DNA of 64,000 nucleotides from Haloarcula hispanica ATCC 33960 (GTDB lineage Archaea > Halobacteriota > Halobacteria > Halobacteriales > Haloarculaceae), in assembly GCF_000223905.1 (NCBI RefSeq), contig NC_015943.1:372001-436000 (forward strand). The letters are read 5' to 3'. A program made the translations under genes and the position numbers. Below the pieces are notes generated by a model that saw nothing but the letters and a program-made list of their open reading frames with translations, had not been told where the DNA came from and did not search any database. Below are positions 1 through 64,000 of this stretch, piece after piece. How positions within the stretch are numbered: the stretch's first letter is position 1; each line of letters opens with the position of its first letter.

Positions 1-854
1 TCGTCGAGCAGGGCGGCCCACTCGTCGGTGTCGAACTCGCCTTCGTACGTGAACAGCGACGCACCCCAGAACCAGGCACCGAGGGTGTTGATTGCACCCG
101 TCAGCCAGCCGAGGTCACCGGTCGACCAGTACAGGTCGCCGTCTTGAAGGTCCACGGCGTACTTCTGTGTTGCCGCGACGCCGGCGATCCAGCGCTGTTT
201 GTGGAGGACACCCTTGGCCAGCCCGGTCGTTCCCGAAGTGTAGTACAGCAGCGCGTCGTCTTCCCCGCTGGTCTCAGCGACCTCGTACGCCGTGCTCGCG
301 CCATCAAGCGCGGTATTGAACACCACGTCGTCAGCGGGTGCGCCGCCCCCGCGGTCAACGGTGAGTACGTGTTCGACCGACGGGGCCTCGTCCAGCGCGT
401 CTTCGACCGTGTCGCGATTGTCGGTCGTGGTGACGACGACCTTCGCGTCGCAGTCGTCCAGACGGTACGAGATGCCGTCGGGGCCGAACCGCTCGTTGAC
501 ACTTCCCCAGACGGCACCGTGTTTGAGCGTGCCGACCAGCGCCACGTAGTGCTCCGGAATCCGGGGCATGTATGAAAAGACCCGGTCACCCTGGGCGACC
601 CCGAGGTCGTCGAGAACGTTGGCGAACTGGCTCGAACGGTCAGCAAGCTCCCAGAACGTCATTTTCGACAGCTCTCCGTCGGTCCCGACCTGGTAGAGTG
701 CGACCTGGCCCCGGTCGGTCGCGTGACGGTCGGCGACTTCGTGCCCGATGTTCAGCTCGTTTGGTGCGTCCCAGTCCGCTGCCGCGTATATATCGTCCCA
801 GGAGAACTCGTTTCGCGCTGTGTCGTAGTCCGGGAGGTTGTGGCTGGTGACCAT
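1..854 (-). CDS. Acyl-CoA synthetase (AMP-forming), N-terminal part, cut by window edge
   Basis: About 284 residues can be read from an ATG at 854 before the frame runs off the left edge. An acetyl-CoA-synthetase-like opening is followed by the adenylation P-loop YTSGTTGLAKGV at about residue 210 and a YWSTGDLGW segment, both typical of the ANL superfamily. Such enzymes activate a carboxylic acid to an acyl-adenylate and then to the CoA thioester in the cytoplasm. The C-terminal lid domain lies outside the window. A TATA-like gttatacc about 35 bp before the ATG suggests its own promoter, although the gene follows the UbiD pair on the same strand. The substrate (acetate, medium-chain or aromatic acid) cannot be decided. 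Confidence 0.85.
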   Translation of the reverse strand, partial: MVTSHNLPDYDTARNEFSWDDIYAAADWDAPNELNIGHEVADRHATDRGQVALYQVGTDGELSKMTFWELADRSSQFANVLDDLGVAQGDRVFSYMPRIPEHYVALVGTLKHGAVWGSVNERFGPDGISYRLDDCDAKVVVTTTDNRDTVEDALDEAPSVEHVLTVDRGGGAPADDVVFNTALDGASTAYEVAETSGEDDALLYYTSGTTGLAKGVLHKQRWIAGVAATQKYAVDLQDGDLYWSTGDLGWLTGAINTLGAWFWGASLFTYEGEFDTDEWAALLD

Positions 855-1024
855 ACACCGCTCGGAATACCGGATTCTGGTATAACTGTACCGGTTACTT
901 TTTGCGAAAAACGTATTGAATCTATTTTATTTTTCATTCCTACCTAGGTATTATTCGATTTCAGTATGGCGTAAACAGAACTGATTACAACATATTCGAA
1001 GATATATACACGCGAGAGACATAT

Positions 1025-2428
1025 TCAGTGGGGCGATTCGTTTTCAGTCGTCTCTCCGGGAGCGGTGTCGGGTTCGTCCCACAGGACACGAGCCACGTCG
1101 CGGACGTCGTTCGGGAAGGAGTTCTCGAACGTGACTCGCGGCGCGATGTAGGTTTCCTTCCAGCGCGGGTCCCACGCCGCGTTCACGTACAGGCGCGAGC
1201 CGGTTTCGTTGTCTCGTCGATAGTGAGGGCGTGTCGCTGCCGGTGCATCCGGTTCGCTGAACGTCCAGTCGCGGGCGGGGTGGGATTTCAGCCAGATATC
1301 GGCCAGAACGCGGCCGAAGTCCTGTGGCGGAACGTCTTCATCGACGATAACGACTGTGTCGAAAAGCGACGAGAACGAAAAGAGGATGTTCGCGAGTTGC
1401 CACTCGAAGCCGCCGTAGAGCACGTCACTAGCGACGAAACAGATACCGAGTTCAGCCTCTGCCGGCAGCATAATCCATTCGACTGGCGAGATGCCCCAGT
1501 AGTTGTTGAGTCGGTGATAGAGCGCTGCGGCGGTCACGAGCCCCGTGAGACGGGTGTCATCCGCGAGTGGGCGACCGACGGGGGAGACGGGGATGACCGG
1601 GTTTTCAGTAGTGCGGACGCGCTCGACCGACAGCGAGAGCGGGCCGCTCTCGATGACGTATTCCCAGCCCTCTCGACGGTCGGACCGGAAGTCCGGCTTG
1701 CAGTCCACGACCGTCGTCTCCATGACGACCTCCGTCGCGCTCGGGACGAGGCCGCCATTGGTCGGGACGAGCGGGACGGTTCCGGTCACCCCACAGGACT
1801 GGATCGGCGTGGCAGTTTGCTCGGTGACAGCGAGCAGGTACGCCGTCGTGATCGCCGCCGGCGGCACGCCGAGCGCTATCGTCATCGTCGTCCCTTCGCC
1901 GACAAGCGACGACAGCGTGTCTGGGACACGCACTCTGAGCGTGTCGCCGCCCACGACCGAGCCGTGAACCGGTGCCCAGTGTGTGCCGTCAGCGGTCGAG
2001 ACCGATGCGACGCCAAGCGTCACTGCGGGCCACGTATCGGTTTCGCCCTGCGGGAACCGCAAGTCCTGTGCGTCGATATCTGTTCCCGAGGCCGCCTGAC
2101 CCGTGTATGTCGGGTTCAGGTTCCCGCCGGCCGGGCCGAGAGTGCTGATCGTCTCCAGTAGATCAACGAGCATGGCTTCCGGGTCGAGTCCGAGGCCGAG
2201 CGACAGCCGCGACCACGGCCTGGCCTCGCGCTGGTGTGTCTGGTCCGGGCCGCTGAACACACCGCTAACTAGATCACTGCCGGCGGCTCGCTGGAATCGA
2301 AGCGCCGGCCCACTCGCCCGGAGCGCCTCCGCCGCAAGCACGTCCACCGGGACTTCGAACGGGCCGTCGAGTCGGACGAGGTCGTCGTCGCCGGCCAGTC
2401 CGCGGACGTACTGCGTGAACGGTATCAC
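1025..2428 (-). CDS. UbiD-family protein, divergent, probably non-catalytic partner
   Basis: A 467-aa protein whose start overlaps the stop of the upstream UbiD homologue by 4 bp (ATGA), so the two are translationally coupled. It keeps the overall UbiD layout, including a C-terminal region with a YGGFEWQLANILF-like core and a DVPPQDFG segment. It lacks the EGPFG loop that holds the catalytic acids in active family members; a VESGPLSL-type stretch occupies roughly that place. UbiD enzymes use prenylated FMN for reversible decarboxylation of aromatic or unsaturated acids. I infer a structural or regulatory subunit paired with the neighbouring intact copy. It could also be a diverged enzyme with altered chemistry. 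Confidence 0.65.
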   Translation of the reverse strand: MIPFTQYVRGLAGDDDLVRLDGPFEVPVDVLAAEALRASGPALRFQRAAGSDLVSGVFSGPDQTHQREARPWSRLSLGLGLDPEAMLVDLLETISTLGPAGGNLNPTYTGQAASGTDIDAQDLRFPQGETDTWPAVTLGVASVSTADGTHWAPVHGSVVGGDTLRVRVPDTLSSLVGEGTTMTIALGVPPAAITTAYLLAVTEQTATPIQSCGVTGTVPLVPTNGGLVPSATEVVMETTVVDCKPDFRSDRREGWEYVIESGPLSLSVERVRTTENPVIPVSPVGRPLADDTRLTGLVTAAALYHRLNNYWGISPVEWIMLPAEAELGICFVASDVLYGGFEWQLANILFSFSSLFDTVVIVDEDVPPQDFGRVLADIWLKSHPARDWTFSEPDAPAATRPHYRRDNETGSRLYVNAAWDPRWKETYIAPRVTFENSFPNDVRDVARVLWDEPDTAPGETTENESPH

Positions 2429-3930
2429 TGTGACTGCCCCTCCCGCTCGTCAAGCCGGTCGAACCGCGCAGCGTTTAGGCCCGCTTCGACCAGCCGCTCC
2501 TGGGCTCGCTTCCGGGTTTCTGTGGTCGCTGCCATCTCCGCCGCGTCACCGTCGGTCGTTGCGTCAATGTAGGCTTTGGCCGTCTTCGCCTTCGACGTCC
2601 CCACGTCCGCGTTGCCCTTCTCGTCGGGCGTCTGGTAGATGTTGAGCGGAACTTTCGGCATTCGCTCGACGCCGAACTGATGGAAGTCGGCGTCCGGATC
2701 GGCCTCAAGCGCGATAGCTGTCAAGACTGCCCGTGGGTCGAGCGGGTCGACAGCAGCGTCGACAAACACGAAGAAATCGATGTGGAGCATCCCCCACGTC
2801 GTGAAAATGAAGTTCGCCAGTTCGTGGAGATAGCCCGGATACGGTCGATCCGTCGCGATGACCCAGACGGTGCGAGAGGTGAATCGCCACGGGACCGCCA
2901 TCGCAACGTCGAATCCGGCGGCCCGAAGACCGACAGTCGCGTCGGGGCCGGCCGCGACGAGCCGGAGCGTACTGGTCGAGTTTTGCCCGTATCCGACACC
3001 GCTCCCCTCGACACAAAACGGTATTCGCGGTTCGTGGCGGTGGGTGATCGCATCGACCTCGAACACCGGCATGGAGCGTCGCGGGCCGTTCATGTAGCCG
3101 AAGTAGTCGCCGAACGGCCCCTCGTCGAGGCGGTCGTCGGGTCGAACGTGGCCTTCGAGAACTAACTCGGCCGTCGCCGGGACGTACAGGTCATTGGTTT
3201 CGCACTGGACGAGGTCCACAGGCTCGCTTTTCAGGCCGCCCGCGAATGCCGCTTCGCTCCGGCCTGTCGGAATCCACATATCCGCAGTACACTCGACGGT
3301 GGGTTCGGCACCGATGACGACCGCGACGGGCATCGGTTCGCCCCGGGGTTCGTAGTCGTAGTAGTAGCGGTTGGGTACCTGCTCGCCGGCCAGTAACAGC
3401 AGACTGGCCTGGGAGGAGTCGTGGATCATCATGCGATGGCTCGACCAGGTCCCCCACTCCGTGTCGGGGTCCGGTGCGACGATGGTGTGGAGATTCGAGT
3501 ACCGTCCCCCGTCGCCCTCATGGATATATGGCCACGGAAACGACAGGAGGTCGACCTCGTTCCCCGTCCGCACTGTTTCTTTGCAGGGGGCCTCCTGGCT
3601 CGCGACAGTTCGGGGCGCTTGTGGCGCGTTGAGGCGATCAATCACTCGGTCGTAGTACGTACGGCCCGAAAGGCCGCCTGAGAGTCCCAGCGCGCGGGCG
3701 AAGTGATCCCAGGGACGCGTCTGGGGGCCGCGGTACGGATCGCCAACCAGTTTCGACTCCGTCTCTAGCCCTGCGATGGACTCGAACACCGGAATCGGGC
3801 CGTCGCGGATATTGGCGAGCATCGTCGCCGCGCTCGCTTCGAGGTCCCACGACACCGGTTGGTCAAAGGACCGGAGCCAACCGGTCGTGTCGAGCAAATC
3901 GAGGTACTCGCGGAGCGAACTAACCGACAT
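2425..3930 (-). CDS. UbiD-family prenyl-FMN decarboxylase
   Basis: A 501-aa protein close to the usual UbiD/Fdc length. It carries the diagnostic DEGPFGDYFGYM loop around residue 268. The first Glu matches one catalytic acid of the Glu-Arg-Glu set, and the second acid is Asp instead of Glu. PWPYIHEGDGGRYSN and the NSTSTLRL region are also family-like. It should catalyse (de)carboxylation of an aromatic or alpha,beta-unsaturated acid using prenylated FMN. It lies 3 bp after the 164-aa gene and overlaps the divergent UbiD copy downstream, giving a three-gene operon next to an acyl-CoA ligase. No UbiX flavin prenyltransferase is present in the window, so the cofactor must be made elsewhere. Confidence 0.85.
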   Translation of the reverse strand: MSVSSLREYLDLLDTTGWLRSFDQPVSWDLEASAATMLANIRDGPIPVFESIAGLETESKLVGDPYRGPQTRPWDHFARALGLSGGLSGRTYYDRVIDRLNAPQAPRTVASQEAPCKETVRTGNEVDLLSFPWPYIHEGDGGRYSNLHTIVAPDPDTEWGTWSSHRMMIHDSSQASLLLLAGEQVPNRYYYDYEPRGEPMPVAVVIGAEPTVECTADMWIPTGRSEAAFAGGLKSEPVDLVQCETNDLYVPATAELVLEGHVRPDDRLDEGPFGDYFGYMNGPRRSMPVFEVDAITHRHEPRIPFCVEGSGVGYGQNSTSTLRLVAAGPDATVGLRAAGFDVAMAVPWRFTSRTVWVIATDRPYPGYLHELANFIFTTWGMLHIDFFVFVDAAVDPLDPRAVLTAIALEADPDADFHQFGVERMPKVPLNIYQTPDEKGNADVGTSKAKTAKAYIDATTDGDAAEMAATTETRKRAQERLVEAGLNAARFDRLDEREGQSQ

Positions 3931-3933
3931 AGA

Positions 3934-4428
3934 TCACTCCTGTTGTTCCAGCACGCGCCTCAGTGGGTCGTCGTCGAGTTCACGGCGGACCTCAGCGTAG
4001 GCGTCAAGCAGGGCCGGTCGTTCTGTGGCGAGCTGGTCGAACGCGATCTCGCGAAGCGCATCGGCCGTTGACTCGTACTCGCCTGTCTCGACGAGATACT
4101 GTAAGAGGACCTTCAGATCGTCGGATCGTGTATTGAGGATGTTCGACGCCGTCTCCTGTTCGGCCGCCAGATGCGTCACCAGCTCCTGATCGATACCAGT
4201 CGCCTCAGTCTCGTCGAGCAGTTCGACGTATCTGGTCTCGCTGACGCTCTCGTGTGGCCCGGCGACGATTGTTAGCGGTTCCGGGTCAGTGAGCGCATCG
4301 GGGTCTTTGGCAATCCGAACGCGTGCCTCGAAAATGCGTTTCGTTTGGGCATCCGTGATCTGTAGTGTGGTCTCTGTCTGTGCTTCTTCGGGGAGATGGT
4401 CTGCTGACGTGATGTAGTGGTTCGACAT
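3934..4428 (-). CDS. Unknown protein, first gene of the UbiD operon
   Basis: A 164-aa acidic cytoplasmic protein with no signal peptide, no membrane segment and no cysteine cluster. I do not recognise a family. It has a mixed N-terminal half and a predicted helical C-terminal half ending in a charged stretch. The stop lies 3 bp before the UbiD start, and a GGGCAGG sequence precedes its ATG. Tight coupling makes a small accessory subunit or substrate-binding partner of the UbiD pair plausible, by context only. Confidence 0.6.
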   Translation of the reverse strand: MSNHYITSADHLPEEAQTETTLQITDAQTKRIFEARVRIAKDPDALTDPEPLTIVAGPHESVSETRYVELLDETEATGIDQELVTHLAAEQETASNILNTRSDDLKVLLQYLVETGEYESTADALREIAFDQLATERPALLDAYAEVRRELDDDPLRRVLEQQE

Positions 4429-4717
4429 TACCTGCCCTCAGTTGTTTTGCTGATGTTCTTAGCAACCTCTTGTCCCTATTGCATATATGTACCGTCGTCA
4501 GTCCACCGTTTCACTGACCCGTGCATCCCAGGCACAGTTTGTCGCTCGAATCGGGCTCTGTGAGCTGAAATGCGCGGATCACTAGTATTGAGAGGTTGTC
4601 AGAAAGTGTATATTTACACGAGCCAGTATAATGTTTCCTTCAGTTATATATGCCGCTTGATCGAAGCCAGAGTATGCACTGCCAATTGACGCGACTCAGC
4701 CGTTTTCGCTTCGATAG

Positions 4718-6283
4718 ATGAACGGATTGTTTCGCCGGTACCTGGTCGTTATCGTCCGGTTTTTACCCTTCGCGCTGTCATTTCTCCGTGACCGTCGGCG
4801 GTTCGTCCTTTTTGGCTCACGAAGACAGGTTCCAGACGAGAAGCATCGACAACGGGCCGAGCAGATCCGGGATACGATGCTCGAACTCGGACCGGCCTTC
4901 ATCAAAGTCGGGCAGGTACTCTCGACGCGCCCAGATATCGTTCCACCGGTGTATGCCGACGTTTTCGGAACCCTTCAGGACGAAGTGCCAGAGGGTGCAG
5001 GGGGCGATCCAAAACACGTCGTCGCGGAAGAACTGGGCGACGAACTCGATCAGTCGACGCTCGAACCGGTCGCCGGCGGGTCGCTCGCGTACGTCTATAC
5101 GGCAGACTATCGGGGTGAGCGAATCGCACTGAAAGTTCGACGTCCCGAATTGAAACCCGTGATAACGCGTGACCTCCGGGTGGTCCGGGGGCTGCTTCCG
5201 CTGATTCGCCCCTTCGCTACCGAACGCCAGCAGTATTCGATCCAAAACGCGGCTGACGATTTTGAGGACATCATCCTGAACGAGTTGGATTTCAAGCGTG
5301 AAGCGACGATCATGGCCGATATCAGGGAGAACTTCGACGACGATGAGCGAGTCGTCATCCCTGCCATCTACGAAGACCTGTGCTCTGAGCGCGTGTTAGC
5401 TATGGAGTATCTGACCGGTCGGAAAATAACCGACGACGACGCTTTCGACGATGTCGACGTGACGCCACACGAGATGGCGACACGGATCATCAATGTGTAC
5501 CTGGAGATGGGTCTCGTCGACGGCGTGTTCCACGCTGACCCCCATCCGGGCAACCTCGGCGTCACAGACGACGGCCATCTGTTACTCTTCGATTTCGGCA
5601 TGAGCGAACGCCTGCCACCGACGGTTCAGGACGATATCATCGCCCTCTATCGGGCACTCGTCCGTCGTGACGTGGACGACCTGGTGGACGCGCTCATCGC
5701 GCTCGATGTCCTCGAACCACACGTCAACCGCGCCGAGGTCGGCCGGGTGCTCGAACTTGTCATCGAGAACCTCGAAGGCCAGTCGGAGATCACCTGGCGG
5801 CAGATCATCACGGAGCTGACGACGAACCTCCGTGCGTTCCCGTTTCGGATTCCGCCGGACGTGATGCTACTCATCCGTGTCGGGACCGTCGGTGAGGGCG
5901 TCTGTCGACAGCTCGATCCGGAGTTCGACTTCCTCGCCGCTGTTCGCTCGTTTCTCGTCGAACAGAACCTCATCGAGAGTGAATTGGACGCAATCATCGA
6001 GGAAACGTGGGCGGACGTGCGCCGGTCGCTTCCCGCGCTGGCACGGGTCCCGTCACGAGTCGACCGAACGTTGTATCGGCTCGAACGTGGTGAACTGGTC
6101 GTCCGTACGGAACCGGCTGATGGACATGGAATAGGGGAGCGGAATCTCGGTTACGCGGTGATCGCCGGAGCGCTCATCGTGGCAGCAGCGATTCTGACCT
6201 TTCACCAGCGTCCGTACGAGATCCCAGTACTTGCCGTCGCCGCCGGCTTTCTCCTCGTCTACCTCGTCGACATCGAGTCGTAG
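4718..6283 (+). CDS. ubiB: ABC1/UbiB atypical kinase-like ATPase with C-terminal membrane hairpin
   Basis: 521 aa. The ADCK/UbiB hallmarks are in order: the KxGQ motif in FIKVGQVLSTRPDIVP (about residue 65), a small-residue nucleotide loop GGSLAYVYTA, the invariant lysine in ALKVRRP, the catalytic HADPHPGNL and the metal-binding DFG in LLLFDFGMSE. Two hydrophobic helices close the protein, as in UbiB proteins that sit at the membrane. The family supports isoprenoid-quinone lipid metabolism and is thought to act as an ATPase; in haloarchaea the partner would be menaquinone or another isoprenoid lipid. It is divergent from the UbiD operon across 289 bp of AT-rich DNA. The gene symbol reflects family homology, not a proven function. 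Confidence 0.88.
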   Translation: MNGLFRRYLVVIVRFLPFALSFLRDRRRFVLFGSRRQVPDEKHRQRAEQIRDTMLELGPAFIKVGQVLSTRPDIVPPVYADVFGTLQDEVPEGAGGDPKHVVAEELGDELDQSTLEPVAGGSLAYVYTADYRGERIALKVRRPELKPVITRDLRVVRGLLPLIRPFATERQQYSIQNAADDFEDIILNELDFKREATIMADIRENFDDDERVVIPAIYEDLCSERVLAMEYLTGRKITDDDAFDDVDVTPHEMATRIINVYLEMGLVDGVFHADPHPGNLGVTDDGHLLLFDFGMSERLPPTVQDDIIALYRALVRRDVDDLVDALIALDVLEPHVNRAEVGRVLELVIENLEGQSEITWRQIITELTTNLRAFPFRIPPDVMLLIRVGTVGEGVCRQLDPEFDFLAAVRSFLVEQNLIESELDAIIEETWADVRRSLPALARVPSRVDRTLYRLERGELVVRTEPADGHGIGERNLGYAVIAGALIVAAAILTFHQRPYEIPVLAVAAGFLLVYLVDIES

Positions 6284-6322
6284 CTCCTGCCTCACCGGGT
6301 CTCCAGAAGAACAAACAGCAAT

Positions 6323-6339
6323 CCGACCGAGAGTCGGAA
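6323..6339 (+). terminator. Small hairpin downstream of the UbiB gene
   Basis: A perfect 6-bp stem (tccgac/gtcgga) with a 5-nt loop lies about 40 nt after the ubiB stop. No strong T-run follows, so termination is only a possibility. Confidence 0.25.
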
Positions 6340-6502
6340 TGCAGGTGACGGCACAGGTGTAGTCGGCTCATCCGGAATGGCTCGCGCAGTTCTCCGGTCA
6401 TCAGGGAAAAACCGAGCACGGCTCCGAAGTCGCCACAGCAGACGACCGATACCGGCTCTCACACCCGAAGTTTGACAACTTGGAGGCATGAACCCCTAGA
6501 GA

Positions 6503-7741
6503 ATGGTCGCGATCATCGATTCGCTCCTCCTTCGTCTCCTCGTTGCATTCGGTATTGGTGCTCTCATCGGACTGGAACGGGAACAGGCGAAATCTGGGGG
6601 CACGTTCGCTGGCAGCCGGACGTTTCCGCTGTTTGCCCTCGTCGGTGCAACCGCCCAGGCGTTCTTTCCGGCCCTCTTGCCCGTCACTGTCCTCGCTATT
6701 GCAGTCCCCCTGACCGTCGCGTATGCCGGGAAAGTGCTGACTGAAGGGGATATCGGACTCACGACGGTGACCGCTGCCTTGCTCACTGTCCTTCTGGGTG
6801 CGTTGGCAGTGTCCTCCGAACGCGGGATGCTGTTCGCGATCATTCTCGGCGGGAGTGTCACTGTCCTCATGTCGGCGAAACCCATGATCCACAGTTTCGT
6901 CGACCAGATCGACGAGCGGGAACGCCGTGCCTCGCTCAAATTCATCCTCGTCGTGGTGGTCGTGCTGCCGATCCTGCCTGATCGTGAACTCGATGTCCTA
7001 TACGGCCTCAATCCGCGGTTCATCTGGCTGATGGTCGGCTTTGTCACCGGCCTGAGCTTCGCTGCCTACATCTTGAGCCGGTTTCTCGGAGCCAAGCGGG
7101 GGATCGCCCTCACGGGAATCCTCGGCGGGTTCGTCTCTTCGACCGCGACGACGGTCTCGATGGCCGAGCGGATCAGTGAAACTCCAGAGCTCTACAAGAT
7201 CGGCTCGTTCTCGATTGTCGTCGCGTCGATCGTCATGTTCCCGCGCGCACTCGTCGAGGTCGCCGTCGTCAACCCGGCCTTACTCCCTCGCGTCGTCGTT
7301 CCGCTCGGAGTAATGACTGGTGTCGGCGTGGGTATCGCCGGCATCGTCTACTGGCAATCGACGACAGAGTCCGCGGTCGAGACCGATCTCAAGAACCCGT
7401 TTCGTCTCCGACCGGCACTGTTTTTCGGCGCTGTTTTCGCAATCGTGCTCCTCGTGTCCCAGTCCGCGAATACCTGGTTCGGCGACTCGGGTATCTATGC
7501 GACTGCGTTCCTCTCGGGGCTCGCTGACGTCGACGCCATCACGCTTACGCTGAGCGCGCTCGAAGCGGACGGTGAGATCTCGCCCGAAGTAGCGACTACC
7601 GGCATCGTCATCGGCGCTATCGCGAATACGCTCACGAAAGCCGGACTCGCGTGGCTACTGGGGACGGTCGAACTGGGCCGGCGAGTGACGGTCGCTCTTG
7701 GAATCGTCGCCGTCGCCGGCATCGCTGTCGTCGTCCTCTAA
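6503..7741 (+). CDS. MgtC/SapB-DUF4010 family membrane protein (copy 1)
   Basis: 412 aa, almost wholly hydrophobic. The N-terminal MgtC/SapB domain contains the family signature GALIGLEREQAKSGG (about residues 19-33) and TFPLFALVGA. A longer DUF4010-like C-terminal domain has GFVSSTATTVSMA and SGLADVDAITLTL. Around a dozen membrane segments are expected. The biochemical role of these fusions is not established; MgtC relatives are linked to magnesium or phosphate homeostasis. A GGAGG at 6482-6486 is followed by a three-codon ATG-Asn-Pro-stop frame just before the chosen ATG. A second member of the same family lies at 23496-24797. Confidence 0.85.
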   Translation: MVAIIDSLLLRLLVAFGIGALIGLEREQAKSGGTFAGSRTFPLFALVGATAQAFFPALLPVTVLAIAVPLTVAYAGKVLTEGDIGLTTVTAALLTVLLGALAVSSERGMLFAIILGGSVTVLMSAKPMIHSFVDQIDERERRASLKFILVVVVVLPILPDRELDVLYGLNPRFIWLMVGFVTGLSFAAYILSRFLGAKRGIALTGILGGFVSSTATTVSMAERISETPELYKIGSFSIVVASIVMFPRALVEVAVVNPALLPRVVVPLGVMTGVGVGIAGIVYWQSTTESAVETDLKNPFRLRPALFFGAVFAIVLLVSQSANTWFGDSGIYATAFLSGLADVDAITLTLSALEADGEISPEVATTGIVIGAIANTLTKAGLAWLLGTVELGRRVTVALGIVAVAGIAVVVL

Positions 7742-7889
7742 TCCGTTGGGCCACCGAAGCCACGTCAGTCCCGAAAAATCGCGTCCGGAAGCCGTGAAGA
7801 AACTACCTGCGAACGTACGAGATATCGGGAAGCTCCGAGAAGCCCGCAGAATAGCCTGTAACGCAGTGATGGGCTGGCAGACGGTCAGA

Positions 7890-10298
7890 TTACCGGTCCG
7901 GCTCGATTCGCGACAGCCGCATCGCGTTTCCGGTGACGCCGAGGCTCATCCCCATGTCGCCGACCACGACCGCGAGCGCGACACTAACCAGCCCTAGTGG
8001 GACACCCAGTGCGAGCAGGAACTTCGCGCCGAGGCTCACCCAGATGTTCTGCCGGATCACGCCGTTGGCGGTGTGTGACAGCTCGTACAGGTAGGGGAGC
8101 TTCCCGATATCGTCGCCCATTAGTGCGATGTCCGCCGTTTCCAGCGCGGTGTCGGTGCCAGCAGCGCCCATCGCGATACCGACTTCCGCGGTGGCGAGCG
8201 CGGGCGCGTCGTTGATCCCGTCGCCGACCATCGCCACCTCGCCGTACTCCGCCTGCAACCCCTCGACTGCATCGACCTTCTCGTCCGGCAGGAGTTCGGC
8301 GCGGTACTCGTCGACGCCGACCGCGTCGGCGATAGCACGGGCGGTACCCTCGTTGTCGCCGGTCAGCATCACGACGTGCTCGACACCCAGCTCCTGTAAG
8401 CGCTGGACAGCCTGCTTCGAGGCGGGGCGTACCTCGTCGGCGATGGCGATGGCACCCAGCAGCTTCGACTCCGTTCCGACGATAACGACCGTCTTGCCCT
8501 CCCGCTCCAGTGCGGCGAGTGCATCCTCGGCGAACGCCCCGTCGTCGGACGCAGCCGTTTCTTCCGGCACGATGCCACCGTCAGACCGATGCGCTGACGA
8601 GGCTCCGGTCGCTCCGCTCCCGGGGACACCGTCTGGGTCGCGGCGGGCCCGCGAGAGATCGAAGCCCAGTTCCTCGAAGAGCGCGGGCTTGCCCGCGTAG
8701 TACGTCTCGCCGTCGATCTCCCCGCGGATACCCTTCCCGGTGAGGCTCTCGAAGCCCGTCAGGTCGGGGCGGTCGTCCACACCCTCCTCGTTTGCACGGG
8801 CGAGGATCGCCGTGGCGATCGGATGCTCGCTGCGCCGCTCCAGTCCGGCGGCGTGACTGAGGAGCGTCGCCGCATCCGTGTCGCCGGCAGGGACGACGTC
8901 GGTGACGGCGAGTTCGCCCTTCGTGAGCGTGCCCGTCTTGTCGACGGCGACGGCGTCGACCCCGCCCATCGCTTCGAGGTAGTTACCGCCCTTGATGAGG
9001 ACGCCGTTCTTCGCGGCGCTGGTGATGCCCGAGACCACCGAGACGGGCGTCGAGATGACGAAGGCACAGGGGCACGCAATCACCAGCAGCGTGAGCCCGC
9101 GGATGAACCACGTCTGCCAGTCACCGGCGAACGTGACGCCGTACCCGGCCACGTTCACTGACACTGGGTCAGCGATGACCAGTGGCGGAATGGCGGCGGT
9201 CAGAATCGCCAGCACGACGACAACCGGCGTGTAGTAGCCCGAGAACCGGTCGACGAACTGCTCGGTGTCGGTCTTTTTCGCCTGTGCGCCCTGCACCATC
9301 TCGATGATGCGCGAGAGCGTCGAATCGCCCGCCGTCGACGTGACTTCCACTTCGAGATAGCCACCCTCGTTGATGGCACCGGCGTACACTTCGTCGCCAG
9401 CGGCCTTGTCGACGGGGACACTTTCGCCGGTAATCGGTGACTGGTCGACCGCGCTCTCGCCCTCGACGACCGTCCCGTCGAGCGGGATTTTGTCGCCAGG
9501 GCGGACGACCACGGTCTCACCGACTTCCACCTCGTCGGCGGGCACCGTCACTTCCTCGCCGTCACGCATGACGGTAGCCTCGTCCGGTGATAGCTCCATC
9601 AGCTCGCGCAGGGAGTCCCGTGCCCTGTCCATCGCGTAGTCTTCGAGCAGCTCGGCGATGCTGAACAGGACAGCCAGCGTCGCGGCCTCGACGAAGTAGC
9701 CGATACCGGTCGCGGCGATGATAGCCGTCCCCATCAGCAGGTCGATGTCGAGGCTCAGATTCTTCGCCGAGTAGTAGCCGCTGCGGACGACAGGGGCGCC
9801 GCTGGCGGCGACGGCCCCCAGGAACAGCACGTCGGCAACGGCCAGTGGATAGCCGAGAACACTTGCCACCGCGATATTCTGTGCTGTCAGGAGAAACTCG
9901 AAGAGGAGACCGAACGTGACCAGCGCCGCGCCGATCCACGTCTTCATGGCGCGGGGACTCGTCCAGACCTCCGAGGGCGGCGCGATATCGGCGCCGCCAC
10001 CCATCTCCGCTTGCTCATCGCCGTCGGAGGCCGGGCCGCCGACGACCTCGTAGCCAGCAGCCTCGATCGCCTTGACCACGTCTGCCTCGCCCGTGCGTTC
10101 GGAATCGTACGTGACACTGGCTGTACCGGTGGTCGGCTGGAGCGTGGTGTCGACAACGCCGTCGACACGCTGGAGACTTTTGTCGACTTTCTGGGCACAG
10201 GAGGGGCAATCCATTTCGGGGACTGTGAGGCGGACAGTCAACTCCTGTTGCTGACCGCCCCCACTTGCCTGCCCCGTCGAATCCGGATTCTCTGTCAT
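7890..10298 (-). CDS. zntA: P1B-type heavy-metal ATPase, Zn/Cd-exporter class, with N-terminal HMA domain
   Basis: 802 aa from the ATG at 10298; an in-frame TTG further upstream is rejected because it falls inside a palindrome. The N-terminal HMA domain has MDCPSC (C31, C34). The membrane metal site CPC is near residue 407, the phosphorylated Asp of DKTGT near residue 451, and MLTGDNEG and GDGINDAPA complete the P-domain. A lysine in the penultimate helix (SLGAKFLL) and GDMGMSLGVTGNAMRL in the last match the P1B-2 pattern of ZntA/CadA rather than copper CopA. It should export Zn2+/Cd2+/Pb2+ across the cell membrane. A low-complexity insert of about 45 residues interrupts the nucleotide-binding domain around residues 540-590. 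It follows a Bat-type regulator gene on the same strand. Confidence 0.88.
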   Translation of the reverse strand: MTENPDSTGQASGGGQQQELTVRLTVPEMDCPSCAQKVDKSLQRVDGVVDTTLQPTTGTASVTYDSERTGEADVVKAIEAAGYEVVGGPASDGDEQAEMGGGADIAPPSEVWTSPRAMKTWIGAALVTFGLLFEFLLTAQNIAVASVLGYPLAVADVLFLGAVAASGAPVVRSGYYSAKNLSLDIDLLMGTAIIAATGIGYFVEAATLAVLFSIAELLEDYAMDRARDSLRELMELSPDEATVMRDGEEVTVPADEVEVGETVVVRPGDKIPLDGTVVEGESAVDQSPITGESVPVDKAAGDEVYAGAINEGGYLEVEVTSTAGDSTLSRIIEMVQGAQAKKTDTEQFVDRFSGYYTPVVVVLAILTAAIPPLVIADPVSVNVAGYGVTFAGDWQTWFIRGLTLLVIACPCAFVISTPVSVVSGITSAAKNGVLIKGGNYLEAMGGVDAVAVDKTGTLTKGELAVTDVVPAGDTDAATLLSHAAGLERRSEHPIATAILARANEEGVDDRPDLTGFESLTGKGIRGEIDGETYYAGKPALFEELGFDLSRARRDPDGVPGSGATGASSAHRSDGGIVPEETAASDDGAFAEDALAALEREGKTVVIVGTESKLLGAIAIADEVRPASKQAVQRLQELGVEHVVMLTGDNEGTARAIADAVGVDEYRAELLPDEKVDAVEGLQAEYGEVAMVGDGINDAPALATAEVGIAMGAAGTDTALETADIALMGDDIGKLPYLYELSHTANGVIRQNIWVSLGAKFLLALGVPLGLVSVALAVVVGDMGMSLGVTGNAMRLSRIEPDR

Positions 10299-10334
10299 CA
10301 CTTCATGATAGGCGCGTGAGTTCGATAAGGCTTT

Positions 10335-10350
10335 GTTGGAATATTCCAAC
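10335..10350. promoter_or_regulatory. Perfect 16-bp palindrome upstream of the metal ATPase
   Basis: gttggaat/attccaac is a perfect palindrome between the regulator stop (10359) and the ATPase start (10298). Towards the ATPase it is followed by a TATA-like ccttatcg about 25-30 bp before the ATG. The palindrome therefore sits just upstream of the BRE/TATA position, where archaeal activators usually bind. It is a likely operator, perhaps for the adjacent HTH protein. Confidence 0.55.
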
Positions 10351-10358
10351 CCGATGGG

Positions 10359-11114
10359 TCAACGTGATACCGAGGACTCCTCGCCCACTCGGCTGCCCGC
10401 GACGTACTGCTTCGCCAGCTGTTCCTCAGCCCGACGCAGTCGGTAGGTGAGCGTCGACCGGGGGACGTCGAGGTGCTCGGCTAACTCGCCGACGTCGACC
10501 TCTCGGGGTGACTCGTAGTAACCGTGCTCGACAGCGGCCCGGAGTGCGGCCTCTTGCTCCGGCGATAGGGCACCCTGTGTCCCGTCGGATTCTCGCATCG
10601 ACGCCGTCGTGTCCGCAGTGCGGAGTATCTCCATCTGGGCACTTTCCCCGACGGCCGCCGCGAGGTCGTCGAAGAACGCGGCCACGTTACCCTCGCCGGA
10701 GTGAATGAGTCGCCACGTATAGTGATGCCCCTCGTGGCGCGTCTCGAACAGTACGCCCTCTCCGAGGTGATCGCGGGCGATGTGGGGAACCGAAGCACAG
10801 GCGGGGGTGCGTTCCCAGTCGGAGTAGAGGACAAGCGTGTCGTCGGCGCGGTCGAGGACGCGAGTGGTCTGGGTGGCTCCGCAGTCCTCGGTGGCGAGAC
10901 AGTCGGCGTAGTAGTCGCTGGTGAGAAAGGCGTCTTCGATGGCGTCGAGCGCCTCGGGAGTTCCGGTAGCGTGGTCGACGCGCCAGAGACGGTCAGCAGT
11001 GGCGTGCAGCGAGAGCGAGCGGACACGGGCGTTGGGGTGTTCGGCGAGAGCGTCTGCAACCCTGTTGCAGCCCGGCTCGTAGTCGAGAGCGAAAACGAGT
11101 TCGCGCATACGCAT
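10359..11114 (-). CDS. Bacterio-opsin-activator-like HTH (HTH_10) regulator, probable metal response
   Basis: 251 aa. The C-terminal region with SPEQEAALRAAVEHGYYESPR, VDVGELAEHLDVPRSTLTYRLRRAE is the HTH_10 domain of Bat-type haloarchaeal regulators. The N-terminal half holds a sensor-like region with several cysteines and histidines (PGCNR, YADCLATEDCG, PACASVPH), compatible with metal or redox sensing. It lies 60 bp upstream of the Zn/Cd ATPase on the same strand, with a palindromic operator candidate in the gap. I infer that it controls the ATPase. A second ATG two codons in (11108) is an equally good start. No direct evidence of the ligand is visible. Confidence 0.8.
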   Translation of the reverse strand: MRMRELVFALDYEPGCNRVADALAEHPNARVRSLSLHATADRLWRVDHATGTPEALDAIEDAFLTSDYYADCLATEDCGATQTTRVLDRADDTLVLYSDWERTPACASVPHIARDHLGEGVLFETRHEGHHYTWRLIHSGEGNVAAFFDDLAAAVGESAQMEILRTADTTASMRESDGTQGALSPEQEAALRAAVEHGYYESPREVDVGELAEHLDVPRSTLTYRLRRAEEQLAKQYVAGSRVGEESSVSR

Positions 11115-11306
11115 CGTAAGCAGCGGTTCGATAAAACACGTCGGGACGATGCCGTTCAGCCTTGACTTCGGGACGCTCCGCTCATCGTTGACGACAGTCA
11201 GAGCACGTCATCGGTATCGAACAGGCCCCGCATTCATTGGATCGCAATGGCTTGTCGCTCGCGGTCCGGAATTCCGTCGGAGAGATTGTCTATGTCTGCT
11301 CTCCGT

Positions 11307-11352
11307 CTAACAGCGGAACCAGTGGGGTGGCTAACAGCGGAAGCGGTGGGGT
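11307..11352 (+). repeat. Two tandem origin repeats downstream of orc1/cdc6
   Basis: Two abutting copies of ctaacagcggaaSYRGTGGGGT lie at 11307-11330 and 11331-11352 in plus orientation. They match, in opposite orientation, the copies upstream of the initiator gene. The second copy ends at the gene's stop codon. The GTGGGGTGG end resembles the G-string attached to haloarchaeal origin recognition boxes. Confidence 0.75.
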
Positions 11353-12539
11353 TACGGGCTTTTTTTCAGGAGTTCTGACAGCCCTGTTTTGATCGAGCTG
11401 ATGGATTGCTCTAGCTCGAATTCCTTGTACTTTCCACCGCCTTTCCCCCGGTTGTACTCCGCTGAGGACACAATTCCGAGTTGTGTGAGCTCACCGAGAT
11501 AGTCACGGACCGAGCGCTCTGAAACCGGGTCCAGACCCTCATCACGGGCTAACTCCTGATACGCACCCAGGATGTCTCGTGTCCGGGCTGGCGTGTCATC
11601 GTCTTCGGCGAGCCCGGTGAGCGCATAGAGAACGAGTTGGCCGTGATCGGAGTAGTTACGGATACCTTCAACGACCTGATCGGTCTGTAGCCGCTGCCGG
11701 GCTTCGCGTACGTGATGTTCCGTTACGAGTTCATCGTCGTACTCCCGAGCGAGGTCTCCGGCCTCAAGGAGGAGGTCCAGAGCCTGGCGTGCGTCCCCGG
11801 AGTCTTTCGCGCCGTACGCAGCACACATTTCGATGACGCCGTCATCGAGGACATCGTCCCGAAACGCGACAGCCTCACGCTGTTTCAGAACGAGCTGAAG
11901 CTCGTTGGCGTTGTACGCCGAGAAAGACACTTCCTTTTCACAGAGACTCGACCGGACTTTCGAGGACAGCTGGTTGCGGAAATCGAGATCGTTCGAGATA
12001 CCGATGACGCCCAGTTTCGCTTCGGAGATGTCACCGTTCGATCTGGCGCGAGGAAGTTTGTACAGCAGCGAATCGTCTTCGATGTGATCGACTTCGTCGA
12101 GAACGATGAGTACCGTTCCGCCCAGATCATCGAGTGCGTCGAAGAGGAATTGATACACTGAAGCCTGTGGATATCCGGTGTTGGAGATTTGATTCGCTGG
12201 ATCACGAAGTGTGTTGACGATTGCGACCGCGGCCTGATAGCTCGAATTGAGTCCATCGCAGTTGACTTCGACCGTACTGAGGTCCAGTCCGTCGACATCT
12301 GCTGCATCGCGTTCCAGGGCGGAGAGAAGGTATCGAGTGGCAGCAGTCTTCCCGACACCACTTTTCCCGTACAGGAAGATGTTCGACGGGGTTTCGTTGT
12401 TGATGACGGGCTGGAGAGCAGCGTGATACTTCTGGAGCTCCTCGTCACGTCCGACGAGCTCCTCAGGAGTCCACTCTTCGAGTAGTGCCTCGCGTTGTTC
12501 GAATATTGTGGAGGTGGGCGAAAACGTAATATCGCTCAT
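11352..12539 (-). CDS. orc1/cdc6: Orc1/Cdc6 replication initiator
   Basis: 395 aa, the usual length for the family. AAA+ signatures are clear: Walker A GKSGVGKT (residues 58-65), Walker B VLIVLDEVDHI, a sensor-1-like GISND and sensor 2 in GDARQALDLL. The C-terminal third is a winged-helix region (ARTRDILGAYQELARD, VRDYLGELTQLGIV) that would contact origin repeats. It is flanked by five inverted copies of a 24-bp repeat upstream and two copies downstream. It should bind and help melt the adjacent origin and load the MCM helicase. Haloarchaea carry many Orc/Cdc6 paralogues, each often linked to its own origin, so this one probably serves this replicon. Confidence 0.93.
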   Translation of the reverse strand: MSDITFSPTSTIFEQREALLEEWTPEELVGRDEELQKYHAALQPVINNETPSNIFLYGKSGVGKTAATRYLLSALERDAADVDGLDLSTVEVNCDGLNSSYQAAVAIVNTLRDPANQISNTGYPQASVYQFLFDALDDLGGTVLIVLDEVDHIEDDSLLYKLPRARSNGDISEAKLGVIGISNDLDFRNQLSSKVRSSLCEKEVSFSAYNANELQLVLKQREAVAFRDDVLDDGVIEMCAAYGAKDSGDARQALDLLLEAGDLAREYDDELVTEHHVREARQRLQTDQVVEGIRNYSDHGQLVLYALTGLAEDDDTPARTRDILGAYQELARDEGLDPVSERSVRDYLGELTQLGIVSSAEYNRGKGGGKYKEFELEQSISSIKTGLSELLKKSP

Positions 12540-12618
12540 TTGTGTGTAGTTGCAACACGGAGTGTCTTAACCTTTGGTTCCGCTGCTTCCGCTGTTCGGT
12601 TGGGTATATAAATGATTG

Positions 12619-12931
12619 ACCCCGCCACTTCCGCTGTTAGATGAGAGGGGAACACCTGACTGACCACTCCCCCACCCCACCGCTTCCGCTGTTAGATGGG
12701 AAATGGGATAGCAATCCTCCTACTCCCCCACCCCACTACTTCCGCTGTTAGATGAGAAATGGGATAGCGACCCTCCTACTCCCCCACCCCACCGCTTCCG
12801 CTGTTAGGGCGGTAGCCGAGAAGTTCCCTGGTCGAGGAACGGGATCGAGTAACTGCGAGTGGTTAGACAGCGGGATTTCGCGGGATCATAGCTGTGGAGC
12901 GACACACCCACCCCACTGGTTCCGCTGTTAG
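12619..12931 (-). repeat. Array of five origin-type repeats
   Basis: Copies at 12619-12640 (partial), 12672-12695, 12728-12751, 12784-12807 and 12908-12931 share ccaccccacYRSttccgctgttag. Start-to-start spacing is 53, 56, 56 and 124 bp. The middle copies sit in nearly identical longer units that include gatgRgaaatgggatagc, so this part is a tandem repeat of about 56 bp. All five are in the same orientation, opposite to the copies at 11307-11352 and 13090-13113. Confidence 0.85.
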
Positions 12932-13089
12932 GACCGAAAGTTGGTGGTGACCTATCCAGATCGCGGCCTGAATATCTCTAGAGCTAGTGAATAACTTCAA
13001 GTGCTTCGGCAAGAAACCAAAGCCGTATGACGTTATCACAAAATAGCAAAGCACCCCCTCCCATGGGGGTGGTGCCGTCTATTTATTCC

Positions 13090-13113
13090 CTAACAGCGGA
13101 ACCAGTGGGGTGG
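13090..13113 (+). repeat. Inverted outer copy of the origin repeat
   Basis: ctaacagcggaaccagtggggtgg is identical to the copy at 11307-11330. It faces the five-copy array and closes the repeat-free spacer on its far side. Confidence 0.85.
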
Positions 13114-13357
13114 GGGTGTGGACCCACTCTTATTACAGTTGCTGGGGCAGGCCATCCACAACTTCCAGTTGAGGCGGAGAGTCGACTGAGGCGTCTATCG
13201 ACTCGACACAGCGGTGAACCATACGGCCCAAACTTACGCCGACAGATGATACCCGGAGTAGACTTTATTCATGAGCGAGAGTAAAACAACCGCTCGGTAA
13301 GCGTACGGATTGACTGAATCCAGAACTGTAATATTACTTGAAGCTTCATTGTCCATT

Positions 13358-13519
13358 ATGCCCGACAAAAAACCACAGCCAAATAATCCATTAGCTCCGT
13401 ATTATCCCTCAGAAACGCCGAGTTTGTCGGGGAATGGTCGAAAGTGGTTTGCCACACTTGTTCTCGGGTTCTGGCTATTTCTGGCGGCGATTGCGCTCGC
13501 TGTTGAGCTTTTCCTGTAA
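13358..13519 (+). CDS. Small single-pass membrane protein
   Basis: 53 aa from the ATG at 13358, preceded by an AT-rich ctgtaatattactt element. A polar, proline-rich N-terminus (PDKKPQPNNPLAPYYPSE) is followed by one hydrophobic helix (FATLVLGFWLFLAAIALAVELFL) that ends the protein. No family is recognised. It sits alone beside the origin. An in-frame start 16 codons upstream exists but gives a less membrane-protein-like N-terminus. It is supported by its composition and clear helix only. Confidence 0.5.
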   Translation: MPDKKPQPNNPLAPYYPSETPSLSGNGRKWFATLVLGFWLFLAAIALAVELFL

Positions 13520-13697
13520 TTTCGCCACAGTTGCGACTGAGAACCGCCGGCACGAATAGACACACCCGGCAGCGCCCAATATCCATTTTCAGCGTATTAC
13601 CCGCGTCTCTTCACCTCACGGCCCCTCTCCAGTTTCGCTCGCACCAGACTGGGCTCCCGATCACTCACCGATAATCGCTGTGGAGCCGGCCTGCCCC

Positions 13698-14165
13698 TCA
13701 CCGCGGTTCGAAGACGTGGACCGGCCAGTCGCTCTCGTAGTCGAGCGCGACCTCACGCTCTGTGGCCGTCGGCTCCCGCACCGTGAGTTCGACCGGGTCA
13801 CCGATGGTGACGTCGGCGTAGTCGGCGGCAACGCGGCCAAGCAAGCGGCCACCGTCCGCGAGTTCCACCACGGCGACCGTGTAGGGCGCGTCCGCTTCGA
13901 ACGCCGGCGGCGGCGTGTGGACTGCCGTGTACGAGAAGATCTGGCCCTCGGGTGACTGCGGTTCGACGTCGACGTCGCGACTGCCACAGGCGTAGCAGGC
14001 CGGTCGCGGCGGCAACAGGACCTGTCCACAGTCCGCACAGACCCCGCCCAGGAGTTCGCCATCGGCGAGCGCGTCGAAGAAGCCCGGCAGCGTCCGCGGG
14101 TCGGTTGCATCAAGGCCGCCGTCAGTCATGCTGTCTCCGCTGGCATCGAGATCGCCGTCAGTCAT
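13698..14165 (-). CDS. DUF35 / OB-fold zinc-ribbon acyl-CoA-associated protein
   Basis: 155 aa. A rubredoxin-like zinc ribbon (CADC at 43-46, CYAC at 57-60) is followed by an OB-fold-like C-terminal half (IFSYTAVHTPPPAF, YTVAVVELADGGRLLGRV). Such proteins partner thiolases and HMG-CoA synthases and help pass acyl-CoA intermediates. The start overlaps the thiolase stop by 4 bp (ATGA), strongly suggesting that the two form a complex. The first dozen residues are repetitive (TDGDLDAS/TDGGLDAT). Confidence 0.85.
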   Translation of the reverse strand: MTDGDLDASGDSMTDGGLDATDPRTLPGFFDALADGELLGGVCADCGQVLLPPRPACYACGSRDVDVEPQSPEGQIFSYTAVHTPPPAFEADAPYTVAVVELADGGRLLGRVAADYADVTIGDPVELTVREPTATEREVALDYESDWPVHVFEPR

Positions 14166-15331
14166 GGTGCCTCCGCCGTCGTAAGCACATGGCCAACGGT
14201 AACCGCGTCCGCGACGCCCCCCTCGTTGAGCAACAGGGCTGTCTCGGCATCCTCGACTGCCCGGTCGCCCGCGGCCCCCGTGAGCTGTTCGTAGGCTTCG
14301 AGCGCCTGCAAGAGCCCGGTCGCACCGATGGGGTGACCGCGGGCCTTCAGGCCGCCGCTCGGGCTCAACTGCACGTCGGTCCAGCCGTCAGCCCGCTCCG
14401 CTGGCGGCTGGTAGCTCTGATAGCCCGTTCCCGCGGGAGCGAAGCCGGCGGCCTCCGCGAGCAGCGCCTCGCAGACGGTGAATGCGTCGTGAACCTCCGC
14501 GATGTCGACGGATTTGGCGTCGATACCCGCTTCCTCGTAGGCCGTCTCGGCGGCAATGCGAGCGCCCGCGATGTCGGTCATGTCCCGCTCCGCGACCGCG
14601 ATGTTGTTCGCGGAGGCCCCGCTGCCCGCGACGCGCACCTGCGGCTGGTTGAGGTCGGCCGCCATTTCGGCGGTCGTCACGAGAACGGCGGCGGCACCGT
14701 CCCCGACCGGCGCGCAGTCGTAGAGCTTCAACGGCGGGGCGACGGGATCGGACTCTAAGACGGTCGCGACGTCGATCTCTTTCGGGAACTGTGCCCGGGG
14801 GTTGCGAGCGGCGTTGGCGTGGTTCTTCACTGCGATCTCGGCGAGGTCGCGTTCCGTGGCGTCGGTCTCGTGGAGGTACCGCTGGCCGAGCAGTGCGTAC
14901 TGGCTGGGGGCGGTGATGCCGGAACGCTGCTCGATGGCGCGGTCGAACGCCGCCGAGAGCGCGTCCGTCGCACCGCTGGTGCCCGCGGACGTCATCTTCT
15001 CGACGCCGCACGCGAGCACGGCCTCGTGTTCGCCGTTACGGACGTCCTTGACCGCGTGTCGTAGCGCGAGCGCGCCCGCGGCGGCACACCCTTCGACTCG
15101 CTCGGCGGGGACGTGTCGGAGGCCGGCCCACTCGGCCAGCAGCGTCCCCTGCATAATCTGGTGTTCGTAGGTCTCCGACTGGTTGCCGACGTACACCGCC
15201 TCGACGATGTCGGCAGGGTCGGGCAGGTCGTCGAAGGCCTCCGCAAGCGCGACCGAGAACAGGTCACGGCCCGGGAGGTCTGTGCGGCCGAGCGGCGAGG
15301 CACCGACCGACGCGATGACTGGCTCTGGCAT
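14162..15331 (-). CDS. Thiolase (SCP2/archaeal acetyl-CoA acetyltransferase type)
   Basis: 389 aa from the ATG at 15331. This start is preferred to an ATG five codons upstream because GGAGGT lies 5 nt before it. The nucleophilic cysteine is C82 in VEGCAAAGA, followed by the histidine of EVHDAFT and the C-terminal GGLKARGHPIGATG. The classical second cysteine motif of bacterial thiolases is not seen, as in archaeal SCP2-type thiolases. It should catalyse acyl-CoA condensation or thiolysis with the DUF35 protein encoded immediately downstream. Context does not tell whether it serves mevalonate synthesis or acid degradation. Confidence 0.88.
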   Translation of the reverse strand: MPEPVIASVGASPLGRTDLPGRDLFSVALAEAFDDLPDPADIVEAVYVGNQSETYEHQIMQGTLLAEWAGLRHVPAERVEGCAAAGALALRHAVKDVRNGEHEAVLACGVEKMTSAGTSGATDALSAAFDRAIEQRSGITAPSQYALLGQRYLHETDATERDLAEIAVKNHANAARNPRAQFPKEIDVATVLESDPVAPPLKLYDCAPVGDGAAAVLVTTAEMAADLNQPQVRVAGSGASANNIAVAERDMTDIAGARIAAETAYEEAGIDAKSVDIAEVHDAFTVCEALLAEAAGFAPAGTGYQSYQPPAERADGWTDVQLSPSGGLKARGHPIGATGLLQALEAYEQLTGAAGDRAVEDAETALLLNEGGVADAVTVGHVLTTAEAP

Positions 15332-15521
15332 CTGTACCTCCCACATGTCTGCGAGCCTAGTTAGTCATTCCCATTTTCTAGATAGTTGAAATATTGGCCC
15401 CGTCGAACTACGCACATAGCATCGCAGGTGCCGTCGGGGTCGCTCGTCCCCGATCTAACTCACCCCTCGAATCGGCGTTCGGACCGTCTTTCGCGTCGCG
15501 GTATCTGGTGTCCAAACTGCT

Positions 15522-16640
15522 TCAGTCGTCGGCCGAGGCACCGCTTGTCTGCAGTTCATGCTCCGAGAGTTCTGCGGATGGAGCGAGGAACTCAGCAGGG
15601 TCGAATGCAGTCAGTTCTTCACCCTTTGAGACCTTCTCAGGCCAGTCCGGATTGGCGAGTGCGCTCGTCGCCAACGTTACCAGGTCGGCACCGGCATCGA
15701 CCTTCTCGCGTGCCGCGTCAGGCGCTCCGAGCCCGCCGTTGTCGATGATGACTGTCTCATCTGCTGCGTAGGTAGCCGCGGCCTCGGCCAGCGTCGGTCC
15801 GTCGTCGCCAAACGCCGGCGTGGTCGCATCGGGTTCGGTGACGTGGATGTAGTCGGCACCGGCCGTCGACAGTTCCTCGAAGAACACCGCTGCGGCGTCC
15901 TCGCCTTCGGGCCACAGGTGGTCCTCGTCAAGGGCGGTCGACTGCGAGACACGAATGCCAACGACGAAATCGGCGGGTGTCGCCTCGACGACCGCAGCGA
16001 CAACCTCTTGCGGATAGCGCACCCGGTTCGCAGGCACACCACCGTACTCGTCATCACGCTGATTGAACTCTCCCGAGAGGAACTCGTGAAGCAGATACCC
16101 GTTCGCACCGTGGATCTCGACACCGTCGAACCCCGCTTCGATGGCGTTCTGCGCCGAGGTAACGAACCCGTCACGGATGTCGGCTAGCTCGTCGACCGTG
16201 GCTGCTTTCGGCGTAGGGAAGTCACCGCTCCCGCCGTAGGCTTCGGCCTTTTGTCCGTCCGGTTGCACCGCCGATGGGGCGATGGTCTGTTCCCCGTCGA
16301 TATGTGGATTCCCCTGGCTCTGTGCGCCGGCGTGCATCAACTGGGCGAAAATCGGGACACCAGCGTCGTGGACCGCCTCGGTAACCTGTTGCCAGGCCGC
16401 TGCCTGTGCGTCGGTCGCCAGACCTGGCTGGTTCAGATACCCCTGGCTGTATGCGTTGTCTGGATAGGTCCCCTCTGTAATAAGAAAAGAGAACCCACCG
16501 TCGGCGAACCGCTGATAGTACTGTGCCATCTCCGCCGTCGCACGGCCGTCGTCGGTGGCGCTCACCCGTGTCATCGGCGCGAGGCCAACTCGGTTGTCTA
16601 ACGACAACTCGTTGAGTGTAGTTCCGTCGAACAGTGTCAC
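15522..16640 (-). CDS. NADH:flavin oxidoreductase / Old Yellow Enzyme family
   Basis: About 372 aa from the preferred GTG at 16640, where VTLFDGTTLNELSLDNRVGLAPMTR begins the TIM barrel in the family way. A gttaattgtctta TATA-like element lies 20-30 bp upstream. The ORF can be extended to 16757, but that leader is not family-like. FMN and active-site features include APMTR, the EIHGANGYLLHEFLS segment, RVRYPQEVV and the IDNGGL/LATSALANPDWP phosphate-binding end. It should reduce activated alkenes or similar substrates with NAD(P)H. No 4Fe-4S extension is present, so it is a single-domain OYE. It stands alone, and no substrate can be assigned. Confidence 0.85.
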   Translation of the reverse strand: MTLFDGTTLNELSLDNRVGLAPMTRVSATDDGRATAEMAQYYQRFADGGFSFLITEGTYPDNAYSQGYLNQPGLATDAQAAAWQQVTEAVHDAGVPIFAQLMHAGAQSQGNPHIDGEQTIAPSAVQPDGQKAEAYGGSGDFPTPKAATVDELADIRDGFVTSAQNAIEAGFDGVEIHGANGYLLHEFLSGEFNQRDDEYGGVPANRVRYPQEVVAAVVEATPADFVVGIRVSQSTALDEDHLWPEGEDAAAVFFEELSTAGADYIHVTEPDATTPAFGDDGPTLAEAAATYAADETVIIDNGGLGAPDAAREKVDAGADLVTLATSALANPDWPEKVSKGEELTAFDPAEFLAPSAELSEHELQTSGASADD

Positions 16641-16914
16641 ACCACCCGGTAAGCGGATAAGACAATTAACGGCTGGTTCAGCATACGCCGAATCAGTCGC
16701 CTGTGAGTAAAAAGATAATACATTTGCCATTTCGAAGCACGCTTCGAACGTGTTCACTCCGGCGTGACTGGGGAGCCTCCAAACGCACGGAGACTCGGGA
16801 GCCAGCCGCTCACTTGCTACGTCTATCGTTCGGTTATGACGCCCATATACGCGTACTGTCTGCTATAGAGAGCAATTATAATCATTCATTTTTCATGCCT
16901 TGCTGGCAAAGGGT

Positions 16915-18276
16915 ATGGTTCAAAGTGGTGGCGGGTACGACCATGTATCGCGGCGGTCGGTTCTGAAAACATCGGGGGCTGCACTCACGGTGGGGACCGT
17001 GGGGCTAGCCGGATGTAGCAGTAGCAGCGGTGCCAGTGTCCGGCCGGTCGACGAAGACAGCCTCACCATCTGGCATGCCATGGGTGGTACCAACGGTGAG
17101 ACGCTGCAGGGGCTGGTCGACCAGTTCCAGTCCGAGACGGACATCGACGCGAACCTGGTCTTTCAGGACTCCTACGAGGGGGTACTGACGAACACACTGA
17201 GCGCACTTGACTCCGGCGAGGTCCCCGATGTCTTCCAGATCGACAGTCTGTTCGCACAGCAGGTCCTCGACACGGACGCGGTCGAGCCCGTCGAGAACTT
17301 GCTCTCCGACGACTACCCGGTCGATGACTTCCTGTCGAACGTGACCTCGTTTTTCACCATCGATGGGACGCTTACGTCGATGCCGTTCAACAACTCCAAC
17401 GCCATCCTCTATTACAACCGGTCGGCGTTCGAGGAAGCCGGACTCGACCCGGACAGTCCGCCGACCACGCTTGAGGAAGTCCGAAGTTACTCGCAGACGC
17501 TCGTCGACGAAGGCGTCACCGACGCCGGCCTCACATGGCCGAACCATGTCTGGTTCGTCGAGCACTTTTATTCCGTCGACGGCCAGACGCTACTCGACGC
17601 CGAGAACGGCCACGCCGGTCAGCCGACGACGATGCAAACGGACAACGCCACGGCCCGGTCACTGTACGAATGGTGGCACGAGATGGCAGACAACGGCCTG
17701 TTCAGCAACCCCGGGATAGAGGCTTGGGGGGAAGCAACGTCCACGTTCCTCACCGGACAAGCCGCCATGTTGATGACCTCGACGGCATCGGTCACTGGTA
17801 TCCGCTCCGGCGCGGAGGAGAACGGGTTCGAGGTCGACAACGCGTTCTATCCGACGATTGACGGCGACCGGACCGGGCCAGTTATCGGCGGGGCTTCGTG
17901 GTTCGTCCCCTCCGGACTGCCACAGGACCGCCAGGACGACATCGGCAGCTTCCTCGAATTCATGGGTCGACCGGAGTCACAGATCACCTGGCACAAGGGG
18001 ACTGGTTACTACCCGATCCGACAGACCGCTGTCGAGCAACTCGAAAACGACGGCTGGTTTGCGGAGAACCCGATGTACCGAACCGCGTTTGACCAGTTGA
18101 CACAGGCCGAGAACACGCCGGCGACAAAACGGATGCTCATCGGCCCGGCTCGGCAGGTCCAGACAACAATTCAGGATATGTCGGTCGAGCTGTTCAGCGG
18201 CGAGGTCGGCGTCGACGAGGGGCTCTCCGAGCTGAAATCGGCCGTCGAAGACGAACTAGACCGATACTACAGCTAA
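16915..18276 (+). CDS. ugpB: ABC transporter substrate-binding lipoprotein, glycerol-3-phosphate/sugar type
   Basis: 453 aa from the ATG at 16915. A Tat signal (SRRSVLK, R13-R14) leads to the lipobox LAGC with C34 as the probable lipidated residue, then a short Ser/Gly linker. The mature part is a family-1 extracellular solute-binding fold (SLTIWHAMGGTNGETLQGLVDQF, MPFNNSNAILYYN, TGQAAMLMTS). The first two segments look like UgpB proteins that bind glycerol-3-phosphate or glycerophosphodiesters. It is the first gene of a four-gene transporter operon and overlaps the permease start by 1 bp. Nearby phosphodiesterase and phosphatase genes support the assignment. A general sugar-binding role cannot be excluded. 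Confidence 0.82.
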   Translation: MVQSGGGYDHVSRRSVLKTSGAALTVGTVGLAGCSSSSGASVRPVDEDSLTIWHAMGGTNGETLQGLVDQFQSETDIDANLVFQDSYEGVLTNTLSALDSGEVPDVFQIDSLFAQQVLDTDAVEPVENLLSDDYPVDDFLSNVTSFFTIDGTLTSMPFNNSNAILYYNRSAFEEAGLDPDSPPTTLEEVRSYSQTLVDEGVTDAGLTWPNHVWFVEHFYSVDGQTLLDAENGHAGQPTTMQTDNATARSLYEWWHEMADNGLFSNPGIEAWGEATSTFLTGQAAMLMTSTASVTGIRSGAEENGFEVDNAFYPTIDGDRTGPVIGGASWFVPSGLPQDRQDDIGSFLEFMGRPESQITWHKGTGYYPIRQTAVEQLENDGWFAENPMYRTAFDQLTQAENTPATKRMLIGPARQVQTTIQDMSVELFSGEVGVDEGLSELKSAVEDELDRYYS

Positions 18277-19160
18277 TGTCCACCCACGAAGTATTCACAG
18301 ACCGCCTGCAGGCCGGTGTGTTGCTGTTACCGACGATGGTCGTGTCGCTGTTGTTCCTCTATTACCCGACGGTCCGTGCGATAGGGCTGAGCTTTTACCA
18401 GGCCTCACTCGCCCGGGGTGACGTGTTCGTCGGACTGGAGAACTACAGGCGGTTAGCCGGCTCCACAGAGTACCTCCGGAGCGTCCTGCTATCGGTCCTG
18501 TTCGCTACGTGCGTCGTCGTCGGCGTGATGGCCGTTGCCCTGTGTGTCTCCTTTCTCATCCACGAGATCGAAGTCGGGAAGGGGCTGTATCTGGTGGCGG
18601 TTATCTGGCCGTACGCGCTGCCGCCGGCAGTCGCCGGGTTGGTGTTCCTGTTCATCGCACACCCGAACATCGGTATCTTCACGAGCTACATCGAGGCTCT
18701 CGGCATCGATGTCAACTGGTTCAGCAACGGTCCACAGGCGTTCGTCGTCGTGTTGGTCGCAGCGGTGTGGAAGCAGATCGGATACAACGTTATCTTCATG
18801 ACAGCCGCGCTCGGCAACGTCCCCGAGTCGCTGACTGAGACCGCTGAACTCGACGGCGTCTCCCGAACGCAGCGACTGCTTCGCGTGTACGTCCCGATCA
18901 TCTCGCCGACACTCGTGTTCCTGGTCATCATGAACACGATTTACGGCTTCTTCGGCACGTTCGCCATGGTCGATCTCATGACCAAGGGCGGTCCCGCCGG
19001 TGCGACGAACATTCTCATCTACGACCTCTATCGGACCGCCTTCCAGTTCTACGAGTTCGGATTCGCCTCGGCGAAGTCCGTTGTACTGTTCGTCGCTGTC
19101 GGGCTGTTGATGTACGGCCAGTTCCGGCTGAGCGACAGGTACGCCTACTACGGAGGCTAA
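18276..19160 (+). CDS. ugpA: ABC transporter permease, UgpA type
   Basis: 294 aa with about six membrane helices. The cytoplasmic EAA loop that docks the ATPase is seen as ETAELDGVSRTQRLLRVYVPIISP (about residues 188-211). It starts at the last base of the binding-protein gene and ends 1 bp before the second permease, so all are co-translated. It forms the membrane channel with the UgpE-type partner. Confidence 0.85.
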   Translation: MSTHEVFTDRLQAGVLLLPTMVVSLLFLYYPTVRAIGLSFYQASLARGDVFVGLENYRRLAGSTEYLRSVLLSVLFATCVVVGVMAVALCVSFLIHEIEVGKGLYLVAVIWPYALPPAVAGLVFLFIAHPNIGIFTSYIEALGIDVNWFSNGPQAFVVVLVAAVWKQIGYNVIFMTAALGNVPESLTETAELDGVSRTQRLLRVYVPIISPTLVFLVIMNTIYGFFGTFAMVDLMTKGGPAGATNILIYDLYRTAFQFYEFGFASAKSVVLFVAVGLLMYGQFRLSDRYAYYGG

Positions 19161-19161
19161 C

Positions 19162-20064
19162 ATGCTCGGGTCACTCCTCACCGCGTTGACTGCTGCCGCT
19201 GAGCGCTCCCGAGCTGCGGGACGAACCACCAGCGACCGCATCCGGCGATTTGAGACGGAGCAGCTCACGCTGCACGTACTCACAGCGACCGTCGTGTTCC
19301 TGATCGTACTGCCAGTGTTGATCGCGGCGCTTGTCTCAACGAAGCGGGCCGGGATCGTCACCTCGATCGCCGATCTGGCACCTGGCGGCCACGCGCTGTC
19401 GAACTACCGTCGTGCCCTCATTGGCCTCGAATTCTGGCGGTACATGCTGAACTCATTTGTGATGTCTGTCGCCGTCGTCGTCGGAAAGCTGATCGTGTCG
19501 CTGCTGGCCGCGCTGGTGATCGTCTACTACAGGTTCCCGTACAAGAACGCCGTGTTCCTGTTTATTCTCTTTACGCTCTTGCTCCCGGTCCCGGTCAGGT
19601 TTGTGCCACTGTATCGCTTGACGACGGAGCTTGGCATGGGTAACACGATCTTCGCTATCACGGTCCCATACTTGGCCAGCGCGACGACCGTCTTTATACT
19701 GCGCCAGCATTTCCTGTCGATTCCGGCCTCGCTCGTCGAGACGGCAAAGGTCGACGGTGTCGGGCCGCTGCGGTTTCTGTGGTCGGTCCTGGTCCCGATG
19801 TCCCGTGCCGTCCTCGTGGGCGTCTCGGTGATCATGTTCGTCTACACATGGAACCAGTATCTCTGGCCGCTGGTGATCATCAACGCCGAGAGCCTGCAGG
19901 TCGCACAGGTCGGGCTGAGCCTGCTTCGCGGACAGGCCAGCACCGGCGAAGTGGCCTGGTCGATGGTGATGACCGGGTCGATACTGACCCTGTTGCCGCC
20001 GCTGGCACTGCTAGTGCTGTTCCGACGACAGCTGCTGGAGACGTTTACGATCCAACAAAAGTGA
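19162..20064 (+). CDS. ugpE: ABC transporter permease, UgpE type
   Basis: 300 aa. A polar, arginine-rich N-terminus of about 35 residues precedes six membrane helices. The EAA loop reads ETAKVDGVGPLRFLWSVLVP. The sequence LPVPVRFVPLYRL and the WNQYLWPL segment are typical of MalG/UgpE-class permeases. It pairs with the preceding permease, and the ATPase gene follows 10 bp later. Confidence 0.85.
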   Translation: MLGSLLTALTAAAERSRAAGRTTSDRIRRFETEQLTLHVLTATVVFLIVLPVLIAALVSTKRAGIVTSIADLAPGGHALSNYRRALIGLEFWRYMLNSFVMSVAVVVGKLIVSLLAALVIVYYRFPYKNAVFLFILFTLLLPVPVRFVPLYRLTTELGMGNTIFAITVPYLASATTVFILRQHFLSIPASLVETAKVDGVGPLRFLWSVLVPMSRAVLVGVSVIMFVYTWNQYLWPLVIINAESLQVAQVGLSLLRGQASTGEVAWSMVMTGSILTLLPPLALLVLFRRQLLETFTIQQK

Positions 20065-20074
20065 GAGGATACCA

Positions 20075-21214
<1,140 letters not shown>

Positions 21215-21587
21215 GTTTTCCGACCGATTCTCGATCCTCCGATAGAAGGGACGGGCACCGACATTTTCGGTTCGATCCGGTGCTGTGGTCTTCTCGAACG
21301 CGACGACCGGCGCGACCACAGGAATAGTGGCAGAGCGCTGTCTCAGAGCCGCTGCTAGCGAGAGCGCTGTGCAAGCCCAGTTCCGTCCGATTCGCTTGCT
21401 ACATGTAGTCTCAATACAACAATGCTGGGGATTCAACCGGCATTTATGCTATATATTGATATATACATCCACTCTACAGCCGTTTCTACTGCTGTATAAC
21501 CCAAATAAACTCAAGAAAACGCAATAGTATATACTGATATGTGCAATCAATAGTTATATATAGATTGTGTAGGTAATAGGCCACGGA
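21215..21587 (+). promoter_or_regulatory. AT-rich promoter region of the phosphodiesterase gene
   Basis: No gene is seen in this 373-bp gap. The second half is strongly AT-rich, with several TATA-like stretches (gctatatattgatatataca near 21449; agttatatatagatt near 21550). The latter lies about 30 bp before the phosphodiesterase ATG and is the best promoter candidate. Confidence 0.45.
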
Positions 21588-22532
21588 ATGGTTCGAATAC
21601 CAGACATATGCCGTCGAACCGTGCTAAAGAGTACGTCTGCTGCCGCACTGGGCTCCATTGTAGGCACTGCGGCTGGCAGGGAAAACGATCACAGCAGTAC
21701 CGAACCGCCCATCGCTTCTCCACCGATCCTCGCTGCACACCGTGGCTACCGCGGTCTGTATCCGCAAAACACCATCGCCGCAGTTCAGCAGGCGGCGTAC
21801 GGCGGTCCCAGCAGTCACGAGTACAATACCGATATGATGGAATGTGATCTCGTGCCTGCAGGCGGGAAGCCCTGGAAGGGTGAGGACTTCGAAATCGTCG
21901 TTTTCCACGACGATAAGCTAGACGACCTGACAGACGAATCAGGGTACGTCTGGGAGAACGACGTGCAGACGGTTCTGAACGCTGAAATCCGTGACAGCGG
22001 ACAGACAATCCCTCGACTAGACGAGTTCGTCGAAGCGACTCCGGACAGTATCCCACTCGACATCGAGTGGAAGGCCGCTGGTGTCTCTCCCGACGACGAC
22101 GCGTCGGAATCCGATGTCGAGACCTGGGATCCGTTCACGGAACAGGCACTCGAAGTCCTCTCGCATCACGAAAACGACGTTATCATCCAGTCGTTCCAGA
22201 AGGCTGCGCTGGAGTCCGTCCGAAACGCGGACGCCAGTATTCCGATCGCGTACCTGTTCTGGGATTCAATCGAGGACGGTCTTTCTATCGTCCGTGACCT
22301 GGACGCGGAGTACATCCAGCCGCCGTACAATATGATCATGAACACGCCCTTCTTCAACGAGGACTACTACCTCGAAGACCCGGATTTCGCCGAGATCGAT
22401 CTGGTCGAGACCGCACACGAGGAAGGTCGGAAGGTAATCCCGTACACGATAACGACCTGGCATCAGGCGGAGAAACTGGTCGAGGCCGGTGTCGACGGAA
22501 TCATCGCTGACTACCCCGGAGTGCTCGACTGA
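21588..22532 (+). CDS. ugpQ: Secreted glycerophosphodiester phosphodiesterase
   Basis: 314 aa. A Tat signal (CRRTVLK, R9-R10) with a short hydrophobic stretch predicts export. The GDPD fold begins with AAHRGYRGLYPQNT, where H51 and R52 are the catalytic pair and the later Glu of MMECDL and the HDDKLDDLTD motif complete the metal site. DIEWK and the terminal AGVDGIIADYP are also typical. It should hydrolyse glycerophosphodiesters outside the cell to glycerol phosphate and an alcohol. The adjacent Ugp-type transporter could import the product. The symbol follows the E. coli paralogue by analogy, although UgpQ there is cytoplasmic and this one is exported. Confidence 0.85.
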   Translation: MVRIPDICRRTVLKSTSAAALGSIVGTAAGRENDHSSTEPPIASPPILAAHRGYRGLYPQNTIAAVQQAAYGGPSSHEYNTDMMECDLVPAGGKPWKGEDFEIVVFHDDKLDDLTDESGYVWENDVQTVLNAEIRDSGQTIPRLDEFVEATPDSIPLDIEWKAAGVSPDDDASESDVETWDPFTEQALEVLSHHENDVIIQSFQKAALESVRNADASIPIAYLFWDSIEDGLSIVRDLDAEYIQPPYNMIMNTPFFNEDYYLEDPDFAEIDLVETAHEEGRKVIPYTITTWHQAEKLVEAGVDGIIADYPGVLD

Positions 22533-22553
22533 GCTCTGGGTATCGAGACCCCT

Positions 22554-22577
22554 GGAAACAGTTACTCCCCTGTTTCC
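22554..22577. terminator. Bidirectional hairpin between convergent genes
   Basis: A perfect 8-bp inverted repeat (ggaaacag/ctgtttcc) with an 8-nt loop occupies the 49-bp gap between the convergent phosphodiesterase and HAD genes. A shared terminator is likely. Confidence 0.55.
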
Positions 22578-22581
22578 GGAC

Positions 22582-23373
22582 CTACTGTCCGTTTTCTACG
22601 ATAGCTGCCAGTTCTGAAAGGTCGGTCACGACGTGGTCCGCGCTCACGTCACTCTCCTCTAAGTCCGCCGTACTGGTAACGCCAGTTAGCGGCAGTACCG
22701 TCTCCATCCCGGCCTGGTTCCCCATTCTGATGTCTGTCCCGAGGCGATCACCGATCATGAGACAGCGCTCCGGCTCGCCACCGAGCCGTTCCAGCGCCAT
22801 CTGAAGGATTACGTTGGACGGCTTGCCGATCAACTGATCCAATTCCTGCCCGGTAACTCCTTCTATTGCCCCGATCATCCCTGCTGCATCGGGTATCTCA
22901 CCACCATCTACCGGACACGTTCGATCCGGGTTGGTCGCAACGAAAAGCGCGTCGTTCTCGGTAAGTGCGATTAGCGCATCTTGTATCGCCTGGTAATCGA
23001 AACCAAAATCAAGTGATGCGATCACAGTGCCCGCTCGTTCGGGGTCGGACGTCGTTTTCAATCCGGCGGCACGCAACTCTGCGACCAGAGCGTCTTCGCC
23101 GATGACGTAGATTTCGCGCTCCGGGTGCTGCGCGGATAGATAGTCCGCTGATGCAGTGGCGGACGTGATTATGTCCTCACTGCTGCAATCGATGCCCAGC
23201 GCGTTCAGTTTCTCGCAATACTTCTCCCGCCGGTCGATCGGCTTGTTCGTGACGAACAGCGTCGAAAGCCCCGCCTTACGTACTGTCCGTACCCCTTCTG
23301 CAGCGTTTTCGACTAACGAATCCCCGCGATATATCGTCCCGTCGAGGTCGATGATGGCACTGGTGTACGTCAT
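22582..23373 (-). CDS. HAD-IIA (NagD-like) sugar/glycerol phosphate phosphatase
   Basis: 263 aa. Motif I is IDLDGTIY with D9 and D11 as nucleophile and acid/base. Motif II FVTNKP, the lysine of IGKPSNVI and motif IV MIGDRLGTDIRMG follow. The C2-type cap between motifs II and III places it in the NagD/phosphoglycolate/glycerol-phosphate phosphatase group. It is probably cytoplasmic. Its ATG directly abuts the stop of a 41-aa gene, itself coupled to an MgtC-DUF4010 gene, forming an operon. Its place in the phosphorus-scavenging island suggests that it releases phosphate from imported glycerol phosphate, but the substrate is not shown by sequence. Confidence 0.82.
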   Translation of the reverse strand: MTYTSAIIDLDGTIYRGDSLVENAAEGVRTVRKAGLSTLFVTNKPIDRREKYCEKLNALGIDCSSEDIITSATASADYLSAQHPEREIYVIGEDALVAELRAAGLKTTSDPERAGTVIASLDFGFDYQAIQDALIALTENDALFVATNPDRTCPVDGGEIPDAAGMIGAIEGVTGQELDQLIGKPSNVILQMALERLGGEPERCLMIGDRLGTDIRMGNQAGMETVLPLTGVTSTADLEESDVSADHVVTDLSELAAIVENGQ

Positions 23374-23499
23374 CTAGAGTTCCTCCATCTCGAACGGTGA
23401 CGCTTCGGCAGAAGCCGCTGCCGACGTGATCACAGGCGCTTCCTCTGCCGCAGGGGCCGCGGCGACCCTCGAAACACGCTGATAGCTCTGACTGTTCAT
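23374..23499 (-). CDS. 41-residue Ala/Glu-rich small protein
   Basis: Its ATG (23499-23497) overlaps the TGA of the MgtC-DUF4010 gene (ATGA), and its TAG ends 1 bp before the HAD gene ATG. The peptide begins MNSQSYQRVSRVAAAP and continues with alanine, serine and glutamate, ending FEMEEL. It has no membrane segment and no known motif. The exact head-to-tail packing on both sides argues that it is translated. It could be a small subunit, a linker peptide keeping ribosomes on the message, or a non-functional coupling frame. Confidence 0.5.
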   Translation of the reverse strand: MNSQSYQRVSRVAAAPAAEEAPVITSAAASAEASPFEMEEL

Positions 23500-24797
23500 A
23501 TCAATTGGATACTGATAACCACGCCACCGATCCCGATGAGCGACAGGTAGAGTGACTTTCGCACCACCGGCGCTAGCAGTGAGCGGTTGATACTTGTTGC
23601 AAACCCGATTTTCACGAGTATACTGGAGAGCGTCCCGGCCAGCACGCCTTGCGCCGCTACTGCCGGCGATATCTGACCGGTCGACGTCAGCGTCACTGCG
23701 GTCGTTGTCGTCGTGCCGCTCGATACGATGCCGCTGAGGAAGCTCGTAATCAGGAACCCGGCTGTTCCGAAGATGCGCTGTGCTCCGGCGGTCAGAATCA
23801 AGACAGCGAGGAAGAGCAAGCCGAATTTCAGCGCATTTGCACTGCTAAACGGCGAGTCGAAATCCAGTTCCAAATCTCCCTCCCAGTCGCTATCGTAATA
23901 TGCGAGTCCGACGCCACTAATCGCGATCAGGCCGAGCGGGAGTCCAACACTGACAGCCGACTCGGGGACGAATGCAACGATGATCGCTAAATTACGGACC
24001 GCCATCGCCGCATCAGCGATCAGTATCGTTCCGACTGCGAGCTCTGTGATCCCCGCATTGTTCTTTGCCCTGCCCGCGATTTCGCCGATCACGGCAGTGG
24101 AGTTCACCAGCCCGCCGAAGAAGCCAGTTACAGCGATCCCCTTGCTGCCGTATCGCTGCATCACGATATAGTTGACAAACCCGATCCCACTGACTGCGAT
24201 CACGAGCATCCAGACCAGTTTCGGATCGATCGCATCCCATGGCCCATACGTCCCGCCGGGCAGGAGCGGATACACGACAAACGAGATGATCGCAAACTCA
24301 CCTGCGCTGCGTACTTCTTCTCGCGATAGCTGGTTCGCAAACTCGTGTAGCTCCCGCCGAAGGACTAGCAGGAACGACGACGTTATGCCAATAATGACGC
24401 CGATCAGAACGTGATTGGCTCCGACCAGTATCCCGACCGCGTACGCGACAAGTAACGAGGTCGAGGTTGTCAGAGACAGGCCGAACTCCAACTCACTATC
24501 GTCGCTGGTCCACTGTGCGACTATTCCCCGGATCCCGAGCAACCCCCCTTGCACGAGTACCAATGCCCCTCCCAAGGCAAGTAGTATCCTCTCGTCGAGT
24601 GACATTGCGGCAGCGCCGACCAGACTCGTCAGCGTAAACGTTCGGATTCCCGCAGACTTGTTGGCCCACTCTCGTTCGAGCCCGAGCAGCATACCCAGTG
24701 CACCTGCAATAAATAGGTGGAGTATCTCAGTATCGACAGTTATCCCCTCTATACCTCCGAAAACAGCCGTATTCGCGATTGCACTCATTACAGTCAT
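23496..24797 (-). CDS. MgtC/SapB-DUF4010 family membrane protein (copy 2)
   Basis: 433 aa. The MgtC signature GMLLGLEREWANKSAGIRTF is near residue 35, followed by the long DUF4010-like hydrophobic region with GFFGGLVNSTAVIGEIA and SGIVSSGTTTTTAVTL. It has the same architecture as the protein at 6503-7741 but clearly different sequence. It heads an operon with a 41-aa gene and a HAD phosphatase and is divergent from the Phn-type transporter. That context suggests a role in phosphate or associated cation homeostasis, by inference only. A TATA-like actatataaaa lies 33-43 bp upstream; the ATG at 24788 is an alternative start. Confidence 0.85.
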   Translation of the reverse strand: MTVMSAIANTAVFGGIEGITVDTEILHLFIAGALGMLLGLEREWANKSAGIRTFTLTSLVGAAAMSLDERILLALGGALVLVQGGLLGIRGIVAQWTSDDSELEFGLSLTTSTSLLVAYAVGILVGANHVLIGVIIGITSSFLLVLRRELHEFANQLSREEVRSAGEFAIISFVVYPLLPGGTYGPWDAIDPKLVWMLVIAVSGIGFVNYIVMQRYGSKGIAVTGFFGGLVNSTAVIGEIAGRAKNNAGITELAVGTILIADAAMAVRNLAIIVAFVPESAVSVGLPLGLIAISGVGLAYYDSDWEGDLELDFDSPFSSANALKFGLLFLAVLILTAGAQRIFGTAGFLITSFLSGIVSSGTTTTTAVTLTSTGQISPAVAAQGVLAGTLSSILVKIGFATSINRSLLAPVVRKSLYLSLIGIGGVVISIQLI

Positions 24798-25096
24798 CTT
24801 ATCTTACAAACGGTGGTTCCGTCATTTTTATATAGTCTATATACTACTATATTCTATATGGAGACAAATATACTGATGGGTAATAGGTGTTGGCCTTGAG
24901 GCTCGCTTGAATATTGCCGTGGCTCCTGCGGAACTCGAAGATCGCCCTCGATTACTGCTTAGTGTCTAGTATCTTTTATATATCTACTTCTAATACTTAT
25001 TCTAGATTCTATATGAAGAGCATCTAAAACTCGGTACAAAGGGTTTGTTGTTTTGTCAGATATAAACATAAATACTTTTTAACCCAGGTTTCGCAC
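24798..25096. promoter_or_regulatory. Divergent promoter region between MgtC copy 2 and phnD
   Basis: A gene-free, strongly AT-rich interval. The 10-mer attctatatg occurs twice in the same orientation (24851-24860 and 25006-25015), and TATA-like elements face both genes. For phnD, ataaacataaatactttt lies 20-40 bp before the ATG. A shared regulator is possible. Confidence 0.45.
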
Positions 25097-26275
25097 ATGT
25101 CTGCGTCGACAATGAAACAGAACCCAGTTGACCGACGATCTGTGTTGAAAATTGGCGCTACTGCGCTTGCAGCGGGCGTTGCAGGCTGTTCTCAGGAGAG
25201 TAGCCAGAACACCGAAGCGTCTGGTGGTGACAGCACTGATAGCAGTGACGGTTCCAGTAGTGGCGACGGTAGTTCCGGACAGAGTACCAACTATCCCGAG
25301 TTCGATCCGGCTAACCCGGAGTTCCCGCAGCTGATGCAGACGCTCATCGAGGCAGGGTTCGAGACGGGGTCCCTGCAGGACCTGAAGAACATGAAGGAGC
25401 GCGAGAAGCCCCGCTACGGTAACCCCGTCCAGAGTACTCCCGATAATCAAGACGACCTGATTGACCCGGACCGCATCGCGTTTGCGATGACACCGACGGA
25501 GGACCCGGCAGTCTACCGGGATACGATGCAACCGCTGATGGACAACATCGCCGAAGAGACGGGGAAATCGGTTAAGTACTTCCCCCTCAACTCGTACGCG
25601 TCCCAGATTGAGGCGATGCGATCCGAGCGTCTCCACGTCGCCGGGTTCTCCACTGGGCCAACGCCGTTCGCTGTGAATCTGGCCGGCGCTGTCCCGTTCT
25701 CGCTCCAGATTTCGAAGGAGGGTGACTTCGGTTATCGGCTGTGGCTCGCCACACAGGCGGATAACGACGACATCTCGTCGCTTGAGGATATCAAAGGCAA
25801 GCGTGTCGCACACGCCGAACCGTCGTCTAACTCCGGGAACCTCGCTCCGCGTGCGCTGTTCTCGAACCAGGGCGTTACTCCGGGAGACGACTACGAAGTG
25901 AGCTACTCCGGCGGGCACGAACAGAGTATCCTCGGAGTGGCAAACGATGACTACGACGCTGCCCCCGTTTGTAGCACCTGTGTCACGCGTGTTGCGGAGG
26001 CGGACAACATTGACCCGACGAATCTCAAAGTCGTGTGGGCCAGCAACCCGTTCCCCACAACGAGCTTCTGTTACCGCTACAACCTGAAACCAGAAATTCA
26101 GGAAGGTATCAGGGCGGCATTCCTCGATTACGACTACTCGGACACCAAGATCGCGGAGGTCTTCGGTGGTCGCGGAAAATGGACGGAGATTGATTACGCC
26201 ACTGTCTACGATATCATCCTCCAGATTCAGGAGAACAACGACATCAAGTACAACACCGAGAACATCGAAGGCTAA
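25097..26275 (+). CDS. phnD: Phosphonate/phosphate-type ABC transporter substrate-binding lipoprotein
   Basis: 392 aa. A Tat signal (DRRSVLK, R13-R14) runs to the lipobox VAGC, lipidation at C31, then a Ser/Gly/Asp-rich linker of about 35 residues. The mature domain has PhnD-family features: RIAFAMTPTEDPAVYRDTMQPL, NSYASQIEAMRSERLHVAGF, the helix-capping SNSGNLAPRALF that binds the phosphonate or phosphate group, and DYDAAPVCSTCVTR. It starts a four-gene operon with an ATPase and two permeases. The ligand may be a phosphonate, phosphite or phosphate ester; no C-P lyase genes are present here. Confidence 0.87.
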   Translation: MSASTMKQNPVDRRSVLKIGATALAAGVAGCSQESSQNTEASGGDSTDSSDGSSSGDGSSGQSTNYPEFDPANPEFPQLMQTLIEAGFETGSLQDLKNMKEREKPRYGNPVQSTPDNQDDLIDPDRIAFAMTPTEDPAVYRDTMQPLMDNIAEETGKSVKYFPLNSYASQIEAMRSERLHVAGFSTGPTPFAVNLAGAVPFSLQISKEGDFGYRLWLATQADNDDISSLEDIKGKRVAHAEPSSNSGNLAPRALFSNQGVTPGDDYEVSYSGGHEQSILGVANDDYDAAPVCSTCVTRVAEADNIDPTNLKVVWASNPFPTTSFCYRYNLKPEIQEGIRAAFLDYDYSDTKIAEVFGGRGKWTEIDYATVYDIILQIQENNDIKYNTENIEG

Positions 26276-26290
26276 GAAGAGAACCGAATA

Positions 26291-27106
26291 ATGCTCACTG
26301 TAGATAATCTGGAAAAAACGTACGACTCCGGTGATAAAGCACTCAAAGGTGTCTCATTCGAAGTCAGTGGTAACGAGATCGTTGCGATCATCGGGCCAAG
26401 CGGGGCCGGAAAAAGCACGCTCGTTCGTAGTATCAACAGGCTGACCGAGCCAACTGGCGGGCGTGTCTCGCTCGATGATACAGAGGTGACCGGCCTGGAC
26501 AAATCAGCCCTTCGCGATGTCCGTCGCGATATGGGCATGATATTTCAGGAGTTTAATCTCGTCGAGCGCCTCACGGTGATGGAGAACATACTCTCCGGCC
26601 GCCTTGGCTATCTCAGTACGTGGAACGCGTTCCGTCGGAACTTCCCACCAGAGGATATCAAGCGCGCACGGGAAATCCTCAGTCGGGTGAACCTAGAGGG
26701 CGTCGAGAACAACCGTGCAGATGAACTCTCCGGTGGCCAGCGACAGCGCGTCGGTATCGCCCGTGCCGTCATTCAGCGGCCGAAAATTCTGCTCGCTGAC
26801 GAACCGACGAGTGCGCTGGACCCCGATACCTCCCGGGAGGTTATGAGCCTCTTGACGGACATCGCTCACGAAGACGATATCCCGATCATCATCAACATCC
26901 ACGAAGTCGATCTGGCGGTCGACTACGCGGACCGGATCATCGGACTCAGTGACGGTGAGATCGTCTTTAACGGCCCACCTGACGATCTGGATCAGGCAGC
27001 CAGAGACGAAATCTACCGCGGTGGTGAATCCATTGCGGACCGCGAAGAGCCGAGTGCTGGTAGCAGCACCGGATCTGACGACGTCATTGCTGAACGAGGT
27101 GACTAA
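26291..27106 (+). CDS. phnC: Phosphonate-type ABC transporter ATPase
   Basis: 271 aa. Walker [11 protein letters not shown] (about residue 35), the Q-loop [12 protein letters not shown] typical of PhnC, signature [14 protein letters not shown], Walker [13 protein letters not shown] and the H-loop [15 protein letters not shown] are seen. A Ser/Asp-rich tail of about 25 residues follows the domain. It lies 15 bp after the binding protein and 5 bp before the first permease. Confidence 0.9.
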
Positions 27107-27111
27107 TCAAT

Positions 27112-27927
27112 ATGGCTGCTGAATCTGGATCGGCCGTTGAAGGATCTTGGGAGCGGCCCACAGTCTTCTACAACAAGAAAGTCAAGTATCTCATCTACGG
27201 GCTTATCTTGTTGTTCTTCGCGTATAGCTTCTGGAACCTTCGGATTTCTCCCAGCCGGTTCGTGCGAGGGATCGGAGCTGGTGTCGAACTCGTCACGAGT
27301 ATGCTCCCACCAGCGTACACTCCGTCGCAGCGGGAACTCCTCATACAGGGGATCGTCGAGAGTATCGTGATGACGATTGTCGCCACGACAATGGGTATTA
27401 TCGTCAGCGTGCCGATCGCTGTCATGGCTTCCAATAACCTCTCGCCGAAGCCAGTCTACTACGTCGGTCGCAGCATCGTTGCAGTCACGCGCTCACTCCA
27501 CGAGCTCATCGTTGCGATCATTATGGTCAAAGCGGTCGGATTCGGTCCGCTCGCTGGTGTCCTTGCCCTCGCGTTCAAAACGATCGGATTCTTCGCGAAA
27601 CTTCTCGCAGAGGAGATCGAAGACATCGATCGTGGGCAGATGGAGGCGATCACTGCTGCCGGCGGGACACCCGTTCAGACGTATCTCTACGGCGTTCTCC
27701 CGCAGGTAATGCCCCGGATCGTCGGCCTGTCGATTTACCGCCTGGACATCAACCTCCGACACAGCACTGTCGTCGGAATCGTCGGAGCGGGCGGTATCGG
27801 TATCACGCTGCTGAACTCCTTCGATAAGTACGATTACCAGTTTAGCATGGCAATTATCGCTGTCATCGTCGCCATCGTCATGGTTGGTGAAGGTGTCAGC
27901 GCTCTCGCTCGGAGGCGGATCCAATAA
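27112..27927 (+). CDS. phnE: Phosphonate-type ABC permease 1
   Basis: 271 aa with an N-terminal anchor helix and about five further helices. The EAA loop reads MEAITAAGGTPVQTYLYGVLPQVMP, and RHSTVVGIVGAGGIGITL is the conserved PhnE C-terminal signature. The stop overlaps the next permease start by 1 bp. The two homologous permeases probably form a heterodimeric channel. Confidence 0.88.
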   Translation: MAAESGSAVEGSWERPTVFYNKKVKYLIYGLILLFFAYSFWNLRISPSRFVRGIGAGVELVTSMLPPAYTPSQRELLIQGIVESIVMTIVATTMGIIVSVPIAVMASNNLSPKPVYYVGRSIVAVTRSLHELIVAIIMVKAVGFGPLAGVLALAFKTIGFFAKLLAEEIEDIDRGQMEAITAAGGTPVQTYLYGVLPQVMPRIVGLSIYRLDINLRHSTVVGIVGAGGIGITLLNSFDKYDYQFSMAIIAVIVAIVMVGEGVSALARRRIQ

Positions 27928-28721
27928 TGTCAAACAGCACTGACTCATGGAGCCGGTTCGATCGCCGTGAGCGCTTACTCCGGTTCTTCGGGCTGCTAGC
28001 TGGACTCGTCATCCTCGTCGCAGCCTGGCGCGCCATGGAAGTGAATTACGGCTACGCCGTGACTGCCCCGCGTGAGCTGGCCGACCTCTTCGGCCGGATG
28101 TATCCCCCCAATGTGGGGTACTCCCGGAATATTGTCGGGCCGCTGCTCGAGACGATCAATATCTCGATTCTGGGAACGGCACTGGCCATCGTGATGGCGA
28201 TCCCGGTTGCGTTCCTCGGAGCCAGCAACACGTCGCCCAACAAGCCGGCGTACCTGCTGGGGAAGTTCATCATCTCGTTTACCCGTTCGGTCAACGTCAT
28301 CATCTGGGCACTGATCTTCGTGGTTATCTTCGGCCCTGGGGCCCTCGCTGGCGTGCTGGCGATCTCGATCAGATCGATCGGGTTCACTGCAAAGCTAATC
28401 GCGGAAGCCATCGAGGAGATCGACCGCGGGTCTGTCGAAGCGATCACTGCAGCCGGAGCATCGCCGATTGATGTGCTCATCTACAGTATCGTTCCACAGA
28501 TCAAGCCGGCGTTCATCAGTGTCGCGACGCTTCGATGGGATATCAACGTCAGAGCGTCGACGATCATCGGGTTCGTCGGCGCAGGCGGGATCGGCGTCCC
28601 GCTCCAGACTGAGATCAATTACTTCAACTGGGAAGCAGTCCTGACGATCCTCATCTCGATTCTGGGCCTTGTGCTCATCAGTGAAGCCATCTCGGCCTAT
28701 CTGCGCAAGAAAGTAATGTAG
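27927..28721 (+). CDS. phnE: Phosphonate-type ABC permease 2
   Basis: 264 aa, homologous to the preceding permease. EAA loop VEAITAAGASPIDVLIYSIVPQIKP and the signature RASTIIGFVGAGGIGVPL are present, along with YPPNVGYSRNIVGPLLETI near the start. It ends the Phn operon and is followed at once by a hairpin. Confidence 0.88.
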   Translation: MSNSTDSWSRFDRRERLLRFFGLLAGLVILVAAWRAMEVNYGYAVTAPRELADLFGRMYPPNVGYSRNIVGPLLETINISILGTALAIVMAIPVAFLGASNTSPNKPAYLLGKFIISFTRSVNVIIWALIFVVIFGPGALAGVLAISIRSIGFTAKLIAEAIEEIDRGSVEAITAAGASPIDVLIYSIVPQIKPAFISVATLRWDINVRASTIIGFVGAGGIGVPLQTEINYFNWEAVLTILISILGLVLISEAISAYLRKKVM

Positions 28722-28745
28722 GCGAGCAGTCCGCTCGTATCGCCT
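28720..28745 (+). terminator. Hairpin at the end of the phn operon
   Basis: Outer arms aggcga/tcgcct with an inner gagc/gctc pairing overlap the last permease stop codon and are followed by the AT-rich ttattattatcc. It is probably the operon terminator. Confidence 0.5.
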
Positions 28746-29470
28746 ATTATTATCCGTCTAACTAAACACATAATATTGTAGATTATCTATCAAAAAACTT
28801 ATATGTTTGGGCTGTATATTGATAGTGGGGCCAACGCCAGTGTCTGCCAACCTGGTTTCCCCACTCTCCGTTTTACGAGTGCCTGGATCGACGGATACAG
28901 CGTCGCGAGACAAGTCATTCCGCAAGAAGGTAGGATATCGGGGCCGTCGGTGCGGCCCGGATACCGGAGTGGATCTCCTGCCTAACCGTGATGCTCGCAC
29001 CAATGGGTATACGTGAGCTTACGATGTCTTACACCAGAGCCACGCTGATATACCCGAACCAGTCTGTGGCCGCCCCGCTGCTGGAGAGACGTGGTAGTGA
29101 CGGCAGACGAACTCCCGGATACGTATCACGAGGACTGCTATCCCCTCACTCAGGTCAGCAACGGAATGGTGGGCAGCCGGGGGGAGTGGCGTGCAACGCA
29201 CCATTCGAAGTCGTCATCCACGACGACAGGTTCTGGACTCGGGCCAATCGATGATCTGAATCGGATTCAAGGGGGAAATGGAGCGAGGACCAGAACCCAC
29301 CTACCGGTACACAGTTGGTAACAAAAACAGTTGTGATATCGGCTTGCAGTCTATCGGTTCTGTGATTGTTGCGCGGCCACGAACGCTCTCTCGGAAGGCA
29401 AATTATTCAGCCGACTGTCAGCGAGCCCGTCGCAATTACGACACTGAGGTAGTCTCATTCAGAAACCGAT
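28746..29470. other. Gene-free stretch between the phn operon and the BREX island
   Basis: About 725 bp with no convincing gene on either strand. Short frames lack coherent codon usage or family features. One frame near 29087-29220 has acidic haloarchaeal-like composition (ADELPDTYHEDCYPLTQ) but stops quickly and may be a gene remnant. No integrase, tRNA or clear inverted-repeat ends were found that would mark the island border. Confidence 0.5.
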
Positions 29471-32386
29471 TCACAATGGGAGAGTCAAACAGTAGTTCTC
29501 AACCTCGGGCGCCAGTGAGATGATCTGTTCTCGGCGCTCTAATTCACGGCGACGTGTCTCGATTCGCTCTTCGAGCTGTGCAAGTCGCTCCTGTTGGCCA
29601 CGGATCGCGATGTCCATATCCGAGCCGGCGTCGGATTTGCGCTCGTACTCCTCGATGAAGGCCTCGATCCGTTCTCGTTCCGCCTGTGCATACTCCTCGA
29701 GATTTTCCAACTCCTGGGCAGTCTCCTTGTGACGTTTCTCCTGAAGATGGTTCTTGATCTCGTTGACACGCACGCTCACGTACCGGTCAGCGGCCGCCCG
29801 TAAGTCGGATTGAGCGTCGAGAACCGTTCGCAAGTCGTCGACGTCGGGCTTTGCTGCTACCGAGTCGCCTTCGACGACACGTTCACCAAGCGCCTGCTGA
29901 GCGTCCCCTTGCGTCGCATCCACGAAGACGGGGATGGTCTCCTCACGAATCACATCGCCAGTGCCGTCCTCGAACGCCACGCGATAGTTGTAGGTGATCC
30001 CCGGCGTGTCGACGAACGGCAGCAGTTTGAGTCCGACCGCACCGCGCTCGTCCTCCAACACGCGTGCCATGAGCCGTTGCAGGACGTCCGTGTCCGGAGC
30101 GAGGTAGGTGATGTCCTCGTGATCCATCGCGAAGTCGCGGTCGAACGTGAACGGGCCGAACGTCGCATCTTGGCCGGGCGAATTGATCCCATCAGGCAAC
30201 TCGGCTTGATAGAGGTTGGTACCGCGTTTCTCGAATTCGCCTCCGAAGGCTTCGACTGCTCGCTCGAAGAACTCGCGAATGTCTCCCTCGCTTCCGTAGA
30301 CGTCCGCTGACTCGTCGACGACCTCCTGAATCTGCCGGCGACTCTCCGCGTCGAACGTGCTCGTATCGACGAGGCTCCGCTCGTACCACTCCTCAAGCGT
30401 CCGCTGGCGCTCCTCGATCAGCTCCTCGAGTTCCGCTTTGGTCGCACTCGGCGGGTCGTCGTTCTCGATGGACTCCATGATGAGCGCATCCACGTCGATG
30501 TCGTCGAGGATGCCAAGCACGTCCGCTGTGTTTCCGAGCTGGGAGCGGATCTCCTCGACCTTGGTCTGGAGCATTTCGAAGATTTCGCTCTCGCGGGTGT
30601 CGTCGAAGAGGAAGTTCCAGACCTTGACCTCCTCTTCCTGTCCGTAGCGATGGATGCGTCCGATCCGCTGTTCGAGGCGGTTCGGGTTCCACGGAAGCTC
30701 GTAGTTAGCCATGATGTGACAGCTGTGCTGGAGATCGATCCCCTCACTCGCTGCATCGGTCGCGAACAGGAGTCGTGACTGCCCGTGATTGAACTCGTCT
30801 TCGATCCGGGTCCGTTCGTCCTTGTCAACGTCGCCGTGAATCACCAGAATCTCGTCGGCCCACGGCTCGTCCTGCACGAATTCGAGAAGGTAGTCCAGCG
30901 TATCGCGGTACTCCGTGAACAACAGGAGTTTCTCGTCCGGCTGTTCCTCGAGGAGTTGGGAGATGAACCGTCTGACTTTCTGGGCCTTGGAGTCGACCGG
31001 TAGATCCTCCGCCAGCGACACGAGGTCGCGGAGCGTATCGATCTCCTCTTGGAGTTGTTCGTCGGTACTGGTGACGGTCAGACCGGCGATCTCGTCTTCC
31101 GCGTGTTGCTTGTCGTCCTCGTCTAGATCCTCGCCGTCGAGATAGGCTCGTGCTTCCTCGGAAAGACCGTCTGTCTCTGCCTCTTCGTCGAGAAGGTCGT
31201 CCAGTCGTCGTCGGAGCGTCGCGTGAATCGCGCCGACGCTGCTCACCAGTCGTTTCTGCATGAGCGCCATCGCGAACCCGACCGCGGGTTCGTTCAGCTT
31301 CTCCGAGCGGTTGTAGACGTTTTTCACGTAGTCGGTGACAGCCCGGTAGAACTGTCGTTCGTCGTGGGTCATCGAGACCGATACCGAGTTGACCTCGCGG
31401 TCCGGGAAGACGCGTTCACCGTCCTCGTCGTAGATGTCGGTCTTCCCGCGACGGATCATGACGCGGTCGACTGTTTCCTGTGAGAGTTCCTGGTTTTCGG
31501 CGACGAGGAACGGATCGATGTACTCCACGAGCGAGCGGAACGCCTCGCCCTTCCCGTCGTGTGGCGTCGCGCTGAGAAGCAGCAACGAGTCGGAGTTCCC
31601 CGTGACGGCGTCAATCATCCGTGCCGTCTTGCTCGGTGAGTCCCCCCGCTTTGCAGCCTTGTGGGCCTCGTCGACCACGACGACGTCCCAGAACGCGTCC
31701 CGGAGTGCAGGCCGGAACTCGTCCTGCCGCAGGAACGCCATGCTGGTGACGAGCCGTTGCTGGTCTTGGGCCCAGATGTTAGCCTCCTCGCCGAGCCGTC
31801 GGCGCTCACCTTCCACCCACGCGCGGTCTGCCACGGTCAGGTCGATGTCGAAGAAGCGGTCCATATCCCGGATCCATTTCTTCTGGAGGTGGGCGGGAAC
31901 GACGAACAGGACGCGGTCAGCGCGATTCCGTGCAGCGAGTTCCTTGAGGACGAGGCCCGCCTCTATCGTTTTCCCGAGCCCGACGTCGTCACCGATAAGC
32001 GCCCGCTGCCGGAGCTTCTGCATCACCCAGTTTACGGCGTCAAGCTGATACGGTTCGAGCCGAACGAGCGAGTTCGAGATGCTCAGGAGCTGTCCCTGTT
32101 CGTGAGCGAGTTTGAGCTTCGTCGCCTGCGTCCGGAGGTCGAACCACTGCGCCGCGACCGCATCGTGATCCGGATGAAGGTCGTCGATTCGCTGGTTGGC
32201 CAGTTCCTCGATTCCGGACTGCTGTGGCTGAATCTCTACATCGTCGAGACAGACAGTCTTGACGCCTTCCCCCTCGATATACGCTCTCAAATATTCGATC
32301 TCGCCGACTGTCTGTGTTTTGATGACTTCAGCCGGTGTTCCGTTGAGAAGGACTCGTTGCCCGGACGAGAATGAAGAATCCGTCAT
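29471..32386 (-). CDS. brxHII: SNF2/HepA-type helicase of the BREX island
   Basis: 971 aa. Superfamily 2 motifs are in order: GDDVGLGKT (Walker A, residues 132-140), VVVDEAHKAAK (about 237), LLLSATPHDGKG (about 270), VIHGDVDKDERTRI, FATDAASEGIDLQ and the arginine finger region RIGRIHRYGQ (about 578). A long charged, coiled-coil-rich C-terminus (about residues 860-960) ends the protein. It resembles the COG0553 helicases of type 5 BREX (BrxHII) and DISARM DrmD. It should translocate on DNA using ATP during phage exclusion. It is the last gene of the island in transcription order, 82 bp after a PglX gene. Confidence 0.85.
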   Translation of the reverse strand: MTDSSFSSGQRVLLNGTPAEVIKTQTVGEIEYLRAYIEGEGVKTVCLDDVEIQPQQSGIEELANQRIDDLHPDHDAVAAQWFDLRTQATKLKLAHEQGQLLSISNSLVRLEPYQLDAVNWVMQKLRQRALIGDDVGLGKTIEAGLVLKELAARNRADRVLFVVPAHLQKKWIRDMDRFFDIDLTVADRAWVEGERRRLGEEANIWAQDQQRLVTSMAFLRQDEFRPALRDAFWDVVVVDEAHKAAKRGDSPSKTARMIDAVTGNSDSLLLLSATPHDGKGEAFRSLVEYIDPFLVAENQELSQETVDRVMIRRGKTDIYDEDGERVFPDREVNSVSVSMTHDERQFYRAVTDYVKNVYNRSEKLNEPAVGFAMALMQKRLVSSVGAIHATLRRRLDDLLDEEAETDGLSEEARAYLDGEDLDEDDKQHAEDEIAGLTVTSTDEQLQEEIDTLRDLVSLAEDLPVDSKAQKVRRFISQLLEEQPDEKLLLFTEYRDTLDYLLEFVQDEPWADEILVIHGDVDKDERTRIEDEFNHGQSRLLFATDAASEGIDLQHSCHIMANYELPWNPNRLEQRIGRIHRYGQEEEVKVWNFLFDDTRESEIFEMLQTKVEEIRSQLGNTADVLGILDDIDVDALIMESIENDDPPSATKAELEELIEERQRTLEEWYERSLVDTSTFDAESRRQIQEVVDESADVYGSEGDIREFFERAVEAFGGEFEKRGTNLYQAELPDGINSPGQDATFGPFTFDRDFAMDHEDITYLAPDTDVLQRLMARVLEDERGAVGLKLLPFVDTPGITYNYRVAFEDGTGDVIREETIPVFVDATQGDAQQALGERVVEGDSVAAKPDVDDLRTVLDAQSDLRAAADRYVSVRVNEIKNHLQEKRHKETAQELENLEEYAQAERERIEAFIEEYERKSDAGSDMDIAIRGQQERLAQLEERIETRRRELERREQIISLAPEVENYCLTLPL

Positions 32387-32468
32387 CGAGTGCTACGTGT
32401 TCCAAAACGGCATAGACTCTTGAACCTTGTCAGCCACCTCCTCTGACGGAGATCGGTTCCCCACCGCC

Positions 32469-35400
32469 TCAGAGTACGTTGTCCGCCACCACTTCCGGGA
32501 CGATGTCTTGCTCGGCGAGCGGCGTGATGTTGATCGCGACGCCGTGTTTGTGGGTGGGCTGGTAGCCCGCGGTCACGACTTCTGAGAGCGCCCGTTCCTC
32601 CCAATCGCCGGAGATATCGGTCGCAACCTCGTCGCAGTTTGCAGCGATTTCGTCGGCCAGTTGCCGATACTCGTCAACGTCGGCCGCGAGTTCTGCGAGC
32701 AGTCGCTGCCGCTCGGCGACGCCGGTGTCTCCGATCTGTGACTGCTCGGCATCCTCGAACTGTTCGAAGTAGTACGTCATGAACAGGATCCCGTTGCTCG
32801 CGTAGTGGGAGGAGCCGACGAGATCGTCGTAGTACTCGAAGAGGTCGTAGAGATGTGCTTCGACGGGTTCGGAGCCGTCTTCGGCGTACGCTTCGAAGGC
32901 AGTCTGTAGGTCGTCGAGCGCATCGACCCACTCGTCTTTGTTCTCCTGTACCGTCTCGTAGAACGAGGGACTGAACAGGTCTGCCATATCTACGTCCTTC
33001 AGGTCGGCGAGGGTTTCGAGAGTGTCTAGCCGTGATGCTGTCCGCTCCCGGAACTCCGCCACGCGTTCGGCCGCCTCGGCCGCGCGTTCCTGATTCACGC
33101 TGGGCCAGTCACGCGGGGTGGCCTGCGAAAGGTCGCCAAGCCGTTCTTCGAACGCGCTGAGCTGTTCGAGGGCGCTCTCACACTGGTCGTACTCTTCGGC
33201 GGCGTCGGCTCGCTCAGTGGTCGAGAGCGATTCGTCGTTCCGACGGCTGTTTGCCGCCGCCTGGCGTTCGCGGAGGTGCGTCCGCCGCGGTTCGAGATAC
33301 TGGTTCTGCAGTCGGTCGAAGATGCTCGCGTCCAACTGATGGTAATCGACGAGACAGCCGAAGCCCTCGCCCGTGGCGTCGGAAACGAGTCGCTCGGTCG
33401 AAAGCCGCCAGAGGATCGGCGTTCGGTCGAACTCCGCGACGTGGTACTCGAACAGGTCGTTTTCGAGCCACGCCCGAAGGTTCGGGTACGCTTCGTCGCT
33501 CGCGTTGCGGTTCCCGAGTACCGCGTCGGCTTCCGCGAGGCGGTCGGTCGCGTGCTCGCCCCAGACACGTTCGAACTCCGCCTCGATGTGGGTCAGAAGG
33601 TCGTCCGTGCCGTCGATTTCGGAAAGCGGGATAATGCCGTCATCGGTGTCGTTGATCGCTCGGAGCGTGAAGTGGAGAAGGAGGTCTTTGACCTGTTCCG
33701 GGAAGTCGCTAGACGGCTCTGAGATGGCCGCTGGAGCATACACTTCCTGTTCGCGTGGATCTTCGATGGTTCGGAGCGCGATCTCCTGAAGGATCGTTTC
33801 GCGTTGCCCGTCGGTGATGTCGAAGCAATCGAAGACGGCATCGTCGATGTCGTTCGCACAGGACTGGAGGGTTTGCTCGACTCGCGCCAAGTGTTTCGCG
33901 GCGGCAGTTCCGACCTGATTGAGCGAGTCTGCCGTGGACACAGTTTGTGTCGGGCTATCGAGCGAAAGTTCGTCCCGAAGCTCGCGGTGTGGATGATCGT
34001 ACTGCGGTAGCGGGTCATCGACACCGAGTGCATCGAGCAGGACAGGCCCATCGTAATGCGGCGACACGAAGTCGTACTGCCGCTTCGAGATGAGGTGCCC
34101 GACGGCTTCCCGGGCGAGGGTCGCCAGTTCGTCGATCTCTTCGAGTTCTGTCCGCCACGGGACTTTCGAGACGAACCCGACTTCCCACATTCGCTCGGAG
34201 GTCTGTGCAAGCATCAGATACGTGAATAGATGGCTATTCGTGTACGAGAGAGCGTTCCAGATAGCCCGATCCGGAATCAGAACCGAGCCCTTGTGACCGA
34301 AGACGGACGAATCGTGGAGATACCCGAACCTCCGACCGCTTCGCTTTGCGACGGTGTACGTTAATGATTCGTTGAAGTAGGCGTCTGTATTGCGGGGGTA
34401 GGATTTCGGGTATCTATCGACTTCCGTCCCGTCTTCTCCCCAGAGGAGGGTGTTCTTTATTCGAGGCAAAAGCCACGCATCAGCGCCCCCCTTCGCAAAC
34501 GGCACCCATTCAGCGCCCCTGTCTTCCCAGAACTTATGCACGAACCGGGAATCGTCTGCGGTTGCGGTACCCTGTTTGATGTCTCCAAGCGTCTCCCGGT
34601 CCTCTAAGCCCGCATTATCCGCGTCGAGAACGGTATCGGACTGATAGATGCTTCGCAGGCCTCGTGGCACCCAATAAGAAAGCGGCGTGCCGGGAACCAT
34701 CGCAAACTCGGACAGGTCTCGGTGATAGAGTCGCTTGACACCGGTTTCAGACCCCTCGAAAGACGCGCGGATGAATTCCCCTTCCTTCTCACCCTTTGCA
34801 ACATCCGGGAGGCGGATGAACGTCCCTGTCTGCCCGCTGTCTGCCTCGGAGCGAACAACTGTCCCGACAGTGCCGACGGTCGCGTTGTCGAGGATGTCGT
34901 ACCCGAACTCTGAGAAGAAGTCGAACGCACCTCTCCCACCGACGAAATCCTCCCGGAAGGTCTGGAAGGACTTGTTGAACATGAACGACCACGGAACGAG
35001 CATCCCCGTGCGTCCGTCGGCTTTGGCCAGCCGATCACACGCCTCGAAGAAGTTGATGTAGTACTCCGTCGTATATTTGTAATTCTCGTTCTCTTCGACG
35101 TATTCCTGCACGGTGTCCGGCATTCGTCCCCCCGAACCATACGGCGGGTTCATAAGCGCCACGTCGTACGATTGGCTTAACACTACCAGCAGATTCAGGA
35201 AACTCTTGAGGTTCTGTTCGCCGAACGAATCTGACGAGCGCTCACCAACGGCTTCTCGAAGTGCCTTCAAGAAGGAGTTCAGCGACTGGTGTGTTCCGTC
35301 GCCCCAGTCCGAGAGGTCCGTCTGACCGCTCTCGAACACGTCTTCGAGCGTCCCGCTCACGTCCAGCAGGCTCCCGAGGGCTTCCGTGTGCTGGAACGTG

Positions 35401-36665
35401 TCGATGATCTCTCCCAGCGCAGCACGCAGGTCCGTTCCCTCGCCGGTAATGTCGTCCAGCACTTCTGCGCCTTCCTCAACGTCCGCCACGCGGGCGTCCG
35501 CACAGACGATGTCGACGCTGGGCATCTCGAACTGGCCGTCTTCCGCTTCGGTACGTGTTCTGGCCTTCAGATACAGATTGAACGCCGAGAGCTGACACGA
35601 GCGCAGGTCGATGTCGACGCCGTAGAGGTTGTGCTCCAGCACCTTCGCCGGGATCTCGGCTCGGTCGAGATCGGTTTCGGCCCACCAGATGCGCTCCAGT
35701 ACGTCGAACGCATAGAGGAGGAAATGGCCGCTCCCACAGGCCGGGTCGATGACCCGCAGTTCCGACGGATGATCGAACTCCGGTGCATCGCCGGCCTCCT
35801 CGTCAGGGATAAGGTACGTACAGAGTTCGGGAACGGACGGGCTGTCCTCCGGCGTGACCAAGCGCTCTTTTCGCTCTTCGGGGCTGAGAGCGTCCGGATT
35901 CGGAACGGCGTCTTCCTGCTCAGTCGCTTCGAGATAGAGTTTGCCGAGGGAGTTGTCGGTGAGCATTCGGACGACCCAATGGGGCGTGTAGAACTGGTTC
36001 GCCGGTCCCACGTCCTCCGGTTCGAGCGTGTTCTTCGCGTCGAGCGCCTCGACAACGGGACGGTTGTAGTACTCGTACACCCAGCCCAGCACGTCGTCGG
36101 CCCGCCAGACTTCGTCGGGGACCTCGTCCAGCATTCCGCAGAGATCTTCGTAGGTGTCGTCGTCGGGGTCGATCAGGCTGTAGGCGGTCGAGCGGTCGAA
36201 GAGGATCTCGATCTCCGCGGCCAGTTTGTCGCACGCGTTCCGATAGGCTTCGAGGACGGCCTCCTCTTCCAGCATGAACTCCTCGGTGACAAGCCGGTCA
36301 GCGGCCGGGGTGAGGCCGTCGTCGCGGAAGGCCGTCACTTCGTCGTCGATGAAGTCCCGGACCTCCATGCAGCGAAGCGCGGCCAGCCGATTGACGACCG
36401 TGTAGCCGACGCCCGTAATGTACTGTTCGTGGGCCTCCTCCCAATCGTGGCCATCGGCGGCTTCGAGTTCGATAGCTTCCACGAGGGTTTCCTGCGTCTC
36501 GCTCAGGGACGCGTCATCAGGACGGTCTGCCAGATCAGACGCTTCGAGCTGGTAGCGAACGTTCGCCTCGATACGGTCTCGCATCTCGGTGACGACCGCT
36601 TCGAGGTGTTCGCGCTCTTCCTTGTCGAGTTGCGCCTTTCGGGGGGCCAGAGCGTTCCCATCCAT
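32469..36665 (-). CDS. pglX: PglX-type adenine-specific DNA methyltransferase (copy 1)
   Basis: 1398 aa from the ATG at 36665, chosen because its MDGNALAPRKAQLDKEEREH opening matches the start of the second copy; an in-frame ATG ten codons upstream exists. SAM-binding motif I VIDPACGSGHFLLYAF is near residue 305 and the catalytic NPPYGSGGRM (motif IV, N6-adenine type) near residue 505. The C-terminal target-recognition and coiled-coil part ends with the family-like GYQPTHKHGVAINITPL. In BREX, PglX methylates a non-palindromic host site and is needed for exclusion. It shares long near-identical stretches with copy 2, including a 98-bp perfect match, but differs in the centre. It lies downstream of pglZ. 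Confidence 0.9.
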   Translation of the reverse strand: MDGNALAPRKAQLDKEEREHLEAVVTEMRDRIEANVRYQLEASDLADRPDDASLSETQETLVEAIELEAADGHDWEEAHEQYITGVGYTVVNRLAALRCMEVRDFIDDEVTAFRDDGLTPAADRLVTEEFMLEEEAVLEAYRNACDKLAAEIEILFDRSTAYSLIDPDDDTYEDLCGMLDEVPDEVWRADDVLGWVYEYYNRPVVEALDAKNTLEPEDVGPANQFYTPHWVVRMLTDNSLGKLYLEATEQEDAVPNPDALSPEERKERLVTPEDSPSVPELCTYLIPDEEAGDAPEFDHPSELRVIDPACGSGHFLLYAFDVLERIWWAETDLDRAEIPAKVLEHNLYGVDIDLRSCQLSAFNLYLKARTRTEAEDGQFEMPSVDIVCADARVADVEEGAEVLDDITGEGTDLRAALGEIIDTFQHTEALGSLLDVSGTLEDVFESGQTDLSDWGDGTHQSLNSFLKALREAVGERSSDSFGEQNLKSFLNLLVVLSQSYDVALMNPPYGSGGRMPDTVQEYVEENENYKYTTEYYINFFEACDRLAKADGRTGMLVPWSFMFNKSFQTFREDFVGGRGAFDFFSEFGYDILDNATVGTVGTVVRSEADSGQTGTFIRLPDVAKGEKEGEFIRASFEGSETGVKRLYHRDLSEFAMVPGTPLSYWVPRGLRSIYQSDTVLDADNAGLEDRETLGDIKQGTATADDSRFVHKFWEDRGAEWVPFAKGGADAWLLPRIKNTLLWGEDGTEVDRYPKSYPRNTDAYFNESLTYTVAKRSGRRFGYLHDSSVFGHKGSVLIPDRAIWNALSYTNSHLFTYLMLAQTSERMWEVGFVSKVPWRTELEEIDELATLAREAVGHLISKRQYDFVSPHYDGPVLLDALGVDDPLPQYDHPHRELRDELSLDSPTQTVSTADSLNQVGTAAAKHLARVEQTLQSCANDIDDAVFDCFDITDGQRETILQEIALRTIEDPREQEVYAPAAISEPSSDFPEQVKDLLLHFTLRAINDTDDGIIPLSEIDGTDDLLTHIEAEFERVWGEHATDRLAEADAVLGNRNASDEAYPNLRAWLENDLFEYHVAEFDRTPILWRLSTERLVSDATGEGFGCLVDYHQLDASIFDRLQNQYLEPRRTHLRERQAAANSRRNDESLSTTERADAAEEYDQCESALEQLSAFEERLGDLSQATPRDWPSVNQERAAEAAERVAEFRERTASRLDTLETLADLKDVDMADLFSPSFYETVQENKDEWVDALDDLQTAFEAYAEDGSEPVEAHLYDLFEYYDDLVGSSHYASNGILFMTYYFEQFEDAEQSQIGDTGVAERQRLLAELAADVDEYRQLADEIAANCDEVATDISGDWEERALSEVVTAGYQPTHKHGVAINITPLAEQDIVPEVVADNVL
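36112..36209 (-). repeat. 98-bp direct repeat, copy A (inside pglX copy 1)
   Basis: These 98 bases are identical, in the same orientation, to 43289-43386 in the other pglX gene, 7177 bp away. The repeat encodes the conserved IDPDDDTYEDLCGMLDEVP region. The perfect match at nucleotide level, including third positions, suggests recent duplication or gene conversion. Confidence 0.9.
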
Positions 36666-36743
36666 ATGAGAGTCAGTGATATTCTCCCAGTACAACTGTG
36701 GTCTCTTGAATATTGCCCCATCGCGATGGCTCGACCAGGACAG

Positions 36744-38936
36744 CTACCCCTGCGTGATGCTGATGAAATCGAGCACGAACTCCTGTGGGAGCAGGCCACC
36801 GTGGTAGAACCGTGCGTCCCCGAGGCCCTGCTTTTTGAACCGCTTGAGCGGGCTCGCCAGGACGCTGACGTTGGCATCGAGATACCCCAGCCGGGAGCTG
36901 GAGTCGAGTAACACGCCGGGCGAATCCTCGTCCACGTCCTCCCCAGCGATCCATCGGCGTCCGGAGTCGGACGCTTCCGCTGGCCGAGAAATCTTCTCCG
37001 GCGACGCGCTGTCCGGGAGCAGGACGAACCCGTGGTCGGTCAGCACGTAGGCCTGGTCCCACTCTCCCTGTTCGAGCTTCGTCCCGATGAACTCCGCGAG
37101 CGAGTCGACGCGTCGGGCCAGCATCGCCTCGAGGTCGCTGAGTTCCTTCTCGCCAATGTCGTCGAGGTCGTTTTTGAAGTAGGCGACGCGCGTCGACTGC
37201 CAGCCGTCCTCGGTGTCGCGAGTGACCGTCCAGCCGTCGCCGCCCAACAGCGAGTTCCGCCGGTTCGTGTTCACCTTTCGGTTGTTTCGAAGGGGCTGTA
37301 ACTCGCCGTCGACCAGCGAGACGTCGAACATCTGGATCTCGCCCGGCGTGAGTGCGGCCTTCCCGAACTCGGTCTCCGAGGGCAGCGTCCCGAGCCAGAC
37401 GTCTTCGTCGACGGCGAACTCGGGGGCGTCGGCCGGGAGCGTCGCCACGTAGTCGCGCAACTCGTCCGCGAGCCGGCGCGCGAGGTCGAGTCGGAGGGCG
37501 TCGATGACAAACAGTGCGACCGTCTGGCCGCTTTCGAGGCCGGCGGACTCCTTCGTGAAGAACTGATAGGAGTGGTCCTCGTCGACGAACGGAGCGCCGG
37601 CCTCGACAGTTTCGGTGACGCGGTCGCCGAGGGCTTCGAGGTACTCGACGTATTCCGACTGGAGCTGGGTGCGGAGGTCGTCAAGGGTATCGACGGCAGG
37701 ATGGTCGGCAGGGAGGTCGGACTCGGGCGCGCCGGCGACGACGAGGCTGAGCATCGCGTTGTCGATCTGCCACGTTCCGTCGTCCGGATCAGCGTACAGC
37801 GAGACGACGTCGTCGGTGGCCCTCTCGTCCCACGTCTCGAGTTGGTGTGCGAGGCGGGCGACCTCCGCGGCCTGCTCCCACGTCTGCGTCCACGGACTGT
37901 CCGGGCCGTAGGCACCGCGGTAGGTGCCACGGAAGTCCTCGCTGCCAAGGAGGGCGTCGTACCGCTCCGCCGCGCGCTCGAGACACGTCTCGTAGTCGCC
38001 GGCGTCGAAGGACGCGTGCCACTCCTCCCAGAGACGACGTTCGAGCGCGGCGTCAACGAGACAGTCCGCGAGGTCCCACGGGTCGTCGACGGCCGCGACG
38101 ACGTCGGGCCAGGTCGCTTCGCCGAGGTAGCGGTCGGCGAGGAGACCGGCCGAGGTGGTGTTGTTCAACAGCGACTTGAGTTCGGGGAGGTCGTGATCGC
38201 CGGCCGTCTCGGCGCGGCACTCCGTCGGGAACCGTTCGGCGTCGACACCGGCGTGGATCAGCCACTCGGCGACGGCCCACCGACGCGTCGCCGCGACGAT
38301 CCCCGCGGGTTCGTCCTCGCTGGCGACCGCGTCGACGCCCTCGCTGGTCAGCAAGTCCTGCATCTGCTCGATGGTTCCGGGGCTGTCGTCGATATCGCCC
38401 CAGCCGTTCTCCAGCACGAACGCGACCGGGTCGGTGTAGCCGCCGGTGACGATCCGCGTGCGGAGCTGTTCGAGCGTCGGGAGCTGGCCGCCGGTGAGCT
38501 GGTCGTGGAGAATCCGCGCGATCTCGCGGCGCTTTGTGGGGTCGTCCGCCTGCGTCGCGGTTTTCAGCTCCCACGCGTCGAGTTGCCCGCGCTCGAACGC
38601 GTGGACGGTGAGGTCTTCGATGCTCATCTCCACGTCGCCGCCGGTGTGCTCGACGTCGCGGAACCAGTCGAAGTCGCCCTCGGCGTCTTCGGGCTCTTTG
38701 ACGTGTGGGACGTACCAGACCTGTTCGCCGTCGACCGGGTTGGCACGGAGTTCCAGCGGCGTCTCCTCGGCGACTTTCAGGTGAACGCCGAGTTCGTCGC
38801 AGGCCTGCTCGATGATGTCCTCGAGGTAGTTCCCGTCGTCCCACCAGAGGACAATCGGGTCCGCTGATTCGGCTCGGTCGAACTTTTTTCGGATGGTGTC
38901 TTTCGCGGCTTCGGGAAGGGTCTGTTTCGCTTGCAT
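36744..38936 (-). CDS. pglZ: PglZ, alkaline-phosphatase-superfamily BREX protein
   Basis: 730 aa. The PglZ domain lies in the C-terminal half: VALFVIDALRLDLARRL (about residue 477) with the metal-binding Asp, LPSETEFGKAALTPG, VLTDHGFVLLP and FYHGGLLPQEF (about 709). The N-terminal half is helical with WWDDGNYLEDII. PglZ is a defining BREX and Pgl component, a predicted metal-dependent phosphatase or nuclease needed for both methylation and phage exclusion. It starts 2 bp after the stop of the 177-aa gene and lies upstream of pglX copy 1. Confidence 0.92.
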   Translation of the reverse strand: MQAKQTLPEAAKDTIRKKFDRAESADPIVLWWDDGNYLEDIIEQACDELGVHLKVAEETPLELRANPVDGEQVWYVPHVKEPEDAEGDFDWFRDVEHTGGDVEMSIEDLTVHAFERGQLDAWELKTATQADDPTKRREIARILHDQLTGGQLPTLEQLRTRIVTGGYTDPVAFVLENGWGDIDDSPGTIEQMQDLLTSEGVDAVASEDEPAGIVAATRRWAVAEWLIHAGVDAERFPTECRAETAGDHDLPELKSLLNNTTSAGLLADRYLGEATWPDVVAAVDDPWDLADCLVDAALERRLWEEWHASFDAGDYETCLERAAERYDALLGSEDFRGTYRGAYGPDSPWTQTWEQAAEVARLAHQLETWDERATDDVVSLYADPDDGTWQIDNAMLSLVVAGAPESDLPADHPAVDTLDDLRTQLQSEYVEYLEALGDRVTETVEAGAPFVDEDHSYQFFTKESAGLESGQTVALFVIDALRLDLARRLADELRDYVATLPADAPEFAVDEDVWLGTLPSETEFGKAALTPGEIQMFDVSLVDGELQPLRNNRKVNTNRRNSLLGGDGWTVTRDTEDGWQSTRVAYFKNDLDDIGEKELSDLEAMLARRVDSLAEFIGTKLEQGEWDQAYVLTDHGFVLLPDSASPEKISRPAEASDSGRRWIAGEDVDEDSPGVLLDSSSRLGYLDANVSVLASPLKRFKKQGLGDARFYHGGLLPQEFVLDFISITQG

Positions 38937-38938
38937 GA

Positions 38939-39472
38939 TTATTCTGACTGCTGTTGTTCGACTTGTTCTAGAAGTTTCTCTCGTACCTCATTGCTGATTC
39001 GTGCAACACCGACTCGCTCGTAGGTGACTATTTCGCAGTTCTTCTGTTGAAGCGGGTCAAAATCTATAGCGTCGAGGGAGCTTCGAGCTGCACCAAGGCA
39101 CCATACAGAGTCGGGCTTTGCTCGATCAACAATTTGTTCCCAGTTACTTACTATGAGAGAGTCGAATCTAGATGACGAAAGGAGAATTACTACGACATCT
39201 GAATCAGCAACTCTCTCTAAGACTGTGCTTAGAACTTCTCCTTCATCTTCACTCGCTGCTTGGTCTTGGGGACGACATTTGTTCACATTCTCTCCCCCTC
39301 TGACGAGTCCGAATCGCTCCGATAGGATGTGTAACTGAACGTCCCCATACTCCCCAAGCTGATCGGCTAGGCTGGAAACTGTGAGGAATCCACCTTGATA
39401 GAACCGCTTAAACGGAATATCTGTCTCTTCCCGCGTAGTTCCCGCGTCTTCGGCAAAAATACTGATGGTCAT
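38939..39472 (-). CDS. Unknown 177-aa protein between the second PglX and PglZ
   Basis: 177 aa, cytoplasmic, with no signal peptide or membrane segment. The central VQLHILSERFGLVRGGENVN recalls the ILSAKYGLL motif of YaaA/DUF6884-type proteins, which handle nucleic-acid-related substrates, but this resemblance is weak. The N-terminus has an FKRFYQGGFLTVSSLADQLG motif. Base composition is visibly more AT-rich than pglZ or the PglX ends. It is packed 2 bp before pglZ and 59 bp after pglX copy 2, so it is expressed with them. It could be a BREX accessory, a regulator or an anti-restriction sensor. None of these is demonstrated. Confidence 0.55.
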   Translation of the reverse strand: MTISIFAEDAGTTREETDIPFKRFYQGGFLTVSSLADQLGEYGDVQLHILSERFGLVRGGENVNKCRPQDQAASEDEGEVLSTVLERVADSDVVVILLSSSRFDSLIVSNWEQIVDRAKPDSVWCLGAARSSLDAIDFDPLQQKNCEIVTYERVGVARISNEVREKLLEQVEQQQSE

Positions 39473-39531
39473 GATAGTGGTCTCTTTGAGTTGAGGGTTT
39501 ATTTACTCACCATTAGCTTCTCTGACAGCAA

Positions 39532-42500
39532 TCAGAGTACCTTGTCCTCAACGACTTCCGGAACAACATTCTTCTCCGTGAGCGGCGTGATGTTGATAAT
39601 GACGCCGTGATTCTGGTTGGGCTGGTAGCCAGCGGTCGTGATCTCCGATAGTGCCCGGTCTGACCAGTCCGAGGGAATTTGCTTGTCTACCGTCTGGCAG
39701 CGATCGTTGATCTCCTCGGCGAGCGCCTTGAACTCCGCTAGCGGTGGTAAGTCGTCTATATCGTCGACGTCCTCTACGTCTGCCATCTGCTGAAGGTACT
39801 CCTCGTCGAGGACGGACGCGTCGTTGACGCCCGTCGCAAGCGAGGCGAGCATCTCCTCGTCTTCAGTGAGGGTGTCGAACGGTTCGCCCTCGCCGTTGAG
39901 GAGCTTACTCCCCTCACGTTCGAAGTAGTAGGTCATGAAGAGGATGCCTGTGCTAGAGTAGTGATCCGAGCCCTTGAGTCGCCAGTTAAAGTAGTCGAAG
40001 AGGTCTGCTAGGTGAGCCTCAACGGGTTCGTCACTCGGCTTGGCGTACTCCTCGCAGGCGTTTTCGAGTTCGTCGAGAGCCTCCAGCCATTCATCGCTCC
40101 ATTCGTTGACCGCCTCCCAGAAGTTGTCCGAGAAGGTGTCTTGGAACCACTCCTCGCCGTTCATCTCGCGGAGTTGTTCGAGCGTCTCGATGCGTTTGGC
40201 TGTCTCTTCGCGGAACGCAGCCACCTTCGGTGCGAGTTCTTCGACGAGTTCACGGTCATCCTCATCGAAGTCGCGCTCGCTCGTGCTGCCGAGTTCCTGC
40301 ATCACCTCTTCGAATTCGGCGATCTGTTCGAGGGCGCTTGAGCAGAATTCAAACTCTTCGGTAGCCTCGGCCCGTTCACTGGTCGAGAGCGACTCGTCGT
40401 TCTGCCGTTGATTCGCAGCTGCCCGGCGTTCGCGAAGTTCAGCTTTCCGGGGCTCAAGGTACTGGTTGCTCAGCCGGTCGAAGAGGCTGGCGTCAAGCTG
40501 GTGGTAGTCAACAAAACAGGCGAAGCCTTCGCCTTTCGCGTCGGCAAGGAGCCGTTCCGTACTGAGCTTCCATATGATGGGCGTGTTCTCCATCGTCTCG
40601 ACGTGGTACTCGAAAAGGTCGTCATCGATGAACGCCCGGAGGTTGGGGTAGGCTTCGTCGGCGGCCGACTCAGCCCCGAGGATGTCGTCAACTTCGACGA
40701 GGCGATTTTCGGCGTACTCGCCGTACGCGTCATGGAACCGGTCGACGATCCGATCAAGCATATCGGGCTGGTCGTCCGCGCTCTTGAGTGGAATGACGCC
40801 GTCGTTTTCTTCGCGGACGGCTTCCACCGCGAAGTGGTGGATGAGGTCTTTGACCTGTTCCTCTAAGTTATCAGGTGTTTCAGAAACAGTTTCATTACTT
40901 TCGCTGTTCTGATTTTTACCAGTCCGAAGGCGGATCTCTTCTTCAATTTGTTTCTGTGTATTTCCTGATATACCAGCCAAATCGTAGACAAGACTGTTAA
41001 TATTCTCTGCAAGAGTCTCTAACCTTTGTCTAGTCGATATTCCTTCCGTTTTTGCGGTCTTCGCAGCCTCTATAATGCTTTCTTCTTTCGGTGGCGACTG
41101 CTCCTTTGCCTCAGATACTAGGTCAATCTTCTTTGAATGAGGATGTTGGTAGAAATACCCTCGATCACCTGTTATTGGAAGAATGTCCGGTGAGATATAG
41201 TATGGACTAACTGGATCACTTGTTTTTGTGCTCGCCATTATACTGAGTTGTTCTTTTGCTAAGGATTCTAGTTTTTCCTCACCCTCAAACGCCGTGATCC
41301 AAGGAGCACGACCTACAATACCACCGACCCAATCTCGTTCAACGGTAAGTGATAAGAACAGAGAGTGGTACAAGTCGCTATTTAGGCTTGCAAGTAGTTG
41401 CCACAGTAGATCTGAATCCTTTGGAACAAACAAGTACCCTGTTTGGCTGAATAATCCATCAGAGGGGTAATATCCGAACCGTCTACCCGTCTCTTTCGAC
41501 CGTGTCCAGACAAGACCCTCTCTACCATATAAAAACTCGTTTGGTGTTCTTACAGTACCACTATACCTCTTGATCCGAGTTCCTTGGTCTCTCCATCTAA
41601 CAACTTCCACAATTTGGGGTAAAATCCACGCGTCCGATCCACCAGTAGCAATAGGGTTGAACGTATCGAAATCATCAGTTTCCCAGTGGAACCGCATGAA
41701 CCGGAAATCGTTCGTTGTCGCGATTCCTTGCCGAGCATATCCGATTGATTCTCCATCAATATCGCTGACCTCACAGTCTAACCTCAATTCTGTATCATGT
41801 AGATCCCGAACTTCTTCGGGGGTGGAATAGCAGATTGTATTCCCCGGAACCTTCGAAAATGAATCTAAATCCACCTCGAACAACCTCTGAACGTCCGGTT
41901 CGTCACCCGATAAAACTTCAACAAACTTCTCCTCTTTACTCGAAGCTTCGAGATCATATAGACGGATAAACTCTCCAGATGGATCAGGCTCTACACCAGA
42001 CCTAACAACAGTTCCTGCTGTTCTTACAGTTGCATTATCTAAAACTCCTAAACCGAACTCTGCAAGGAAGTCGAAACTCCCCTCACCACCTATGAAATCA
42101 GATCTGAACTGCTCCGCACGAGCCTTGAACATAAATGTCCGCGGAACGAGCATCCCAATTCTACCGTGATTCTTGGTGATGTCATCACACACTTCAAAGA
42201 AGTTTACATAAAATTCAGCAGGGTATCGATAGTGATCATCAATATATTCTTTTACTGAGGGTGGCATTCTGTTCCGCGATCCGTAGGGAGGATTCATCAA
42301 CGCAACATCATAGTCCTGTGCTAGCACGTCTAGCAACCGAATGAAACTCCGTAAGTCTTGAGCTAAGAACGAGTCTCCTTGTCGATGTTCGTCTACTGCA
42401 TCTCGAAGACTGTGAAGAATCTGGCCAAGTGTATGATCGTCACGAGGGTCATCTTCGAGGGTGATCTGTACACTTTCCTGATCAATTTTGTCTTCGAATA

Positions 42501-43899
42501 GCTCATCAAGTGTACCACGTACATCAAGTAGACTACCAAGTCCGTGGACTCCTTCAAATGCGTCGAGGATCTGCCTGAGTGCGTCTTTTACGTCCGATTT
42601 GCCGCCAGCCACCTCGTCGAACACTTCCTCGACGCCCTCGATGTCAGCCACCTTCGCGTCAGCACAGACGATGCCGACTTCTGGCATATCGAAGCCAGTT
42701 GCCCCTTCGGCCTCGGCACGCGTCCTCCCCTTCAGATAGAGATTGAACGCGGCCAGTTGGCAGGCCCGCATATCGAGGTCGACACCATGGAGGTTGTGCC
42801 GCAGAATCTCCCGCGGAATCTCCGCGTGGTCAAGGTCGGTCTCTGCTCGCCAGATGCGCTCCAGGACGTCGAACGCGTACAGGAGGAAGTGGCCGCTTCC
42901 ACAGGCCGGGTCGATGACGCGAATGTCTTCTGGGCCGTCGAACGCCGGTGGCTCGCCTTCCTCCTCCGAGGGAACGAGATAGGTACAGAAATCCGCCAAG
43001 TCCGGGGATTCGTCGGGGGAGAGTGGCCGGTTCTTGCGCTCGTCCGGCGTCAGCGCGTCCTGTGCTTCGACGGTCTCCTGCAGCGTTCCGTTGTCTTCGA
43101 GATAGAGTTTGCCGAGCGAGTTGTCGGTGAGCATCCGGACGACCCAATGGGGCGTGTAGAACTGATTCGCCGCCGGCACGTCTTCGGGCTCCAATCCTTC
43201 GCGGTCGCCCTTCCGACGCAGGTCATCGAGGAGTTTGACGTTGTAGTACTCGTACACCCACCCCAGTACGTCGTCGGCTCGCCAGACCTCGTCGGGGACC
43301 TCGTCCAGCATTCCGCAGAGATCTTCGTAGGTGTCGTCGTCGGGGTCGATCAGGCTGTAGGCGGTCGAGCGGTCGAAGAGGATCTCTATTTCATCAGCGA
43401 GGGCGTCGCATTCGTTCCGATAGGCTTCGAGGACGGCCTCCTCCTCCAGCATGAACTCCTCGGTAACCAACCGGTCAGCGGCCGGTGTGAGGCCGTCGTC
43501 ACGGAACGACGTGACTTCGTCGTCGATGAAGTCCCGAACCTCCATACATCGGAGGGCCGCCAGACGGTTCACGATAGTGTAGCCGACGCCCGTGATATAC
43601 TGCTCGTGAGCGGCCTCCCAATCGTGGCCGTCGGCGGCTTCGAGTTCGATAGCCTCGACCAGGTTTTCCTGCGTCTCGCTCAGGGACGCGTCGCCGTCCT
43701 CGCGAGCGGCAGCGAGGGAGGACTCGTCGGCGCTTGCTCCGACGGTGTCCGGCTTCTCGTCGAGGCCGTACTCGTCTTCGAGCTGGTAGCGAACGTTCGC
43801 CTCGACCCGGTCGCGCATCTCGGTGACGACGGCTTCGAGATGCTCGCGTTCTTCCTTGTCGAGCTGGGCCTTGCGGGGGTGGGTAGATTGTCCGTCCAT
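39532..43899 (-). CDS. pglX: PglX-type adenine-specific DNA methyltransferase (copy 2, mosaic)
   Basis: 1455 aa. Motif I VIDPACGSGHFLLYAF is near residue 327 and NPPYGSRNRM near residue 533. Ends match copy 1 closely: N-terminal DKEEREHLEAVVTEMRDR and C-terminal GYQPNQNHGVIINITPL. The middle, about 40870-42600 (residues about 433-1010), is AT-rich: G+C is 25/60 at 41161-41220 and 22/60 at 41221-41280, against 37/60 at 43321-43380. This part includes the NPPY motif and the expected target-recognition region, so a foreign specificity segment in a local framework is likely. No frameshift was seen, so the gene should be active. Confidence 0.9.
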   Translation of the reverse strand: MDGQSTHPRKAQLDKEEREHLEAVVTEMRDRVEANVRYQLEDEYGLDEKPDTVGASADESSLAAAREDGDASLSETQENLVEAIELEAADGHDWEAAHEQYITGVGYTIVNRLAALRCMEVRDFIDDEVTSFRDDGLTPAADRLVTEEFMLEEEAVLEAYRNECDALADEIEILFDRSTAYSLIDPDDDTYEDLCGMLDEVPDEVWRADDVLGWVYEYYNVKLLDDLRRKGDREGLEPEDVPAANQFYTPHWVVRMLTDNSLGKLYLEDNGTLQETVEAQDALTPDERKNRPLSPDESPDLADFCTYLVPSEEEGEPPAFDGPEDIRVIDPACGSGHFLLYAFDVLERIWRAETDLDHAEIPREILRHNLHGVDLDMRACQLAAFNLYLKGRTRAEAEGATGFDMPEVGIVCADAKVADIEGVEEVFDEVAGGKSDVKDALRQILDAFEGVHGLGSLLDVRGTLDELFEDKIDQESVQITLEDDPRDDHTLGQILHSLRDAVDEHRQGDSFLAQDLRSFIRLLDVLAQDYDVALMNPPYGSRNRMPPSVKEYIDDHYRYPAEFYVNFFEVCDDITKNHGRIGMLVPRTFMFKARAEQFRSDFIGGEGSFDFLAEFGLGVLDNATVRTAGTVVRSGVEPDPSGEFIRLYDLEASSKEEKFVEVLSGDEPDVQRLFEVDLDSFSKVPGNTICYSTPEEVRDLHDTELRLDCEVSDIDGESIGYARQGIATTNDFRFMRFHWETDDFDTFNPIATGGSDAWILPQIVEVVRWRDQGTRIKRYSGTVRTPNEFLYGREGLVWTRSKETGRRFGYYPSDGLFSQTGYLFVPKDSDLLWQLLASLNSDLYHSLFLSLTVERDWVGGIVGRAPWITAFEGEEKLESLAKEQLSIMASTKTSDPVSPYYISPDILPITGDRGYFYQHPHSKKIDLVSEAKEQSPPKEESIIEAAKTAKTEGISTRQRLETLAENINSLVYDLAGISGNTQKQIEEEIRLRTGKNQNSESNETVSETPDNLEEQVKDLIHHFAVEAVREENDGVIPLKSADDQPDMLDRIVDRFHDAYGEYAENRLVEVDDILGAESAADEAYPNLRAFIDDDLFEYHVETMENTPIIWKLSTERLLADAKGEGFACFVDYHQLDASLFDRLSNQYLEPRKAELRERRAAANQRQNDESLSTSERAEATEEFEFCSSALEQIAEFEEVMQELGSTSERDFDEDDRELVEELAPKVAAFREETAKRIETLEQLREMNGEEWFQDTFSDNFWEAVNEWSDEWLEALDELENACEEYAKPSDEPVEAHLADLFDYFNWRLKGSDHYSSTGILFMTYYFEREGSKLLNGEGEPFDTLTEDEEMLASLATGVNDASVLDEEYLQQMADVEDVDDIDDLPPLAEFKALAEEINDRCQTVDKQIPSDWSDRALSEITTAGYQPNQNHGVIINITPLTEKNVVPEVVEDKVL
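43289..43386 (-). repeat. 98-bp direct repeat, copy B (inside pglX copy 2)
   Basis: Identical to 36112-36209 and in the same orientation. Crossing over between the copies would fuse the two pglX genes and delete pglZ and the 177-aa gene; gene conversion would instead exchange flanking specificity segments. Confidence 0.9.
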
Positions 43900-44026
43900 A
43901 CGAGAATCCGTGATGTTTCAAGCAGAGCCATTGCGATGTCTTGAAGATTGTCCCTCGATCTCTCGGACGGCGGTTGGATTAGCACTCGGAGATAGGCCGA
44001 CGGGGGTAACCCTCCACGAAGCATTT

Positions 44027-44302
44027 ATGCCAAAATGTGGAAGCTGAGGTATAGTAGATGCCTTCGCCGGCCCTCGGAAGCTTCGGTACTTCCTGTATCT
44101 ACTGTTGATAGCCGTCTTCGGTGCCGTGATATCGAAGATACTTGCGGACTTCTACGGGATCGAGTTTCTCGAACCAATCTTCTGGTGGTTCGTAGAGAAC
44201 CCGATGGCGCTCTTTGAGCTTGCAGGGTTCTTCTCGATCATCGCGCTCATCCTTATTGTGCTGATGAAAGCTCTGGAAATGGCCGAGAATAGCGGATTCT
44301 AA
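44027..44302 (+). pseudogene. Possible broken zinc-ribbon/membrane small gene
   Basis: The interval 43900-44417 holds no firm gene. An ATG at 44027 reads MPKCGS, then TGA, then continues in the same frame as GIVDAFAGPRKLRYFLYLLLIAVFGA to a stop at 44302, with two hydrophobic helices. The downstream part could be used from a TTG at 44105 (65 aa). A short Cys-containing opening followed by membrane helices resembles small haloarchaeal zinc-ribbon membrane proteins disrupted by one nonsense codon. It lies on the strand opposite to all BREX genes. An intact tiny gene from an alternative start is also possible. Confidence 0.3.
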
Positions 44303-44417
44303 CAACCACAGCGCAGCATTCTAAGCGCCTTCCGTGAACAGAAGGCCGACACAGCGGAAAGCCGACCCGGTGCTAGGTTCGAAAAGAGTGGAGCTGCAGC
44401 CTCTGCTGCCCTCTATC

Positions 44418-45461
44418 TCACTCGGTAGTCTCGCCGAGTATCTCCCGAGCCTGAGATTCAAGCGCGTCAAAATCGATCTCCTGATTCGGGTTACAGGTGA
44501 TTCTCACTCCGCTTCGGCCACTGCCCCGCATATCCTCTTTGACTGCAACCGACTCGGCATCGATCCCGAGTGCATCCGCAATCTCCGCAGCGTCAAGCGA
44601 CGCCGTATCGACGTCGTACAGGTCGATGTGGAACAGCGTCCGCTTCGTCCGGATCGCGGTGCGACGTTTTCGGCCCTTGTTGAACGCGACGTAGTGCTTC
44701 TGCCCCCACTCCGGCCCGTTGAGGAACTCCAGTTCCTGCAGCGCGGCTGTGACGTCTTCCAGCAAACCGGCTGTTTCCTCATTTGAACGCTCGTTGAGGT
44801 GCCAACTCTGTCCGTCCTCCTTCCACGGCTCGTCAGAGGTGTCGGGACTTACGTCCGTCACGGTGTGTTCTGGTGTCGGGATCGTCTGCTCTGCGTCAAG
44901 ATACAGCCGGTCGCCGTCCTTGAGGAGCTGGAACTCGATGACGGAGATGTCGATCGATCTGTCGCTGAGCCACCGGAGCACGATGTCCAGCCGCTCGCGG
45001 ACGGATTCACCGACGAAGACGATTCGCTGATCCTGATTGAGCGTGTAGTCCTCGTTGCAGAACTCGTCAAGCACCTCGGTAAACGTGGTTTCCTCTTCAT
45101 AGAGCGTCCGACCCCACGACGTGGACTTGAACTTCTCGAACTGGTCGCGGAGTTTGGAGTAATCCCAGTGCGAGGTGTAGGCGGCGTACTTGAGTCCCTG
45201 AAAATCGACCTTCGGCTTTAGCGCGCCTCGTTTGAGTTCGATAGCGACCACGTTAGCGTCTCGGTCGATGGCGAGAAGGTCGATGCCATCGCCGATCTGC
45301 TTTACAGAGACCTCCCGTCCGACCAGTCGAAAGTCCTCTCCGAGGATGCTCTCGGGACTATTGATAATCCACTCTCGGAGGTCATCCTCACGAAATCCCT
45401 CTTCCTTCAGGGAGACCGTTTCTAACGTGGAAACGTCTTCCTTGTCCCCGACTCTAAGCAT
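44418..45461 (-). CDS. PD-(D/E)xK nuclease-like protein (NucS/DUF91-related) within the BREX island
   Basis: 347 aa. The N-terminal domain has the order expected for this nuclease fold: a Glu-rich helix (REDDLREWIINSPESILG), GDGIDLLAIDRDANVVAIELKRG with D61, E75 and K77 as the metal and catalytic residues, then the QGLKYAAY helix. A C-terminal domain of about 150 residues (HYVAFNKGRKRRTAIRTKRTLFHIDLYD) looks like a separate DNA- or partner-binding module. It lies between BrxC copy 2 and PglX copy 2 with gaps of 162 and 518 bp, unlike the overlapping genes around it, so it may have its own promoter. A nuclease effector or repair-type role is inferred. Confidence 0.7.
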   Translation of the reverse strand: MLRVGDKEDVSTLETVSLKEEGFREDDLREWIINSPESILGEDFRLVGREVSVKQIGDGIDLLAIDRDANVVAIELKRGALKPKVDFQGLKYAAYTSHWDYSKLRDQFEKFKSTSWGRTLYEEETTFTEVLDEFCNEDYTLNQDQRIVFVGESVRERLDIVLRWLSDRSIDISVIEFQLLKDGDRLYLDAEQTIPTPEHTVTDVSPDTSDEPWKEDGQSWHLNERSNEETAGLLEDVTAALQELEFLNGPEWGQKHYVAFNKGRKRRTAIRTKRTLFHIDLYDVDTASLDAAEIADALGIDAESVAVKEDMRGSGRSGVRITCNPNQEIDFDALESQAREILGETTE

Positions 45462-45601
45462 GATGTCGAGATAGAATCACAGACGCATGATAATCCTTTG
45501 GAGCCACCAGTAACAATGGGAGAGAATTTGGACGGGCACGTCGGTTCGACCGTGATTACGGCCCTGTGTTGCGTAATTGCGAATTGAATATAAATGAATT
45601 C

Positions 45602-45617
45602 GGTGTTTTGCAACACC
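45602..45617 (-). terminator. Hairpin after brxC copy 2
   Basis: A perfect 6-bp stem (ggtgtt/aacacc) with a 4-nt loop starts 7 nt after the brxC stop on the minus strand and is followed by AT-rich DNA (gaattcatttatattcaatt). It may end the first BREX transcript; the AT-rich part could also hold a promoter for the nuclease gene. Confidence 0.45.
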
Positions 45618-45623
45618 AGACCG

Positions 45624-48600
45624 TCAGTCGAGCGACTCGATCACCATCACAGAGCCATCCGGTAGTTCATCCATGGTCTCCCGAATCCGTCGCAGCTGCT
45701 CGTCAACACCGTCGAGCAACTGCTCGGCGTCTTCGACCAATTCACCCACGCGTTCCTCACTCGGCGGGCTGGTTCCCTCTACTGCATTGACGACCTCTTG
45801 GGTGAGATCGTGGTCGGGATACTCGGACTGCAGTTCGCTGGCGAGTTCCTCGAGTCGCTCGTCTACCTCGAAGGGGTTCTCTGCCGCATCGAGGAGTTGC
45901 TCTACATCGTCGACACTCGGCGGCTGCGACCGGCTGAGCATCTCGCTCACGTCGGCCGTGACTGGGTGATTCGGATGGTCTTCCGCGAGTCGTTTCGACG
46001 CGTCCCGGAGTTGCGACCAGAGCGAGGCCTCGCCACCGGATGTTTCGAGGAGCCGCCGTGCCCGCTCGTACCGCTTGGCCTGCTGGACGACCGTCGGGTC
46101 GACGAGGGCTTCCTCGGAGAACGAGTCACCCCGCCACGCCGTCTCGAAGAGATCGTAGAGGTCGTCGATGGTTACGCCGTCGAATTCGACGGCGACGCGG
46201 TCCGCGGTTTCCTTGCTGCTCCCGTCGTGTGCGTAGAGCCACGTCGCGAGACTGGACACCACGCTCTCGGGCTCCTCGTCCGTCGGCGGTCCGCCCGTGA
46301 TGCGTTCGTACTGCGCACGGACGACGGTACGCCTGTGTGTGTCAGCTTCTTCGAGTAGTGCTCGAAGCCGGTCGGCATCTGGCACTTCGTCCCCGCCGAT
46401 GACTGCTTGCATCTCCCCCGTAATGTCCGGACCGGGGTAGCGCCGCTTCATCTCCACTGTCCGCTGGCTGAACTGCTCCCAGAGGGACTGGCCGTCTTCG
46501 CTCGGCTGGAAGAGCCCGCTGGCCCGAGCGAACCGCTCGGACTGCCGTTCGACCGTCTCGGACGCGAACGCATCCGTTTCGAGTGATTCGCCCCCGAGTG
46601 CGGGCTGGAGCGCCGTTTCGAGTTCGTCCAGCGAAGCGCCGTCGCCGAACTCCCTGCTGACACCTCGCAGGACGCGTTTCACCAGCACGCTGTTCTCGTC
46701 AACCCACTCGGCTAACGCGGAGAGCCACGCGTCGGGGTCGGTCCCGTCCGGCTCATCGCCGATCAGCGTCTCGACGGTGTCCCGGATCTGCTCTGGATCG
46801 ATCTTGCCTATCGACTCGAAGCGGATCTGTATCTCGGTCAGGTTCGTCTTGTTTCTGACCGCCCGTCCGATCTCCTCCGGTTCGGTAATGTACTCGTCGT
46901 CCCGCCGGAGTGCGATCTCGTTGGCCGTAGCGAGCGTGATCAGCAGTGCCGAGATCGACTCCTGGGGCGTCCCGCGATACGCGCCGCCGCGCTGGACAGT
47001 CTGGGTGAGCACGTCTTCGGCACGAAGCGACTGGGTGTCCGCGTACTCGTCGAGGAATTCCTGACACCGGCCGTCGGCGAGTTCGGCGCGGTCTGTATCC
47101 ACCCCGAGCGTGACAGCGTCCTCGCTCGTGAGCGGCCAGTCGGCGACACCGCGGAAGAACTGTGCCATCCGCCTGGCGTCGTCGACTTCCGTGATACCGT
47201 TCGTCAGGACGAACCGCGTTCCGCTGAACACGGACTGGACTTCCGTTTGAACGACCTGCTCGAACGCGTCCTCGTACCGCCCTCTCGTCCCACCCGTCCG
47301 GACGTAGACGTCCGCTTCTTTGAGCTGCTCGCGAATCGTCGATTCGAGTGCCCGCTGTTCGTCGCGGTGATCGGACTCAAGGTCCGGATAGGTATCCGTC
47401 TCTTCGGAGAGCACTTCCTGCATCCCCATCACGTCCCGCAGGCGGTCGATTGTCGATTGCTGTAGACTGACGGCGACGAGGATATGCTCACCACCGTCAC
47501 GGCCCTCGTTTGTTGCCTGCCACGCAGTAACCTGGTCGCTGATCTCGGCGTCGCGGTTCGCGACCAAGCGCACACGAACGGCGTCGAACTCCGGCGTCGG
47601 TGCTTGCTCGATCGGGTCTAGGACGGAGTAGCCGAACCGGAGCGGGACTTTGCGCTCTCCCTCGAAATCCACCTCGTGTCGACTGCCAGCAGAGAGCAAT
47701 CGATCGCTGCCCTCCCGGATGGAGTTCTCCAACTTGGCCGACAGCCGATGCGACGGAATCTGCCGTGCGCGAGTCTTCGCCCGCGTCAGGATGTCCTCCT
47801 GTTCCTCGGAGACCAGCAGGTACTCCTCGTCGCCGCGGTCGTTCGTCTCCGTCAGCACCTTCCGATCCTTGAGGAGGGCAGACAGCGCCGATTCGACATC
47901 GTCTCGGACGGACTCGAACGACTCGTCGGTCGACGTGACCATCAGTCGGGCGAGGTTCGCCGGCGTCGACGGCACCGCGGACCGAACCTGATTCAGCAGG
48001 TACAGCGCCTTTGCCACCCGAACTGAGAACGAGTTCTCGTCGCCGCCCGCCGAGGGGACGAGCTTGTTCTCGACCATCTCCTGTACCCAGAGCGGGACGT
48101 ACGTCGTCTCCTCGACCAGCAGGTCGTACAGTTCGTCCCATGTGACGAGAGCACCGACCCGCTTGTCGCCCCACTCGAACCGCGTGAACAGCGAGCGGAC
48201 GAGGATGAGCAACGCCCGACCCTGCACGTACTCCTCTTCGGTCACGCGTCCCCGCGGCATCAGTTGCTGAATCACCGTCCGGAGCAACCCGAGGTCGTAC
48301 TCCCGGAACGGGTACGACTCGACTGCGTCCGGATCGGCCCCGGCGATATCTGTGTATGCGTCGAGTGTCAGGTCGGGCATCTCCCGGAGTGCGGTCTCGA
48401 CGGCCTGTCCGCCCTCGACATCCTTCTGCAGCCACCGTTTCCGGACGATGATCTCGGTGTCGGCACCCTCCAACGGTTCCTGGGCACCGTACCACGGTTG
48501 CTCCGTGACTTCCGTATCGTCGAACTCACCGTGAATACGCTCGATCGGATACTGTCCAGTCCCGATGACCGGCGGGTTAGGCCCGACGCCGAGCTCGGTC

Positions 48601-49466
48601 AGCGCTTCCATCGTCTCCTGGAACTCCCTGTAGCGATGGCGGCCATCGCCGATGAACAGAGCCACCTCGTCGAGCCCGATCAGCAACTCCGTCTCGGTCT
48701 CCGGCGTGCTCAGCGACGCTTGCGCCGCTTCGATGCGCTCGACGAGATCGGCGGAGTCGAACTCACCGGGATCGACCTCCTCGATGGCGTCGTCGATCGA
48801 CTGCTTGACCTCCGCCCGAGACGCGAACGGCGAGTCATCGAGCGTCGGAACGGCGTCGTAGAGCCAGCTCCGTAGCGACGCCCGCTCGTCGTACACATCC
48901 TCGAACGTCTGGCCGTCGTGCTCGACTTGCTGTAGCCGCTCCCAGCAGTCACCGTGGTTCATGTCGAGCTGCCACGCCCACTCGAGCAGCCAGTTCGGAT
49001 CAGTCGGATAGCCGAGTTCGCGGCCGATCGCCTCGTAGATGAGATACGGGAGCGGCGGCTCCTGTGCTGCGTCCCGGTTGAGGAGGTTCAGGAACACGGG
49101 TTTCAGCCGGTCGACGTGCGAGTCAGCGACGCTCTGTCGGAACGACTGGAACCCCGGCCACCTGTTCGCCAACTCTTCGCCGAGATCGGTGAACTCCGAT
49201 TCGGTATCGGCGGCGAAGCCGATGAGTTTCAGGAGGTGTGTCTTCCCCGACCCGAACGTCGCGGAGATGTAGAGGAAACGCGGTTGCTCGTGTGGATACT
49301 TGTCGACGAGGTCCCCCAGCGTGGTCAGCACGTCGCGAGCGCTGTCGGTCTCGTAGAACTCGCGAACGTCGTTTTCGGCCTGCGCTCTGGCGTTTACCTT
49401 CTGGACCTCTTCGAGTTCGCGAGTCGGTGATTGCTGGAAGATGTCGTGAATGTGTGTGTCGCTCAT
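45624..49466 (-). CDS. brxC: BrxC/PglY-type large P-loop ATPase (copy 2)
   Basis: 1280 aa. Walker A ATFGSGKTHLLK is at about residues 69-80 and Walker B LLIGLDEVALFIG near residue 265. A long C-terminal region with repeated helical blocks (WLSALAEWVDENSVLVKRVLRG, VVSSLATWLYAHDG, ELVEDAEQLLDG) follows. This size and layout fit the BrxC/PglY (DUF499-like) ATPases of BREX, thought to form a nucleotide-controlled scaffold on DNA. Its start overlaps the BrxB stop by 4 bp. It is only distantly similar to the other BrxC-type protein at 50041-53724, so the two probably have separate roles. Confidence 0.85.
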   Translation of the reverse strand: MSDTHIHDIFQQSPTRELEEVQKVNARAQAENDVREFYETDSARDVLTTLGDLVDKYPHEQPRFLYISATFGSGKTHLLKLIGFAADTESEFTDLGEELANRWPGFQSFRQSVADSHVDRLKPVFLNLLNRDAAQEPPLPYLIYEAIGRELGYPTDPNWLLEWAWQLDMNHGDCWERLQQVEHDGQTFEDVYDERASLRSWLYDAVPTLDDSPFASRAEVKQSIDDAIEEVDPGEFDSADLVERIEAAQASLSTPETETELLIGLDEVALFIGDGRHRYREFQETMEALTELGVGPNPPVIGTGQYPIERIHGEFDDTEVTEQPWYGAQEPLEGADTEIIVRKRWLQKDVEGGQAVETALREMPDLTLDAYTDIAGADPDAVESYPFREYDLGLLRTVIQQLMPRGRVTEEEYVQGRALLILVRSLFTRFEWGDKRVGALVTWDELYDLLVEETTYVPLWVQEMVENKLVPSAGGDENSFSVRVAKALYLLNQVRSAVPSTPANLARLMVTSTDESFESVRDDVESALSALLKDRKVLTETNDRGDEEYLLVSEEQEDILTRAKTRARQIPSHRLSAKLENSIREGSDRLLSAGSRHEVDFEGERKVPLRFGYSVLDPIEQAPTPEFDAVRVRLVANRDAEISDQVTAWQATNEGRDGGEHILVAVSLQQSTIDRLRDVMGMQEVLSEETDTYPDLESDHRDEQRALESTIREQLKEADVYVRTGGTRGRYEDAFEQVVQTEVQSVFSGTRFVLTNGITEVDDARRMAQFFRGVADWPLTSEDAVTLGVDTDRAELADGRCQEFLDEYADTQSLRAEDVLTQTVQRGGAYRGTPQESISALLITLATANEIALRRDDEYITEPEEIGRAVRNKTNLTEIQIRFESIGKIDPEQIRDTVETLIGDEPDGTDPDAWLSALAEWVDENSVLVKRVLRGVSREFGDGASLDELETALQPALGGESLETDAFASETVERQSERFARASGLFQPSEDGQSLWEQFSQRTVEMKRRYPGPDITGEMQAVIGGDEVPDADRLRALLEEADTHRRTVVRAQYERITGGPPTDEEPESVVSSLATWLYAHDGSSKETADRVAVEFDGVTIDDLYDLFETAWRGDSFSEEALVDPTVVQQAKRYERARRLLETSGGEASLWSQLRDASKRLAEDHPNHPVTADVSEMLSRSQPPSVDDVEQLLDAAENPFEVDERLEELASELQSEYPDHDLTQEVVNAVEGTSPPSEERVGELVEDAEQLLDGVDEQLRRIRETMDELPDGSVMVIESLD

Positions 49467-50044
49467 TGGAGATGCACCCCCTCAACCCGGCCTTCGATCT
49501 GGTGGGCCGGGTAGTAGTTACGCGATTCCTCGCCGAAGAAACTCAGCTTCCCACCGACGATATCTCCGGGGAACGGAATGCCGATAGTCGACTGGACGTT
49601 GCGACGGTCGAGTTCGTCGAGGAGCTCCGACGCACGCGTGAACGGGTAGAGGCTGCCGAGATGTGTGAGGAGGACGACGTGTCGCTGCTCGCCCGGTGCC
49701 TCGATCCTATCGAGCATAATTCCGACCAGTTCTTCCGCTAGCCGGTCTTGCATCGTTTCGGTGATCGTCGCTGGTTGGCTGTGCTTCCCGAGGTCAACTG
49801 CGAGTTCGAAGACTTCTGTTTCGACGAACACCTCGTCTAACCGGAGGATCTGGACGGTTCCGTCGTCCGGGAACTCCTCGGTTCGGTGCGGGTTCGTCGC
49901 CCACTCGGTGAGCCGTTCGGCGACGCGTCGCTCGTACTTCGGCTGGACGGGAACGATGACGAACGGGTTTCGGATGCCGCGTCGCCCGTCGGCGAACTGT
50001 GCGATCCGATCCGTGAAGTCCCGGAAGGGACGTTTTGTCGTCAT
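49463..50044 (-). CDS. brxB: BrxB (DUF1788) BREX protein
   Basis: 193 aa, the usual BrxB size. Family-like features are NPFVIVPVQPKYERRVAERL near the start, HVVLLTHLGSLYPFTRASELLDEL in the middle and GIPFPGDIVGGKLSFFGEESRNYYPAH near the end. BrxB is a small core BREX protein required for defence, with unknown biochemistry. It overlaps both neighbouring brxC genes by 4 bp (ATGA), placing it between the two large ATPases and suggesting a shared complex. Confidence 0.88.
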   Translation of the reverse strand: MTTKRPFRDFTDRIAQFADGRRGIRNPFVIVPVQPKYERRVAERLTEWATNPHRTEEFPDDGTVQILRLDEVFVETEVFELAVDLGKHSQPATITETMQDRLAEELVGIMLDRIEAPGEQRHVVLLTHLGSLYPFTRASELLDELDRRNVQSTIGIPFPGDIVGGKLSFFGEESRNYYPAHQIEGRVEGVHLQ

Positions 50045-53000
50045 CGGATAATAACCCCCGTTTCAGTCCGTTCGACACTGAGGTCGTGGTGTTCGACGAG
50101 CCGTTCCAGTTCTGAGTCAAGCGATTCGCGATCCGACGGGAGCACCCCGATCGCCGTGACGTCCGCGGGAGACTGCTCCCCAACGAGTGTCTGTAGCTCT
50201 TCGAACGTCGCTCGTAAATCGCCGATGTCGCTACCGGCAACCACGGCGAGAGGGTCGTTGTCGAGGAGTGCGTTCGTTGCCCGAATGAAGTCGTCAGCTT
50301 CGGCGTTGGTCGTTCCGCCAGTCACCGTCGACACTGCGTTCGAGACGTCAGCGTACCACGATGCGGCGCGGCGGAGCGGTGTGATGTATTCACTCTCGAA
50401 AGCCGGCCGAACGTTCGATTCGAACTCGCTCAGGGGCTGGATCCACGGATGCGCCTGTAACTCGTCGACGAACGCATCGACCCCGGTTTCTTCTCGGAAC
50501 GAGTCCCACGCGGTCCCGATCGCGTCGTTGAGCGCCGGTGCGGTGGTTTGGGCGTCGTTGAACCGATCCCACCCATCGTGTGTCCACCACTCGCCCTCGT
50601 AACCGTCGATACTCCCACGGAGCGTCTGGCTGGCCGTGTCACACTCCTCGGTCAGCCAGTCGTACGACTGCTGGGCGAGCGTTAGCTGCGCGTCGATTCG
50701 TGTGAGCGCGGGCAGGCGCAAATTCCACACCTCCTCGGCGTCGTCGTACCATCCCTGTGCGTCGTTGGTTGCTTCGACGACTGCCGCCCAGTCGGTATTG
50801 CGTGACTTGACGGCCTCTCTTCGGTCGATAGCGCTCTGCTGCTCGGCTTCGAGCGCCCCCGCGAACGACTTGAGGAGGGTGCGAACGGCTCGCGTTTGGA
50901 TGTCACTCTCGGCGACCAGTTTGACGTCTTCTACGAGACTCCCGAGTCGACCCGCGAGCGTGTCGTTCGCGGACTGGAGCCTGACGATTCCGTCCGGTAT
51001 GGTCTCCGTCGAGTCGATGAAGCCGCCCTCGCGGAGAATCCCTCGGACACCGCCACTCCCCGCGATCTTGAGACGCGTCGTCGTCAGTTTGTTGAGGTCG
51101 ATGACGGCGTCGAGTTCGAGGGAGTCGCCCGTTTCGTCGACGGGCAGGAAGTCCCCCTTCCGGCAGAGCCCCCAGATAATCGCACACAGCGCCGGGCGAG
51201 CGTCCTCGTAGATCGGCTTCTTCTTCACGATGCCGTCGAGGATCGTCGCCATCGCGAGGTTCCCGCCGCGTTGCTTCAACTGTCGGCCGGTGAAGGCGCG
51301 TACGTTGTTCTGGATCGACCCGCCGTGCGTTTCGGGGTCTTCTGTCGCGACATCGATCTGCCGGGCCCACGCAGGGAGCGGGTCCTGGGCGGAGAGTCTC
51401 TGGAGCTCCTGTAAGTGTTCGTCGCCGACCTGCAACATTACGGGATGGAAGTCGTCGGGATAGGTGACGTCGAGATACTCCTCGACTCCCGAGCCCATGC
51501 CCCCGATCTGGTCGCCGCGATCCTTGACGTCGAATGCCCCGCTATCGAGAGCCCCGACGAGCTTGCTCTGAACGCGAGCCGCGCGATCGGAGAGATCTCG
51601 TTCGACAGACTGTGGGAGTGTGTGGTCTCCGACGGCATCTCTGAGTGACCACCACTCGATGAGGCTATCTCGGAGGTCGTCGAGCCCGTCTTGACCGATC
51701 GTCCATTCGAGCGGGTCGCCGTCGTGGTCGACGTCTGTCGCCGCAGGTGAAATACCTCTGACGGCGACCTCGACATCGAGTGCGTCCGCAGCGTCGACGG
51801 TCGTGTCGAGTTCTATCCCGTCGATACTGAACCCGTAGCGAACGGGGTACTGCTCGCCAGTCTCTCCGTACTCGGCCGACGTCGGGAGCGAGAGGTCACG
51901 CACGATGTCGTCCCAGAGATACCCGTCCACGGCTTCGATGATGGACTGCCAGTCCGGGTTGTCGAGGTTCCGCTCTGCGGCTTCGATGATCTCGCGCTCT
52001 TCCGGATGCGTGAACGCGTACTTCGGCCCGGTTTCGTCGTGCGTCGGACGGATGAATTTCCGAAGCCGCTGGAGCGAGTCCTCGACGCGGTTCTCCATCT
52101 GGAACTGGGTCGGGCCGTCGAGGTCGCTCAACACGGCGACTGCGAGATTCCGCTCGGACATCGGAATCGTGTCCGGGATGTGCTGGAGGAGCAACACGGC
52201 CTTCGCGACAGCCACGTCGATCTCCTCCAGTTCGCCTGCCTCGTGTTGTTCCTCGATCTCCTCGATGACTCCCACGTCCTGTGGCGTAATGTCATCGAGT
52301 TCCGGCTCGATGAGGTCGTAGAAGTCGACAAGCGAAATGACGTGAGTCTCGTCGCCGGCCTCTAGCCACTCTTGCAGGAGGCCGTGAACGAGGGCCAGAA
52401 TCGCCCGTGCGGTTCCCGAGAAAATCGACTTTGCCGGATCGTGGGCCTCCTGCCGGAGGTTCGAGAGAATTTCGAGAAACAGCGGTGGCTGATACGGGAG
52501 GAACGGATAGAACTCGATGAGACGCTCGCGATCGATGTTGTCGAGCGGTGGTTCGGTGTTCTGTTCGATACCGGAGTACACGAGCAGTGTCTCGGGCTCG
52601 TTGCTGGTACGGTCGAGGACGCGCTCCGTGTCCTCCCTCCCGGCTTCCGACTTTTTGAGTAGCCGTTGCGTCGATATTTCGCCGACGTGTCGGCTCGGCA
52701 GGCCAAACCGATGCGGGAACCGGTCCTTGACGATGCTGAAGTCGGCCCCGCGAGCCGCGAACTGCGGCTGGACGTCCTCGATTTTGGCCTGTGCCGTCGC
52801 CACCAGTTGGATGTCACCGTCGCCGGTCTCGTCGACGCTCTCCGCGAGCGTCTGCAACTCGGTGAGGCGGTCGAAATCCGTCCCGATGAAGAGACTGACC
52901 TCGTCGAGCAACAGCACGAGTTTGACCGGGCGGCCGAGTTCCGCTTCGCGATCGCTCCGCAACTGTTCGAGGCGCTCGACCATCGCCTGTGGGTCGAGAT

Positions 53001-53724
53001 CCGACGGCATCAGGTCATCTAGACCATCCGCCGTGCCGGTCTCCTGCTCGAAGAGTGTCGGGAGAACGGCGTCGGCTAGAGCGTTGTACTGCTGCACGTC
53101 CTCCCAGTTGTACTTCTCGGGGCTGTCAACCGTACCCCGGAGTGCCGTGTGGGTGTTGGCGGTCCGGTCGGCCCACGCGTCGGTCGTCCGGTACCAGTCC
53201 TCGAAGAAGGCAACGTCGAGTTGCGAGGAGAGCCCTCCCTCTGCACCAGTGAGCCGTTCCGACGTGTGGGCGCTTCGGAGGACGATCTCGCTGAAGCTCA
53301 GTTTCTTCTGGCCCTGATGCTTCAGGAGGTTCACCGAGACCGGAATGACCTCGTATTCCTCGTGAATCGATGACCACGTTGACTCGAGCGTCTCTAGCGA
53401 CCGACCGTCGGGTAGCCGTTCCCAGACATCGTCCCGCTGTCGCAGCCATTCGCTGTCAAGAAGTCCGCGGAGCACGCTGAGGAGGTGGCTCTTTCCGCTC
53501 CCGTAGTACCCGTAGAGCCAGTAGTTCGCGCCTGACCGCATATCCTCGGACCGACCGAGTAGCCGTGAGAAGAAGTCGGATATGAACTCCTCGGACTCCT
53601 CCGTTACGTGGTAGGTGTCGATCGATTCCAGCCGATGATCCCGCCCGTCGTCTTCGCGGTCGATGCGCACGGACTCCTCGAAATCGCTCCCGACGTCGGC
53701 AGCGAACCAGCCCTCGTCCGTCAC
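50041..53724 (-). CDS. brxC: BrxC/PglY-type large P-loop ATPase (copy 1)
   Basis: 1227 aa from the GTG at 53724, which overlaps the upstream TGA (GTGA); an in-frame GTG five codons earlier is less likely. Walker A is GYYGSGKSHLL (residues 72-82) and Walker B LVLLLDEVSLFIG lies near residue 268, followed by the sensor-like IQLVATAQAKIEDV. The long remainder contains helical regions and a DNA-end-like YWLYGYYGSGKS context typical of BrxC/PglY. In type 1 and 2 BREX one such ATPase is present; two per locus is a feature of type 5. It is co-translated with BrxA-like and BrxB proteins. Confidence 0.87.
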   Translation of the reverse strand: MTDEGWFAADVGSDFEESVRIDREDDGRDHRLESIDTYHVTEESEEFISDFFSRLLGRSEDMRSGANYWLYGYYGSGKSHLLSVLRGLLDSEWLRQRDDVWERLPDGRSLETLESTWSSIHEEYEVIPVSVNLLKHQGQKKLSFSEIVLRSAHTSERLTGAEGGLSSQLDVAFFEDWYRTTDAWADRTANTHTALRGTVDSPEKYNWEDVQQYNALADAVLPTLFEQETGTADGLDDLMPSDLDPQAMVERLEQLRSDREAELGRPVKLVLLLDEVSLFIGTDFDRLTELQTLAESVDETGDGDIQLVATAQAKIEDVQPQFAARGADFSIVKDRFPHRFGLPSRHVGEISTQRLLKKSEAGREDTERVLDRTSNEPETLLVYSGIEQNTEPPLDNIDRERLIEFYPFLPYQPPLFLEILSNLRQEAHDPAKSIFSGTARAILALVHGLLQEWLEAGDETHVISLVDFYDLIEPELDDITPQDVGVIEEIEEQHEAGELEEIDVAVAKAVLLLQHIPDTIPMSERNLAVAVLSDLDGPTQFQMENRVEDSLQRLRKFIRPTHDETGPKYAFTHPEEREIIEAAERNLDNPDWQSIIEAVDGYLWDDIVRDLSLPTSAEYGETGEQYPVRYGFSIDGIELDTTVDAADALDVEVAVRGISPAATDVDHDGDPLEWTIGQDGLDDLRDSLIEWWSLRDAVGDHTLPQSVERDLSDRAARVQSKLVGALDSGAFDVKDRGDQIGGMGSGVEEYLDVTYPDDFHPVMLQVGDEHLQELQRLSAQDPLPAWARQIDVATEDPETHGGSIQNNVRAFTGRQLKQRGGNLAMATILDGIVKKKPIYEDARPALCAIIWGLCRKGDFLPVDETGDSLELDAVIDLNKLTTTRLKIAGSGGVRGILREGGFIDSTETIPDGIVRLQSANDTLAGRLGSLVEDVKLVAESDIQTRAVRTLLKSFAGALEAEQQSAIDRREAVKSRNTDWAAVVEATNDAQGWYDDAEEVWNLRLPALTRIDAQLTLAQQSYDWLTEECDTASQTLRGSIDGYEGEWWTHDGWDRFNDAQTTAPALNDAIGTAWDSFREETGVDAFVDELQAHPWIQPLSEFESNVRPAFESEYITPLRRAASWYADVSNAVSTVTGGTTNAEADDFIRATNALLDNDPLAVVAGSDIGDLRATFEELQTLVGEQSPADVTAIGVLPSDRESLDSELERLVEHHDLSVERTETGVIIR

Positions 53725-54563
53725 ACTTCGCCCTCCCACGGTTCAGCCCAGCCGTACGTGTCATCGACCGGCTGGAGTCGCAACTCACCGTGAATCCCGC
53801 TCGCTTCCCAGTTCGGATCGTCGCTCACGCGTTCGGCCAGGGCGTCCCAGTACTGGTCCGGCTGGAAGAGGTAGAGCCAGCCGGTCGGCTGGGAGAGCCA
53901 GTCGTCGCCGTGGATCTCCCACGAGTAGCCTGATGCGACGAGTAACGGCGTCGACCCGAGGTTTGGGATCTGTCCCTGCAAGGTCTGTTGTGTGTCGAGA
54001 ACACCGATATCGCGCAGCACCGACCGGAGCCCCTCTCCCCACCGTCGCGTCGTCGATTCAGCATAGTCAAACTCGCTCCCGTCCTCGTAATGGAACTCGC
54101 TCAGGAGGCGCTCTATCGTCTCCTGCTCGAATCCCAGCCCGTCGACACCGGACTCCTGCAGGCGGTCGACGTATCGATGTACCGTGTACCTCACGAGGGG
54201 ATCGTCTTCCAGCAAATAGAAATACAACACCTGCGCTTTGTCACGCACCGTCTCACACCGGTCGAGTACAGAGGGGAGCTGGACAATAGAGGGAAGTTCG
54301 CTGCCAGCGGTCTTGAACCGCGAACTGAGTGCGCGGTAGATGCCCTTCGAACTCCCACGCGTGCTGCGCTCGTCGAATCGCTCTTCGATCCACTTCTCTT
54401 CGACAACCGTCCAGTCCCGATGGTGGGCGTACAGTCGAGCGAGCGTCTCCGCTCTGTCAACGAGAAGCCCGCATCTAGTAAGAACCATCGTCACTTCGTC
54501 GTCAGAAAACGTCGAGTCGAGCGACGGTAGAGAAACACCCCTCCCGTCGGTGCGGAGAGTCAT
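53721..54563 (-). CDS. brxA: BrxA-like (DUF1819) BREX protein, first gene of the island
   Basis: 280 aa. The pattern STRGSSKGIYRALSSRF, SVLDRCETVRDKAQVLYFYLLEDDPLVRYTV, then ESTTRRWGEGLRSVLRDIGVLD matches the helical BrxA/DUF1819 fold, which has a DNA-binding NusB-like core. The C-terminal 80 residues (WLYLFQPDQYWDALAERVSDDPNW) extend beyond the compact BrxA length. It heads the minus-strand BREX genes and is coupled to the first brxC by a GTGA overlap. BrxA is a small core component; its exact activity is unsettled. Confidence 0.75.
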   Translation of the reverse strand: MTLRTDGRGVSLPSLDSTFSDDEVTMVLTRCGLLVDRAETLARLYAHHRDWTVVEEKWIEERFDERSTRGSSKGIYRALSSRFKTAGSELPSIVQLPSVLDRCETVRDKAQVLYFYLLEDDPLVRYTVHRYVDRLQESGVDGLGFEQETIERLLSEFHYEDGSEFDYAESTTRRWGEGLRSVLRDIGVLDTQQTLQGQIPNLGSTPLLVASGYSWEIHGDDWLSQPTGWLYLFQPDQYWDALAERVSDDPNWEASGIHGELRLQPVDDTYGWAEPWEGEV

Positions 54564-54648
54564 ATATCATCTCGAACCGGCCACACCACTTAGTTGATAG
54601 GGAAAACCGAATCGGAGGCGTCCGGTAACCCGGGTGTTCGACCGTCGG

Positions 54649-55896
54649 TTAGCAGGGCACGTCTTCGGCTGGGTCAGGGCCAGTCTTGGATATCTGTAGC
54701 GCCCACACGCCGGACCGCTTCTGTTCTACGGCCACCCGTGGCGGTGCCGAGGTGAGATCTTCGAGGGCTCCGCTGACGTCGCCCGGACGGGTGTCCGTCA
54801 CGAGATGGAGCGACTCGCCGGGAGCGAGCGCGCCGAACTCCGCGCGAACCTGTTCGATACGCGCCCGGTCGGGGACGCCGCGGAGGTCGAGCGCAGTCTC
54901 GGGAACCGTCACCGTCGTCCGGTCCGCAAGGGCTTCGCGTACGTCCTCGCCCAGGTCCCGAAAGGCTGCTGGGACGTCTCCCTCGGTCGAGCGAAGCGAG
55001 TCGTCGATGGGGAGCTCCGCGAGTACGTCCGCACTGAGGTCGGGGTCGCTGCCGAACGGCGCGTGGTCGTCGCCACAGGTGGGACAGGTGAACCCGGCCA
55101 TGTTGACAACGGCTCCGAGTACCGGGACGCCCTCCTCGCGGAACAGCGCCGTCGAGCGCTCCGTATCGCTGGCCGCGGTCGGAAACGGCGTCGTCACGAA
55201 CACCGCGCCGTCGACGGGGAACGACTGCAGCGTCGTCAACACGATGTCGCCGGTCCCCGGCGGCAGGTCGAGCACCAGCGTGTCGACGTCCCAGGCGGCG
55301 TCGGTCAGCAGTTCCTCGACAGCCTCGTGGGCCATCGCGCCGCGCCAGGCCATCGGTTCGTCGTTGGCGATCAGGCCGACGCTGACCACCTGCAGGCCGT
55401 CGACCTCGACCGGCTCCGCCCGGCCGTCCCCGGTCGAGCCGAGTGGCCCCTCGATGTCGAGTAACTCCGGCGTGTTCGGACCGTACACGTCGGCGTCGAA
55501 CAGGCCGACCCGCTCGCCGGACGCGGCCAGTCCGCGCGCCAACTGGGTCGCCACGGTGGTCTTGCCGACGCCGCCTTTCGCGCTGGCGACGGCGATGATT
55601 TGGTCCACACCGGGCACGACAGTCCCGTGGTCCGGCTCTGTGATGTCCGTCTCTATGTGGACCGCCTCGACACCGCCACACTCTAGCACTACCGCCCGCA
55701 TCCGGTCGGCGAGCGCGTCCGCCGTGGCAGGGTCCATGCCGGACAGCGCCGTCTCCACGCTGACGGTCCCGTCAGTGGTAGCCACGGACGCTACCAGCCC
55801 CGCGGCAACCACGTCCTCGTCACTCTCGGGCGTGGCCACAGTCCGAAGCGCGTCCCTGACCGCGTCTTCCGTTGGTTCGGGCTGCTCTCCGGACAT
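54649..55896 (-). CDS. Mrp/NBP35-type P-loop Fe-S cluster carrier with extra domains
   Basis: 415 aa from the ATG at 55896, one base after the upstream stop; the upstream in-frame start at 55938 would overlap that gene by 41 bp. The N-terminal DUF59-like domain (DAVRDALRTVATPESDEDVV) precedes the deviant Walker A SAKGGVGKTT, DADVYGPNTPELL and LDLPPGTGD. A CPTC pair (GFTCPTCGDD) replaces the usual CxxC bridge. A C-terminal extension (LAPGESLHLVTDTRPGDVSGALEDL) looks like a DUF2249/SirA-like fold. It closes the molybdoenzyme operon, so delivery of Fe-S clusters to its subunits is a fair inference. Confidence 0.82.
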   Translation of the reverse strand: MSGEQPEPTEDAVRDALRTVATPESDEDVVAAGLVASVATTDGTVSVETALSGMDPATADALADRMRAVVLECGGVEAVHIETDITEPDHGTVVPGVDQIIAVASAKGGVGKTTVATQLARGLAASGERVGLFDADVYGPNTPELLDIEGPLGSTGDGRAEPVEVDGLQVVSVGLIANDEPMAWRGAMAHEAVEELLTDAAWDVDTLVLDLPPGTGDIVLTTLQSFPVDGAVFVTTPFPTAASDTERSTALFREEGVPVLGAVVNMAGFTCPTCGDDHAPFGSDPDLSADVLAELPIDDSLRSTEGDVPAAFRDLGEDVREALADRTTVTVPETALDLRGVPDRARIEQVRAEFGALAPGESLHLVTDTRPGDVSGALEDLTSAPPRVAVEQKRSGVWALQISKTGPDPAEDVPC

Positions 55897-55897
55897 A

Positions 55898-56509
55898 TTA
55901 CCACGTCTCCCCGTGTTCGGTTTCCGGTTCGGGACCATCGTCGTCGTCCATCAACGTGCCGCCGTAGGGGCGGTAGTCGATTTCGAACACGCTGTCGATA
56001 CGCTCTATTAGGTCCTCGCGCCTGGCGATGATCTCAGTATCGAACTCCGCGGCTTCCAGGGCGTCGACGAGGCCGTCGTCGTCGAGCCGCCCGTCGCCGT
56101 AGGCGGCGGCGACGCCGTCCCGGAACGTGTCGGCGTTGCGCCGACACCGCAGCCCCTCGTCGATGTCCGTCTCCGCTTCGCTCCGGTCCCCGTCCAGCGG
56201 GACAGCCTCGAAGTGCTCGATGGCCCGCCGGTCGAACTCGGCCGCCTTCGAGAGCACCTCGGTCGCCTGTTCGATGGGGGACAACTCCGCCCAGGCATCC
56301 CGGGCGACGGGCGCGACCATCGTGTCGACGATGTCGGTCCAGGTCGTCGCTCGCTCGGGGTCCTCCAGCGCCTCGGCGACGAACGCACCGACGTGGTCCT
56401 CCGGGATGGTCATGCCCAGCGACGACTCAAGACCGCCGCCCTCGTCGGTTTCTGTCTCGTTCCCGTCCTGTTCCGCTGCCGTGCCGGTCGAGTCGAGTTC
56501 GTATGGCAT
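55898..56509 (-). CDS. Unknown acidic protein of the molybdoenzyme operon
   Basis: 203 aa, strongly acidic, with no signal peptide or membrane helix. A helical core (DHVGAFVAEALEDPERATTWTDIV, WAELSPIEQATEVLSKAAEFDRRAIEHFEAV) is flanked by disordered, Glu/Asp-rich ends. No family is recognised. It lies 2 bp after the HEAT-repeat gene and 1 bp before the Mrp gene, which implies a maturation or partner role for the enzyme, unproven. Confidence 0.6.
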   Translation of the reverse strand: MPYELDSTGTAAEQDGNETETDEGGGLESSLGMTIPEDHVGAFVAEALEDPERATTWTDIVDTMVAPVARDAWAELSPIEQATEVLSKAAEFDRRAIEHFEAVPLDGDRSEAETDIDEGLRCRRNADTFRDGVAAAYGDGRLDDDGLVDALEAAEFDTEIIARREDLIERIDSVFEIDYRPYGGTLMDDDDGPEPETEHGETW

Positions 56510-56511
56510 CG

Positions 56512-57342
56512 TCAGGTCCTGTCCTCCGGGTCGGTGTTCAGATCGCGCCGGGGCTCGAACCCGGGCGCGCCGCCGGGGGCCGGTGACCCGCTCCCGGATC
56601 GGGCCGAGTCAAAGGAGCCGGCGGGGTCGTAGCCATCGACGGACTGCTCCGCGGGCGTGTCCGGCCCGCTACCGGGGGCCGACGGCGGCCCGATTTCGAC
56701 ATCTAGCTCCTCGGGGTCGGTCCCGCGAGCGCTCGCGAGCGCCTGTTTGGCCGCGCGGGCGACGTCCTCGCTCTGGTCGGTCACGCCGTGGGCTTCGAGC
56801 GCCTGCTCCGCGCGGTCGGTCGCGAGTTCGCCGAGGCTCTCGGCGGCTTTCGCCCGGGCAAAGGCGTTCGGCTCCCGGGCCAGCATCGCGGCCAGAATGC
56901 GTTCGGCCTCCGGCACGTCCTCCGCGACGCCGCCGAGGAACTGCGCGGCGTACTCCCGGACCGCCGGATGGGGGTCGGTCTTGATACACTCGACCAGCAG
57001 CGGCTGGTCGGCGTCGCCGCCGGCCCGCGAGAGGGCGACGACGGCTTCGGCCCGGACCCACGGTTCGGCGTCGTCGAGCGCCTGCCGGACGACGGCCGGC
57101 GCGGCCCCGGCGACACCCAGCGCCTCGACAGCGAACTGCCGCACTTCGGGGTCGTCGTCTTCCAGTGCGCGCTCTCCCAGCGCGTCAATCGTTTCCCGGT
57201 CGAGGCCGGACTCGGCCGCATCCACAAGTGCGATGGCGGCGTCCTGCCGAGTCCGGACCTGTGGAGCGTCGAGTGCGCTTCGGACCTCTGTCTCGGTCTC
57301 GCCCGGCGTCCGACCGCGTGCGCTCCAGTTCTCGTAGCTCAT
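56512..57342 (-). CDS. HEAT-repeat protein of the molybdoenzyme operon
   Basis: 276 aa. Five or six HEAT/PBS-lyase-like units of about 31 residues fill residues 20-205 (DDDPEVRQFAVEALG, AEPWVRAEAVVALSRAG, DPHPAVREYAAQFLG, NAFARAKAAESLGELA, SEDVARAAKQALAS). The last 65 residues are Gly/Pro/Ser-rich and probably disordered. HEAT solenoids are protein-binding scaffolds. Its 4-bp overlap with the haem-subunit gene suggests an assembly factor for the same enzyme. Confidence 0.75.
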   Translation of the reverse strand: MSYENWSARGRTPGETETEVRSALDAPQVRTRQDAAIALVDAAESGLDRETIDALGERALEDDDPEVRQFAVEALGVAGAAPAVVRQALDDAEPWVRAEAVVALSRAGGDADQPLLVECIKTDPHPAVREYAAQFLGGVAEDVPEAERILAAMLAREPNAFARAKAAESLGELATDRAEQALEAHGVTDQSEDVARAAKQALASARGTDPEELDVEIGPPSAPGSGPDTPAEQSVDGYDPAGSFDSARSGSGSPAPGGAPGFEPRRDLNTDPEDRT

Positions 57343-58379
57343 CGCGCTAGCCTCCAGTAGAGGACAGTCCAGCCGGCGACCGTTGCCGCGATGAGTGTCC
57401 CGAGCGACGTGTACAGCGGGTTGCTACTGCCGCCCGAACCGCCGTCGCCGCTACTGGAGTCGCCGCCGCTGGAACCGCCGCCGCTGGCGGCGCTACCTGA
57501 ACTCGAACTGTCCCCGCTGCCGCCGCTCTCGGGTGCCGTGAGTTCGCCCGATTCAGTGTCGAGCGTGCTGTACTGCATCGTCAGTGACTTCTTGCCGTTG
57601 ACCTCGTCGCTACTCCCGTTCCAGACGGCAAAGGCGAGGTACATCGTCTCGTTCTGGCGGAACGCCGCGTCATGCTGGCCCTCGCCGGTGTGTTCCCGGA
57701 CGAAGACGACGGACCACTCGTCGCCGTTGCGAGTCCCCTGTGCGTTCACGTTCTGCTGTGGCGCGTTGCTCAGCGACCCGTAGCCGGCCGCGTAGTAGTT
57801 TTGGCCGTAGTTTTCGTACTGGCTCTGTGATAGCGGGTTCCCGGCCGCACGCCCCGGTTTGGTCTCCTCGTCCGGGTGCGGGTAGGCGTACATATCGTTG
57901 CTCCACTCCGCGTTCTTGTCGTTCCCGTACTGCCACTGGGACCGCCAGTACCAGATGTTGACCGGGTCGCCGCCCGCGCCCATCGTGATCGGCGGTTTCT
58001 CGCCGCTGTGGAGCATAACGGCCGCCGCGTCGCTGTAGTTCTTCGGCGACCGGATGTTCGTGTCTTTCGTCGGGTCCGTCCAGGTCAGCCGGAAGGCGAC
58101 GTGGGTCTCGTTGGTCAGCGCCTGCACCTCCATCTCGTCGACGCTCCCGCCGCCGTAGGGGACGGCCATCTGCTGTTTCGACAGCGAGACGGTCCGGGAC
58201 GGAGCCTCCGACCAGCGGTCGCTCTCGGCGGTCTGGGGCACCTCGTCGGTCGCGACCAGCGGTTGCTGGCCACCGGTGACGGCCGCCGCGACGGCCATCT
58301 GTCCGGCGACCAGAAGCGCCATGACGACTGCCGTTGCTGTCGTCGCCCGGCGGGCCGCCTCGTAGTCGAGTTCAACCAT
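57339..58379 (-). CDS. Haem-b-binding subunit of type II DMSO-reductase-family enzyme (DdhC/EbdC-like)
   Basis: 346 aa. An N-terminal hydrophobic segment (ATAVVMALLVAGQMAVAAAV) acts as signal or anchor. The body has the beta-rich ethylbenzene-dehydrogenase gamma pattern (EMEVQALTNETHVAFRLTWTDPTKD, AVMLHSG, NIWYWRSQWQYG, WSVVFVREH, YLAFAVWNGSSDEVNG). A Gly/Ser-rich linker then leads to a C-terminal membrane helix (LIAATVAGWTVLYW). It would hold haem b on the outer face and pass electrons between the Fe-S subunit and a redox carrier. The gene order A-B-D-C with this subunit last matches ddh, ser and clr operons. It overlaps the chaperone gene by 8 bp. Confidence 0.8.
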   Translation of the reverse strand: MVELDYEAARRATTATAVVMALLVAGQMAVAAAVTGGQQPLVATDEVPQTAESDRWSEAPSRTVSLSKQQMAVPYGGGSVDEMEVQALTNETHVAFRLTWTDPTKDTNIRSPKNYSDAAAVMLHSGEKPPITMGAGGDPVNIWYWRSQWQYGNDKNAEWSNDMYAYPHPDEETKPGRAAGNPLSQSQYENYGQNYYAAGYGSLSNAPQQNVNAQGTRNGDEWSVVFVREHTGEGQHDAAFRQNETMYLAFAVWNGSSDEVNGKKSLTMQYSTLDTESGELTAPESGGSGDSSSSGSAASGGGSSGGDSSSGDGGSGGSSNPLYTSLGTLIAATVAGWTVLYWRLAR

Positions 58380-59091
58380 CGGCTCTCACCCCCGTGCCGG
58401 GCGAGACCGGATCGGGATGGCTCGCCTCGTCGAACTCGACCAGGGCCGCCGCAAGCCCCGCGGCGGCGGCGTAGACGGCGCTCGCCTCGGGCACGTCTCG
58501 GTCGGAACTGCCGTCGCCGTCGACGGTCTCCCGGACCCGATGGGCGAACGCGGGGACGAAGTCACCGAGGTGCTCGTCTAACACCGTTGCACCCGCACGA
58601 GCGAGGCGGACGGCCGTCTTGTCGTCGCCGCCGTCGAGGGCGACCGCCCGCTGTGCGGCGAGCACCTGTAGCAGTTCCAGTTCCACGGTGACGTGGTCGT
58701 GGCGCTCGTCGAACTCGTCGCTGATTTCAAGGCCGAACTCCTCCAGCAGGCCGACGACCGTGGCGATGCGGCGCTGGCTCTCGTTGACCTCGTCGCCGGT
58801 AGTGTAATGTGCTTCGTAGGGGACGACTGGATACGTGCCGCCGTCGCCCGGGAGACCGAACAGCCGATTGTACGCCGGTTCGAGCGAGTCGCGGTCGACG
58901 CCGTCCAGCGCGTCCAGCAGCGCCTCGACCTCGCTGTCGAGCCCGAGTTCGACCCCGGCCTGTCGCACGGCGTCCTGTACCGCCTCGTCCTGTAAATCGG
59001 CGACGACGGCCTCATCGGGGTACTGGAAGACCGCCGCGGCGAACCCGTACAGTGCGGCGCGTCGCGTGTGGTGTTGTGGCGTGTTCTTCAT
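58372..59091 (-). CDS. TorD/DmsD-family molybdoenzyme maturation chaperone
   Basis: 239 aa from the ATG at 59091; a GTG three codons upstream is possible. The all-helical fold has the family pattern RRAALYGFAAAVFQYPDE near the start, LEPAYNRLFGLPGDGGTYPVVPYEAHYT in the middle (EYxxLF..PY type) and DERHDHVTVELELLQVLAAQR. Such chaperones bind the Tat signal or apo-form of the catalytic subunit and guard cofactor insertion before export. It lies between the Fe-S and haem subunits, the D position in ddhABDC-type operons. Confidence 0.82.
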   Translation of the reverse strand: MKNTPQHHTRRAALYGFAAAVFQYPDEAVVADLQDEAVQDAVRQAGVELGLDSEVEALLDALDGVDRDSLEPAYNRLFGLPGDGGTYPVVPYEAHYTTGDEVNESQRRIATVVGLLEEFGLEISDEFDERHDHVTVELELLQVLAAQRAVALDGGDDKTAVRLARAGATVLDEHLGDFVPAFAHRVRETVDGDGSSDRDVPEASAVYAAAAGLAAALVEFDEASHPDPVSPGTGVRADG

Positions 59092-59101
59092 TGTACGCAC
59101 C

Positions 59102-60283
59102 TCAGGGTTGGTTCGTCCACTGTTCGCCCTCGCGGACCTCCATGGGCTCCTCGATGGGCACGTCGACGACCTTCTCGCCGTTGCGGTCCCAGCCCTTCAC
59201 GCGGTTCTCCTTGACGTTGTAGGTCTCGATGAGCCGCGTCGTCGCGCCGAACAACTGGAGAATGCCAAGCACTTCGTGGCTGGGGTTGCGAGCCCGCTCC
59301 TGGACGATGCGGACCGACTCCTCGTAGGTGTCGCCCGGCCACTCGTTTTCTTTGACCTCGGTGTTCGGCGTGAACATCTGGGTCAGGAACTCCGGCGGGA
59401 CGTGGTACGGCGGCATGTAGAACACCTGCGGCTGGGTCCCGAACTGCGGGTACAGCGGCAGGGCCACCTTCTCGTCGGAGTGGACGAGGTAGTTGATCGG
59501 CGAGCGCCCCGACGCGGCGGAGGATTTGCCCCCTGCCGGCCCGGCGTCCGGCCCGCGGTTGATGTTGCCGTGGAGCCGCGTCTTCCCAATGCAGGAGGAG
59601 ACACACCGCGGGACGTTCCCCTCCTCGATGCGGGGGTAGCAGCCGACCGGCTTCTCGGTGACACCCGTCTCGGGGTTGTACATCGGCTTGTGATACGGAC
59701 AGGCCTTCACACAGCGGCGGTAGCCGCGACACCGCTCCTGATCCAGCAGGACGATACCGTCTTCCTCGCGCTTGTAGATGGCCTTCCGCGGGCAGGCCGC
59801 CAGACAGGCCGGGTTCTTGCAGTGGTTACAGAGCCGCGGGAGGTAGAACTGCCAGATGTCGTGGTACTCGTCGTTCTCCAGGTCGGACTCGACGACCTCG
59901 CCCTCGGGGTACTCGCCGTGGACCTGATCGTCGCCCAGCGCGGGGTACTCCCAGGCCTGCTTCTCGGCGATGTAGCCGTGGACCTTTTCGCCGTTGTCGG
60001 CGGCGTCGAAGATGGTCTGGTCGGCCTCTAAATCGTCGAGCAGCCGCATGTCCCATCCCATCGGGTAGCCGCCGTAGGGCTCGGTTTCGACGTTCATCCA
60101 CCACATGTACTCCTCGCCCTCGCCGCTGGTCCAGGTCGACTTACAGGCAAAGGAGCAGGTGTTGCAGTTGATACACCGGTTCGTGTTGATGACCATCCCC
60201 CAGTGGTAGTCCCGCTCTTCCTCGCGGTGTTCGTAGGGATAGCTGTGCTCGCGGCCGAGTTGTGGGTTGTACGTTTGTGCCAT
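59102..60283 (-). CDS. Four-cluster Fe-S subunit (NarH/DdhB-like) with altered ligands
   Basis: 393 aa, no signal peptide; it would be exported bound to the catalytic subunit. Cysteine group I is C37, C40, C43, C47. Group II is C152, C155, C160, C164. Group III is C185, Tyr188, C191, C195, where NarH has Trp at the second place and binds a 3Fe-4S cluster. Group IV is C215, C227, C231, and the expected first cysteine is Pro212. Thus only 14 cysteines remain for four clusters. YPRIEEGNVPRC and CPYHKPMYNPETG align well with NarH-type proteins. It carries electrons between the molybdenum and haem subunits. Its start overlaps the stop of the catalytic subunit gene. Confidence 0.88.
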   Translation of the reverse strand: MAQTYNPQLGREHSYPYEHREEERDYHWGMVINTNRCINCNTCSFACKSTWTSGEGEEYMWWMNVETEPYGGYPMGWDMRLLDDLEADQTIFDAADNGEKVHGYIAEKQAWEYPALGDDQVHGEYPEGEVVESDLENDEYHDIWQFYLPRLCNHCKNPACLAACPRKAIYKREEDGIVLLDQERCRGYRRCVKACPYHKPMYNPETGVTEKPVGCYPRIEEGNVPRCVSSCIGKTRLHGNINRGPDAGPAGGKSSAASGRSPINYLVHSDEKVALPLYPQFGTQPQVFYMPPYHVPPEFLTQMFTPNTEVKENEWPGDTYEESVRIVQERARNPSHEVLGILQLFGATTRLIETYNVKENRVKGWDRNGEKVVDVPIEEPMEVREGEQWTNQP

Positions 60284-63200
60284 CAGTCATCGCCTCCTGG
60301 GGTCTTCCTGCTGGTACTGCCAGAGCCGCTACCGCTGGGTTGCAAGGACCCGCCGATGTAGTCCTCGACGAGGTCGTCCCGGCGGGCGTCGCCGGGCCAC
60401 CAGTCCGCTTCCTCGTACTTCTCCACGTCCACGAGGTCGTCCCGGTTGGTCCCCGTCGGAGCCCACACCGTCTCCTCGTAGCCGTGCTCCAGTTCTGCGC
60501 CGTGCCAGGCGATGTCCTCGTCGACGATGTCGGAGACGTTGGGGTCGCCGAACACCGCCTTGTGGACGAGGTCGTCGGTCTCCTGCAGCGGATCGAGCCA
60601 GATGTTGGTGATCGTGTTGTACCCCTTGACGCCGTCCTCGTCGGCCTCGTCGTCGGGGAAGTGCTGGGGCCACCAGCCGTGCCACAGCGTCAGCTGTCCC
60701 ATGTCGCCGGCCGACCGCGGGCGCTGACGCTCGCTGACCATCGCTCTGACGACGAGGTCGCCGCGCTTGCCGGTGATGCGGACGTAGTCACCGTTCTCTA
60801 CATCGATGTCTGCTGCGTCGCTTGGATGCATCTCGACGAACGCTTCACCGAGCGGCGCGACGTCTTCGGACTCGCCGTCCCCGGTGGGGAACGAGAAGTC
60901 ATCGACCAACCGGTCGGTCCCCTCCGGGTCGCCGCTGACGCTGCCGAAGTCCCGCGAGGCCCAGATGAGGTTCCAGTCCGTCATCCCCCACGAGGAGTGG
61001 GTCCGGTACTTGGGGTGGGGGGTGTTGTAGTAGAACTGGTTGCCCTCGTCGTGATACAGCGGGTTCTCCTCGTCCTTGGCTTCGTCCCACTTCTTGTTCA
61101 CGCCGTAGGGAGTCCCCTCGACGCTCTCGACGTGGTCGATGTCGTCCCGACCGAGTTCGATGAACCGGTCCTCCTCCTTGTGGAACTCCATCCGGCCGGT
61201 CTTCGTGTAGAACGGTCGGTCTTCGTGGACCTGCGAGTAGAACGGAATCCGCGGATAGGTCTTGAGGTCTAGCCGTTCCGGGCCATCCTCCAAGTCCTCG
61301 ACGTCGATGCTCTGGGTCGTCATCCCGCGGTCGAAGGTCTCTTGGATGTAGTTCTTGACGTCGCCGTCTTCCTCCAGGAACTCCTCGAAGTACGCCCGGT
61401 AGGAGTCGACGTTTCGCTCCTCGGGCGGAATCTTCTCGTCCAGTTTCTCGGCGACCATCGCGACGGCTTCCCCGTCCTGTTTGGTGTCGTAGATGGGGTC
61501 CATCACGCCGTGGTCCATCTGGACGAACGGGTTCTCCGGCCCGATGGTGATGTCGGGGTACTCACACTCCAGCCAGGACGGCACCGGGAGCACGATGTCG
61601 GCGTGTCTGGCGGAGTAGGTCATGTGCATGTCCGAGACGATGAACAGGTCGTTCTCGGTGTCTGGGTGTTTGACGAAGTTCTCGATGACGTGCTCCTGAT
61701 GTTTGGTCTGGTTCAGGAGGTTGCAGTTCATCGTCCACAGGATCGACGGCTTGGACATCGTGTACGAGCCGGCGTTCTTCGGCATCACCGGCTCCTCGGC
61801 GTCGCCCTGAGGGACGAGGTCCATCTCGCGGTCGAAGTCGCCGCGAATCTCGTGGGGGTCGAGTTTCTCGCCGCCGAAGAAGGCGAAGGCGTAGCCCGGA
61901 TACATCCCGTGGGCGGCGTTGCCGTCCGGGTTGACGTAGTGGGGGTACCCGTCCAGCAGTTCGATCTTGTACTGGCCGGAGTAGTTGTAGTACCCCTGGC
62001 CGGCGTCGCCGATGTTGCCCAGCATCGCCTGGACGAGGAACACCGCCCGCTGGAGCGCGTCGTTGGAGTGGAACCAGTGGTTGATCCCCTCGCCGGTGAA
62101 CCACTGGCCCTTCTCGGCGTCGGCGAACTCCCGCGCGGTCTGGGCGAGCTTGTCCGCCGGAATCGTGGTGATCTCCTCGACCGTCTCCGGGTCGTAGTTC
62201 TCGATGATGTTGTCCCGCTGGCGGGCGAAGTCGCTCCTGACGGCGACAGTCGAGCCATCGGTCAGTGCCACCTCGCTGTCGACGTCTAGCTGTGGCGTGG
62301 TCGGCATCTCCTCGCCGACCTCCTCGCGGGTCATCGCTACGGGCTGGCCGTCCTCACCCAGCACCACGAAGTCGCCCCAGTCGTTGTGCTCGTGCTGCTC
62401 GTCGATGTCCTCCGCGGGCGGTTCGACGTCCTCGAACACCTCGTGTGCGCGAAGGTATTTGCCTGTGTCCTCCCGGATGAGTAGGGGAAGACTCGTGAAC
62501 TTCCGCATGAACTCGGCGTCGTACAGTTCCTCGGCCATGATGACGTGGGCCATGCCGAGGGCGAACGCCGGGTCGCTCCCGGGGCGGATCGGCAGCCACC
62601 GGTCACACTTCTGGACCGTCGGCGAGTAGTCCGGGTAGACGCCGACCATCTTCCCACCGCGCTCGCGGGTCTCCTGCAGGAAGTGGTTGTCTGCGAGCTT
62701 GTTGTGGATGAGGTTCTTCCCCTGGATGATGGTGTAGTCGGCTTTGCGCCAGGCGACGGCGTCAGAATCGGATGTCTGGTAACCAGTGGTGATGACGTGG
62801 CCCGGCGGCAGGTCGGCGTACCAGTCGTACTCGGTCCACTCACAGCCGCCGAAGATGGACGCCAGTCGGCGGCCCGAGCCGTGCCGGGTGAACAGTCCAT
62901 CTGCCTTGATGGCGTTGAAGATGTGGAACCGCTTGTTGTCCTCTAAGTTCGCCATCTTCTCGGCGATGAGGTCGATGGCCTCGTCCCAGGAGACGCGCTC
63001 GAACTCGTCCTCGCCGCGGCCCTCGGGGTTAGGGTCCTCGGGGTCCCACCCCTTGCGGACCATCGGGTACTTGATGCGCGACGGCTCGAACGTCCGGCGG
63101 TGCAGGGAGAGCCCCTTCATACAGCCACGGGGGTTCCAGTGCTGGCTGACGCCGGCGTCCTCGTAGCCCGACGGGCCGACCGAGGGTTCCTCGTTGTGAT

Positions 63201-63477
63201 ACACCTGCTCGGCCCGTATCGGGACGCCGTTTTTCATGTAGAAGTTCAGCGCACACGACTGGGTGCAGTTGGGGTGACACACCGTCCAGTCCACCTCGTC
63301 GTAGGCGTAGATGTCGTGGTACACCTGCTCCCAGTCCCGGTTCGGATAGGATTTGAGCGGGTTGTCCACGCTCGTTATCGGTTCCGTGGACTGTGTCGCG
63401 CCCCAAGCACCTTCGGCGAGCGCGCCGACCGTCCCTGCGCCAGCCGCGGTCAGGAAGTCCCGCCGTGACAGTTTCAC
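60283..63477 (-). CDS. Catalytic molybdopterin subunit, type II DMSO reductase family (DdhA/SerA/ClrA/NarG-like)
   Basis: 1064 aa. A Tat signal (LSRRDFL, R5-R6) predicts export. The N-terminal FS0 motif is C67-x3-C71-x3-C75 with C119 later; the place that is His in NarG is Cys here, with a His next to it. YDWYADLPPG holds D222, the expected Asp ligand of molybdenum in type II enzymes. Further bis-MGD regions include GVYPDYSPTVQKCDRWLPIRPGSDPAFALGMAHV and the C-terminal VENGDYVRITGKRGDLVVRA. It should oxidise or reduce a small oxoanion or sulfur compound (chlorate, selenate, nitrate, DMS/DMSO type) in respiration. The substrate cannot be read from sequence alone. It is the first gene of a seven-gene operon. 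Confidence 0.9.
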   Translation of the reverse strand: MKLSRRDFLTAAGAGTVGALAEGAWGATQSTEPITSVDNPLKSYPNRDWEQVYHDIYAYDEVDWTVCHPNCTQSCALNFYMKNGVPIRAEQVYHNEEPSVGPSGYEDAGVSQHWNPRGCMKGLSLHRRTFEPSRIKYPMVRKGWDPEDPNPEGRGEDEFERVSWDEAIDLIAEKMANLEDNKRFHIFNAIKADGLFTRHGSGRRLASIFGGCEWTEYDWYADLPPGHVITTGYQTSDSDAVAWRKADYTIIQGKNLIHNKLADNHFLQETRERGGKMVGVYPDYSPTVQKCDRWLPIRPGSDPAFALGMAHVIMAEELYDAEFMRKFTSLPLLIREDTGKYLRAHEVFEDVEPPAEDIDEQHEHNDWGDFVVLGEDGQPVAMTREEVGEEMPTTPQLDVDSEVALTDGSTVAVRSDFARQRDNIIENYDPETVEEITTIPADKLAQTAREFADAEKGQWFTGEGINHWFHSNDALQRAVFLVQAMLGNIGDAGQGYYNYSGQYKIELLDGYPHYVNPDGNAAHGMYPGYAFAFFGGEKLDPHEIRGDFDREMDLVPQGDAEEPVMPKNAGSYTMSKPSILWTMNCNLLNQTKHQEHVIENFVKHPDTENDLFIVSDMHMTYSARHADIVLPVPSWLECEYPDITIGPENPFVQMDHGVMDPIYDTKQDGEAVAMVAEKLDEKIPPEERNVDSYRAYFEEFLEEDGDVKNYIQETFDRGMTTQSIDVEDLEDGPERLDLKTYPRIPFYSQVHEDRPFYTKTGRMEFHKEEDRFIELGRDDIDHVESVEGTPYGVNKKWDEAKDEENPLYHDEGNQFYYNTPHPKYRTHSSWGMTDWNLIWASRDFGSVSGDPEGTDRLVDDFSFPTGDGESEDVAPLGEAFVEMHPSDAADIDVENGDYVRITGKRGDLVVRAMVSERQRPRSAGDMGQLTLWHGWWPQHFPDDEADEDGVKGYNTITNIWLDPLQETDDLVHKAVFGDPNVSDIVDEDIAWHGAELEHGYEETVWAPTGTNRDDLVDVEKYEEADWWPGDARRDDLVEDYIGGSLQPSGSGSGSTSRKTPGGDD

Positions 63478-63622
63478 CGGACATCACTCCGTTGGACAGC
63501 GCGTATCTGCATACGTGGGACCCACGGCCTTTGCTAAATGAACGATACTACAGGTTCCCAATTGGTGAGACGGGGCACGAAGATATTCGGCGAAAAAGGG
63601 TCTAAGGACGGGCTTCTGTTTT

Positions 63623-63710
63623 CAATACTTTACTGTCGGCTGTAAGTCTGTAAAGAATTTCGCCACCCGGGGTGGCGAATATCTTAAAATAGTTACAGCC
63701 AACAGTATTG
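63623..63710. repeat. Compound 88-bp inverted repeat (MITE-like or terminator/operator)
   Basis: Outer arms caatac-(ttta)-ctgtcggctgtaa (63623-63645) and ttacagccaacagtattg (63693-63710) are complementary apart from a short insertion and one mismatch. Inside is a near-perfect palindrome, ttcgccaccc-g-gggtggcgaa (63659-63679). The element lies between the molybdoenzyme operon start and the stress-protein end, both minus strand. It could be a miniature transposon, a strong terminator for the stress gene or a regulator site of the operon. Confidence 0.6.
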
Positions 63711-63732
63711 ACTTGCCGAAGACTATCGGTAC

Positions 63733-64000
63733 CTACTCCGGGAGATAAAAATCGGATTTCGATTGTCTGTGCGGGGACGTGTTCCTGAGTTGAGCGATTT
63801 TGGACGGGTTCCGATGGCGAACGATGACAACGTCGTAGGCGTCGTCCGATGCAATCGACCCGCCGACACTGCTGATGCTCGTGACTAGGTGGCCGGCGTT
63901 TTCGCTTCCGATGAATACCATTGACGCGTCTTCTCTCTTGGCCATCTTACGGATGGCTTTCGCCACCGATCCGGCCGGCGCGTACCGATCCACGACTGTA
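63733..64000 (-). CDS. Universal stress protein family, C-terminal part, cut by window edge
   Basis: At least 88 residues are readable; the frame is open to the window edge and the N-terminus is missing. AKAIRKMAKREDASMVFIGSENAGHLVTSISSVGGSIASDDAYDVVIVRH follows the UspA pattern, with the ATP-loop GxxG(9)G(S) region slightly degenerate and the final beta-strand VVIVRH. A 20-residue tail extends past the domain. The role is unknown; such proteins are common and varied in haloarchaea. Confidence 0.7.
   Translation of the reverse strand, partial: TVVDRYAPAGSVAKAIRKMAKREDASMVFIGSENAGHLVTSISSVGGSIASDDAYDVVIVRHRNPSKIAQLRNTSPHRQSKSDFYLPE

What the first reader, a model, noticed from the sequence alone, without database searches (positions are those of the whole stretch)
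36112..43386. 98-bp perfect direct repeat linking two PglX genes: possible specificity switch or deletion hotspot
36112-36209 and 43289-43386 are identical base for base and lie within homologous N-terminal coding regions in the same orientation. Recombination would fuse the two pglX genes and delete pglZ and the 177-aa gene; conversion would swap specificity segments without loss. Such an arrangement could diversify BREX methylation.
Basis: partly seen in the sequence, partly recalled or inferred. Interest (0 to 1): 0.72.

Follow-up and report, generated by a model that had tools for sequence, protein, structure and literature searches.

The report
Shared front end of two PglX genes
In a salt-loving archaeon's BREX antiviral system, two DNA-marking enzymes share a near-identical stretch because it was copied between them, and it sits at the natural joint where a fixed front end meets an enzyme body that relatives swap freely, a hint of how these systems change their DNA targets.

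Summary
They are the perfect part of a 147-bp tract (36063-36209 / 43240-43386, 4 mismatches) in two pglX genes flanking pglZ in a haloarchaeal (Haloarcula) type-5 BREX operon.

The tract is not in a specificity segment. It encodes the end of the N-terminal helical domain, just before the methyltransferase core; the target-recognition region is only about 33% identical.

Purifying selection alone does not explain the identity. Fixed differences between the two genes stop abruptly at one edge and resume at the other, and inside the tract the copies resemble each other more than their counterparts in a sister species: a short gene-conversion tract.

The wider finding: across 46 haloarchaeal loci, PglX residues 1-205 track PglZ (r = 0.90) while the rest hardly does (r about 0 to 0.2). 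Swaps cluster at codons 190-229, the domain boundary where the repeat lies. So PglX looks like a locus-bound front end joined to a freely exchanged catalytic/recognition body.

No sign of an active switch: direct repeats, deletion would remove pglZ, and no such product occurs in 32 Haloarcula genomes. Real diversification is replacement of the upstream gene's body (H. amylolytica differs over 3.7 kb).

The parts
36112..36209 (-). 98-bp perfect repeat, copy in pglX_D (codons 163-195 of the TTG-started ORF)
43289..43386 (-). 98-bp perfect repeat, copy in pglX_U (codons 172-204)
36063..36209 (-). full shared tract (147 bp), D copy; identical over 147 bp to the U gene of H. amylolytica
43240..43386 (-). 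full shared tract (147 bp), U copy; 4 differences from D at 43261, 43267, 43279, 43288
43273..43899 (-). pglX_U N-terminal module (about codons 1-209), the part that tracks PglZ
   Evidence: domain boundary by alignment to BrxX
36096..36665 (-). pglX_D N-terminal module (probable ATG start 36665)
   Evidence: start inferred by alignment with pglX_U
39532..43899 (-). pglX_U, BREX-5 PglX methyltransferase, body family a
   Evidence: NF033454 2258 bits; PADLOC PglX
32469..36695 (-). pglX_D, BREX-5 PglX methyltransferase, body family b
   Evidence: NF033454 2462 bits; PADLOC PglX
40750..41982 (-). pglX_U hypervariable segment containing the target recognition domain (codons 640-1050)
   Evidence: 33% aa identity to D, about 50% to closest relatives
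38940..42630 (-). segment replaced relative to H. amylolytica: body of pglX_U plus g177; flanks about 98% identical
   Evidence: edge between 42610 and 42646
36744..38936 (-). pglZ (BREX-5), between the repeats
   Evidence: NF033444 1164 bits
38939..39472 (-). 177-aa gene of unknown family, patchily present
   Evidence: no family hits; presence/absence
29471..32386 (-). brxHII helicase
   Evidence: PADLOC BrxHII 2110 bits
45624..49466 (-). brxC copy 1
   Evidence: PADLOC BrxC 2595 bits
49463..50044 (-). brxB
   Evidence: PF08747, PADLOC BrxB
50041..53739 (-). brxC copy 2
   Evidence: NF033441 248 bits, below curated cut-off
53721..54563 (-). brxA
   Evidence: PF08849 21.9 bits, just below cut-off
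44418..45461 (-). 347-aa NucS_C-like candidate defence gene inside the operon
   Evidence: PF01939 at cut-off, PADLOC PDC-S11

Best explanation
The repeat is the surviving perfect core of a ~147-bp ectopic gene-conversion tract between two pglX genes of a type-5 BREX operon. It lies at the end of the N-terminal helical domain, at the joint between two parts of PglX that evolve separately: an N-terminal module (about 205 aa) co-inherited with the rest of the BREX locus, and a body (methyltransferase core, recognition domain, C-terminus) exchanged between loci and lineages. Shown: the tract with its sharp edges, its discordance with the flanks, a natural chimera with the joint in the same place, and the loss of correlation with PglZ at codons 201-220. 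Inferred: (i) homologous recombination/gene conversion, known to be efficient in polyploid haloarchaea, made the tract; (ii) the N-terminal module is the surface that docks PglX into the resident BREX complex, so bodies can be exchanged only behind it; (iii) two pglX genes give the locus two specificities, one stable (D) and one replaced between species (U). It is a scar and a recurrent evolutionary joint, not a programmed switch.
For: Exact repeat. U/D fixed differences run up to 43387, are absent in 43240-43386, and differences resume at about 43239; sites there group U with D within a strain (519, 558, 579: WIN/L037 against L040). H. amylolytica U is identical to window D over 147 bp. All six intact two-pglX loci then in hand rank in the top 14 of 990 pairs for exact N-terminal run. 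Trees: codons 1-170 separate U and D clades (support 99 each); codons 171-220 join window and H. amylolytica U and D (75); in the bodies that union is rejected (AU p < 1e-39). L044_U (H. argentinensis) has a U-lineage front end and a family-b body (AU p = 2.4e-4). PglX 1-205 against PglZ distance r = 0.90 (0.82 and 0.47 within the two PglZ clades, P = 0.001 each); codons 206-640 r = 0.07, -0.02, 0.06; brxHII 0.95 and brxC1 0.98 as controls. 48 of 64 change-points fall in codons 190-229. PglZ clade changes once on the N-terminal tree, 5 times on the MTase tree. E. coli BrxX NTD is 1-210 (PMC11842806), Salmonella bundle 1-227 (PMC11341690); alignment.
Against: The short tract gives weak tree support (75), and alternative groupings inside it are not rejected (p about 0.5). 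The direction of conversion is unresolved. Conversion is patchy: none in L119, and in L060 the homogenised part is the body. Codons 160-205 are conserved anyway, which contributes to the identity. Within PglZ clade 2 the N-terminal correlation is moderate (0.47). The docking role is inferred; no structure of a BREX-5 complex was examined.
Confidence: 0.77

Rival explanations
1. Purifying selection and shared codon bias alone keep this stretch identical; no recombination is involved.
For: The N-terminal module is strongly conserved (93-97% aa between paralogues in codons 80-200) and is 87-91% identical at nucleotide level even to other genera.
Against: All codons of the repeat are identical although same-amino-acid codons match only about 0.73 of the time in the surrounding block. 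Orthologous D genes differ at several sites inside the repeat where U and D of one strain agree. Edges are sharp; runs in control pairs reach at most 19 codons.
Confidence: 0.12
2. Active reversible switch: recombination between the repeats within a culture exchanges or deletes pglX segments and so changes methylation.
For: 98 bp of perfect direct repeat plus 92% over 300 bp is enough homology for recombination in principle; haloarchaea carry out efficient gene conversion (PMC8223754).
Against: The shared part carries no specificity. The direct orientation gives loss of pglZ, not inversion; no inverted repeats of 40 bp or more at 24-52 kb. No pglX-without-pglZ genome among 32 Haloarcula. D body stable across species.
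Confidence: 0.05
3. Recent duplication of one pglX, the repeat being what has not yet diverged.
For: The N-terminal modules of U and D in Haloarcula group together (97).
Against: The bodies belong to two deep families found in both PglZ clades (branch about 0.66 subst/site, support 100); the identity block has edges inside the conserved module rather than decaying with distance.
Confidence: 0.06

Closest known systems
BREX type 5 (PglX NF033454, PglZ NF033444, BrxHII, two BrxC)
   Same: All components present in one operon; this is a BREX-5 locus.
   Different: Two complete pglX genes flank pglZ. Among the type-5 loci fetched most have one pglX; 7 have two intact copies plus one with an interrupted copy.
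Duplicated, inverting hsdS genes of Type I restriction systems (PMC7394358)
   Same: Two specificity genes at one defence locus that share repeats outside the recognition domain.
   Different: Those rely on inverted repeats and DNA inversion within clones; here repeats are direct, lie before the methyltransferase core, and no within-clone switching is evidenced.
DOMO, domain movement in hsdS and Type IIG specificity genes (PMC3077401)
   Same: Recognition parts exchanged by recombination at conserved flanking sequence.
   Different: Here the exchanged unit is most of the enzyme (MTase + TRD + C-terminus), and the kept part is the N-terminal domain.
Gene conversion in polyploid haloarchaea (PMC8223754)
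   Same: Plausible mechanism for the tract.
   Different: That work describes conversion between genome copies; here it is between paralogues 7 kb apart.

Membership tests
BREX type 5 | BREX-5 PglX | tested here: met
   NF033454 2462 and 2258 bits, cut-off 900
BREX type 5 | BREX-5 PglZ | tested here: met
   NF033444 1164 bits, cut-off 250
BREX type 5 | BrxHII helicase in place of BrxL | tested here: met
   PADLOC BrxHII 2110 bits
BREX type 5 | BrxA, BrxB and two BrxC | tested here: met
   BrxB and BrxC1 strong; BrxC2 and BrxA below curated cut-offs but in position
Phase-variable (inverting) specificity locus | Inverted repeats in two specificity genes | tested here: not met
   Only direct repeats; 0 inverted pairs of 40 bp or more at 24-52 kb
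Phase-variable (inverting) specificity locus | Alternative arrangements within a clone | not testable with these tools
   No reads available
Gene-conversion tract between paralogues | Run of identity exceeding expectation, with sharp edges | tested here: met
Gene-conversion tract between paralogues | Local phylogeny groups paralogues within strain against the flanks | tested here: inconclusive
   Grouping found with support 75; flanks reject it strongly, but alternatives inside the tract are not rejected

The most novel reading that the evidence does not exclude
Haloarchaeal BREX-5 PglX is a two-part protein: a locus-specific N-terminal docking module and a portable methyltransferase/recognition body that moves even between BREX lineages whose PglZ are only about 49% identical. 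The domain boundary, marked in the window by the repeat, is the standing recombination joint by which BREX systems acquire new specificities, and two-pglX loci combine one kind of front end with two bodies.
Probability: 0.5. Interest if true: 0.66.

Novelty: new variant of a known kind. Interest (0 to 1): 0.52.

Why it matters
How BREX systems change their target motif, and which part of PglX binds the rest of the complex, are open questions. A 2026 survey (PMC12839542) could only suggest from conservation that the PglX N-terminal domain engages other BREX components. The sharp loss of co-inheritance with PglZ at the domain boundary is independent evolutionary evidence for that and gives a simple domain-swap test in laboratory haloarchaea. 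It also corrects the tempting reading of such repeats as a phase switch.

Tried and rejected
Specificity-segment swap: rejected because the repeat is outside the recognition region and the TRD shows no U/D exchange. Third donor pglX in the genome: none. Deletion or fusion products: none in Haloarcula. Direction of conversion: site patterns (612, 603, 548) are mixed, left open. General N-terminal homogenisation in every two-pglX locus, my first reading: weakened (L119 none, L060 in the body instead). More distant PglZ loci (L121-L133) had no pglX detectable with these queries and were not used. A paper search for pglX with gene conversion found nothing in the held library.

Full report
WHAT WAS CLAIMED AND WHAT IS THERE. 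The two 98-bp segments are identical at the stated coordinates, in the same orientation, 7,177 bp apart. They lie in two pglX genes of a complete type-5 BREX operon on the minus strand, in transcription order brxA, brxC2, brxB, brxC1, a NucS_C-like gene, pglX_U, a 177-aa gene, pglZ, pglX_D, brxHII. The genome (3,890,005 bp in 3 contigs; this contig 488,918 bp) belongs to Haloarcula: its genus-mates include H. amylolytica, H. argentinensis and H. pellucida by matching contig lengths. From memory the sizes fit H. hispanica ATCC 33960 chromosome II; this was not tested. No other pglX exists in the genome.

WHERE THE REPEAT SITS IN THE PROTEIN. Codon-by-codon comparison of the two genes gives 67-97% amino-acid identity over most of the first 260 codons, 44-78% in the methyltransferase part and 20-41% in the recognition region. 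Alignment to solved BrxX/PglX places the repeat in the last part of the N-terminal helical domain, just before the methyltransferase domain: E. coli BrxX NTD is residues 1-210 with TRD 651-837 (PMC11842806); the Salmonella helical bundle is 1-227 with TRD 662-849 (PMC11341690). The repeat is therefore not a specificity segment.

WHY IT IS IDENTICAL. Four Haloarcula with both genes were compared site by site (the D gene of H. argentinensis is interrupted but its front end is usable). Sites fixed as one base in all U and another in all D are frequent up to 43387, absent over 43240-43386, and differences resume at about 43239. In the tract the window differs between U and D at 4 sites only; the U gene of H. 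amylolytica is identical to the window's D gene over all 147 bp; D genes of the window and L040 differ there at several sites at which U and D of one strain can agree. A run of 32 identical variable codons exceeds all 150 between-locus controls (maximum 19). Trees for codons 1-170 separate U from D with support 99, while codons 171-220 unite U and D of the window and H. amylolytica (support 75), and bodies reject that union. The most economical reading is a short gene-conversion tract in the lineage of the window and H. amylolytica, 98 bp of which is still perfect. Direction and number of events are not resolved.

IS IT GENERAL? Type-5 loci were collected through PglZ from several hundred halobacterial genomes. 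Seven loci carry two intact pglX flanking pglZ. Exact identity runs between the two genes are unusually long in six of them (59-228 bp), but not in L119, and in L060 the strongest homogenisation is in the body. Conversion is thus recurrent but patchy.

THE LARGER PATTERN. Distances of PglX codons 1-205 among 46 U-position genes track PglZ distances (r = 0.90; 0.82 and 0.47 within the two PglZ clades; P = 0.001 each). Codons 206-640 do not (0.07, -0.02, 0.06), nor does the recognition region; codons 1051-1455 reach only 0.23 overall and 0.05-0.12 within clades. In 20-codon windows the correlation disappears at codons 201-220; afterwards it is near zero apart from one stretch at 1141-1200 that reflects the split between the clades. 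brxHII (0.95) and brxC1 (0.98) serve as controls for co-inheritance of the locus. Change-points between genes with like front ends and unlike bodies fall at codons 190-229 in 48 of 64 pairs (pairs are not independent). On the N-terminal tree the two PglZ clades separate once; on the methyltransferase tree five changes are needed, and both body families a and b occur in both clades. H. argentinensis pglX_U is a clear chimera: U-lineage front end, family-b body. Five loci (window, L037, L040, L074, L076) pair one a and one b body.

HOW SPECIFICITY REALLY CHANGES HERE. Window and H. amylolytica pglX_U are about 98-99% identical to nt 1254-1290, then differ through the recognition region, stop codon and 177-aa gene (no match there) until the start of pglZ, where about 98% identity resumes. 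That is a 3.7-kb cassette replacement, while pglX_D stays 94-99% identical over most of its length. So one PglX is stable and the other is replaced.

MECHANISM. Shown: tract, edges, chimera, decoupling at the domain boundary. Inferred: homologous recombination/gene conversion as the process (efficient in haloarchaea, PMC8223754); the N-terminal domain as the docking surface for the resident complex, as suggested from conservation in PMC12839542, which would confine successful exchanges to the region behind it. A switch is not supported: direct repeats, no specificity in the shared part, loss of pglZ on deletion, no such product in 32 Haloarcula genomes.

LIMITS. One genome per species, no reads, a 147-bp tract with limited signal, Mantel-type correlations on related sequences, and quick trees. 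The side at 55-64 kb was not scanned for recombinases; the genes tested at 20-29 kb are mostly transporter components and hydrolases, with one MgtC/DUF4010 protein.

Noticed in passing
38939-39472: 177-aa gene between pglX_U and pglZ without any family match; present in some BREX-5 loci (39-82% identity) and absent from close relatives such as H. amylolytica, so it may travel with the pglX body.
   Followed up: partly
44418-45461: 347-aa NucS_C-like gene (PADLOC candidate PDC-S11) inside the operon, 90-98% identical in other loci (L034, L035, L041, L045) but missing in H. amylolytica: a possible mobile accessory of BREX-5.
   Followed up: no
L044 about 6422 (H. argentinensis pglX_D): pglX_D is interrupted by an in-frame TAA while pglX_U is intact; could be a real pseudogene or a draft error.
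   Followed up: no
L121-L133: A third PglZ group (36-39% identity to the window's) with brxA, brxB and two brxC but no BREX-5-like pglX or brxHII detected within the 20 kb examined.
   Followed up: no
L076 (U and D genes): 228-bp exact match between the two pglX N-terminal parts, longer than in the window, in a different family of Halobacteria.
   Followed up: partly
43261-43288: The four differences that cut the 147-bp tract to 98 bp are clustered within 28 bp of pglX_U, denser than the divergence around; possibly a second small exchange from an unsampled donor.
   Followed up: no
36665-36695: The listed TTG start of pglX_D is probably too early; an ATG at 36665 aligns with the start of pglX_U.
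   Followed up: no
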